33,227 nt of DNA, taken from positions 1 to 33,227 of the IMG/VR virus record IMGVR_UViG_3300032753_001147, one strand, 5' to 3'. The stretch is from a virus. A program made the position numbers and the translations under genes. Shown one piece after another: positions 1 through 33,227 of this stretch (position 1 is its first letter; the number at the start of each line of letters is the position of its first letter). Under the pieces are notes generated by a model that saw only the letters and a list, made by a program, of their open reading frames with translations, searched no databases and had not been told where the DNA came from.

Positions 1-198
1 TTTCAATCCACCGTAGTCGGCTGCCCAATTACGAACATCTAAATCGTTTGTACCGAAATAGAACTTCATTGAAAAGCTGTAACCGTGAATTAGATTGCAG
101 TGAGAGTCTGCTCTCCATTGTCTGTAGGCACATGGAAATGCGTCTACATATTCTTTTGTGCTTTGATATTTGTAAGCGACTGGTTGTAAAGTTGCCAT
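1..198 (-). CDS. queD: QueD-like 6-carboxy-tetrahydropterin synthase (partial, runs off the left edge)
   Basis: Only the first 66 codons are in the window. The visible part matches the start of the 6-pyruvoyl-tetrahydropterin synthase/QueD family: a Cys about residue 23, a zinc-site-like SHCNLIHGYSF segment (residues 32-42, with His33 and His39), then NWAADYGGLK (57-66), which resembles the family's DFGDLK region. QueD converts 7,8-dihydroneopterin triphosphate to 6-carboxytetrahydropterin in the 7-deazaguanine (queuosine/preQ0) pathway. Phages use that pathway for tRNA or for 7-deazaguanine DNA modification. The ATG at 198 has a good AGGAG site about 8 nt upstream and a sigma70-like promoter 70 nt upstream. 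Family call is fairly sure; the partner enzymes QueC/QueE are not seen in this window. Confidence 0.78.
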   Translation of the reverse strand, partial: MATLQPVAYKYQSTKEYVDAFPCAYRQWRADSHCNLIHGYSFSMKFYFGTNDLDVRNWAADYGGLK

Positions 199-268
199 TG
201 TTTTCTCCTAAGATTAGCAATGGCGGCAGAGTTTATATTGCGGGATGACGCCTAGTCCGCATATACTA

Positions 269-296
269 ATTATACAGTTTTATATAGGATAATCAA
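269..296 (-). promoter_or_regulatory. sigma70-type promoter for the queD-like gene
   Basis: On the minus strand: -35 TTGATT (291-296), 16-nt spacer, -10 TATAAT (269-274). Transcription would start near 262, leaving a leader of about 65 nt before the ATG at 198. It sits immediately past the stop codon of the tail-fibre-like gene. Confidence 0.6.
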
Positions 297-298
297 GT

Positions 299-1762
299 TT
301 ATTGAGCGGCAATCATGCCAAACCCTAACCACTGACCTGGTGTGCCAGCAGTAATACACACCCAACCAACGTAGTTGTTTGGACCAGGACGAGTATTCCA
401 ACACATGTCGCCAATATTGAATATACCGCTTGTTGGAATTGCTGGGCCTGATGTAAATCGTTTGCCGCCAATACTTACATCTCCATTTACTGTAAATTGT
501 AAACTTGGATCTGGATTATTGACATTAACACTTAACGGGCCAAATACTTTTACAGGTTTAGACTGTAGTGTGTTTGATCCAATACTAATTTGTGTAGAGT
601 CGCCTGATACTACATTTGAGTTTTGTGATTTGATTGCTACTGATGTGTTAGATGTAATACCAGTAGGAGTAACTTCAATATCGTTAGTACCGTTGTTAAT
701 TAAAATAGATTGAACTTTAACAAGGCTTTGGCTTGCATCAATTCCACCAATGAATACCGCATTGCCGGTAACATTTAAAGATTGTAATGCACCCAGTTTT
801 GTTAGGCTTGAATTAGTAATTGTTGGTCCTAATGTATTTGCGCCTAGTGCTACTTGTCCGTTTACATAATAACTTTGGTTCTCGCCAATATCAATACTTT
901 CTGTGCTAAACAATCTGTCAGGTGCTGACGCCATTATAAATTGTCTTGTAGCACCGGTGCCGACCCATTGTATTCCTAACCCATAAATTGGAGTGTCAGA
1001 TGACGCATTGAACTGCATTGGGTGAGTTCTTTCAACACGATTATCAACTTGTAAATTGCTTGCGTACAATGTACCATACACGTTCAATGAACCACCACCA
1101 TTTACCGGATCGCCAATGTTTACTACACCGTTATTTTTAATAGTAATACGTGTTAAATTGTCAGTTACAATAGCAAGGTCATGACTGCTATATGTACCCA
1201 TGCTAGCAATATTAACACTTGGACTGCCGATAATTATATCAACATTGTTATCTAAAATATTAAGAGCCGCATTAGGCTCATCAGTGCCAAGGCCCAATCT
1301 GTTAAATGAGCTATTAAAGTATGCAAAATCTCCTAGCACAGCATCGCCACCGACTGCTAGCGAATTTAATGTACCTAATTTTGTAAGACTGCTGTTGGTA
1401 ATTGATGGCCCTAACGTGCCTGAACTCAATGCTGGAACGTTATCAATGTTATAACTTGAAGTTGGTGCAATGTCAAACGCACCGTTAGTCCATAAACGTC
1501 CGCCGGTTCTGTATACTAAACTAGTGCTACCTTCAGCCCAAGTCCAATTAAACCCCTTACCATTAATTTCTGATTCTAAATTTCCGGACCAATTTCCTAC
1601 GTTAAAAACGTTGCCGCCATTGGCAATTAAATTTGAAACATTAATTGTATTGGCCGTTAGCGTACCATTAATGTTATAATCGCCGGTGTGGTTAAACACA
1701 CCCGTAGAGTTTGATAACTCTTCGTTTACTAGTTGTAGGATACTATCTTGTAATTGGGACAT
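299..1762 (-). CDS. Tail-fibre/receptor-binding-like structural protein
   Basis: 487 aa, rich in Asn, Ser, Gly and Thr with short beta-strand-like repeats such as NxxGTLTANTINVSNL, typical of trimeric phage fibre shafts. A segment near 148-162 (FNSSFNRLGLGTDEPN) is of the kind found in fibre and S74-associated proteins. A 26-residue block beginning LGPSITNSSLTKLG at 117 recurs almost identically at 311 (LGPTITNSSLTKLG), so the shaft contains an internal duplication about 194 residues apart. The C-terminus (about 450-487: GDMCWN, GWVCITAGTPGQW, FG) resembles small C-terminal tip domains of tail fibres. No chaperone or peptidase catalytic motif is seen. It has its own late-type promoter and hairpin leader (1766-1791). 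The structural role is probable; receptor specificity is unknown. Confidence 0.72.
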   Translation of the reverse strand: MSQLQDSILQLVNEELSNSTGVFNHTGDYNINGTLTANTINVSNLIANGGNVFNVGNWSGNLESEINGKGFNWTWAEGSTSLVYRTGGRLWTNGAFDIAPTSSYNIDNVPALSSGTLGPSITNSSLTKLGTLNSLAVGGDAVLGDFAYFNSSFNRLGLGTDEPNAALNILDNNVDIIIGSPSVNIASMGTYSSHDLAIVTDNLTRITIKNNGVVNIGDPVNGGGSLNVYGTLYASNLQVDNRVERTHPMQFNASSDTPIYGLGIQWVGTGATRQFIMASAPDRLFSTESIDIGENQSYYVNGQVALGANTLGPTITNSSLTKLGALQSLNVTGNAVFIGGIDASQSLVKVQSILINNGTNDIEVTPTGITSNTSVAIKSQNSNVVSGDSTQISIGSNTLQSKPVKVFGPLSVNVNNPDPSLQFTVNGDVSIGGKRFTSGPAIPTSGIFNIGDMCWNTRPGPNNYVGWVCITAGTPGQWLGFGMIAAQ

Positions 1763-1765
1763 GGA

Positions 1766-1791
1766 AAATACTCTCTTATGGAGTATTTATC
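1766..1791 (-). promoter_or_regulatory. T4-type late promoter overlapping an RBS-sequestering hairpin
   Basis: Minus strand: GATAAATA (1791-1784; 7/8 to TATAAATA) followed by CTC, close to the T4 late -10. Overlapping it is a perfect 8-bp inverted repeat, AAATACTC (1788-1781) and GAGTATTT (1773-1766), with 7-nt loop CATAAGA. The likely Shine-Dalgarno AAGAGAG (1777-1771) lies in the loop and 3' arm, 8 nt before the ATG at 1762. A late start at about 1778 would omit the 5' arm and free the site. A read-through transcript would contain the whole hairpin. Confidence 0.65.
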
Positions 1792-1807
1792 CATGTTTTG
1801 CTAGAGC

Positions 1808-3007
1808 TTACTGTACTCGAAGTAGTACAGTTTCTTCATTAATACGCCCATTCATTTTAGTATCTGTAGCGTTGATATCATCTAAGAACTTGCGTAACTG
1901 CACTTTACCAGCGGCTTTGAACTCTTTAAGTTTTTCCTCAGGCTTACGCACAGTCTTTTGAACGCTTGTATGCTCGTTAAAGCCGGTAATTGTAGTACCT
2001 TTAACACCTAATTCCATGTACTCGTTAGCAATGTAACGACCCAATTTACGTGTCTTAGTGTTAAACACCCACAGCTCTTTAGCACCGATAATATCAGTAG
2101 GATTGATACTAACCAATTTCAATGGTTCATTGCTTTTCATGTACTTCATTTTGGCAACAATCTTCTCTTTTGGTTGTGCTTTTTTAGCACGTGGCGCACG
2201 ATTAACTTTGGCTTCTTGTGCAAGCATATCGCAAGCTGACATGATTTCTTGGTAAAAAGCAATCAAATTCTTGATTTGCTTCTTGCTACGATGGGCGTAA
2301 CCCTCACGTAACTGCTCGTCTGCTTTTCCGGATGCCAACTCCTCCAGTTCAGCTAAATCCTTGCTATAGAGGGTTTTAATAAGTCTAGCATGTGCGGCTT
2401 TGACTTCTTTACCTTTGAGCAAGTTCAGCACTTTGAACGCTTTTGGATCAAAATTTTCTGGATCATTTTGGAAACCTTCGATAGCATCTTCCAATTCTTC
2501 AGTCATTCGATAAGCGGCTTCTTTAACACGCTCTTGAATTGAAGGAACATAAACAGCAGGTTTGGCCGCTTCAAGTGCTTTGGTTTCTTCTGGATCGATA
2601 TCGTTTTTGCCTTCTTCAATTACCTTAACAATTTCTGCTTTTAGCCAAGCAGAAGTATCACGCCCATTGTTAAAATCAGCACGTTGTGGTTGCATACCAC
2701 GATTCAAACAACATGCAACAGCACCCATTGTTGAATTGATACGACTATCTTTAACTTTTTTGAACGCTGTAATATCTGTTTTAGTACATCCAACAGTTTC
2801 CATCCATTTAACAACTGCTGGCTTGTAAGTTTTGATGTCTGACTCCAAACGGTAGTAGTCCATAGCACGTTTGAAAAAGCGATGAAATGTTTCACCATCC
2901 CAAGTTTCGCAACCATCCCAAACTGGACTGTGATCTTTCACTGCACGAGTGCGATGCGCAATTACCTGCTTTTTGGTAACGCGAGTTTTGGTAGCTGTTT
3001 TAGCCAA
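1808..3007 (-). CDS. Conserved phage-type hypothetical protein, 399 aa
   Basis: I do not recognise a named family. The protein is strongly charged and Lys-rich with a basic start (MAKTATKTRVTKKQVIAHRTR), a middle of long amphipathic helices (about 140-290) and a Lys/Arg/Ala/Pro-rich linker near 270-285. Its C-terminal part, near 300-360, looks globular and includes NPTDIIGAKELWVFNTKTRKLG. No membrane segment, signal peptide or catalytic motif is visible. It is a monocistronic-looking gene with a consensus sigma70 promoter and an AGGAG site 8-9 nt before the ATG. A nucleic-acid-binding or scaffold role would fit the charge pattern but is only a guess. A 7-bp hairpin overlaps its stop codon without a U-tract. 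Confidence 0.75.
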   Translation of the reverse strand: MAKTATKTRVTKKQVIAHRTRAVKDHSPVWDGCETWDGETFHRFFKRAMDYYRLESDIKTYKPAVVKWMETVGCTKTDITAFKKVKDSRINSTMGAVACCLNRGMQPQRADFNNGRDTSAWLKAEIVKVIEEGKNDIDPEETKALEAAKPAVYVPSIQERVKEAAYRMTEELEDAIEGFQNDPENFDPKAFKVLNLLKGKEVKAAHARLIKTLYSKDLAELEELASGKADEQLREGYAHRSKKQIKNLIAFYQEIMSACDMLAQEAKVNRAPRAKKAQPKEKIVAKMKYMKSNEPLKLVSINPTDIIGAKELWVFNTKTRKLGRYIANEYMELGVKGTTITGFNEHTSVQKTVRKPEEKLKEFKAAGKVQLRKFLDDINATDTKMNGRINEETVLLRVQ

Positions 3008-3038
3008 TTTCTGCTCCTGTTTTGTTTAACATGTATAT

Positions 3039-3067
3039 ATTATAGCTTCAAAATTGATCCATGTCAA
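3039..3067 (-). promoter_or_regulatory. Consensus sigma70 promoter
   Basis: Minus strand: -35 TTGACA (3062-3067), 17-nt spacer, -10 TATAAT (3039-3044). Both hexamers are perfect at ideal spacing. It drives the 399-aa gene starting at 3007 and probably reads through to the tail-fibre-like gene. Confidence 0.8.
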
Positions 3068-3081
3068 CCGTTGATTTTGGG

Positions 3082-3924
3082 CTATTCTATGCTCCAACCC
3101 ACAATTTGGTTACAAGATTTGACAATTCCTACTACTTGATCGTCCGATAATTGCTGACCGTTAATGGTGTCCAATTGGCCTAATCTAATAGCACCCACAG
3201 ACAATCTTAAATCCCCCAAAGCATACGGCCATTTAATCCCGCTTTCATAGTAAAACCTATTAAAATCTCTTTTGAGCTGTGCATGATCGGAATCGTGGAA
3301 AAAACAAAAATGCATAGCGCCTAAAACATTTTGCGGTATAATTTGATCAGTGGGAATATTTACATCATTAGAGTACATTATTTCTGCAGGATTTCTTCCA
3401 ATAATTGGATAACCCATTATTAACGATCCTACAGACTTCTCAAAAGTAAAATAATTATAATCGCCAATGTCTAACGGTATTAAGTTACTGCCTATTAATA
3501 ATGTTAAATGTAAATTGTTATGTGTAATTTTTCCAGCGCGATCGATTGATTCTATATGATGTATTAAATCATTGTATCTTTCCAATTGTTGTCTGTGCAA
3601 AGGATCTGTATCATTCCTACATTCTGGAAAATGTGTATGAAATAAATTAACACTAGCTTGAACATCATTGTGATTCCAATTATTAAAATTTATTTTATTA
3701 GGAATCCATTCATTCATTTTTTCTACCAGAGAATATAATTCATTTACATAAGGTGTTGTATCTTCAGGAATGCCGCACCATACTTCCTTATCTTTACGAA
3801 GGTCAGATATATTTGATTGTAACATTAGCTGAGCCCAAATCCGAGCAGGCCGATGCTGTTCTAAAATATAAGATAATTTATAGATAGTGTCGCTGTCACG
3901 GATGTAAAGGTTGTACCGTTTCAT
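3082..3924 (-). CDS. Hypothetical partner of the radical-SAM genes, 280 aa
   Basis: No family recognised. It is the third gene of a tight minus-strand operon, starting inside the end of the radical-SAM gene upstream (29-nt overlap), so it is almost certainly translationally coupled and co-functional. Visible features: aromatic- and His-rich stretches (NNWNHNDV near 81-88; FHTHFPE near 94-100; HFCFFHDSDHAQLKRDF near 206-222) and a clear middle segment LTLLIGSNLIPLDIGDYNYF (near 140-159). No signal peptide, transmembrane helix or Cys cluster is seen. The clustered His/Asp residues could bind metal, but no canonical motif is complete. It could be a substrate-binding or accessory protein for the two radical-SAM enzymes. 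Confidence 0.65.
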   Translation of the reverse strand: MKRYNLYIRDSDTIYKLSYILEQHRPARIWAQLMLQSNISDLRKDKEVWCGIPEDTTPYVNELYSLVEKMNEWIPNKINFNNWNHNDVQASVNLFHTHFPECRNDTDPLHRQQLERYNDLIHHIESIDRAGKITHNNLHLTLLIGSNLIPLDIGDYNYFTFEKSVGSLIMGYPIIGRNPAEIMYSNDVNIPTDQIIPQNVLGAMHFCFFHDSDHAQLKRDFNRFYYESGIKWPYALGDLRLSVGAIRLGQLDTINGQQLSDDQVVGIVKSCNQIVGWSIE

Positions 3925-4951
3925 AACTATTAAACCAATCTAACTCTTCTTGACTATAAGGCAATATTTTTTTATAATGGTCATGTAATAAGTCTACAAC
4001 GACATTTTCTATTATATTTTTACAATCACTGTACAGTTGTTTTGCTAGCTCTAATTTTCCAGGTTGTAACATGATTCTAACACCTAACCAATTTAACTGA
4101 GATTTATCGTTGCTCATTTTACTGGTATTTGCAGAACTAACATTTTGTACAAATTTCTTGTATATAGCAGGATTTTCTAAATAACTTAAATGAGCACTAA
4201 AAACAATATCACTAACTTGCATTAGATTAGAATAATACTCTGCTGTATGGCTACCGTTTGTTGTAGTATGCACAATATGAAATAGATCTTTGCGTAAGTA
4301 TTGTACAAATTCTAAAAAATCTGGATTAAACGTAGGTTCTCCACCTGTAAACACAAATTTCATTTTAGAGTTTTTACCCCATATAGAACTTATATTTTTT
4401 AAACCTTGTTTTAAAGAACCTAAAGTTTTATGACCTTCGTAAGTATTGTGACTATCTGGAAAACAATACCAGCAGTCATAATTACACCTACGGCCCAATT
4501 CCCAAATAACTAACTTGTAATCGTTGAACGCACTTGAATATATAATGGTAGGATCTTTTACTACATCTACTAATTGCAATTTATCAAAATCTACGTTTAC
4601 AATATTTCTAGCTGTGGCTACACTTATATCATCATAACTTTTAACTTTTGGGCTTTGCATATCGGATCCACATGCGCATGTATCCTTATCGCACTTAACC
4701 CATGAATATAACTCTTCCAAAAAATCTATGCCTTGATTATAGATACTACCTAATGCATTACCAACTTGGCAAGTTCCTCTGTAAATAATGCCATCGTGCT
4801 GTATATATAATGACCTTGAACCGGCTGAACACCACCAGTGCTTCCATCTATTACGACCTAAAGAATGTAACTCTTCTACACTATGAGAAGATATTTCTTC
4901 TTTATTCATAAAAATTATCTTGCTTTCTTCTATATCATGTATACTAGCCAT
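3896..4951 (-). CDS. Radical SAM enzyme with N-terminal auxiliary Cys domain
   Basis: 351 aa. The radical-SAM 4Fe-4S motif is CNYDCWYC (Cys156, Cys160, Cys163), followed by the SAM-binding FTGGEP segment and a TTTNGS strand, so this is a genuine radical-SAM TIM barrel. The N-terminal 100 residues carry Cys41, Cys61, Cys87, Cys92 and Cys94 in a SPASM/twitch-like arrangement (WWCSAG, GTCQVGN, KCDKDTCACG), suggesting one auxiliary iron-sulfur cluster placed before rather than after the barrel. The gene overlaps the upstream radical-SAM gene by 8 nt and the downstream 280-aa gene by 29 nt. Such tandem phage radical-SAM proteins are recurrent in aquatic phages, but their substrate is not known to me. 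Possible targets are a peptide, a nucleotide or a sugar. Confidence 0.85.
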   Translation of the reverse strand: MASIHDIEESKIIFMNKEEISSHSVEELHSLGRNRWKHWWCSAGSRSLYIQHDGIIYRGTCQVGNALGSIYNQGIDFLEELYSWVKCDKDTCACGSDMQSPKVKSYDDISVATARNIVNVDFDKLQLVDVVKDPTIIYSSAFNDYKLVIWELGRRCNYDCWYCFPDSHNTYEGHKTLGSLKQGLKNISSIWGKNSKMKFVFTGGEPTFNPDFLEFVQYLRKDLFHIVHTTTNGSHTAEYYSNLMQVSDIVFSAHLSYLENPAIYKKFVQNVSSANTSKMSNDKSQLNWLGVRIMLQPGKLELAKQLYSDCKNIIENVVVDLLHDHYKKILPYSQEELDWFNSYETVQPLHP

Positions 4952-6197
4952 TTATTGCCTCTCTAACAACTTCCATTTCTGGAACTATTTTAAATATATC
5001 TTCATTACGTAAATTATCTACTTGTTTAGAAACATGTACAAATTTCTTAGCGGCTTCTAAATTAAATGGTTGATCAAGCTCGTGGAAGATTTGTGTAAAG
5101 ATAGAACTAATATCTGTTGAATATTTTGTATTATAATTAGCTATAAAATCTTCTAGCTCTTTAATAGTATCACGTCTGTAGTCATCTGGCAGTATGCTTA
5201 CATGATAATGTTTAGGATGATCTAATAAGTTAATAAAGAAATTATTATAGTTAACGTATTGATGTATTACAGGATGTCTGCGTATAACACCTAAGTCAGT
5301 TAAGTAGGTGATAATTTGTGGAAGTCGTCTAACATTCCATGCACCTATAGTCATGCCCGGACGAAGTATAATATTGTCGTGTTTAGCTAACTCTTTTAAG
5401 TTTTCTTCGACTTTACTCCATACTGTTCCGCTACGGATTAATTCGGCACGTTCGCCGATTTCATCTAAACTAGGCCATACTTCTAGTTTGCCTAATTGCC
5501 ATTGACTCCAATAATCGATAACATTTCGTTTACCGTACTCTAATGTAGAACAATTGGTATTATAACTAAGTTTAACATCAAACCGTTTCTTTTCTACCAG
5601 CTTGTCTAGAATCTGCCAATGTTCAGGCATAAGCAATGGTTCGCCGCCCGCAAAGTAAATTCTTCTAACATTGTCGATTTGATCTTCAAGGAAGTCTACG
5701 TTGGTCTTATCTTCGACTGCTTCGATATTCCACACTTTTTCTTGATCAGTATAACCTAACTTTTTAGCATCTGGAACCCATGCACTACTATAACGTGGAC
5801 CGCATGATCTGCATTTGTAGTTGCATAAATTACTAAAACGAAAATCCCAATACTTTAATTCCATAGTGGTACAAGTACCATCTTCTAGTGTAATTTCTGG
5901 AATCTTTTTCAACACTCCAGGAAAGTCTCTATTATGATAATGACGTCCACTTACACCTGTTACATCTTCTTTCTTCCAACAGGTATCGCAAATCTTTGGA
6001 CGCTCCCCATTAATCATTTGCTTGCGCAAAGATTTCATGTTATCACTATTCCAAATTTCTTCAATGGTTTGTGTTTTTAAATCCCCGGCAAAATAATTAT
6101 GGTGACTAGTTAGACAGCAAGGCACCACCTTGCCATTAGGTTCGAAGTTTAAATGCATCCATGGGATAGCACATATTGTATCTTTATTATCCATCAT
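4944..6197 (-). CDS. Twitch/SPASM-domain radical SAM enzyme
   Basis: 417 aa. The N-terminus has the auxiliary-cluster pattern CAIPWMHLNFEPNGKVVPCC (Cys9, Cys27, Cys28), then IEEIWNS and CDTCWKKE (Cys70, Cys73), as in stand-alone twitch/SPASM domains. The radical-SAM motif follows at CNYKCRSC (Cys125, Cys129, Cys132), with YFAGGEP (the GGE SAM-binding element) near 183-189. It is the first gene of the three-gene unit 6197 to 3082. Two adjacent ATGs exist at 6197 and 6194; the SD is weak and the choice uncertain. Radical-SAM enzymes with auxiliary clusters usually modify peptides or act as dehydrogenases or mutases. Neither a precursor peptide nor a leader-binding domain is visible nearby, so the substrate is open. 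Confidence 0.87.
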   Translation of the reverse strand: MMDNKDTICAIPWMHLNFEPNGKVVPCCLTSHHNYFAGDLKTQTIEEIWNSDNMKSLRKQMINGERPKICDTCWKKEDVTGVSGRHYHNRDFPGVLKKIPEITLEDGTCTTMELKYWDFRFSNLCNYKCRSCGPRYSSAWVPDAKKLGYTDQEKVWNIEAVEDKTNVDFLEDQIDNVRRIYFAGGEPLLMPEHWQILDKLVEKKRFDVKLSYNTNCSTLEYGKRNVIDYWSQWQLGKLEVWPSLDEIGERAELIRSGTVWSKVEENLKELAKHDNIILRPGMTIGAWNVRRLPQIITYLTDLGVIRRHPVIHQYVNYNNFFINLLDHPKHYHVSILPDDYRRDTIKELEDFIANYNTKYSTDISSIFTQIFHELDQPFNLEAAKKFVHVSKQVDNLRNEDIFKIVPEMEVVREAING

Positions 6198-6204
6198 GTA
6201 CTTA

Positions 6205-7029
6205 TTAAGTCCAAAGACTCTGCCGAATTTTTATTAGACGAATCAACATAGCTTCATCTTCGGCTTCGTATTCCTCTTCCATCTTGTGCATTTTGTCCAT
6301 AGCAATCTTGCTCATTTCAGCAAGTTCGGGACTTTTATCACTGCCGAAACTTAGTCGGCCACCATTGGCTAATCGTGAGGCTTCACAGTAAGCACTCCAG
6401 CCACTTGCTTCCATTGGCTCCGGACGATTGCGATATACAGTAGTCCACCAAGTATAAAGCTCGATAATCTCACGAGCGGCTTTGGCTTGATGTGTTAATT
6501 GTGGAGTTTCGCCTTCTTCAAGAAACTCACTGTTGTCCAAATCTTTGGCCCAATTCAAATAGGCCATGCCAGCTTCTGGGCAACGCCAGGTACGCCAGCG
6601 CAACCAGCCACTACGCCACCAAGGAACATTGTACTTTACTCGTTCCTCTTCATCCCACATACAATAATGCCATGCTTGTTCTATTTCCACAAAATCCACA
6701 AGCTCGTTAAACAAACAAGGAAGGAAGCGATTACCAACATCTTGCCATTGGCCAGGCTTGATGTCTCTAGGGTGTGCAGTAAGACTATGACTGCGGCTGA
6801 CCCAACGATTGTTGATGTAGTATCTGATGTCATTTAGTCGGTCCTCAGGCCAGCAAATAAAATTTTGAATAGCATCTAGTGCTTCTTCCGCTAGCCAGTA
6901 GCGAAAGTTGTGTCGCATTTGGGCAGTGGTACGCCATTCGTCCCATTCCTCGCTAGTGCCAGCAGATAGTTTAGCAGTACCGCGAAGCCAGTCTGCAAAT
7001 TTTGAGCATGACCAATAATTATTTCTCAT
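6205..7029 (-). CDS. Trp-rich phage hypothetical protein, 274 aa
   Basis: Unrecognised function. It is unusually rich in tryptophan and arginine (for example WWRSGWLRWRTWRC near 136-149) and acidic near the C-terminus (KMEEEYEAEDEAM near 247-259), with no membrane segment or catalytic motif. It resembles the generic Trp-rich proteins scattered in large phage genomes that are annotated only as hypothetical. The ATG overlaps the stop of the upstream small membrane-protein gene by 4 nt (ATGA), so it is translated as part of the ligase operon. It ends 7 nt before the radical-SAM gene. Confidence 0.75.
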   Translation of the reverse strand: MRNNYWSCSKFADWLRGTAKLSAGTSEEWDEWRTTAQMRHNFRYWLAEEALDAIQNFICWPEDRLNDIRYYINNRWVSRSHSLTAHPRDIKPGQWQDVGNRFLPCLFNELVDFVEIEQAWHYCMWDEEERVKYNVPWWRSGWLRWRTWRCPEAGMAYLNWAKDLDNSEFLEEGETPQLTHQAKAAREIIELYTWWTTVYRNRPEPMEASGWSAYCEASRLANGGRLSFGSDKSPELAEMSKIAMDKMHKMEEEYEAEDEAMLIRLIKIRQSLWT

Positions 7030-7274
7030 ATTGAATCCTTTTGTAATGATGTGTGTTCTTGCACATCGTCTTCAGTACATTTAACAGGTTTGCCATCTTC
7101 ATTTAAAAATGTAGTTCCCCATATTTTGCTACCTTGTTGAAATTCCACGTAGACATTTCCGTAGGCACAAAACCTATGAGTAACTATATCGTCACTAGTT
7201 TCATATAAAATACATATGGTACTTACTATAATAAGTAAACACAACAACGACACAATTTTTTTAAAACGTCCCAT
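7026..7274 (-). CDS. Small single-pass membrane protein, 82 aa
   Basis: Starts MGRFKK, followed by one strongly hydrophobic helix (VSLLCLLIIVSTICILY, about residues 9-25) and a soluble tail with two Cys. The positive N-terminus predicts a signal anchor with the tail in the periplasm. A GTG five codons upstream (7289) could extend it into the ligase coding end. I prefer the ATG at 7274, directly after the ligase stop codon, because an AGGTG lies about 12 nt upstream. It is in an operon between DNA ligase and the Trp-rich protein. No function recognised. Confidence 0.65.
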   Translation of the reverse strand: MGRFKKIVSLLCLLIIVSTICILYETSDDIVTHRFCAYGNVYVEFQQGSKIWGTTFLNEDGKPVKCTEDDVQEHTSLQKDSI

Positions 7275-7275
7275 A

Positions 7276-8601
7276 TTAAATTTTTTCACCTGCTTTAAAT
7301 CCTCTAAATCTTAAAAATCTAGGAAACCTTAACGAGTACGACCCGTCTTGATTTTGTGTAATAGCGTCTGCACGTACTTCGAGAATATTACCGATAAGGT
7401 TATCCCGATCGGACCAATAAGCATCGCGATTATCATCGGTAAATCCTGATCCGACATTGACTCTAATAATTTTACCATCATCTTCTCCCTCGCATACAAA
7501 TGCACCTAGTTTACCTACGTTACGACCTGTACCTTCTTCTACTTCTTTAACTTCTAAAGACACTTCAATAAATGGTTTCAATTTTAACCATGCTGTACTA
7601 CGTTTACATTCATAAGGAGCAAGTGGATCCTTAATCATAATACCTTCGTAACCGCCATCGATAGCCTTTTGATTAATTTCTTTAAAACGCTTTTGACCTT
7701 CTGCTGTGTCCAAATCAACTAACTCGTTAGCAACATAGGTCACATTAGGAATTAAGTCTTGATAAGTGTTTACCCAATGTTCAACCATCTTGCTACGCAA
7801 ACTCTGTGGCTTGTTATAGATACCTTGTTCAAAATCTGCCAACGGCATAACATCAAACAAATTTAATATAGCATCACCTGCTTGAACATTGTCCTTGCGG
7901 TGTACTTGCTTCATTAAGTCTTGAAAACTAGAGCTCATAATTTCACCGTCTAGTACAACATCCATGCTCTTGCTAGACCCTTTTTGCTTAATCACCGAAC
8001 TAATCTGTTCGGCAATATGTGGAAAGTTTAAAAGCTCTTTACCATTACGACTAAACATATCGACACGGCCGTCACTGCGAACAATAGTGATGACCCTAAC
8101 CCCATCAAGTTTAACTTCGATAAGTTTCGTTCCTGACACTTTAGACTCATGATTTGCACTATCGTGAGCAAGTTGACAACCGAAAATAGGAATACTATAG
8201 TCAGCATAGTTCTTCTCCACCACTTTGTTAATTGTTTTTTCACTCACACCACAGCGTAAGTCTTTGATTAAAATTCTACGATACCATCCGTTCCACTCTT
8301 TCTTAGTGGCAGATTTCATCATCGATTGAATCATATCACGTGCTGTATTACCGGTGACATTGCGAGTAATGAAGCCAGTAAGAGCGAGAGTAAAACTATC
8401 CCAAGGTAAGCCAGGCCCGTCTTCATCTGTTTTCTCCGGTATTTGTTTAAGTCCAAACGTAATCATTGGATCTAGTGCTAGTCGGCAACCTTCAAAGAAT
8501 TCATTATCCCCATCTTGAGCAATGGCTTTAATAATATCTTCTTTGTTTAACCGTGATGGATGGGATTCTAATGCCCAAATATGACTAGCACAACGACTCA
8601 T
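7276..8601 (-). CDS. ATP-dependent DNA ligase, T4 gp30-like
   Basis: 441 aa, slightly shorter than T4 gp30 (487 aa). Nucleotidyltransferase motif I is KLDGVR with the adenylated Lys164. Motif Ia-like FSRNGKEL, motif III VLDGEIM, motif IV EGIMIKD and motif V WLKLKP follow in order, then a C-terminal OB-fold region ending PRFLRFRGFKAG. The N-terminal 120 residues (with DLRCGVSEKTINKV) match the extra domain of T4-type and eukaryotic-type ligases. It seals nicks in phage DNA replication, recombination and repair using ATP. It is expressed from a strong sigma70 promoter (8631-8659) with GGAG 8 nt before the ATG, as expected for an early or middle replication gene. Confidence 0.95.
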   Translation of the reverse strand: MSRCASHIWALESHPSRLNKEDIIKAIAQDGDNEFFEGCRLALDPMITFGLKQIPEKTDEDGPGLPWDSFTLALTGFITRNVTGNTARDMIQSMMKSATKKEWNGWYRRILIKDLRCGVSEKTINKVVEKNYADYSIPIFGCQLAHDSANHESKVSGTKLIEVKLDGVRVITIVRSDGRVDMFSRNGKELLNFPHIAEQISSVIKQKGSSKSMDVVLDGEIMSSSFQDLMKQVHRKDNVQAGDAILNLFDVMPLADFEQGIYNKPQSLRSKMVEHWVNTYQDLIPNVTYVANELVDLDTAEGQKRFKEINQKAIDGGYEGIMIKDPLAPYECKRSTAWLKLKPFIEVSLEVKEVEEGTGRNVGKLGAFVCEGEDDGKIIRVNVGSGFTDDNRDAYWSDRDNLIGNILEVRADAITQNQDGSYSLRFPRFLRFRGFKAGEKI

Positions 8602-8630
8602 TTTAGCTCCAATAGTTAACTGTATATTGT

Positions 8631-8659
8631 ATTATACAGTCTAATTATCAGTAAGTCAA
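8631..8659 (-). promoter_or_regulatory. Strong sigma70 promoter for the ligase operon
   Basis: Minus strand: -35 TTGACT (8654-8659), 17-nt spacer, -10 TATAAT (8631-8636). Predicted start is near 8624, giving a 20-25 nt leader with GGAG before the ligase ATG. It overlaps the last codons of the metallopeptidase gene. Confidence 0.78.
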
Positions 8660-9373
8660 ATGATTTGTAGTCTTAAATGGCTTTCCGTAGTAGGCATTTT
8701 CCAATTGGCGCATAATCAGATTTTTCATTCTTCGAATAATAGTATGATCGTGATTATAATCAAAGGTTTTCAAATAACAACTCCAAGTGGAATTCTTATG
8801 TTTTTTGGATTCATTAGAATCCAAATATTGGCCAATCGTAGTAATATCGTATCCAAATCGATCAAGCAATTCGCATGCTGTATTGAAAGCATGTGCGCCC
8901 ATTTCGTCTCTGTCTCCGTAGTATTCTTGTTGCTTGCGTTCTTTAGTATATTCTGCTGTACTTTTGTATCCAGGAATATCTTTAAAATTTCTAGCACGGA
9001 ATTGTCGCATGTGTACTATTTCGTGTAGCATTACATCAGCAAATCTAACAGCCATTCGTTTAAAACGATACTGAGTAAGTCTTAATTTAGAATCTGTGGG
9101 ATTATAATTAAAGTTTACTTCGATAGCAGGCTTTCCCTGTTTATCTAAATTGCTGTAATATACACCACCCAAAAAAACAAAACCTTTTGTGGTTGGTGTA
9201 TAAATGCACTTTTTAATTTTAATAGGTAAATGAGCTTTGACGTGTCGATTAATACGTTTTTGAATTTGGCTAGGAGATAAGTCTTTGCCTACTATTTCGC
9301 TGTTAAGCGAGTAGAACATAGAATACAGAGTACTTCTATCAATTTCGGACCAGTTAAATGGTAGTTGGGCCAT
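8648..9373 (-). CDS. SprT-like zinc metallopeptidase-type protein
   Basis: 241 aa. The zinc-peptidase motif HEIVH lies at 117-121 inside the helix FADVMLHEIVHMRQF, and a downstream glutamate motif RDEMGAHAF (E157) could supply the third ligand. This layout resembles SprT/Spartan-like and related zinc-binding peptidases. No export signal is present, so it acts in the cytoplasm or virion. It shares architecture with the protein at 18120-18782 (HEFRH plus DELDAYAF). The gene has its own late promoter and hairpin leader (9369-9413), so strong expression would be late. Proteolytic activity is inferred from the motif only; the substrate is unknown. Confidence 0.72.
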   Translation of the reverse strand: MAQLPFNWSEIDRSTLYSMFYSLNSEIVGKDLSPSQIQKRINRHVKAHLPIKIKKCIYTPTTKGFVFLGGVYYSNLDKQGKPAIEVNFNYNPTDSKLRLTQYRFKRMAVRFADVMLHEIVHMRQFRARNFKDIPGYKSTAEYTKERKQQEYYGDRDEMGAHAFNTACELLDRFGYDITTIGQYLDSNESKKHKNSTWSCYLKTFDYNHDHTIIRRMKNLIMRQLENAYYGKPFKTTNHLTY

Positions 9374-9413
9374 AGTACACTCCTAGACATAGTTATTTAT
9401 AGTATACTATGGC
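9369..9413 (-). promoter_or_regulatory. T4-type late promoter inside a start-codon-sequestering hairpin
   Basis: Minus strand: a perfect TATAAATA (9401-9394) followed by ACTAT, the T4 late-promoter sequence. It lies in the loop and arm edge of a long inverted repeat: CCATAGTATACT (9412-9401) pairs with AGTGTACTATGG (9381-9370). That is 12 bp with one G-U, plus one more G-C pair outside (9413/9369); the loop is 19 nt. The 3' arm contains the ATG at 9373, and AGGAG sits at the loop edge. A late transcript starting near 9388 lacks the 5' arm, whereas read-through RNA from the clpP side would fold and hide the start codon. Confidence 0.75.
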
Positions 9414-9432
9414 ACCCAATTATATACGCACT

Positions 9433-10023
9433 TTATGAACGTTTTGTCACAATCTCGTCAATCAAGCCAAAATCAAGGGCTTCCTGGGCACTCATAAAGT
9501 TATCCCGTTCCATTGCTGTATAAAATTCATCAAAAGTTTTACCCTTGCTGTTATGGTTAACATAAAGTTGGGTAAGATTTTGCTTCATTTTTAGGATTTC
9601 TTTTACTTGGATTTCCATGTCTGTAGCTTGTCCGCCAGCGCCACCGCTTGGTTGATGAATCATGTGGCGAGCGTTAGGTAGCATTTTGCGTTTGCCAGGA
9701 GCGCCAGCAGTGGCGAGTAAACTACCCATTGAGCAAGCCTGTCCCATAACGATGGTTTGGACATCTGGCTTGATGAACTGCATAGTGTCGTAAATTGCCA
9801 TGCCAGCGGTAACAACACCGCCAGGGCTATTAATGAAAAAACTAATATCCTCATTGCCTTGACTTTCTAAAAATAACAACTGTGCTACGATCAAACTAGC
9901 AGAATGTTCATTAACATCCGTATCTAACATAACGATACGGTCCTTTAATAGACGACTGTAAATGTCGTAACTACGTTCACCTCGAGCTTCTTGCTCGATT
10001 ACCATTGGCACTAAATTAGGCAT
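9433..10023 (-). CDS. clpP: ClpP-type ATP-dependent protease subunit
   Basis: 196 aa, the size of mature bacterial ClpP. The catalytic triad is readable: Ser98 in GQACSMGS, His123 in [10 protein letters not shown], and the Asp of MERDNFMS (D174, displaced two residues by a small insertion relative to E. coli). The [14 protein letters not shown] oxyanion segment and the C-terminal [11 protein letters not shown] are conserved. It lacks a long propeptide. ClpP forms a tetradecameric barrel that degrades unfolded protein handed over by Clp ATPases. No phage ClpX/ClpA is visible here, so it may use the host unfoldase or act as a head-maturation-type protease. It overlaps the MazG-like gene upstream by 8 nt and is translationally coupled. 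Confidence 0.93.
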
Positions 10024-10393
10024 TGTTTTCCTTTGTAATAAATTGTTTCAATTCAGGCGGAGTCCACCCTAGCGGTTTTAATACTTTGCCGTCTTCACGC
10101 TTACGAACTTTACCAGTTTTTTTATCAATTTTGGCAAAGTTAGTACGCATGACTTCTTTCCATGCACCTTCACCGTCAGCACCCATACTGTGTAGAGCAC
10201 CGATAGTAACAACCAAAATGTCTGTTAATGCATCTACAATTTCTACAGGATCGCAGTCTTTGATAGCAACTTGTAGTTCATCGCTTTCTTCTTTGATCAA
10301 ATTAACATATAAATTAAACTGATCAACATTCCACTTGTCGACTGACTGATCGCAAGCCTTCATAAATTTTTCTTGATCACTAAATGGATTCAT
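10016..10393 (-). CDS. MazG-like nucleoside triphosphate pyrophosphohydrolase
   Basis: 125 aa, a single all-alpha NTP-pyrophosphatase domain. The metal-binding pattern EExxE (Glu35, Glu36, Glu39) is followed by ExxDALxD (Glu51, Asp54, Asp58), as in the MazG/dUTPase-2 superfamily. The C-terminus [13 protein letters not shown] is typical of phage members of this group. It would hydrolyse (d)NTPs to monophosphates, acting in pool cleaning or in modulating nucleotide signals during infection. Its ATG overlaps the stop of the small zinc-finger gene upstream by 4 nt and its end overlaps clpP. The substrate nucleotide is not predictable. Confidence 0.8.
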
Positions 10394-10569
10394 TTTTCTT
10401 CTCCGAATATATAAGCAGCCATTTTACGTTGTGCTGTTTCCTCGTCCTTCATGGCACAATCGAAACAAATATTTTCATCATTAGGACCGTAGGGCCGACA
10501 CTCGTCGACCTTGCCACACATTTCGCAAACTTCATCAGCTTGCTGTGCTATAATACCTCTACTACTCAT
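10390..10569 (-). CDS. Small two-CxxC (zinc-ribbon-like) protein, 59 aa
   Basis: A 59-aa reading frame, MSSRGIIAQQADEV onward. It carries CEMC (Cys15, Cys18), Cys24 and CFDC (Cys35, Cys38), consistent with one structural zinc site, and then a charged helical tail ending FGEEK. It fits exactly between neighbours: its ATG overlaps the stop of the membrane-protein gene by 1 nt, and its TGA overlaps the ATG of the MazG-like gene (ATGA). That spacing and the Cys pattern are the evidence that it is real. Function unknown; it could be a small regulator or adaptor. Confidence 0.75.
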   Translation of the reverse strand: MSSRGIIAQQADEVCEMCGKVDECRPYGPNDENICFDCAMKDEETAQRKMAAYIFGEEK

Positions 10570-11087
10570 TATGCGGCCTTTTGTTCTTTTTCTGGCACAG
10601 GCACAGGCTCTCCACCATCTGGATCATCTTCTGGACCATGGTCTTCATATTGAAGGATTTGATCACGGAATACTTCTAACTGTTCAATCATATTGTTAAT
10701 GCCACCAGCGTTCATTGTAATTTCACTGTAGCCCATTTGGAAACTAACACGACCGTTGTTAGTAATACCCAAACGGTAGTAAGTAGTAACAGGCTTTTCT
10801 GGCTCTGGAGGAGTATAAGGAGTTTTAACTTCTGTCTTCGGAATACCCGGAAACGCAACTACGTTACTTTTCTTTTTGAATATATCAAACATTGTGTTCT
10901 CTTTCATGTTAAGCCAGCGAGCCAGCGGATTATATACTAATGGTAACGCTACCATAATAAGCCATACCAACTCTACAAGCATAGTATAGTCTCTGTAAGG
11001 ACTAAGAGCAACCAATACGGTTAAGCTGAGGTATATAAAACCGCTCCAGAAGAGCCAATATCCTCCGGAGCGAGCAAACAGTTTCAT
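10569..11087 (-). CDS. Two-helix membrane protein with soluble C-terminal domain, 172 aa
   Basis: Two hydrophobic helices (about residues 9-29 and 36-54) are followed by a soluble, Pro/Glu-rich tail from residue about 65. Inside the frame a second ATG (residue 66, MFDIFKKK) is preceded at good distance by AAAGAGAAC. The soluble part, 107 aa and containing YYRLGITNNGRVSFQMGYSEI, could therefore also be made separately, or the frame may be a fusion of a short membrane protein and a soluble protein. It lies in the envelope-protein cluster, 1 nt after the upstream lipoprotein gene. No function recognised. Confidence 0.65.
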   Translation of the reverse strand: MKLFARSGGYWLFWSGFIYLSLTVLVALSPYRDYTMLVELVWLIMVALPLVYNPLARWLNMKENTMFDIFKKKSNVVAFPGIPKTEVKTPYTPPEPEKPVTTYYRLGITNNGRVSFQMGYSEITMNAGGINNMIEQLEVFRDQILQYEDHGPEDDPDGGEPVPVPEKEQKAA

Positions 11088-11088
11088 A

Positions 11089-11574
11089 TTACTGTAAAGC
11101 GATTGGACTTACAATAACACGAGGCTCAACGTAAATTGGTTTAGCCTTACCGTCTTTGTGATCTACACATAAGACCCAAGTACCTTCAGCTGAAGCTGGA
11201 CTGTACAACCCATTTGGATCAGCTTGAGGCAATGTTACACTACCGTGACCACTATCATAAGCAATACGCTGTGGGTTAGTATACTGTGTAGCGTAAGGCA
11301 AGCCATAGCCAACTGAGTCACACAATTTGGTCAATTGGTTATTCATACCAACCAAATAGGTTGTAGTAGGCACACTACGGTCACGCAATTCAAGAATATC
11401 TTTGAACATACGCTTTTCAGCAAAGTTAGTGATTGCTGGCATACCAACTGATTGTACAGCCTGCAGGCTCAGTTCTTCTTGTTTACGGCGCTCGATCTGA
11501 GTTGAGCTTTCTGTTTGTGGGCCACATGCTGTAAGAGCGGCCACAAAGGGCAATACCAAAAGAAACTTGTTCAT
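11089..11574 (-). CDS. Predicted lipoprotein, 161 aa
   Basis: The N-terminus MNKFLLVLPFVAALTAC is a textbook lipoprotein signal with lipobox LTAC and lipidated Cys17. The mature part starts GPQTESS and is soluble, probably periplasm-facing or on the outer membrane. It has two further Cys residues (near 84 and 136). The signal peptide closely resembles that of the LPP20-like lipoprotein two genes upstream (LPLVASLAAC), suggesting a shared origin of the secretion signals. It is the second-last gene of the envelope cluster. No domain recognised; superinfection exclusion or envelope remodelling is possible but unproven. Confidence 0.75.
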   Translation of the reverse strand: MNKFLLVLPFVAALTACGPQTESSTQIERRKQEELSLQAVQSVGMPAITNFAEKRMFKDILELRDRSVPTTTYLVGMNNQLTKLCDSVGYGLPYATQYTNPQRIAYDSGHGSVTLPQADPNGLYSPASAEGTWVLCVDHKDGKAKPIYVEPRVIVSPIALQ

Positions 11575-11575
11575 T

Positions 11576-11893
11576 TTATTTTCCTGCTTTCAAATCGTTA
11601 TAAAAGTTGCGAAGGTTGGGAGGAAGTTTATCCTCAGGGTATACACTAAAACGGTGTAACACTATAGCACGGAGGGCATCTTTATGATCCTTGTCTGCAT
11701 TGATATAATCCATTTGGAGATTTTCCAAATCACGAATCATACCATCATTGTACTGTTCACTTTGTTTGAACACTTCATTGTCTACTTGACGATACTTAGG
11801 AGCAAAGTATTGATAAGCCCAAAAGCTACCAAACATTGCCAAAACAATGAAAGCGATCCAACCTACTACGATTGCTGAAAGTTCTTTAAACAT
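11576..11893 (-). CDS. Membrane-anchored hypothetical protein, 105 aa
   Basis: One N-terminal transmembrane helix (about residues 7-27, IVVGWIAFIVLAMFGSFWAYQY) is followed by a soluble helical domain rich in Asp, Lys and Tyr (about 35-105). That layout gives a signal-anchor protein with a periplasmic helical domain. It sits between two lipoprotein genes with 1-8 nt gaps, so it belongs to the same operon. No catalytic motif is visible. Confidence 0.7.
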   Translation of the reverse strand: MFKELSAIVVGWIAFIVLAMFGSFWAYQYFAPKYRQVDNEVFKQSEQYNDGMIRDLENLQMDYINADKDHKDALRAIVLHRFSVYPEDKLPPNLRNFYNDLKAGK

Positions 11894-11901
11894 ATTTCAC
11901 C

Positions 11902-12654
11902 TTAGTTATTAACTGTTACTTGACCAACTACAGCGCCTGGCTTTTGAAGTGCTTCGGCACGTTTCTTTTTGTACTCTTCATTATCTACGGGCATTAAATT
12001 CAAAGTACTGGTAGAACCATCTGGTTTGATAACACTAACTGCATCACCTTTAATTGGTGTAATGATAGTTTCAGTTTGTTCGCCATCCATTTCTTTAAAT
12101 GCTTTCTTTGAACGATCTTCAACGGATTCTTGTTCAACAGCCGCTTGACGAGCACGTTTAATTACGTTGGCTTCACCGGTCGGTAATGATACCAACACGT
12201 AAGTACGATAACGATTACCGTCGGCTACGTGTTTCATTTCCCGAACTTCGACACCTGTTAAATCAACTTCTTTGCAACTTGTACGCAACGCCATTTCACT
12301 CAACTCTTGGCTTGATGTTTCTGTGTCACGATTATAGATCTTTGTACGCTGACTTGCAGTTCCGCCAGCCGCCATACAGATTTTGCTATATGCAATAGCT
12401 TTGGCTTTCATATCTGCCATTGCCCAATCACGACTAACAGCGGTAGCGGATTCGAAAACTGCATTGTTACTAGTTGGAATCTTGCTCATCCACTCGGGTG
12501 CTTGACTGATTGCGCTAGATACACTTTGGGACTGGTACTGACGTTCAGCCATTGCACGATTCTCATACTGATCGCTAGTTTGGCCTACCACATGTGCTGT
12601 ACTGCAAGCGGCCAAAGACGCTACTAAAGGTAATGCTGTTAAAAGTTTTTTCAT
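11902..12654 (-). CDS. LPP20/FlgO-type lipoprotein
   Basis: 250 aa. Lipoprotein signal MKKLLTALPLVASLAAC with Cys17. The mature part contains a region about 70-165 (AMADMKAKAIAYSKI near the start, YRTYVLVSLP at the end) that matches the pattern of LPP20-family outer-membrane lipoproteins: an Ala-rich helix with an alternating beta-strand ending in a VLV(S/A)LP strand. A charged helical stretch (EQESVEDRSKKAFKEMDGEQ) and a small C-terminal domain follow. LPP20 proteins are bacterial surface proteins of poorly defined role. Finding one in a phage is unusual and suggests capture from a host. Family call by pattern recognition only. Confidence 0.7.
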   Translation of the reverse strand: MKKLLTALPLVASLAACSTAHVVGQTSDQYENRAMAERQYQSQSVSSAISQAPEWMSKIPTSNNAVFESATAVSRDWAMADMKAKAIAYSKICMAAGGTASQRTKIYNRDTETSSQELSEMALRTSCKEVDLTGVEVREMKHVADGNRYRTYVLVSLPTGEANVIKRARQAAVEQESVEDRSKKAFKEMDGEQTETIITPIKGDAVSVIKPDGSTSTLNLMPVDNEEYKKKRAEALQKPGAVVGQVTVNN

Positions 12655-12666
12655 TTTATTTGCCTA

Positions 12667-12849
12667 TCACTTGTTATTAAGATCCACTGAAGGTTTAGTC
12701 ATTTTGTCGTGCGTCCAATCTGCGGCGCCTTTGATGTCTGTACCCATTCCTGCTACAGTACTACAACCACTGGTCATAAAAACTATTGCTAAAAATATAG
12801 CAATAATAATACACCACATGATATTTTTAATCAAATAGTTAGGGTTCAT
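12667..12849 (-). CDS. Entericidin-like small lipoprotein, 60 aa
   Basis: A hydrophobic N-terminal segment (about 8-26) ends in a lipobox-like TSGC (Cys29). The mature sequence starts CSTVAGMGTDIKGAADW, which strongly resembles entericidin EcnA/EcnB lipoproteins (CNTxxGxGxDIxxxGxA). Entericidins are tiny bacterial lipoproteins described as a toxin/antidote pair affecting cell lysis. A phage copy may influence lysis timing or envelope integrity. Its start overlaps the stop of the upstream 42-aa gene by 4 nt. The signal region is longer than in canonical entericidins, so a signal-anchor state is possible. Confidence 0.72.
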   Translation of the reverse strand: MNPNYLIKNIMWCIIIAIFLAIVFMTSGCSTVAGMGTDIKGAADWTHDKMTKPSVDLNNK

Positions 12850-12974
12850 TTTGCCAACTCCTGACTTTGAGTTTTAACTGTGTCTACGCCTTTGTCTAAC
12901 ATCCTAGCAATACCGCTGAAACCAACAGTAGCTAAGATCAATCCAAAGATTGTGCCTGCTATAAATGCCTTCAT
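12846..12974 (-). CDS. 42-aa small membrane protein
   Basis: MKAFIAGTIFGLILATVGFS followed by GIARMLDKG and a polar tail ending in ELAK: one transmembrane or signal-like helix (about 4-22) and an amphipathic tail. It is supported by an AAGGTG Shine-Dalgarno 5 nt before the ATG, an exact ATGA overlap with the entericidin-like gene, and a sigma70 promoter 30 nt upstream. The helix-Gly-amphipathic layout also recalls small holin-like or entericidin-partner peptides, but no assignment is justified. Confidence 0.65.
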   Translation of the reverse strand: MKAFIAGTIFGLILATVGFSGIARMLDKGVDTVKTQSQELAK

Positions 12975-13003
12975 GTTTCACCTTTCTGTGTGTGTAAAAT
13001 TAC

Positions 13004-13031
13004 ATTGTAACTGATTTTGTAAAAAAGTCAA
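13004..13031 (-). promoter_or_regulatory. sigma70 promoter for the lipoprotein operon
   Basis: Minus strand: -35 TTGACT (13026-13031), 16-nt spacer, -10 TACAAT (13004-13009). Start would be near 12997, about 22 nt before the 42-aa gene's ATG. It lies directly after the stop of the exported 178-aa protein. Confidence 0.65.
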
Positions 13032-13032
13032 C

Positions 13033-13569
13033 CTACCATTTGTCCACAACTAGCCAATTTGTATTGCTGTTATCAACTTGGCAAATTACTCCATGATAGA
13101 CACGCAACTGTCTATCTACAACCATGTGTTCGGAAAACATCCTGCAACGATTATTTTGGTAATTGAAATACTTGTTCATTTTGCTTGGACCTACTTCAGT
13201 CTCCAAAATAGTATCACCAATTTTAATTTTCATCGGAGCAATTTCGCCTTCTCTGCATGCGGTTATTGCTTCTGTTTTGAATTTACCACCTAGCCCTGCC
13301 AATAGGTTGCGCCTGGCTCGTTCTTTGGCATAATGACAAAGACTTGCAACTTGTTCCAATCCTTTTTCAAATTCTCGTAAATGATAAGTTTTACCATCTA
13401 CTTCTAGGTCAAATTCTACTGTGCAATTATCGATGCCTTTGGTTTCTACTAAATTAGTAATATCGCCCACATGACGTTCGCTGATCATTTGACTAGCCGT
13501 TGCAATCCTACATTCTTCGGCTGTGGCAAATTGACTTGCTAGTAATAGCAATAAGAGTATTTTTTTCAT
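13033..13569 (-). CDS. Secreted (Sec signal) hypothetical protein, 178 aa
   Basis: The N-terminus MKKILLLLLLASQFATA is a classical Sec signal, with likely cleavage after Ala17 to leave EECRIATASQ. Cys residues near 20, 49, 77, 109, 142 and 163 suggest disulfides in a periplasmic protein. No catalytic motif recognised. The start overlaps the stop of the upstream lipoprotein gene by 4 nt (ATGA), so the two are co-translated. Confidence 0.72.
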   Translation of the reverse strand: MKKILLLLLLASQFATAEECRIATASQMISERHVGDITNLVETKGIDNCTVEFDLEVDGKTYHLREFEKGLEQVASLCHYAKERARRNLLAGLGGKFKTEAITACREGEIAPMKIKIGDTILETEVGPSKMNKYFNYQNNRCRMFSEHMVVDRQLRVYHGVICQVDNSNTNWLVVDKW

Positions 13570-13826
13570 GATTTGTCACAACTATAAGCATACCACCAAA
13601 TAGTAGCTTTTAGTCTACTATTATACGCACGATCATCTTCCGATAGATTATCAGGATCAGGATCGAAGTTTTTATAATGTTGAATGTATTTTAAATGCTC
13701 TAACTGCTGTCTGGCTTTAGTACAATCAGTTGGATAATGAACTAGTTCATTATAAGTTAAAATAGGCTTGGTATCTGCTTCGCAGGCTGTTAGAAACAAC
13801 GCTGTTAGCAAAAACGCATATTTCAT
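13566..13826 (-). CDS. Small predicted lipoprotein, 86 aa
   Basis: Signal MKYAFLLTALFLTAC with lipobox LTAC and lipidated Cys15, then a 71-aa mature helical, Tyr- and Lys-rich domain with two more Cys (near 35 and 83). It is first in a two-gene unit with the exported 178-aa protein and has a sigma70 promoter about 35 nt upstream. No family recognised. A phage lipoprotein expressed early could act in superinfection exclusion, but this is inference. Confidence 0.72.
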   Translation of the reverse strand: MKYAFLLTALFLTACEADTKPILTYNELVHYPTDCTKARQQLEHLKYIQHYKNFDPDPDNLSEDDRAYNSRLKATIWWYAYSCDKS

Positions 13827-13857
13827 TTTGAACTCTTTGTTTAGTTACGATAATAGT

Positions 13858-13886
13858 ATTATAACTGAATTACCTATACTTGTCAT
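13858..13886 (-). promoter_or_regulatory. sigma70 promoter
   Basis: Minus strand: -35 ATGACA (13881-13886), 17-nt spacer, -10 TATAAT (13858-13863). Start near 13851, about 25 nt upstream of the small lipoprotein gene. It overlaps the 3' end of the preceding gene. Confidence 0.65.
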
Positions 13887-14289
13887 CCAATTCGACACTC
13901 GAAAGTCCTGCAATAGTTTGGAACTTGTCCCAAGCCAGTTTGGCGGCAGGATTCTTGTTCAATTCACTGTTGGGAAGTACTGCTTCTAGCCAAATTTCGG
14001 GACGTCGACTTGGGTGTGCGCCAAACTTGCGCGGTTGATGGAACAAGCCTCTTTCCCAAAGTTCAATGCTTACACTACGAAACCGGTCTTCATCTTCATC
14101 AGAATAATTGGCCCATTCTGGATTGCTCCATGGACTGTAACCGTGGTACCCTGACCAAATACCTGACCACTGTTCATCGTCATGCGGATCGAAATCTGTT
14201 CGAGCAATAACGACAAGAACATCGTCGATGTCTACCACACCATCGACAATGTCTCGAACGCAACGACTGTAACTAAGTCCAATTTTCAT
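13870..14289 (-). CDS. Phage hypothetical protein, 139 aa
   Basis: MKIGLSYSRCVRDIVDG... is of a type that recurs in phage genomes but has no assigned function as far as I know. It contains a Trp/Tyr/Ser-rich acidic middle (WSGIWSGYHGYSPWSNPEW near 41-59; SDEDEDRF near 63-70) and a basic Pro-rich stretch (HQPRKFGAHPSRRPEIW near 84-100). No membrane helix or metal motif. ATGA overlap with the SGNH-like gene upstream places it at the end of a long operon. Confidence 0.72.
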   Translation of the reverse strand: MKIGLSYSRCVRDIVDGVVDIDDVLVVIARTDFDPHDDEQWSGIWSGYHGYSPWSNPEWANYSDEDEDRFRSVSIELWERGLFHQPRKFGAHPSRRPEIWLEAVLPNSELNKNPAAKLAWDKFQTIAGLSSVELDDKYR

Positions 14290-14690
14290 TTTGATTCTTT
14301 TACAATTTGTTTATAACCGGCCCAACTTGGATGGATTTTATCTGGTTGCAATGATGTAATGGGCAATACTACATCTCCATGTTCTTGTGCTATTTTTTTA
14401 ACAATATCTTGTATGTTAGGTTTAATAGCTGGCAGTACCCAATAAACTCGATCAGCCTTTACGTTAGCACGAAGCATTTCTAATTCTGCTTCTGTGTTTA
14501 CATATTTGTGATCATTAGTACCGAGACTAATAATAACATGGCTAGCTTCTGGTTTAAGTTTATCTTGAATCATAAACTTTTTGTTCCACTGCCAGCTATT
14601 CCATCCGCCCTTAGCGTAAACTGCACACTCAGGGGCAAACATTGCTGTACCAACAGCAATGCTATCTCCCAGAATCATGCAATCTATCAT
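14286..14690 (-). CDS. Minimal SGNH/GDSL-type hydrolase
   Basis: 134 aa. Block I is MILGDSIAVG with nucleophile Ser10, block III is SLGTND (Asn59) and block V is DKIHPSWAGY with Asp117 and His120, so the Ser-Asp-His triad is complete. The block II glycine may be in KGGW (28-29). It is much shorter than usual SGNH esterases (about 200 aa). No signal peptide, so cytosolic or virion-associated. Such enzymes deacylate glycans or lipids; here the acyl substrate is unknown. The gene is coupled to its neighbours by 4-nt overlaps on both sides. Confidence 0.83.
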   Translation of the reverse strand: MIDCMILGDSIAVGTAMFAPECAVYAKGGWNSWQWNKKFMIQDKLKPEASHVIISLGTNDHKYVNTEAELEMLRANVKADRVYWVLPAIKPNIQDIVKKIAQEHGDVVLPITSLQPDKIHPSWAGYKQIVKESK

Positions 14691-14851
14691 TGACTAGGCC
14701 CTTCTAGTTCGGCAACACGAGTTTGCAACTGAGCAACTGCTTGCTCTAATTTTTCAATATGTGCCGCAACTTGTGTCATGAATTCGACTTGATTAGCGGC
14801 TGTTAATCTTAGCATATCTGGTACGCTAGGGGGTGTTAAATTTTCACTCAT
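14687..14851 (-). CDS. Small coiled-coil protein, 54 aa
   Basis: Starts MSENLTPPSVPDML and ends with a heptad-like helix of about 30 residues (VAAHIEKLEQAVAQLQ, TRVAELE). A longer in-frame start exists inside the phosphoesterase gene, but I prefer the ATG at 14851, which lies right at the end of the phosphoesterase (its stop is 14853-14855). The TGA overlaps the ATG of the SGNH-like gene. The short Pro-rich start plus coiled coil looks like a small virion or assembly-associated peptide; function unknown. Confidence 0.7.
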   Translation of the reverse strand: MSENLTPPSVPDMLRLTAANQVEFMTQVAAHIEKLEQAVAQLQTRVAELEGPSQ

Positions 14852-14852
14852 T

Positions 14853-15713
14853 TTAAATCTCCAATAAAATATTAGGGTTCCAGCCTGTGTCTTCGCTGTA
14901 ACCATCGTTTTCATAACCACGTGGGTTACAAACAATACGTGTCTCACCGATCCGATAATCAAACGGATAATGAGTGTGTCCATGTGTCCATAGCACAATC
15001 TGTGGGTGATCCAAAATAAACTCACTCAAGTCACTGTGATATCCACCGTTCATCAGTGTCTCGTGAGCATACTGTTCGTGTACACTTTGGAAACTAGGAC
15101 TGTGATGTCCTACCACAACACACTTCTTATCCTTGTTTTGATCTAGAACAATCTTGATATAGGCAAGAGTCTTGTCGTGACGAACGGCAACATCCAACGC
15201 ACTCATAGGAGCATAGCTTCTGTAGTCATTACGGATGATACGAAAGTCGTTCATCATACCTTCAATGGCATGCATAGTCAGAGGATCACGCTTGTTCATA
15301 TTGGTCCAAAGTGTTCCACCAACAAATACAACATCATCGATGATTTTAGTATCCTGTTCCAACATATAGATGTTGGGAAACTTGGCAACTTCGTCACGCA
15401 TATAATCGATGCCAGCATAGAACTTACCATTGTAGAATTCGTGATTGCCCATGATGTAGATCACATGCGGAAACTGAAAACTACAACGCTTCAAAAAGTC
15501 ACGGAATCTTTGAGCACGTTCTTGTCTACGACCCAAGCCGGTACCATTGGCAATAGCCCGTTGATCACTAGTATTAACGAGCTCAGGATGGTCGTGGAGA
15601 TCCTGGGCGATCATAATATCACCTCCTAGGATCAGTACATCGTAGTCCTGATCATTTTGAATGTTGATGTCACTGAACTCTAAATGGAGGTCACTGACTA
15701 GTTTGATTCTCAT
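14853..15713 (-). CDS. Calcineurin-like metallophosphoesterase
   Basis: 286 aa. Motifs in order: SDLH (Asp8, His10), GGD (Asp32), MGNHEFY (Asn90, His91), VGHHSPS (His203) and THGHTH (His246, His248). This is the full dinuclear-metal site of the calcineurin superfamily. Such phage enzymes hydrolyse phosphomonoesters or diesters, cyclic nucleotides or nucleic-acid ends; specificity cannot be read here. No signal peptide. One base separates it from the gene upstream and it is part of the long minus-strand operon. Confidence 0.92.
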   Translation of the reverse strand: MRIKLVSDLHLEFSDINIQNDQDYDVLILGGDIMIAQDLHDHPELVNTSDQRAIANGTGLGRRQERAQRFRDFLKRCSFQFPHVIYIMGNHEFYNGKFYAGIDYMRDEVAKFPNIYMLEQDTKIIDDVVFVGGTLWTNMNKRDPLTMHAIEGMMNDFRIIRNDYRSYAPMSALDVAVRHDKTLAYIKIVLDQNKDKKCVVVGHHSPSFQSVHEQYAHETLMNGGYHSDLSEFILDHPQIVLWTHGHTHYPFDYRIGETRIVCNPRGYENDGYSEDTGWNPNILLEI

Positions 15714-16313
15714 TTAATCCTCTTCGGTTATCTCTTCCCCAAATTCATATTCAGGGTGTTCTTTCTTAAACTTATCTACATCTTCTTTAGTATACTCGCC
15801 TTTCTCCACTTTGTCAATGAATTCTTTGAGCATTTTGTTCATCCAATCATTAAACGTCATATTTTCTGCATGAGCTTGTTTAAAAGCAAACATTAGCAAA
15901 TCATCTGGCAAGTCTAATGGAATACTTACATCAGTTGAGTATTTTTCACCTGCTTTAATAGCTAGACATTTTGAAATAAAATCATCGTCAACTTCCAAGT
16001 CAACATAGTCAACATCGTCCCACGCTTCATTTAGGCTAACACCATAAGCTTCTGCCAATTTAGCATATTTCTTCTGCTTGTCTTTGGCAATCATACGATA
16101 GGCACGATTGTTAGTGTAATCGCATACACTTACTTCATAGACCTTTTGAGTTTTGGTGCTGAATGCAATTGAAAAACTATAGCCACCCTTACCATGAACT
16201 CCATTCCAACTGTCTAAGCTATAAGCATTAGGACCATAGCAAGCCCATCCATACTCACCACCTTCGGTGATTTTATAGTCTACTAACTCCATCCATTCTT
16301 TCATAGTAATCAT
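15714..16313 (-). CDS. Phage hypothetical with ribbon-helix-helix-like segment, 199 aa
   Basis: The N-terminal about 100 residues form a Gly/Tyr/Trp-rich globular region (EYGWACYGPNAYSLDSWNG near 19-37, GKGGYSFSIAF). The segment about 126-166 (TDVSIPLDLPDDLLMFAF, then AHAENMTFNDWMNKMLKEFI) looks like a beta strand and two helices of the CopG/Arc ribbon-helix-helix fold. The C-terminus is acidic. It could be a small DNA-binding regulator, but the RHH call is by pattern only. It ends 1 nt before the phosphoesterase and overlaps the upstream gene by 4 nt. Confidence 0.65.
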   Translation of the reverse strand: MITMKEWMELVDYKITEGGEYGWACYGPNAYSLDSWNGVHGKGGYSFSIAFSTKTQKVYEVSVCDYTNNRAYRMIAKDKQKKYAKLAEAYGVSLNEAWDDVDYVDLEVDDDFISKCLAIKAGEKYSTDVSIPLDLPDDLLMFAFKQAHAENMTFNDWMNKMLKEFIDKVEKGEYTKEDVDKFKKEHPEYEFGEEITEED

Positions 16314-16906
16314 TGTTCGAATCCTTCTTTGAGTAATTTACGTTCGTCACGTTCTTGCCTGTGTGTTTCACACAATGTTGTAATCCAACCATCACCGCCA
16401 CGGTCACCGGGAGCACCACACTCTTCACAAGTAACTCCTGACATTGATTCTGCCATACTTACAAGTCCACGAATGTAGTCATCGCCGCCTTGATAGTAAA
16501 AACGTAGTGTACCAAACTTTTCTTTAACTTGATCTAATGTTACTTGGGGAATTTCTTCTGGAACTGGTTGTAATGGAGTGGTCATGTATTCTTCAGCACG
16601 TTTTTTAATAAAGTCTGCATTGAATCCCTTATCTCCATATTCAGCCGCCATTAAGTCTGCAAACAATTCTGCATTACCTGATTGACCTGCTTCTCTAAGT
16701 TTATTGAATTTGATTACAGCTTCACGCTGACGATTACGCCAATCAATGTGATGTTGTATATTACCCATAAGCTGATTCAAAATATTAAACCAACCATCGC
16801 CACAATCAAAGCCCCAACACATGCAAGTTTCCTGCATGGGCTTGTCTCGGTTAACCATCATCTTAGGATACTTCTCACACAGCAATTCATCTAGTTCTTT
16901 TTTCAT
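16310..16906 (-). CDS. Phage hypothetical protein with C-terminal Cys cluster, 198 aa
   Basis: It carries a signature often seen in large-phage hypotheticals: VKEKFGTLRFYY, GGDDYIRGLVSMAESM, then TCEECGAPGDRG with a later Cys-x2-His near 179-182 (LCETH), consistent with one zinc site. The N-terminal half has CMCWGFDCGDGW (Cys28, Cys30, Cys35). No catalytic motif recognised. It is coupled to both neighbours by ATGA overlaps. Confidence 0.72.
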   Translation of the reverse strand: MKKELDELLCEKYPKMMVNRDKPMQETCMCWGFDCGDGWFNILNQLMGNIQHHIDWRNRQREAVIKFNKLREAGQSGNAELFADLMAAEYGDKGFNADFIKKRAEEYMTTPLQPVPEEIPQVTLDQVKEKFGTLRFYYQGGDDYIRGLVSMAESMSGVTCEECGAPGDRGGDGWITTLCETHRQERDERKLLKEGFEQ

Positions 16907-17157
16907 TTTATCTCATCCGATGTTTCTGGAAAGTGGCTAATAATTAAATCCAGTGCGGCAATGGTACGCATGTTAATGCCCACGTCTTCATCGTGCATCC
17001 AATAGCCATCTGGGTTCGAATCTGTCTTTGGATTCTTCTTCCACTGCTTTAATTCTTTCTTAAGATACGCACGATAGTCTTTTAGATTAAGACTAGTAAT
17101 GCGATCAGCTGTTTCGCCATCAATCCATTGATAGGGTTTGTGTTTTGCTTTACTCAT
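16903..17157 (-). CDS. Small basic hypothetical protein, 84 aa
   Basis: Starts MSKAKHKPYQWIDG. The ORF could extend 20 codons upstream, but that would run over the 25-aa membrane peptide gene, and the ATG at 17157 overlaps that gene's TGA (ATGA). The protein has a Lys-rich helix (YRAYLKKELKQWKKNPK near 28-44) and a C-terminal helix. It is of a recurring phage hypothetical type with no known function. Confidence 0.68.
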   Translation of the reverse strand: MSKAKHKPYQWIDGETADRITSLNLKDYRAYLKKELKQWKKNPKTDSNPDGYWMHDEDVGINMRTIAALDLIISHFPETSDEIK

Positions 17158-17231
17158 AATATAAAATTCCAAGTTATGTAAAATAAAATACTCCAAGTAA
17201 CTACTACCCAGAACCAATCTTTATTGTCCAT
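17154..17231 (-). CDS. 25-aa membrane micropeptide
   Basis: The frame from the ATG at 17231 encodes MDNKDWFWVVVTWSILFYIT plus WNFIL, a single hydrophobic helix of about 19 residues after a charged start. Its stop TGA overlaps the next gene's ATG exactly as most genes in this operon do, and its start is 2 nt beyond the previous stop. This is the main support; a purely structural spacer cannot be excluded. The Shine-Dalgarno (AAGAAG) is about 10 nt upstream. Confidence 0.45.
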   Translation of the reverse strand: MDNKDWFWVVVTWSILFYITWNFIL

Positions 17232-17232
17232 T

Positions 17233-17406
17233 CTAATATACTTCTTTTGTAATAGTATATTCAGTAGCCGGCCATTTAGCTTTGAATTCATCAGTTTTAA
17301 CGTATTCGTTATAGTCCTTGGCATTAAAAAACACTTTAGTAAACTCTGTTTTAAAAGACCCTTTTTTGTTTATTGTTAAGTAAACCGATTTTGCTGTACC
17401 TGCCAT
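17233..17406 (-). CDS. 57-aa small soluble protein
   Basis: Starts MAGTAKSVYLTINKKG and ends TEYTITKEVY. It has a Lys/Thr-rich beta-strand pattern with an internal DYNEYVKTDEFKAKW helix, and no Cys or membrane segment. The ATG sits at the stop of the 226-aa gene (TAATG, 1-nt overlap) and its TAG is 1 nt before the ATG of the 25-aa peptide, so it fills the gap exactly. Function unknown. Confidence 0.62.
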   Translation of the reverse strand: MAGTAKSVYLTINKKGSFKTEFTKVFFNAKDYNEYVKTDEFKAKWPATEYTITKEVY

Positions 17407-18086
17407 TATTGCACCGCTTTCACATAGTTAAGTCTGGTTTCATCATTTTGATGTTTCCAGTGTTTGCTGTTATCTTTTACCTTGGCTTTTACAACAACGC
17501 AAGGACCACGTTTAAGTTCTACTTGGCTCATCCAACTAGCCATCTTATTGTTTATTATAGCACAAATATTCCAACCTTCAAAGTTTTTTGACTTGATGAC
17601 TTCAAGTATCTCACAGTCCAAGTCCGCTAACCGATCACCGGGATTGCCTAGAAAACCTTCGTCGACTACTCTGGAAGCCTTTTTAACTTCGTTATGAACA
17701 TAATCTTTTAGTTGCACACTAGGCAAACAGGCTACATACCCAAGTTGGTTTTCTCTAACTGTATCACTGTTAAGGATAGAATTTACTGTAGTTAAAAAAT
17801 CATTTTCATTTTCAATAGCGGCAAACATCAAACGCTTATAATACCTTTGAATTTCTTCTGCACAAGCAATATCTTCGGGCTCGATCTTAAGTGCTTTAGT
17901 ATCAGGAATAACCATTTTGTCATCCAGCGTCAGCATCATTAAAATTTTGTTTGGATACTTGATGTACATAAGAACACCATCGTTAGCATATACACCTTCT
18001 TGTTCTTTAAGGTATGCTCCGTTGACTCGCTGGGCCGCGCAGGCCAATTCTAACACTTTCTGTGTAGGAAACTCTTTTGGTTGCAT
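17406..18086 (-). CDS. Hypothetical protein, 226 aa
   Basis: Unrecognised. The N-terminal 90 residues look like a mixed alpha/beta domain (GVLMYIKYPNKILMMLTLDDK). The C-terminal part contains CEILEVIKSKNFEGWNICAI, a Met/Trp segment, then a basic strand-rich stretch VVVKAKVKDNSKHWKHQNDE resembling an OB-fold edge; a nucleic-acid-binding role is possible but not demonstrable. It is first in the long operon running to 13870 and has a near-consensus sigma70 promoter upstream. Confidence 0.7.
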   Translation of the reverse strand: MQPKEFPTQKVLELACAAQRVNGAYLKEQEGVYANDGVLMYIKYPNKILMMLTLDDKMVIPDTKALKIEPEDIACAEEIQRYYKRLMFAAIENENDFLTTVNSILNSDTVRENQLGYVACLPSVQLKDYVHNEVKKASRVVDEGFLGNPGDRLADLDCEILEVIKSKNFEGWNICAIINNKMASWMSQVELKRGPCVVVKAKVKDNSKHWKHQNDETRLNYVKAVQ

Positions 18087-18116
18087 GATACTCGCTCACT
18101 GAGTTAATATACAAGT

Positions 18117-18145
18117 ATTTTACATGAAAATGTATCTGCTGTCAA
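18117..18145 (-). promoter_or_regulatory. sigma70 promoter for the 18.1-13.9 kb operon
   Basis: Minus strand: -35 TTGACA (18140-18145), 17-nt spacer, -10 TAAAAT (18117-18122). Start near 18110, about 24 nt before the ATG at 18086. It overlaps the end of the zinc-peptidase-like gene. Confidence 0.68.
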
Positions 18146-18782
18146 TCGTTCCTAAATGCAAATATATCTTTTTGGCTAACTTTTTGGTAATGTCGTTTAA
18201 TCCAAAATGTTCTATGTATGCTCTCAAAACTGGGCTAGAGTAAACTGATCCAGTGCGCATTTTGGACATTATTTTTATTCTGCTCAAATTCCGTCTTGCA
18301 CGGTGTACGTCCATAACTCGTAGTAATTCAACGGCAATACTAAAAGCATACGCATCCAATTCATCACTATCGGACAAGTATTCGTCGTAGGGGCTAGTTG
18401 CTTGAGCACCATACATCGTGTGATCTCTACGCATACTTTGATACTGGTGTCTAAATTCATGAATTGTAGCATCATAAATTTCGGTAAGAAACAATGATAC
18501 TTGCCTATCTCCAAATTCTTCAGTGCCATCTAAATTATGATGCACGATAACTTCAATAGCTGTTTCCATATTGGAATCGTTTTCGGAATCGTAATATGCC
18601 ATGACATACCACTTGTCAGGATCTAGATCTTTTTCGCGCTTGGTTTTGATTGCAATATCAAAGTTATCTTCTTTGAATATTTTGCGTGTTTTGGTTATTA
18701 ATTTTTTGAAGGTAATTTGTTCAGGACTTTGTTCTCGAACACGTTTGCAAACATCGTATATACGTTCAAGAATTATGTTCAT
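18120..18782 (-). CDS. Zinc metallopeptidase-like protein (HExxH), 220 aa
   Basis: The motif HEFRH (108-112) lies in the helix IYDATIHEFRHQYQSM, followed by SDSDELDAYAFSIAVELL with Glu141 as a plausible third zinc ligand. The same arrangement occurs in the protein at 8648-9373 (HEIVH then RDEMGAHAF), so the two are likely distant paralogues or at least the same family. No signal peptide. It is immediately downstream (1 nt) of the IF-1 gene. Peptidase activity is inferred from the motif; DNA-protein-crosslink repair (SprT-like) or processing of a phage protein are alternatives. Confidence 0.68.
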   Translation of the reverse strand: MNIILERIYDVCKRVREQSPEQITFKKLITKTRKIFKEDNFDIAIKTKREKDLDPDKWYVMAYYDSENDSNMETAIEVIVHHNLDGTEEFGDRQVSLFLTEIYDATIHEFRHQYQSMRRDHTMYGAQATSPYDEYLSDSDELDAYAFSIAVELLRVMDVHRARRNLSRIKIMSKMRTGSVYSSPVLRAYIEHFGLNDITKKLAKKIYLHLGTIDSRYIFM

Positions 18783-18783
18783 A

Positions 18784-19002
18784 TTACAACCTATAAGTTA
18801 CTCTACCTTTGGTTAAGTCATAAGGGCTAACTTCTAACCTAACATTATCACCTAAAATAATTCTAATCTTATTTTGCTTTAATTTCCCACCCAAATAACA
18901 CAACAGTGGATTCGGTACATTTTCTACTAGTACTCGAAACATATTACCTGGTAATACTTCTTCAACTTTGCCTGTTAATTCTATAATATCGTCTTTAGCC
19001 AT
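18784..19002 (-). CDS. infA: Translation initiation factor IF-1
   Basis: 72 aa, exactly the bacterial IF-1 length, a single S1-type OB fold. Starts MAKDDIIELTGKVEEVLPGN, then MFRVLVEN, GGKLKQNKIRII, GDNVRLEVSPYDLTKGRV; these align along the whole length with cellular IF-1 (for E. coli: MAKEDNIEM, MFRVELEN, GKMRKNYIRIL, GDKVTVELTPYDLSKGRI). IF-1 binds the 30S A site with IF-2 and IF-3 during initiation. A phage copy could bias initiation towards phage (possibly leaderless) mRNA or replace the host factor. The middle (NVPNPLLCYLGGKLKQ) differs from host proteins, with Cys and Tyr near the conserved HISGK position. It overlaps the AbrB-like gene by 8 nt. Confidence 0.9.
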   Translation of the reverse strand: MAKDDIIELTGKVEEVLPGNMFRVLVENVPNPLLCYLGGKLKQNKIRIILGDNVRLEVSPYDLTKGRVTYRL

Positions 19003-19189
19003 TACTTACTTTTTCTAGGCACCAAGTGCCATCCTTGTTGTCGATCCAATTCAATGTGTCCCCTTCCTTCCATCCAGCTTTCTCTAAGAAATCTTCCGGA
19101 AACGGCAATATTAACTCGCCTGTTTCGGGGTCTTCTTCTAAGGTTATAGTCCATTGGGTCATAACATTATTTACACTTTTATTCGCCAT
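18995..19189 (-). CDS. AbrB/SpoVT-like small protein, 64 aa
   Basis: Core pattern ITLEEDPETGELILPFPEDF followed by LEKAGWKEGDTLNW matches the swapped-hairpin AbrB/MazE fold (strand, P-x-x-F/L-L, helix, W-K-x-G-D). Such domains are antitoxins or DNA-binding transition regulators. No partner toxin is seen; the neighbours are IF-1 and a 135-aa phage protein. It overlaps both neighbours (8 and 11 nt), arguing for co-translation. It is more likely a stand-alone regulator or adaptor than part of a toxin-antitoxin pair. Confidence 0.65.
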   Translation of the reverse strand: MANKSVNNVMTQWTITLEEDPETGELILPFPEDFLEKAGWKEGDTLNWIDNKDGTWCLEKVSNG

Positions 19190-19586
19190 CTTCCCAAGGA
19201 ACTGGAAACCAGCCCAAACGGTTAAAGTCTCGCTCTACTTCTTCGGTAATTGTACCTTCTGGAACATACTTCATTTTGGTCATATACTCTTCGCCTTCTT
19301 CCAAATCATAAGTAGCAACACCGCCCATACCTGAACAATACCAATCCATGTAGTCTCCACCCTTACCTTGCCAATCGGCAACTAACCCGCCAGCACTTCG
19401 CCAGCTACAACTCCAAAGATCCTTTTTGGCATCTTGTCTTAGTGCAGGAAAAGTTTCTCTAGGGCACCAGCGCATATTGCAAAAAGCCGCATAGACATTT
19501 TGAGCATAGTCATCACGAATTCGTATCTTGTTTAGGATCTCGGAATCCTTCCAAATGTCTTCTTCCAAATCTCTCATTTGTGCCAA
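19179..19586 (-). CDS. Cys/Trp-rich phage hypothetical protein, 135 aa
   Basis: MAQMRDLEEDIWKDSEILNK onwards. It has conserved-looking aromatic/Cys motifs (AAFCNMRWCPRE near 33-44; LWSCSWRSAGGLVADWQ near 57-73; YMDWYCSGMGG near 79-89) and an acidic C-terminus ending PWEDGE. It belongs to a recurring phage group of unknown function. Three Cys-containing loops could bind metal. Overlaps: 13 nt with the exported protein upstream and 11 nt with the AbrB-like gene. The second ATG at 19577 is an alternative start. Confidence 0.7.
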   Translation of the reverse strand: MAQMRDLEEDIWKDSEILNKIRIRDDYAQNVYAAFCNMRWCPRETFPALRQDAKKDLWSCSWRSAGGLVADWQGKGGDYMDWYCSGMGGVATYDLEEGEEYMTKMKYVPEGTITEEVERDFNRLGWFPVPWEDGE

Positions 19587-19906
19587 TTACCTTGTAAACA
19601 ATGACGAATTTCGTGTCCAATAGTATGAAAGTTAGCAGTCTTAGGAGTAATAACGATACAGCTATCAGGACCAACTAATTTCTTATCCCAAAAACTACAC
19701 GCATCTACACTATAACCAAATCCGCCGCCACCTCGAGCTCGACTTTCTTTATCGCACTCAGCCGTGACATTATCAACTTGTTTAAATGTAATAGTAGTTT
19801 GATTAGTCATATTATGGGTCATATCAAATTGCTGATGAGGATCTTCAAAATATGCGAATGCATTAACGGAAGTTACTGCTAAAACCACTGCAAGTGCCTT
19901 TTTCAT
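19574..19906 (-). CDS. Exported HExxH zinc-binding protein, 110 aa
   Basis: Sec signal MKKALAVVLAVTSVNAFA with cleavage expected after Ala18, then a small periplasmic domain with Cys51, Cys70, Cys83 and Cys103. A zinc-peptidase motif GHEIRH (HEIRH 98-102) sits near the very C-terminus, followed by a distal His109 (HExxHx6H). Few residues follow the motif, so it may be a truncated or minimal metalloprotein. It is the first protein gene after the tRNA-like gene, in the same transcription unit. A role in processing the periplasm or envelope is possible but not shown. Confidence 0.66.
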   Translation of the reverse strand: MKKALAVVLAVTSVNAFAYFEDPHQQFDMTHNMTNQTTITFKQVDNVTAECDKESRARGGGGFGYSVDACSFWDKKLVGPDSCIVITPKTANFHTIGHEIRHCLQGNWHK

Positions 19907-19933
19907 TTGTTGCCTTTCTGTGCCTGTTAAATT

Positions 19934-20044
19934 TGGTGTGGGCGGTAGGATTCGAACCTACAAAGGCAGTCTAGGACCAAGCCCTGTACCCTCCGTTCGC
20001 CGAAGCTACTAGGAGGAGGTATACCATGTTCCACTCACGTCCAC
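19934..20044 (-). tRNA. tRNA-like RNA gene with encoded CCA (anticodon not assignable)
   Basis: On the minus strand the 3' end has a perfect T-arm (GTAGG TTCGAAT CCTAC), 7-nt acceptor strand CGCCCAC, discriminator A and an encoded CCA at 19936-19934. A 5' acceptor partner GTGGACG at 20044-20038 pairs at 6/7 positions. The 111-nt length exceeds a normal tRNA (74-93). The middle holds CCTCC/GGAGG and AGGGC/GCCTT stems plus a GC-TTCG-GC tetraloop rather than an obvious D-arm and 7-nt anticodon loop. It may be a tRNA with an insertion or unusual variable arm, a degenerate tRNA, or a tRNA-like RNA. Its own promoter puts +1 at the 5' acceptor. Confidence 0.5.
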
Positions 20045-20050
20045 ATTTAT

Positions 20051-20079
20051 ATTATATAACCATTTTGGATTAAAGTCAA
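20051..20079 (-). promoter_or_regulatory. Strong sigma70 promoter for the tRNA-like gene and downstream operon
   Basis: Minus strand: -35 TTGACT (20074-20079), 17-nt spacer, -10 TATAAT (20051-20056). The predicted start falls at about 20044, the first base of the 5' acceptor strand of the tRNA-like gene. Transcription can continue into the exported protein, AbrB-like and IF-1 genes. Confidence 0.78.
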
Positions 20080-20081
20080 TA

Positions 20082-20106
20082 AAAAAGGCCCTAACAGAGC
20101 CTTTTT
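20082..20106 (-). terminator. Rho-independent terminator
   Basis: The minus strand reads AAAAAGGC, loop of 9 nt, GCCTTTTTT: an 8-bp stem including A/T pairs (20082-20089 with 20099-20106) with a U-tract. It lies 30 nt after the 96-aa gene ending at 20138 and separates it from the tRNA promoter. It is symmetrical enough to work in both directions. Confidence 0.75.
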
Positions 20107-20137
20107 ATTTTTATTTTGGTTAAACTGACTTTTTTGA

Positions 20138-20428
20138 TTAAGATAATGTTTCTGTCCAAGTTGATTTTATGTTGTTTGCAATATTGTACTTAACTATTTC
20201 AATATGTTCCGGTTTGGCACTTAAGGCCGCCTTCCAATTTGCATAATCTGTAGGAGTGCTCCATACAACTGTATAAAGAGGTTTTGCAAAGGTTTGACTA
20301 ACGAATCCTGGTTGTGTAGCTGTCCATGCACGTATTGATTCTACTATTGCTTTATTTGCAGGACTTTGGGCGGCAAACCCCCTAACTCCGTCAGGTCTTG
20401 TAAGTGTATGTGTAACCGTAACTGGCAT
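20138..20428 (-). CDS. Small phage protein, possible ferredoxin-like/ABM-type barrel, 96 aa
   Basis: MPVTVTHTLTRPDG... to WTETLS. The segment PGFVSQTF, LYTVVWSTPTDYANWKAALSA has the strand-helix look of antibiotic-biosynthesis-monooxygenase-type dimeric alpha/beta barrels, but this is a weak resemblance. No Cys, signal or membrane segment. Good GGGAG site 7 nt before the ATG. It is monocistronic, ending at a terminator, which suggests a highly made product, perhaps a small structural protein. Confidence 0.6.
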   Translation of the reverse strand: MPVTVTHTLTRPDGVRGFAAQSPANKAIVESIRAWTATQPGFVSQTFAKPLYTVVWSTPTDYANWKAALSAKPEHIEIVKYNIANNIKSTWTETLS

Positions 20429-20473
20429 AGTTTTCTCCCGATAATATTAAATTTAGGTAGGTCATGACTCCTA

Positions 20474-20938
20474 CTAGTTATTTAGTTGTTTTTGAGTTTT
20501 ATAGACTACAGGCATCATACCTACTGATTTGCGAGCAACCAAATTCTTTTCGTTGTTAATATGCACAGTTGATGTAATTTCCATAGCACCTAACCTTCTT
20601 GCTTCTTGTTCTAGATAATCAAAAATAATTTTATACAATCCGCGTCCTCTATAATCTTTATCAATTATAGTAAAAACTATGTATACAGACTTTGATACAG
20701 TCGGATCCCAATCGATAACACATGCGCCAACAACCTTGTTATCCATTTCGGCATATACTGCTCGACAGTTATTGTGTATTTCAATTTGTGAACCGGCATG
20801 GCCATCATCGATGCAATCTGCCATTCCTCTATAATATAAAGATAATAATTCTTTAGGGCCAGCACCAACGTAAGTAGAATATTTTACAATCACGTTGTTG
20901 CCGGTTTTATCGAATGCGTTTCCAAGTATTTTAATCAT
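20474..20938 (-). CDS. GNAT-family N-acetyltransferase
   Basis: 154 aa from the ATG at 20938 (MIKILGNAFDKTG). The longer frame to 20986 would cross both divergent promoter motifs and is unlikely. GNAT motif A is clear: VFTIIDKDYRGRGLYKIIFDYL, with R-G-x-G-x acetyl-CoA loop YRGRGLYK, followed by motif B ITSTVHINNEKNLVARKSVGM. It transfers an acyl group from acyl-CoA to an amine or hydroxyl; the acceptor is unknown. It is divergent from the flavoenzyme/PP-loop operon and starts 5 nt after CATAAATA with no Shine-Dalgarno, so its late transcript is predicted leaderless. Confidence 0.85.
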   Translation of the reverse strand: MIKILGNAFDKTGNNVIVKYSTYVGAGPKELLSLYYRGMADCIDDGHAGSQIEIHNNCRAVYAEMDNKVVGACVIDWDPTVSKSVYIVFTIIDKDYRGRGLYKIIFDYLEQEARRLGAMEITSTVHINNEKNLVARKSVGMMPVVYKTQKQLNN

Positions 20939-20943
20939 GCAAA

Positions 20944-20960
20944 TATTTATGGTATAAATA
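20944..20960. promoter_or_regulatory. Back-to-back divergent T4-type late promoters
   Basis: Plus strand TATAAATA at 20953-20960 (perfect), 26 nt before the ATG at 20987, with AAAGGA in the leader. Minus strand CATAAATA at 20951-20944 (7/8), 5 nt before the ATG at 20938. Only one base separates the two octamers. Confidence 0.65.
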
Positions 20961-20986
20961 GTTGACCTTAAAAATAAAGGAATCAA

Positions 20987-21874
20987 ATGACCAACATTTT
21001 AGGTTCACGATATCCTATCGTGGCCATGGCGATGAATCAGGTATCAGATATATCACTGGCAAAAGCAGTAAGGCAATCCGGCGGGATACCTAGTTTGAGC
21101 ATTTTCAATTATCCAATGCCTAGAAACATAGGATTATCGCAAGACTTAGATGAATACTTTAACACGTTTGGTGATTATAAATTGTTTGTAAGTACAGGTG
21201 TAGGTCCGATAATTTCTTCTAAAATATTGGATGTTATTGTATCTCGAAAGATTGAATTTGTTGAATTGATTTTAGATGAAGCAGGCGAAATTGAAGTTAC
21301 ACAAGATCGCCGAACACTTCTCAAACTTGCAATAGATAAGTTAATTAACAACAACATTAAAATTTTTACCAAATGTTTAAGTTTAAAAGATATTATTCCT
21401 GGAATTACTGGTGTCATACTTAAAGGAAAAGATGGCGCTGGTCGTGGAACATCAGAATTAAATTCATTATTTGAATCTGTTAAATCATTATATCCTGAAT
21501 TGCAAATAATAGTTTCGGGCGGAATAGGCACTCCGGAACAAGTAAAGTATTATATTGATAACGGTGCAGTTGCAGTTGGTGTAGGCACAATGCTATCGGT
21601 AGCAACAGAGTCAAAAATATCATTAGAAACAAAATTAAAGATAATATCTTCGTCATCGTCTGATATTAAAAACTTTTCTAATGGTGCTAAACAAAACGCT
21701 TTAATATTTTCAGAATTAGAAAATACAGATTACAATCATACAGCGGGTATTTCAATAGGAATTAACGATCCTACCAACGGGCATGTGTTTGCTGGCCGTG
21801 CTATTGATTATGCAAAATCAATTAAATCGTCTGCGGAAATCATTTCCGAATTAGTTTCTAAATTAGATTTATGA
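20987..21874 (+). CDS. Nitronate monooxygenase/NPD-like FMN-binding TIM-barrel enzyme
   Basis: 295 aa. Family marks: N-terminal YPIVAMAMNQVSDISLAKAV and QSGGIPSL; GKDGAGRG (147-154, equivalent to the EGxEAGGH loop of 2-nitropropane dioxygenases); IIVSGGIGTPEQVKYYI and AVGVGTML (198-203), the FMN-phosphate site. The family includes nitronate monooxygenases, FabK enoyl-ACP reductases and biosynthetic oxidases. The usual catalytic His in the EAGGH motif is replaced here by Arg/Gly (GAGRG), so the reaction may differ. It is first in a two-gene plus-strand operon with a PP-loop ATPase (ATGA overlap), so it likely feeds or finishes that enzyme's product. Confidence 0.82.
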   Translation: MTNILGSRYPIVAMAMNQVSDISLAKAVRQSGGIPSLSIFNYPMPRNIGLSQDLDEYFNTFGDYKLFVSTGVGPIISSKILDVIVSRKIEFVELILDEAGEIEVTQDRRTLLKLAIDKLINNNIKIFTKCLSLKDIIPGITGVILKGKDGAGRGTSELNSLFESVKSLYPELQIIVSGGIGTPEQVKYYIDNGAVAVGVGTMLSVATESKISLETKLKIISSSSSDIKNFSNGAKQNALIFSELENTDYNHTAGISIGINDPTNGHVFAGRAIDYAKSIKSSAEIISELVSKLDL

Positions 21875-23028
21875 TTATTAATAGTTTTTACGAAGTGGAC
21901 GGAGTTAAATTTGAGTCCAAGATCAGAGCTTGTTTGTTTGCATCAAGTGTTAACAAAGAAGTGACATGGAATTTTAATAAAGAATTCTTTTCAACATACG
22001 ATTGGACTAAAGAACCCGAAAAATCCTTAGATCAATTATACGATGAACGTGCTAAACGAATTAGAGAAAAGTATGATTATATAATATTAAGTTACAGTGG
22101 AGGTTCTGATAGTCATAACATACTAATGAGTTTTATACGTCAAAACTTGCACATTGATGAAATTGTTGTTAACCATATGTCAACAGCTTGGGACAAATTT
22201 GTTGTGTTAGATCCTAAACAAACAGCTAGCTGGAACACCGGAGCAGAACATCAGTTACAAACTATACCCAGACTTAAAGAAGTAGAACATCTTATACCTA
22301 GGACAAAAATAACTATCCTAGATTTAACAAAAAACTTATTCGAAGCATTTACCTCGTATGGTGATGCTAGTTGGGTGCTTGACAGAAAAGAAGGATTAAA
22401 TCCGCTTAATGTAACCCGATACAACTATTCTTACTTTAAAGACGTTAGAAAACAGTTTGACAAATCGCATAAAGTGGCAATGGTAGTAGGAATTGACAAA
22501 CCTCGCACTGTTATAGACAACAATAATCTTTATATGTATTTTACAGACAAAGGTGTAAACATAGTTCCTATCGATGACAGTTTTAAAGATTATACAAACT
22601 CTGCACTAGAGTTCTTTTATTGGAGCCCAGATGCCGCCGATATGTTATGCAAGCAATGCCATGTTATTAAACGATTTTTAGATTATAATCCGCAACATAG
22701 AGAACTGTGGGATCGTAAAAATCTAAGTGCCGATAATTGGAGATTAATACAAGAGCCAATGATAAAACCAGTAATATACTCTAATTGGAATACATCATGG
22801 TTTCAAACAGACAAATCAACTAGCGACTGGGCTAGTGAATTTGACACATGGTTTACTAGCGGGTATAAAGATCACGTTGCTCACAGGATCTGGAAAGAAG
22901 GTATCGACTATGTTGCCGCCAACGCTACTAAATTTTTAAAATATAAAGATGACGGCACACCGGACGGATTAAAGTTTTTTATACAACATTACAGAATTGG
23001 ATCTATGAATCCAATTGTTCCGAATTAA
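21871..23028 (+). CDS. PP-loop ATP pyrophosphatase (asparagine-synthase-like), long type
   Basis: 385 aa. The PP-loop SYSGGSDSHN (SGGSDS 76-81) marks an N-type ATP pyrophosphatase that adenylates a carboxyl, carbonyl or similar group with release of pyrophosphate. The N-terminal 70 residues contain no Cys2 glutaminase domain, so it is not a complete glutamine-dependent asparagine synthetase. The C-terminal half (ALEFFYWSPDAADMLCKQCHVIKRFL near 246-271) differs from the three shorter paralogues in this island. CxxC near 260-263 may bind metal. Coupled to the flavoenzyme upstream by a 4-nt overlap; its end overlaps the convergent DUF2061-like gene by 26 nt. Substrate unknown. Confidence 0.82.
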   Translation: MIINSFYEVDGVKFESKIRACLFASSVNKEVTWNFNKEFFSTYDWTKEPEKSLDQLYDERAKRIREKYDYIILSYSGGSDSHNILMSFIRQNLHIDEIVVNHMSTAWDKFVVLDPKQTASWNTGAEHQLQTIPRLKEVEHLIPRTKITILDLTKNLFEAFTSYGDASWVLDRKEGLNPLNVTRYNYSYFKDVRKQFDKSHKVAMVVGIDKPRTVIDNNNLYMYFTDKGVNIVPIDDSFKDYTNSALEFFYWSPDAADMLCKQCHVIKRFLDYNPQHRELWDRKNLSADNWRLIQEPMIKPVIYSNWNTSWFQTDKSTSDWASEFDTWFTSGYKDHVAHRIWKEGIDYVAANATKFLKYKDDGTPDGLKFFIQHYRIGSMNPIVPN

Positions 23029-23251
23029 GTTGTTTACCCCAATCGGCTCGATTCCATGCACGTTCGTGGAAGAAGTAAAGTGTGCTATTAATGACAGTAG
23101 TTACACCTGCTAATCCTGCGCCAAATGCCATACTACCTGTAGTAAAGTAACCAATGCAAAAATATTGGATAATCATTAATACTCGCCATGAAAGCATTTT
23201 GCCCACGCTTCGTGGTATTTTTTCTTGAAATTTTGTAGTTAGTTTAATCAT
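23003..23251 (-). CDS. DUF2061-like small membrane protein, 82 aa
   Basis: Pattern KMLSWRVLMIIQYFCIGYFTTGS followed by AFGAGLAGVTTVINSTLYFFHERAWN: two transmembrane helices (about 24-41 and 43-65), then the family-typical HERxWN. The full length and motif match the small DUF2061 membrane proteins of bacteria. Biochemical role not established. It is the second gene of a minus-strand pair with the AdoMet-decarboxylase-like gene (4-nt overlap). Confidence 0.78.
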   Translation of the reverse strand: MIKLTTKFQEKIPRSVGKMLSWRVLMIIQYFCIGYFTTGSMAFGAGLAGVTTVINSTLYFFHERAWNRADWGKQLNSEQLDS

Positions 23252-23619
23252 TTTTTAGCGTTCCTTAGAACCATGTTAGCATTAATATTAGTTGGAGAAA
23301 ACACTTCATTAACCATATCGATAACTGTTTGTTTTTCAAATGGTTTGCAACTAAACACGTCGAGATACATCTGTCGGGACTCATCTATAAAATGTGCCGA
23401 TATATTACTGGTAACTATGAGTTGATACATACTAAAACCTTCTTTGTCTGGCAAGCCTATAGCTGTACGTTCTATCCAAGGTTCACCAACAGCTATCATA
23501 TCAATAGCTACGACTAATCTGCTGACAAATGATTTAATAATATCCTTACTTATAATGCTATCATTGCATTGGTCGCAATCTAGCATTAAATGATATCCCC
23601 AATAAGTTTTATTTTCCAT
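23248..23619 (-). CDS. speD: S-adenosylmethionine decarboxylase-like (SpeD-type) pyruvoyl enzyme
   Basis: 123 aa, the length of prokaryotic SpeD. WGYHLMLDCDQCND matches the SpeD start (HLxxDxxxCD), and LDVFSCKPF matches DVFTCG with the proton-donor Cys91. The autocleavage region reads VTSNISAHF where SpeD has ESHISIHT: the pyruvoyl-forming Ser71 and downstream His76 are kept, but the preceding Glu is Thr and the next His is Asn. SpeD makes decarboxylated AdoMet for spermidine; some SpeD homologues decarboxylate arginine or ornithine instead. The altered motif makes the substrate uncertain. Its ATG is 4 nt after ACTAAATA with no separate ribosome site. Confidence 0.75.
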   Translation of the reverse strand: MENKTYWGYHLMLDCDQCNDSIISKDIIKSFVSRLVVAIDMIAVGEPWIERTAIGLPDKEGFSMYQLIVTSNISAHFIDESRQMYLDVFSCKPFEKQTVIDMVNEVFSPTNINANMVLRNAKK

Positions 23620-23623
23620 CTTC

Positions 23624-23631
23624 TATTTAGT
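23624..23631 (-). promoter_or_regulatory. Late-promoter-like octamer, speD-like unit
   Basis: Minus strand ACTAAATA (6/8 to TATAAATA), 4 nt before the ATG at 23619 with no Shine-Dalgarno between. A weak match taken alone; it is listed because position and spacing repeat the pattern of the neighbouring units. Confidence 0.35.
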
Positions 23632-23651
23632 GACCGGTCAGAAAGGTGTGC

Positions 23652-23659
23652 TATAAATA
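23652..23659 (+). promoter_or_regulatory. T4-type late promoter for the Rieske gene
   Basis: Perfect TATAAATA, 4 nt before the ATG at 23664. The predicted transcript begins at or next to the start codon. The AGAAAGG further upstream (23640-23646) would not be in this RNA. Confidence 0.6.
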
Positions 23660-23663
23660 TGAT

Positions 23664-24506
23664 ATGATATTTAAAACTCCGCCAAAGATTTTAGCACACA
23701 AGGCATCTCTTGCTAGTGGAAATTTTGTCACGCCCGAATATATTTTAAATTCAAATAACGGTAACATAAATTTATTAAAAAGATATTGTCCACACCGAAT
23801 GTACCCATTAGGAAAAAATGGGCAAACCGTAGATAATATTGTTTGTAAATATCACGGCTTTGCTTGGGACAAAAATGGACAACCTGTTAACAATGATAGG
23901 CATTTAGGATGCGGTTCTGCCGAAATCGGACGGTCGGGGTTAATCTTTAAAAATTTTAAAGAGCCCACCCATTACTGGGTCGACGATTTAGCAAAAGAAG
24001 AAAATCTACAGTTTAGTCATGTAATGCAAGGTAGCAGTACCGGAAGTTGGTTATGGATGATGGAAATTCAAGCCGATTTATTACACATACGTGGAGGTGA
24101 CGATGTTGTGCATCCCTGGCTGTCTACTATTGAAGGATTGGATAATGTAGACATGGATGCCGGTGACGGATGGATACTACAAACCTGTAGCACTGGATGG
24201 TGGTTATTCATATATCCATTTACGTTTATTGAATGGAGTAAGGGTTGTTTATCAGTTAACTATACTATTCCTAAAGATAATAACACTGAGTTTGGATTCG
24301 ATTGGATAACACAATTCTATTATGATCCGGCTACTACGCAAGATCGTAAGATTATATTTGAAAAACTAGAGGATGTGTTTCATGAAGATGTAGATACAAT
24401 CGAAGCACAGCATGGTCGATTCTTTCCTTTAATGAAATCAACCAGCCATCTCGAAGATCATTGTGTACATTTTGGAAAATGGGTTACGGCGAATAGATTA
24501 GATTAA
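23664..24506 (+). CDS. Rieske-type non-heme iron oxygenase
   Basis: 280 aa from the ATG at 23664; a GTG 18 nt upstream is an alternative but would precede the expected transcription start. The Rieske [2Fe-2S] motif CPHR-x-CKYH is complete (Cys42, His44, Cys61, His64; spacing 16). The mononuclear iron site is recognisable in EIQADLLHIRGGDDVVH (Asp138, His141, His150). This is therefore a genuine terminal oxygenase that hydroxylates or demethylates an organic substrate using O2 and electrons from a reductase. No reductase or ferredoxin is visible nearby, so host electron carriers are presumed. Single-gene unit; its end overlaps the convergent PP-loop gene by 23 nt. Confidence 0.88.
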   Translation: MIFKTPPKILAHKASLASGNFVTPEYILNSNNGNINLLKRYCPHRMYPLGKNGQTVDNIVCKYHGFAWDKNGQPVNNDRHLGCGSAEIGRSGLIFKNFKEPTHYWVDDLAKEENLQFSHVMQGSSTGSWLWMMEIQADLLHIRGGDDVVHPWLSTIEGLDNVDMDAGDGWILQTCSTGWWLFIYPFTFIEWSKGCLSVNYTIPKDNNTEFGFDWITQFYYDPATTQDRKIIFEKLEDVFHEDVDTIEAQHGRFFPLMKSTSHLEDHCVHFGKWVTANRLD

Positions 24507-25407
24507 GTAAAGTCTGTTCTAAATATACTTGAATTCTATTCGAATTTGCTTTTGTATACTGCCTATCGAACTCTTCCATGAAAGGTGGAAATATTTTCTC
24601 TTTATCTGGATTAGGCCCTTCGAAACCAATTAGTTTAGTTCTAGGCGTAATGTCGGGCCAGTATGCTTGATGTATCATAACCTTGCTAGTCTCTGTAGAC
24701 AATTTACCTTGTACTCTGTCATTAATTAAGTCTTGTATATATGGTAGTTGGCTAAATGCCACTAGTATCTCAGGAGAATATTCATACCAATCTGTAATAG
24801 CAGTTCGTCCAATAGCTAAGTGATATACAGCCCAGTGGTGCGAATGTTCGTCTATTTGAAACACCCATGGATAGTTTTTAGTCCAATCTTTGCTGGTTCT
24901 TCGAAAATATGGTTCCCCACTAGCTATTATAGGAATCTCATCGATGTAGTCTGTCATTTTCATTTGTGGCAACCAACCAGGGCCCATGGCATACGTCTTT
25001 AGCATAAAATCGTATGCTTCGTTTTCAAAAAACTTTTCTAAATTAAAATCGATTACAACAGGAGTTACGTTAAGTTTCTTACAAGTTTCGATAGCATGAG
25101 TAAACTCTATAATATTATAATCGTTTTCATATTTAAAAATATATACTTTAATTGGAATTTTTAAATCAAGGTATACTCTTAAAACAATCTCGCTGTCTAC
25201 TCCTCCAGAGAACAATAATCCTAACGGTTTATTAAACCGCTCGTATATAACTTTTCCGTTCTCTAAAAGTTCTTCATGATAACTTTTTACAGGTCGGGTA
25301 ATTTTATTTCTAAGAATAAAATTCATCTTTGCTTGGGGAGACAATTTAAGTCCGTATTCGGGCCCATCATTATAAGTCCAAGAAAGCCAATTATCTTTAT
25401 AAAACAT
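24484..25407 (-). CDS. PP-loop ATP pyrophosphatase (copy B of a tandem pair)
   Basis: 307 aa. PP-loop LLFSGGVDSEIVLR (SGGVDS 67-72), then VYIFKYENDYNIIEF and VVIDFNLEKFF. Later motifs ASGEPYFRRTSKDW and TDWYEYSPEIL are shared with the neighbouring copy. It is an N-type ATP pyrophosphatase/asparagine-synthase C-domain without an Ntn-glutaminase domain. Nearly every segment aligns with the gene at 25413-26336, which has the same length; about half the residues are identical by eye, so this is a tandem duplication followed by divergence. Third gene of the GNAT-PP-loop-PP-loop minus-strand operon, 5 nt after the upstream copy. Substrate unknown. Confidence 0.82.
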   Translation of the reverse strand: MFYKDNWLSWTYNDGPEYGLKLSPQAKMNFILRNKITRPVKSYHEELLENGKVIYERFNKPLGLLFSGGVDSEIVLRVYLDLKIPIKVYIFKYENDYNIIEFTHAIETCKKLNVTPVVIDFNLEKFFENEAYDFMLKTYAMGPGWLPQMKMTDYIDEIPIIASGEPYFRRTSKDWTKNYPWVFQIDEHSHHWAVYHLAIGRTAITDWYEYSPEILVAFSQLPYIQDLINDRVQGKLSTETSKVMIHQAYWPDITPRTKLIGFEGPNPDKEKIFPPFMEEFDRQYTKANSNRIQVYLEQTLLNLIYSP

Positions 25408-25412
25408 AGATT

Positions 25413-26336
25413 TTAACTTCCTATTTTTTCAATTAATTCTGTTTCAGTATATCCAACAATTTTATTAGTAACTTTATCCCGACCGTATTGTTTAGAAAAT
25501 TCTAACATAAACGGAGGTAATAATTTGTTTGGATTCTCGTCCACGCCTCCGAACCCTATTAATTTATTTCTAAGTTCTAGTGTTGGCCAATATTGTTTAT
25601 GTATTATTCCTTTGCTAGTCACTGTGGATAATTTTCCAGTAATACGGTCGTTTATTAAATCTTGCACGTATGGAAGTTTAGAGTAAGCTAATATTAATTC
25701 TGGTGAATATTCATACCAATCTGTAATAGCAGTTCTTCCGATAGTTTTAAAATACAATGCCCACAAGTGATATGATTCTTCTAATAGGAATTCCCACGTT
25801 GCAGGCTGTGTCCAGTCTTTACTAGTACGTCTCCAATATGGTTCGCCAGTAGCATATATTGGTGTGCCATCAACAAACTCGGCCATTTTTAATTGCGGTA
25901 AAAATCCACTGCTTGGAGCATAAATTTTAGTCCATATGTCATATGCATCATTTTCAAAAAATTTTCTTAAATTAAAATCTATAACTGTTGGAGTAACATT
26001 CAGTTCCCTGCAAATACGTGTCGCTTGTAAATAGTCGGGCAAGTTATAATCATCTTCATATTTGAAAATATAAACATTAACAGGAATTTTAAGTTCTAGA
26101 TATATTCGTAATACTACTTCGCTGTCTACTCCACCAGAAAAAAGCAAGTCTAGTGATCCAGGCACAGCATCTCTAATTGCTTGTGCATTGTTACGCAGTT
26201 CGTTGTAATGGCTTTGGATAGGACGTGTGATAGTATTTCTCAGTATGAAATTAACTTTAGATTGTGGTGTAGTCTTAGAACCATATTCCACTCCGTCTTC
26301 ATATGCCCAGGCAAACCAATTATCTCTATAAAGCAT
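25413..26336 (-). CDS. PP-loop ATP pyrophosphatase (copy A of a tandem pair)
   Basis: 307 aa. DLLFSGGVDSEVVLRIYLEL (SGGVDS 67-72), VYIFKYEDDYNLPDY, TVIDFNLRKFF, YATGEPYWRRTSKDW, AITDWYEYSPELIL. Same architecture and length as the gene downstream (24484-25407). The GEP-x-x-RRTSKDW block probably contributes to the substrate pocket. It overlaps the GNAT-like gene upstream by 11 nt and is therefore co-translated. The QueC zinc Cys motif is absent, so it is not the QueC of a preQ0 pathway. Likely forms an acyl-adenylate that is attacked by an amine. Confidence 0.82.
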   Translation of the reverse strand: MLYRDNWFAWAYEDGVEYGSKTTPQSKVNFILRNTITRPIQSHYNELRNNAQAIRDAVPGSLDLLFSGGVDSEVVLRIYLELKIPVNVYIFKYEDDYNLPDYLQATRICRELNVTPTVIDFNLRKFFENDAYDIWTKIYAPSSGFLPQLKMAEFVDGTPIYATGEPYWRRTSKDWTQPATWEFLLEESYHLWALYFKTIGRTAITDWYEYSPELILAYSKLPYVQDLINDRITGKLSTVTSKGIIHKQYWPTLELRNKLIGFGGVDENPNKLLPPFMLEFSKQYGRDKVTNKIVGYTETELIEKIGS

Positions 26337-26898
26337 ATTTTCTCATTTGATCAGCCCAACGTTTAACTCCGTTAGGATTAAAACAATGTACCGCAACATA
26401 CTGTTTACAACTTTCTGGAATAGGGTTTAATGACCCGCAGACATTATAACGTGTTGGTTCTAAATCAAAGTTCATTTTACAATTAATTTCAACTAAGTCC
26501 AAATAGTGTTCAAATGCTTTTGGATTATGTTCTCTACTGATGAATACACAATCCAAATTGAGTAGTTTAGCTTTTGCTATCTGTAACGGTAAACAAAATG
26601 CAGTATTAAGAAACTTGTCACCGCCTGTAAATCTACCCCTGTGTCTGTAGTCAGGATGTATCCACATTCTAGTGCTGACCCTGCCTATCCCTGCTCCCCA
26701 ACGTTCTTCATTAATTTGTAATGCACTAAAACACACAATTTGGTTATCAATTATAACTACAGGAAAACAGGCAAAATCTCTTGGGTTTAAGCCTACATAG
26801 TTATCTTTAAGATCATCGTTAGTAGTTAGCAAATAACTTTGATATTGGTTCCAAAGTTGTTCATCAAAGTTATTTGCAAAGTCGATTATTTTCTTCAT
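26326..26898 (-). CDS. GNAT-like acyltransferase, 190 aa
   Basis: Central strands and helix CFPVVIIDNQIVCFSALQ, then GRVSTRMWIHPDYRHRGRF, resemble GNAT beta4-alpha3 with the R-x-R-G-R loop in place of the canonical RxxGxG/A. The rest (FISREHNPKAFEHYLDL) is compatible with GNAT motif B. It is the first gene of the minus-strand unit with both 307-aa PP-loop enzymes, so it may acylate the same substrate. Its ATG overlaps the divergent desaturase ORF's earliest possible start by 2 nt and follows ATTAAATA by 7 nt with no Shine-Dalgarno. Confidence 0.6.
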   Translation of the reverse strand: MKKIIDFANNFDEQLWNQYQSYLLTTNDDLKDNYVGLNPRDFACFPVVIIDNQIVCFSALQINEERWGAGIGRVSTRMWIHPDYRHRGRFTGGDKFLNTAFCLPLQIAKAKLLNLDCVFISREHNPKAFEHYLDLVEINCKMNFDLEPTRYNVCGSLNPIPESCKQYVAVHCFNPNGVKRWADQMRKYAL

Positions 26899-26905
26899 GG
26901 TGAGT

Positions 26906-26919
26906 TATTTAATTAAATA
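26906..26919. promoter_or_regulatory. Divergent late-promoter-like palindrome
   Basis: The palindromic core gives ATTAAATA on the plus strand (26912-26919), 4 nt before the ATG at 26924, and ATTAAATA on the minus strand (26913-26906), 7 nt before the ATG at 26898. Each matches TATAAATA at 6/8. Neither start has a Shine-Dalgarno. Confidence 0.4.
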
Positions 26920-26923
26920 CCAT

Positions 26924-27745
26924 ATGCCTAAGACAAATTCTTTCCTCTACTATGTGTTGTACCCCGCTCACGCCGTTGCCTGGTTTGGAACTGCGTTATA
27001 CCTATACTTTTTTAATTTTACCTGGATTAATTTTTGGGAATTGTTTATTGGGTGGGTATTAATCGAAGGGCTTGGTGTAGCTGTTGGACTGCATCGATAT
27101 GTAAGTCATAAAGCAGTAGAGTTGCGATGGGGATTAAAACCTATCGTGCTGTGGCTAAGTTGTTTAAGTTTACAAGGTAGCCCGTTAGGGTGGGCGGCAG
27201 TACATCGTGGTAGTCACCACAGATATAGCGATACTGAAAAAGATGCTCATGCTCCTAGTAAAGGCTGGTGGTATGCTTGGCACAGTTGGTTGTACGATTG
27301 GGATCAATATTTTAATGCTAAGTTTGCTATAGACTTACTTAAAGATCCTATGCATGTTTGGATTGCTAAAAATTATAATTGGATTGTATTAGGCACTTAT
27401 CTTGTTGTTGGAGTAATATCCTGGCAGTTGTTGTTATTTGGATTTATTGTGCCAGCCGCATTGAGCTTATATATGGAAAGTAATATTAATGTATTTTGCC
27501 ACACCGACGGATTCGGATACAGAACTTTTGAAACAAAAGATAAAAGTCGAAATGTTCCGTTGCTTGCCTGGATTACTTGGGGTCAAGGATGGCATAACAA
27601 CCATCACGAACGAGCAAGTGCGTACGACTTTGGAACTACTGTAAGCGGTAAAAAATCCGAATGGGATTCTAGTCTACTATTTTTACCTTTTATTGCTACA
27701 AAAGAAAGCAGAGATTCTATTTGGAAAAACAGGAATGAATCATAA
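26924..27745 (+). CDS. Membrane fatty-acid desaturase (acyl-CoA delta-9 type)
   Basis: 273 aa from the ATG at 26924 (MPKTNSFLYYVLY); 282 aa if the ATG at 26897 is used, but that overlaps the divergent gene. Three His boxes: HRYVSH (HX4H), HRGSHH followed by RYSDTEKDAHAP, and HNNHH; these ligate the di-iron centre. The second box has one residue more than the usual HRxHH. Four membrane-spanning helices are visible (about 5-25, 29-50, 67-87 and a pair near 148-185). It introduces a double bond into, or hydroxylates, an acyl chain in the inner membrane. It is first in the seven-gene plus-strand operon. It may alter host lipids or make the acyl donor for the GNATs. Confidence 0.85.
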   Translation: MPKTNSFLYYVLYPAHAVAWFGTALYLYFFNFTWINFWELFIGWVLIEGLGVAVGLHRYVSHKAVELRWGLKPIVLWLSCLSLQGSPLGWAAVHRGSHHRYSDTEKDAHAPSKGWWYAWHSWLYDWDQYFNAKFAIDLLKDPMHVWIAKNYNWIVLGTYLVVGVISWQLLLFGFIVPAALSLYMESNINVFCHTDGFGYRTFETKDKSRNVPLLAWITWGQGWHNNHHERASAYDFGTTVSGKKSEWDSSLLFLPFIATKESRDSIWKNRNES

Positions 27746-28370
27746 ACATCTAGGAAATATTCCTATTGAGTTGTTAACTCCGATTAAAGATAATATTATT
27801 AACAGTCCTATTTACGGAACTCCTGTATATAAAATTATCTATCCAAATGATAAAGTTGTAAAGTATTTTATAGATTTAATATTCCCCAAAGACTTCCAAA
27901 CTGATGATTTAAAAATACATAACATTAAAACGTTTGTAACTCCGCCCGAACATTTATCAACCGATGGACAATTGGGTTGCAAATATATTCACAAAGACGG
28001 TGTGGATAAAAAATGTGCATTAAATGTAGTTGTAGAATGCAATCCTGAAGATTGGGTTAGGTGGTACACTGACGAGGAAATACTTGTTAATCGATCTGGC
28101 ACAATGAAAATGAGAGAAAATCCGCCCGAACTAAATGTTGCAATGCACTCTAGAGATGTTCTTAATATTTTTGATATAGAAAATGTACCGTATGTACAAG
28201 AATTAACTAATCAAACACCTGGCGATTTTTATTTAATCAACACAGATGTTTTTCATTTTTTCAGAAATAGAGGTAAGAATTTTAGATTAATTATACAGAC
28301 TAAGTTTGCGCCCAACCCAAGCATAGAAGATTTAGAAAAAAGAATACAAGAAGTAGGGTTAAATTTTTAA
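27735..28370 (+). CDS. 2-oxoglutarate/Fe(II)-type hydroxylase-like protein
   Basis: 211 aa. The preferred start is the ATG at 27735, with ACAGGA just upstream, overlapping the desaturase end by 11 nt; the longer frame begins inside that gene. Jelly-roll markers: HKD (His86, Asp88) in KYIHKDGVDKKCALNVVVE and a distal His174 with Arg184 in DVFHFFRN-RGKNFRLIIQ, the HxD...H...R pattern of aspartyl/asparaginyl-hydroxylase-like oxygenases. It would hydroxylate a protein or small-molecule substrate. Its stop overlaps the PP-loop gene's ATG by 1 nt. Confidence 0.68.
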   Translation: MNHKHLGNIPIELLTPIKDNIINSPIYGTPVYKIIYPNDKVVKYFIDLIFPKDFQTDDLKIHNIKTFVTPPEHLSTDGQLGCKYIHKDGVDKKCALNVVVECNPEDWVRWYTDEEILVNRSGTMKMRENPPELNVAMHSRDVLNIFDIENVPYVQELTNQTPGDFYLINTDVFHFFRNRGKNFRLIIQTKFAPNPSIEDLEKRIQEVGLNF

Positions 28371-29284
28371 TGGATTTTACTTATAAAAATCATTTATCTT
28401 ACAGTATAGGAGATAAAGCGTATGGTTACAGAACAAATTCCGTTGAAAAATATTCAGTGACGGTAGGATCTGTCGACCTGGACAGATATGCTAATAGTTC
28501 GTATGTCGATGAACTGCATAGAACCGCAGAACTAGTTCGTAAAGATTTGGGCAATGATTTAGTTCTATTTTTGTCTGGAGGTACTGACAGCGAAATAGTT
28601 TTACGTAATTTTATACACAACGGGTTTAAACCTAGATGTGTAGCTCTTAGATTTGAAAATAATTATAATACTGGGGAAGTTGCAGAAGCGCAAGCAATCG
28701 CACAAGAACTAGGTGTTAAATTAGATATTATAGATTTCAATGTACATGATTTTTACTATTCCGGAGAAGCAACGGAATTCGGTAAACAAATACAATGCAC
28801 CCAGCTAACGTACATAATGGTATACCATAATATTTTAAAATTAGGTGCACCGGCTGTAATGGGCGGAGAAGCATTATTAACTCGCCAAGTAAATTTAAAT
28901 GATAGTTTTTGGTACTATACATTTAGAGAAAATGAAGATGCCAGTGCAATGAGGTTTACTGAAAAGTTTAATGTGCCGTTAGTCAATGAATGGTTTAGCT
29001 ATACTCCTGAATTATTGTTATACTGGTTAGAGCATCCAAAAATTAAAGAACTTGTTTCTACAAGATACAATTATAAACTAAACTCGGCTAGTAGCAAAAA
29101 CGCAATTTTATCTACGTTATACAAAACTAGACCAAAAACAAAAACACATGGATTTGAGAGTTTATTAGCATTTAATTATACTGCGTACAAGGACATAGGT
29201 GTTGACCAAGTTAAACGTTTAGAATCTAGTATAGACGGAATACCATACGATTTAGTAATAAAGCAATTAAAAGGACAAGCATGA
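28370..29284 (+). CDS. PP-loop ATP pyrophosphatase, divergent third relative
   Basis: 304 aa. VLFLSGGTDSEIVLRNF (SGGTDS 69-74), ALRFENNYNTGEV, IIDFNVHDFY, GGEALLTRQ and NEWFSYTPELLLYWL correspond point by point to motifs in the tandem pair at 24.5-26.3 kb, so it is a more distant paralogue of them. No glutaminase domain. It lies between a 2OG-type oxygenase and a GNAT-like gene with 1- and 4-nt overlaps, so these three act together. Substrate unknown. Confidence 0.82.
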   Translation: MDFTYKNHLSYSIGDKAYGYRTNSVEKYSVTVGSVDLDRYANSSYVDELHRTAELVRKDLGNDLVLFLSGGTDSEIVLRNFIHNGFKPRCVALRFENNYNTGEVAEAQAIAQELGVKLDIIDFNVHDFYYSGEATEFGKQIQCTQLTYIMVYHNILKLGAPAVMGGEALLTRQVNLNDSFWYYTFRENEDASAMRFTEKFNVPLVNEWFSYTPELLLYWLEHPKIKELVSTRYNYKLNSASSKNAILSTLYKTRPKTKTHGFESLLAFNYTAYKDIGVDQVKRLESSIDGIPYDLVIKQLKGQA

Positions 29285-29880
29285 AAATTATAGAGTTAGA
29301 TTCTACACATAGCGAACTTGTACGTCCATTATTTTATACAAAGAATTATATGGGTACAGATTTACATGCTAATTATTTTGTACCTACTGATAAAAATCCT
29401 ATAGAAGAAATTCATCATAGAAGTTTTGTAGAAACTTACTTGTCAGGGTTACACAGTTACAAAGCATTAGGATTGCAGGATGAAGACGGTAGCATAAAAT
29501 CTCTTATATCATTTTACATGAGTCCAGATGAAGCATGTTGGTACGGCACTATGATACGATCAGCTAACAATAAAGAATTCGTTCGTCCATTATTAGATGC
29601 AGCCATGGCTTATAATGAAGCACAAGGCCGATTAAAATTTTACACGTTGTGGTCTGGAAAACACGCAAAACTTTTACGTAGGTTTGCGTTTAGTCCTGAA
29701 GCAAGTGAACGTTATGATTATTTTGATGAAATAATTGTTCCATCCAAAACCAGATGTATATATACCAATTATTGGCAAGTACTGTTTGGACGCATATTAT
29801 TGCCGACAGATACTATTGTACGTTGTACTTTTTTAAAACAAAAATATAGAACCCAGTTGCCGAAAGGAGGTAACTTATGA
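29281..29880 (+). CDS. GNAT-like acyltransferase, 199 aa
   Basis: Middle region SLISFYMSPDEACWYGTMIR, then PLLDAAMAYNEAQGRLKFYT and RRFAFSPEASERYDYFDEII, follow a GNAT-like strand-helix-strand order without a clear RxxGxG loop, so the call is moderate. The C-terminal 60 residues (SKTRCIYTNYWQVLFGRILLP) are strand-rich and aromatic. Coupled by ATGA overlaps to the PP-loop gene upstream and the Asp-hydroxylase-like gene downstream. It could transfer an acyl or aminoacyl group to the PP-loop product. Confidence 0.5.
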   Translation: MKIIELDSTHSELVRPLFYTKNYMGTDLHANYFVPTDKNPIEEIHHRSFVETYLSGLHSYKALGLQDEDGSIKSLISFYMSPDEACWYGTMIRSANNKEFVRPLLDAAMAYNEAQGRLKFYTLWSGKHAKLLRRFAFSPEASERYDYFDEIIVPSKTRCIYTNYWQVLFGRILLPTDTIVRCTFLKQKYRTQLPKGGNL

Positions 29881-30482
29881 ATATGGTAAGCCCTTTTAAA
29901 TTGTTTAACGATGATTTAAATATGTTTAAATTATCTTCCTCGACTGAGCTAGGTGAAGAATTGCGTCAATATTTTTCCAACCCTGCAAACGATTATTTGT
30001 GGAAACTAACAACACATCGTCAGACGATTACACAGGCGTTAAGACACACTGAAAGTTTTCCATTACGTTATCTAAAAGACTTGCCTAAAGAATATGATAC
30101 TATTCAATCAAACCAACACATGGACGTAACAGATTCCGATTTAATTAAAATACCAGTATTTGCAAAAACTGTAGATTGGTTAGAAAATGCACTTAAAGAA
30201 ACAGAGGCCAACCGTATCGAGTTTGGCAGAATTTTTGCTAGTAAATTATCTGCTAACAAAAAGGTAGATTTGCATACAGACGAGGGTAAATATTTTAGTT
30301 ACTACGACAGATTTCATTTCACAATTACAGCCGCTCCTGAAAATTTATTTGTTATTCAAGACGAAGAATGTATTTTAGATCAGGATTGTTTATACTGGGT
30401 CAACAACCACGTGCCACATTGGTTAGAAAACAAAAGTAATACACCTAGAATTAATTTTATCATAGATGCAAGATTATCATGA
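29877..30482 (+). CDS. Aspartyl/asparaginyl beta-hydroxylase-like 2OG oxygenase
   Basis: 201 aa. LHTDEGKYFSYYDRFHFTIT holds the HxD iron motif (His133, Asp135), and WVNNHVPHWLENKS, TPRINFIID holds the distal His181 and 2OG-binding Arg191, a good match to the Asp/Asn hydroxylase fold. Strong GGAGG Shine-Dalgarno at 29865 before the ATG at 29877; a second ATG at 29883 is possible. Overlaps neighbours by 4 nt each. It would hydroxylate a carbon next to a carboxyl or amide, which fits an amide-forming pathway. Confidence 0.78.
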   Translation: MNMVSPFKLFNDDLNMFKLSSSTELGEELRQYFSNPANDYLWKLTTHRQTITQALRHTESFPLRYLKDLPKEYDTIQSNQHMDVTDSDLIKIPVFAKTVDWLENALKETEANRIEFGRIFASKLSANKKVDLHTDEGKYFSYYDRFHFTITAAPENLFVIQDEECILDQDCLYWVNNHVPHWLENKSNTPRINFIIDARLS

Positions 30483-31360
30483 GAATTGAAAATATACATG
30501 ACAACTGGGGATCTAAAATTTATTTAGATTCTCCTCAAGAATTTTTTGAATATTCTGCTGACTACTGGCGCAATTTAATGTATGAAAGAAAATTAATTTT
30601 TTTTAAACAAGTGCAATTTACCAAAGAAGAATACGCTTTATTTTCATTAATGTTTGGCCGGCCATGGAATGGTCCTGAATACGCTTATTCGAGAGAATCT
30701 ATAGAACCAGTCAATACTAAACATGGCCCATTATTCATCAGCCCGTTTAATAATAAAAATATAACAGCAATCGATGAGCGTGAAATGCCATGGCATTCTG
30801 ATATTCCAAACAGGTCCTACAGGCCTTTCCCATTTAGAAGTCTTTGGATTACTGAAAACCCAAATCCCGAAGTATCAGGAATAACTAGATGGCTAAATTT
30901 AGAAGAAGGTATAAACTATCTTACTCCAGAGATGACAGCACTGATACCAATAACTAAAGTTATACAACAAAGTTGGTACGATGAAGGTACGGATCTACAA
31001 GAACATGATATGTTAAAGATACATCCGATAACTGGAAAAGAATCTTTAAGATTAAATTATTATAACTGGGGACCACTAACCAATGCGTGGATTAAGGATG
31101 TAAAGATTGATGGAGAATTGCAAGGACATTGTTTTTTAATTAGACAATGGTTATTTCATTTACAACAGATTGAAAATTTAAAATATCATCATAAATGGGA
31201 TTTATATGATATTGCAATTTATGATAACTGGACTTTTTTACACGCTAGATCTGCGCTGACGTTTGATACAAAGAAATATATTCGTAATTTTTATAGGATC
31301 AATATCGATCATTTGTCCGAGGAAGATTGGGCTGTTCATAAACAAAAATATTCGCTATGA
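30479..31360 (+). CDS. TauD/TfdA-type 2-oxoglutarate dioxygenase
   Basis: 293 aa. N-terminal KLIFFKQVQFTKEEYALFSLMFG is the TauD-type lead-in. The iron motif WHSD (His106, Asp108) follows DEREMP, and the distal half is YDNWTFLHARSAL with His255, then RNFYRINID with Arg269/Arg273 for 2OG binding. The order and length fit the TauD/TfdA/clavaminate-synthase-like family, which hydroxylates or desaturates small acids and amides. In this operon it is a likely tailoring oxidase. ATGA overlaps on both sides. Confidence 0.83.
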   Translation: MRIENIHDNWGSKIYLDSPQEFFEYSADYWRNLMYERKLIFFKQVQFTKEEYALFSLMFGRPWNGPEYAYSRESIEPVNTKHGPLFISPFNNKNITAIDEREMPWHSDIPNRSYRPFPFRSLWITENPNPEVSGITRWLNLEEGINYLTPEMTALIPITKVIQQSWYDEGTDLQEHDMLKIHPITGKESLRLNYYNWGPLTNAWIKDVKIDGELQGHCFLIRQWLFHLQQIENLKYHHKWDLYDIAIYDNWTFLHARSALTFDTKKYIRNFYRINIDHLSEEDWAVHKQKYSL

Positions 31361-31923
31361 AGATAACACCAAAACGTTTGTTTGGCAAACAAACTGGCCA
31401 ACAAATGGATGCACTTATAACGCCTGATAATGCAGGACCTTGGGCTATCCGATACTTGTGGGTACAACACTTAGATGATAACGAATCGTTTTATAAAAAT
31501 TATTTTGATCCATCGCTATCGAAATCGGGCATGAATATTAGAAAGCAAACAGCTGATTTAACATCTGAATGGTCGGCACATAACAAAATATTTGAAGAGT
31601 CTGCTAAGAACGGAGACTTAGTATGGCGTGTTAAAATTGGTAATCCTACCAGCACAAGCATTGATTATATAGAAGTTTGGAAAAGTTTAGAAATATTAGA
31701 AAAGAATTTTGGAAATAATCCAGACTGGGATGGTGTTGATAGAAACTCATTTACCGAGAAATTGTTCGATGCTGGCTTTGATATTTTAAGTTGGGAACCA
31801 TTTCCTACTGTTAGTAAAGCTAAAGCCATGAGCTATTATAAACAATTTTTCGAGCAATGGAGTAATAAGCAAGACCGTCTTATTATTAATACATTCTGGA
31901 ATAGAACGCTTAATCCTTTATAA
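31357..31923 (+). CDS. Hypothetical protein of the modification operon, 188 aa
   Basis: No family recognised. MKITPKRLFGKQTGQQMDALITPDNAG... contains a Trp/Asp-rich region (NFGNNPDWDGVDRNSFTEKL near 116-135) and a basic Trp-rich end. No Cys, membrane or metal motif. It is the last gene of the plus-strand operon, coupled by 4 nt to the TauD-like gene. Its end overlaps the convergent oxygenase gene by 14 nt. It may be an accessory or substrate-binding protein. Confidence 0.68.
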   Translation: MKITPKRLFGKQTGQQMDALITPDNAGPWAIRYLWVQHLDDNESFYKNYFDPSLSKSGMNIRKQTADLTSEWSAHNKIFEESAKNGDLVWRVKIGNPTSTSIDYIEVWKSLEILEKNFGNNPDWDGVDRNSFTEKLFDAGFDILSWEPFPTVSKAKAMSYYKQFFEQWSNKQDRLIINTFWNRTLNPL

Positions 31924-32671
31924 GTGCTTCTCGTACTTCGGGTTTAAATTTGCCATCGATCCTGATACTAAAACTAAAATGACTAACAGGATCAGTACCA
32001 TGGTAATCCATTTCATTCCACCATATAAATCTTTTATCAGCATCCGGGTATATCTTTTCTAACGATTCACCATTCATAACATAAATGCCTTTTGATTTCG
32101 ATTTAGTAGTGAACCATATAAAATCATCGTGTGATTTTTCTGCTCGTTGTTCTTCATTTAAAACATCGTAGTGTGGAACAGTTTTATTGTTGGCTTCAGT
32201 CATAAACAATATAACACGACCTATTCCTTCAAAGGGTAAAGTTTTAATAAATTCAACTAGTGTAGGGAAATGCTTGGCATTGGGCGTCCAAAAACAATCT
32301 TTAGGAACTGCTTTATTATAAACACCAGTTCCTTCTATACGCTTATTCCAACGCAAAAACAATACCCAAAATGGATGTGGTGTGTACAGTAACGCATTTA
32401 GATATTTGATTTTTTCGTCTGTTTCTTTTAAAGTTCTAAATGTCGCTAGTTGCACAGGACTTAATCTGTTTTCTAAATCAATGAATGTGGTAGTAATTTC
32501 TTCTTCTGCCCACTGTTTGTGTACACCGCTAGAAACAAATTTCTTATTCCATTCAGCTTTGGCAATTCCTAAACTAACTTCGTTATGCAATTTATCCCAA
32601 TCGGGTGCAGTAATGTATTCGTCTAAATATTTAAAAGGCGTGTGATTTGGGTCAAGTCCGAGTATTGTCAT
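31910..32671 (-). CDS. 2OG/Fe(II)-type oxygenase-like protein, 253 aa
   Basis: From the ATG at 32671 (MTILGLDPN); an ATG two codons upstream overlaps the promoter octamer. The C-terminal jelly roll has VPHYDVLN (HxD), then GIYVMNGESLEKIYPDADKR, then NEMDYHGTDPVSHFSFSIRIDG with a distal His and Arg, as in the Asp-hydroxylase-like group. The N-terminal 150 residues are a separate helical region without recognised motifs. It is the fourth such oxygenase in the island and the only one on its own transcript, which starts 5 nt after a perfect TATAAATA with no Shine-Dalgarno. Confidence 0.68.
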   Translation of the reverse strand: MTILGLDPNHTPFKYLDEYITAPDWDKLHNEVSLGIAKAEWNKKFVSSGVHKQWAEEEITTTFIDLENRLSPVQLATFRTLKETDEKIKYLNALLYTPHPFWVLFLRWNKRIEGTGVYNKAVPKDCFWTPNAKHFPTLVEFIKTLPFEGIGRVILFMTEANNKTVPHYDVLNEEQRAEKSHDDFIWFTTKSKSKGIYVMNGESLEKIYPDADKRFIWWNEMDYHGTDPVSHFSFSIRIDGKFKPEVREALIKD

Positions 32672-32676
32672 GTACA

Positions 32677-32684
32677 TATTTATA
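32677..32684 (-). promoter_or_regulatory. T4-type late promoter
   Basis: Perfect TATAAATA on the minus strand, 5 nt before the ATG at 32671. By T4 spacing the RNA would start on the A of that ATG (leaderless). Confidence 0.6.
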
Positions 32685-32701
32685 GTGTAGAAATTTTAGT
32701 C

Positions 32702-32729
32702 AAAAAAAAGCACCCGAAGGTGCGTTTTT
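32702..32729 (-). terminator. Rho-independent terminator after the kinase gene
   Basis: The minus strand reads GCACC-TTCG-GGTGC (stem 32723-32719 with 32714-32710, UUCG tetraloop) followed by eight T (32709-32702). It overlaps the kinase stop codon region and separates the kinase from the late oxygenase gene. Confidence 0.85.
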
Positions 32730-33195
32730 ATGCATACCAAATTTCCTTAAATCCTTCGTCTAGAGTTGGTGGCTCCATATTCAAATCAAATGCCATTTGT
32801 TCAACAACATTTAATGGTATGTTCTTGCCAGGACGGCTAGCTAGACGTCGAAGTAATTCTTCCTTTTCAGGAGTCTTAAACACTACAGCAATATGTTCGT
32901 AACCTGGTAACATATTAAACTTGCGCTCACGGCTAGCAATTGAAGTTGAAGTTTGATCCCAAATTATATCCTTACCTTGTTCTCGTGCTTGTACAACTTC
33001 TGCCGCCATCATGTCAACAGCCTTTGGCATAATGTCTTTAAACACTTCGCTGTAAGTCTTACCTACTTCGTGGGCATAAGCATCTACAAACTTGTCTGTA
33101 GATATGTATGCGCAATCCTTGGCCCATACTTGAGAGTTAACCCAAGTACTCTTACCTGCGGCTGGCACACCTACTAGTTGATAACACTTAGCCAT
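32728..33195 (-). CDS. P-loop kinase, polynucleotide-kinase (PseT N-domain)-like
   Basis: 155 aa. Walker A GVPAAGKST (Gly9 to Thr17), then an ISTDKFVD segment near 32-39 and IIWDQTSTSIASRERK with the WDQT pattern typical of PNK/zeta-type kinases, then a lid-like LRRLASRPGKNIP. This matches the kinase half of T4 polynucleotide kinase without the C-terminal phosphatase. It would phosphorylate 5'-OH ends of RNA or DNA, for example in tRNA repair, or a small molecule. AAGGAAG lies just before the ATG. No RNA ligase gene is visible in this window. Confidence 0.8.
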   Translation of the reverse strand: MAKCYQLVGVPAAGKSTWVNSQVWAKDCAYISTDKFVDAYAHEVGKTYSEVFKDIMPKAVDMMAAEVVQAREQGKDIIWDQTSTSIASRERKFNMLPGYEHIAVVFKTPEKEELLRRLASRPGKNIPLNVVEQMAFDLNMEPPTLDEGFKEIWYA

Positions 33196-33227
33196 TTTAC
33201 TTCCTTATAACTGCCTTGTGGCATATT

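Follow-up and report, generated by a model that had tools for sequence, protein, structure and literature searches.

Stand-alone acyl carrier proteins (ACPs) beside membrane enzymes of the FA_desaturase family are known from the jamABC alkyne cassette and from bacterial polyyne clusters (caryoynencin, protegencin; PMC8406139), and a like arrangement is found at some of the phage loci described here, outside the window's clade. Among phages, Prochlorococcus phages carry an ACP, an ACP synthase, two asparaginyl hydroxylases and a taurine dioxygenase (PMC3037559), lipid desaturases have been reported in marine cyanophages (Roitman et al. 2018, as cited in PMC11480375), and phage SpeD has been neofunctionalised as an ornithine/arginine decarboxylase (PMC10407285, PMC9992855). 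Such auxiliary genes are mostly read singly, whereas we describe a multi-gene unit kept in tens of divergent uncultured phages. A cluster of this make-up was not found in the open-licence literature and, as far as we found, no described system has its core. We propose, with a probability of about one half, that the island is a biosynthetic gene cluster of the phage and that its fixed core produces a fatty-acyl amide, built up on a carrier protein.

Gene content of the island

The stretch of DNA analysed (the window; 33,227 nucleotides) corresponds to positions 1-33,227 of IMG/VR record IMGVR_UViG_3300032753_001147, and all coordinates are window positions. The island spans approximately 20.5-32.7 kb and encodes four PP-loop proteins, three GNAT-type proteins, four 2OG oxygenases with HxD...H...R residues, a Rieske protein, an SCD-like desaturase, an NMO/FabK-like protein and a SpeD homologue. 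This enzyme set, claimed in the first-pass annotation, was recovered by Pfam, AF2/Foldseek, motif conservation and hhalign, proteins without Pfam support being checked by AF2/Foldseek, motif invariance or hhalign. The open reading frames, with their overlapping or abutting neighbours, were borne out by a sequence check. An Rfam scan of the window gave no match.

The left part of the island consists largely of optional genes. GNAT1 is a canonical, optional GNAT (20474..20986, minus strand; PF00583, 5e-10), for which the sequence suggests the ATG at 20938 as the probable true start. The adjacent FMN protein (20987..21874, plus strand), which forms an optional module with PP4, had been called a nitronate-monooxygenase-like flavoenzyme; PF03060 (2e-10) agrees with that name, but NMO/FabK-like describes it better, given that it matches TIGR03151, the model of the enoyl-ACP reductase FabK, over the full length (4e-9, far under the cut-off). 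PP4 (21871..23028, plus strand) belongs to a second, unrelated-looking PP-loop family, with its SGGxDS motif (SGGSDS) invariant in 6 homologues. It is followed by an optional DUF2061 membrane protein (23003..23251, minus strand; PF09834, 5e-16), by the SpeD/AdoMetDC homologue (23248..23619, minus strand; PF02675 (AdoMet_dc), 5e-15), a rarely linked cargo gene, and by the Rieske-type oxygenase (23646..24506, plus strand; PF00355, 2e-9), part of an optional module. PP2 (24484..25407, minus strand; SGGVDS) is a PP1 paralogue with 25% identity to PP1, and PP3 (25413..26336, minus strand; SGGVDS) is its sister. GNAT2 (26326..26898, minus strand), divergently oriented from the desaturase gene FADS, has a canonical-like RHRGRF loop; it is remotely homologous to the GNAT-A family (hhalign 4e-5) and is the counterpart of the GNAT-A gene elsewhere.

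The core genes lie on the plus strand. FADS (26897..27745; PF00487, 5e-14) is an SCD-like integral-membrane di-iron acyl desaturase, whose family profile shows full-length similarity to SCD1 (Acyl-CoA desaturase 1, 4ymk; 1e-23) and whose three histidine boxes (HRYVSH, HRGSHH, HNNHH) have histidines invariant in 44 homologues. OG1, a 2OG-Fe(II) oxygenase (27735..28370), is inserted between FADS and PP1, as also in L043. PP1 (28370..29284) is an N-type ATP pyrophosphatase of approximately 300-305 aa with an AsnB-like whole fold; its AlphaFold2 model (pLDDT 84) lacks an N-terminal glutaminase domain, Foldseek assigns it the PP-loop fold, and SGGTDS is invariant in 52 orthologues. GNAT3 (29281..29880) is a divergent GNAT-fold, acyltransferase-like protein (AF2 pLDDT 89; TM 0.55-0.59 to SpeG/Pat by Foldseek, a TM near 0.5 assigning a fold only weakly). 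It has no canonical R/QxxGxG/A CoA-binding loop, since the residues that follow strand 86-94, where the loop would be expected, are RSANNKEF, and given this it may not be an acyltransferase.

Downstream, on the same strand, follow the Asp/Asn-beta-hydroxylase-type 2OG oxygenase AspHyd (29877..30482; PF05118 (Asp_Arg_Hydrox), 2e-6), the TauD-family 2OG oxygenase with which it is paired for putative tailoring (30479..31360; PF02668, 2e-15), and the conserved protein hyp188 (31357..31923; 14 aligned homologues), to which no fold was assigned. The 2OG-Fe(II) oxygenase OG4 (31910..32677, minus strand) closes the island. The HxD...H...R residues are conserved within each of the four oxygenase families: H86/D88/H174/R184 in 42/42 members for OG1, H133/D135/H181/R145 at 98-100% for AspHyd, H106/D108/H255/R269 invariantly in 23 for TauD, and H169/D171/H226/R239 invariantly in 19 for OG4. 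Outside the island, two minus-strand radical-SAM genes (3896-4951 and 4944-6197; PHROG radical SAM) adjoin the tail-fibre genes of the window and had been overlooked in the first-pass annotation; relatives of this pair (3896-6197) sit inside or beside the island in sister phages.

The T4-late-type motif TATAAATA precedes NMO (20953-20960, plus strand) and recurs at 23652-23659 (plus strand) and 32677-32684 (minus strand). With regard to the earlier proposal of a common island promoter, the window has 4 copies of the motif against 5.3 expected, but three of them are at transcription-unit starts of the island; the fourth is before a gene at 9373. This placement hints at late expression and is not proof of it.

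Co-inheritance of PP1, GNAT3 and FADS

A PP1 orthologue was found at 76 IMG/VR loci. In 71 of them the sequence extends far enough to show the gene directly 3' of PP1, and in all 71 this gene is GNAT3; a reciprocal search from GNAT3 agrees in 64/65. FADS adjoins the pair in 67/76 loci, with a single exception where there is room, and where a non-redundant locus shows 8 kb on either side, both partners are always there (46/46). On the PP1 tree, FADS has shifted its position two or more times, and the three genes are still together. That they are kept together despite changing order and accessories is characteristic of selection acting on what a pathway produces. Within the window's clade FADS is the most conserved core protein (78-87% identity). 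A further GNAT-like gene, GNAT-A, is part of the core unit in relatives; the GNAT2 family occurs at 19 loci.

An ACP gene, which the first-pass annotation had missed like the further GNAT-like gene, directly precedes PP1 in 34 loci, mostly with a 4-nt overlap. The relatives' ACP matches PF00550 and has an invariant DSL phosphopantetheine motif, and in L088 it is fused to GNAT-A. Neither the window nor any whole record of its clade has an ACP; a dedicated carrier is therefore not universal. An acyl-AMP ligase (PF00501) was present in 3/18 records, always far from the core, and no phage-encoded phosphopantetheinyl transferase (PF01648) was found in 20 records. We also considered a RiPP-like precursor peptide before PP1, but the small open reading frame there is the ACP, and a ketosynthase as a general island part, which was found in L210 and L089 only.

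Around this core the tailoring genes are modular. AspHyd and TauD form a frequent module near it: 19/26 members of the AspHyd family are no more than 15 kb away from PP1, against 6.5 expected, and the core is in view at 25/35 loci of close TauD relatives. OG4 orthologues (≥47% identity) are confined to core-bearing contigs (17/17); OG4-like proteins below 40% identity mostly belong to a different, widespread phage family (41/51 loci without the core). Hyp188 is near the core in 15/25 loci and is not exclusive to it, the core being out of view at the other 10 (9 if the short, 5-kb flank of L291 is taken into account). PP4 is found in 26/76 loci, Rieske in 10/76, NMO in 6/76 and SpeD in 1/76. 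SpeD, NMO and Rieske form a separate movable module, and DUF2061 is likewise optional. Arrangements vary: in the marine phages L343-L345, GNAT-A-PP-GNAT3-FADS faces AspHyd-ACP-OG4-TauD, while in L210 several desaturases, Rieske, PP, GNAT3, hyp188, OG4, TauD and AspHyd form one same-strand operon adjoining a ketoacyl synthase. A recurrent B12-radical-SAM protein is nearest to the lipid-biosynthesis model rSAM_ladder_B12, under its cut-off.

The first-pass annotation had proposed that all these genes act in one pathway, and that occurrence singly at unrelated loci would speak against it. In tens of divergent phages the core genes do not come apart, and AspHyd-TauD, OG4 and the extra PP-loop genes are grouped around them far more often than by chance; the peripheral genes do occur apart, and with SpeD, NMO and Rieske so rarely beside the core, the island is not one 17-gene pathway.

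No protein match to PP1, GNAT3 or the marine PP protein was obtained in 50,697 phage records, so no record in this collection was found with the core; a DNA search with the whole island gave no match there either. Beyond phages, the Bdellovibrionales contig L099 carries PP-FADS-membrane protein-GNAT3-ACP-FADS plus AspHyd and B12-radical-SAM genes, and GNAT3 occurs in just 1/144 Bdellovibrionia genomes.

Possible products and alternative readings

In the pathway we favour, a host phosphopantetheinyl transferase would activate the ACP, which is phage-encoded in many relatives and would be the host's own in the window's clade. The SCD-like desaturase would then desaturate the acyl chain carried by it. 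The PP-loop ligase, AsnB-like and with no glutaminase domain of its own, would adenylate a carboxylate for attack by ammonia or an amine, giving an amide, and the GNAT-fold proteins would serve in acyl transfer, with ACP on one side and an acceptor amine or hydroxyl on the other. AspHyd-TauD, OG4, OG1, Rieske, the extra PP-loop and radical-SAM enzymes would tailor the product, in a set varying from phage to phage. We infer the substrate, the step order, the product and its role, which may be a change of host membrane or surface or a diffusible lipid. Support comes from the fixed core, from the ACP beside it in many relatives, from the arrangements in L343-L345, L210 and L099, and from the likeness of FADS to SCD1, of NMO to FabK and of the B12-radical-SAM protein to a lipid-biosynthesis model. 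Weighing against the pathway are the lack of an ACP in the window's clade, of an acyl-AMP ligase near the core and of a canonical CoA loop in GNAT3, and the single Bdellovibrionia genome with GNAT3. Among the products listed earlier, an acyl-linked one (lipopeptide or signalling molecule) fits best because an ACP is found in the relatives' operons; a surface glycan remains solely as a possible attachment target of the acyl product. A hypermodified base was rejected as the main reading because PP1 lacks the QueC cysteines and no gene of a nucleotide pathway was recognised in the island. For a defence function, PADLOC yielded weak QueC matches only.

The best whole-chain TM scores of PP1 are to AsnB and carbapenam synthetase (0.45-0.48; 0.42-0.48 over the AsnB, beta-lactam and carbapenam synthetases; in the range of a weak fold assignment), and by eye its C-terminal part shares with AsnB a conserved GGE, a conserved lysine and a K-x-K-x-x-GF-like pattern. 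The top Foldseek E-values are to the sulfurtransferases MnmA, TtuA and LarE, so that it is a matter of judgement to assign amide formation to PP1; on the closest whole fold this role is plausible and unproven. That PP1 is instead a LarE/TtuA/MnmA-like sulfur-transfer enzyme, the cluster making a sulfur-containing product or thiolated RNA, is improbable: no cysteine is invariant among 52 PP1 orthologues (C143 is serine in close relatives), the core has no sulfur-carrier or desulfurase gene, and whole-chain similarity is higher to the synthetases.

Other readings place the chemistry at the cell or virion surface. The core might make an acyl or aminoacyl group that decorates tail-fibre glycan or host lipopolysaccharide. 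Islands adjoin tail-fibre and glycosyltransferase-like genes in the L004/L006 contigs, methyltransferase-like mt_22 and gt_23 families recur, one epimerase family occurs in 14 loci, and in a cultured phage, Pelagibacter phage Mosig, the genes AspHyd-FADS-TauD-GNAT-AspHyd stand beside tail fibres. Still, we consider decoration unlikely, as the fixed core has no sugar-nucleotide enzyme, the ACP and the SCD-like desaturase speak for chemistry on fatty-acyl chains, and the island lies 17 kb from the fibre genes in the window. Remodelling of the host membrane (fluidity, lysis timing or superinfection block), in which desaturase and GNATs alter lipids and the PP-loop enzyme amidates a head group, accords with the conservation of FADS in the window's clade and with the lipid desaturases reported from marine cyanophages (Roitman et al. 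2018, see above); it leaves the inseparable PP1-GNAT3 pair, the dedicated ACP and the large oxygenase complement unexplained, and we regard it as likewise unlikely. Finally, unrelated auxiliary genes may have gathered in a hypervariable phage locus. This is true for part of the island, where SpeD, NMO, DUF2061, TctC, DctP and Rieske vary freely; as an account of the whole it is hardly credible, and for the core it is already refuted by three genes invariably adjacent over divergent phages with altered order, OG4 orthologues moreover being found with the core only.

Returning to the acyl amide pathway, the data suggest that the phages concerned, which are large, aquatic and for the most part uncultured, synthesise a modified fatty-acid product of their own while infecting the host. 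More broadly, and with slightly less than even confidence, we propose a widespread, horizontally reshuffled class of phage clusters that makes new oxidised lipid amides during infection and is shared with at least one predatory-bacterium lineage; its defining core is an AsnB-like PP-loop ligase, two GNAT-fold proteins, an SCD-like desaturase and often a dedicated ACP. If so, a carrier-protein-based natural-product pathway would be a standard part of aquatic T4-like phages. If a lipid amide is made, lytic phages would produce a specialised metabolite or alter the host envelope, of which we found no description. A cluster of three to five genes offers a direct handle for expression and product identification.

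Comparison with described systems

The island shares an AdoMetDC/SpeD homologue with the phage SpeD decarboxylases, though here it is loosely linked. QueC is expected to have a Zn-Cys set. PP1 resembles QueC of the phage deazaguanine pathways weakly, over the PP-loop segment only (Pfam QueC 23.2 bits, cut-off 22, 62/210 positions; NCBIfam QueC model 23.4 bits, well below its cut-off of 150.3), and, unlike those pathways, the island has no recognised QueD, QueE, FolE or TGT partner. PP1 has the SGGxDS loop in common with AsnB, beta-lactam and carbapenam synthetases; it differs in lacking the N-terminal glutaminase domain and in scoring below the Pfam Asn_synthase cut-off (PP1-PP3, 11.6-15.9 bits; cut-off 21), PP1-PP3 giving only weak Pfam scores against QueC, NAD synthase and Asn synthase.

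Two kinds of T4-like marine phage resemble the island: Prochlorococcus phages (PMC3037559) in ACP, AspHyd and TauD, and the isolate Pelagibacter phage Mosig EXVC030M (MT647606) in AspHyd, TauD, FADS and a GNAT. Both are without the core, no PP-loop or GNAT3 relative having been found in any of the 50,697 phage records. From the jamABC cassette, the phage core has the fatty acid desaturase, a stand-alone ACP lies beside PP1 in the 34 loci outside the window's clade, and in the 18 records examined for it no fatty acyl-AMP ligase is adjacent. Polyyne-type clusters (PMC8406139) have several desaturases per cluster, as does L210. No thioesterase or rubredoxin came to notice at the phage loci. Unlike either, the phage clusters have a PP-loop ligase and two GNAT-fold proteins in place of the acyl-AMP ligase, and 2OG oxygenases in addition.

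Gene content of the island

The record (33,227 bp, an IMG/VR virus) is classed as linear, such records often being fragments, and also encodes tail-fibre, head-maturation-protease and DNA-ligase proteins. A contig of essentially the same sequence (L002) extends 2.7 kb beyond the window end, and no DNA-level match to the island (20.5-32.7 kb) was found among 50,697 phage records. Every gene listed in the first-pass annotation was recovered in the window. Pfam backed the assignments of GNAT1, the NMO-like flavoprotein, SpeD, the Rieske oxygenase, the desaturase, AspHyd and TauD; genes without such backing were assessed by conservation and structure models. PP1 (28370-29284, + strand), PP2 and PP3 form a single PP-loop family retaining SGGxDS in 11/11 aligned copies, while PP4 belongs to a separate second family, also with SGGxDS. 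GNAT3 (29281-29880, +) was modelled with a GNAT fold, and HxD...H...R is retained family-wide in each of the four 2OG-Fe(II) oxygenases (OG1, AspHyd, TauD, OG4). The profile of the desaturase FADS (26897-27745, +) matches mammalian SCD1 almost end to end; the model of FabK, an enoyl-ACP reductase, matches the NMO-like protein across most of its length, at a level far below the model cut-off.

By eye, the SpeD homologue (23248-23619) keeps the equivalents of Ser63, His68 and Cys83, with a threonine preceding the processing serine, and is a candidate neofunctionalised phage decarboxylase (PMC10407285). The window has four T4-late-type TATAAATA motifs, as many as chance would give, and three of them lie at starts of island transcription units; late expression of the island is thus suggested at most.

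Linkage of PP1, GNAT3 and the desaturase

The island had been proposed to act as one pathway, a proposal that would fail if relatives carried its genes singly at unrelated loci. A PP-family search yielded approximately 80 viral loci, 76 with a PP1 orthologue (48-100% identity). GNAT3 was the next gene after PP1 in all 71 loci with room, one with a 617-nt gap, and a desaturase adjoined in 67/76; eight of the remaining nine end at a contig edge, and one (L031) has room yet lacks the desaturase. As some loci are near-duplicates, a non-redundant set of 46 with 8 kb on both sides was used, and GNAT3 and the desaturase were both present in all 46. The reverse search from GNAT3 found PP immediately upstream in 64 of the 65 loci long enough to show it. 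The order is FADS-PP1-GNAT3 in the window's clade and PP1-GNAT3-FADS elsewhere, requiring at least two changes on the PP1 tree. Co-inheritance of this core is almost certain. The one-island proposal thus stood for the core and not for the genes that come and go: among the 76 loci, SpeD occurred in 1, NMO in 6, DUF2061 in 7 and Rieske in 10.

On 15 long contigs, AspHyd-type genes (19/26 within 15 kb of PP1, 6.5 expected, p 4e-7) and other PP-loop genes (16/26 versus 6.2, p 5e-5) clustered around PP1, p values that are optimistic because the sequences are related. OG4 orthologues (≥47% identity) occurred on 17 contigs, all carrying the core. TauD relatives, which mostly adjoin AspHyd, had the core in view in 25/35 loci; the conserved protein hyp188 is less core-exclusive and probably has a wider role. 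Among L293-L304 are hyp188 homologues without the core, several adjoining radical-SAM genes. B12-radical-SAM genes recur, their nearest model being one of lipid biosynthesis; two radical-SAM genes in the window (3896-6197) adjoin tail-fibre genes, and their relatives sit inside or adjoin the island in sister phages.

The L004 contig carries a phage island (955-3989) with genes for a TRAP solute receptor (DctP), a tricarboxylate receptor (TctC) and Amidohydro_2; elsewhere, TctC relatives frequently come after PP4 genes. By eye, its QueC-like, MetK-like and QueE-like genes (99710-100336, 121830-123973) are separate, so any deazaguanine chemistry would lie outside the island; its many small GIY-YIG-like ORFs (4831, 11764, 22069, 51537, 115646, 118694) are possible homing endonucleases between structural genes.

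An associated acyl carrier protein and other carriers

A gene not visible to the first-pass annotation, encoding an acyl carrier protein (ACP) of approximately 71-84 aa, lies directly upstream of PP1 in 34 loci, mostly with a 4-nt overlap. Asp-Ser-Leu at its phosphopantetheine site is invariant across the aligned set, and the Pfam PP-binding model concurs. A further GNAT-like protein, GNAT-A, a remote homologue of the window's GNAT2, precedes ACP in most of these loci and is fused to it in L088. No ACP was found in the window or in whole records of its clade, so a host ACP would be needed there; no phosphopantetheinyl transferase was encoded among the phage records tested.

Three contigs (L343-L345), presumably marine to judge by their phage type and the sample they came from, carry GNAT-A-PP-GNAT3-FADS opposite an AspHyd-ACP-OG4-TauD operon, an arrangement that links the oxygenases with ACP. 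L210 combines several desaturases, Rieske, PP, GNAT3, hyp188, OG4, TauD and AspHyd in a long same-strand run adjoining a ketoacyl-synthase gene (18914-19960); another lies near the core of L089 (8828-9874). In a search of 84,980 bacterial and archaeal species, PP1 matched only Bdellovibrionales MAGs (24-28% identity). One of these has a 413-kb contig on which PP-FADS-membrane protein-GNAT3-ACP-FADS is accompanied by AspHyd and B12-rSAM. Within Bdellovibrionia the PP family occurred in 24/144 genomes and GNAT3 in that MAG only. One genome of this class (G054 C1) holds seven PP-family copies at several loci, mostly without other core genes.

Predicted chemistry and known systems

ACP and an SCD-like desaturase together point to fatty-acyl chemistry. 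The whole fold of PP1 is nearest to AsnB and carbapenam synthetase (TM 0.45-0.48), which suggests that it forms amides; Foldseek E-values rank sulfurtransferases first, and the absence of any invariant cysteine across 52 PP1 orthologues argues against sulfur transfer. Acyl groups could pass from ACP to GNAT-fold proteins that lack the usual CoA loop, in the manner of acyl-homoserine-lactone synthases. On these grounds the preferred product, at even odds (approximately 0.5), is a fatty-acyl amide that is carrier-bound, unsaturated and oxygenated. The main rivals, which partly concern the product's purpose, are decoration of the envelope or fibres, which we consider unlikely, and membrane remodelling, which appears slightly less probable still.

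No description of the PP1-GNAT3-FADS core in phages or bacteria was found in the literature searchable here; the component enzymes are already known, and biosynthetic clusters are of a known kind. Cultured relatives carry the set partially. Pelagibacter phage Mosig has AspHyd-FADS-TauD-GNAT-AspHyd next to tail fibres, but lacks PP and ACP. A set of ACP, ACP synthase, two asparaginyl hydroxylases and a taurine dioxygenase is common to two Prochlorococcus phages (PMC3037559). The jamABC alkyne cassettes require an acyl-AMP ligase, which is absent near the phage core, but have ACP and a desaturase in common with it (PMC8406139).
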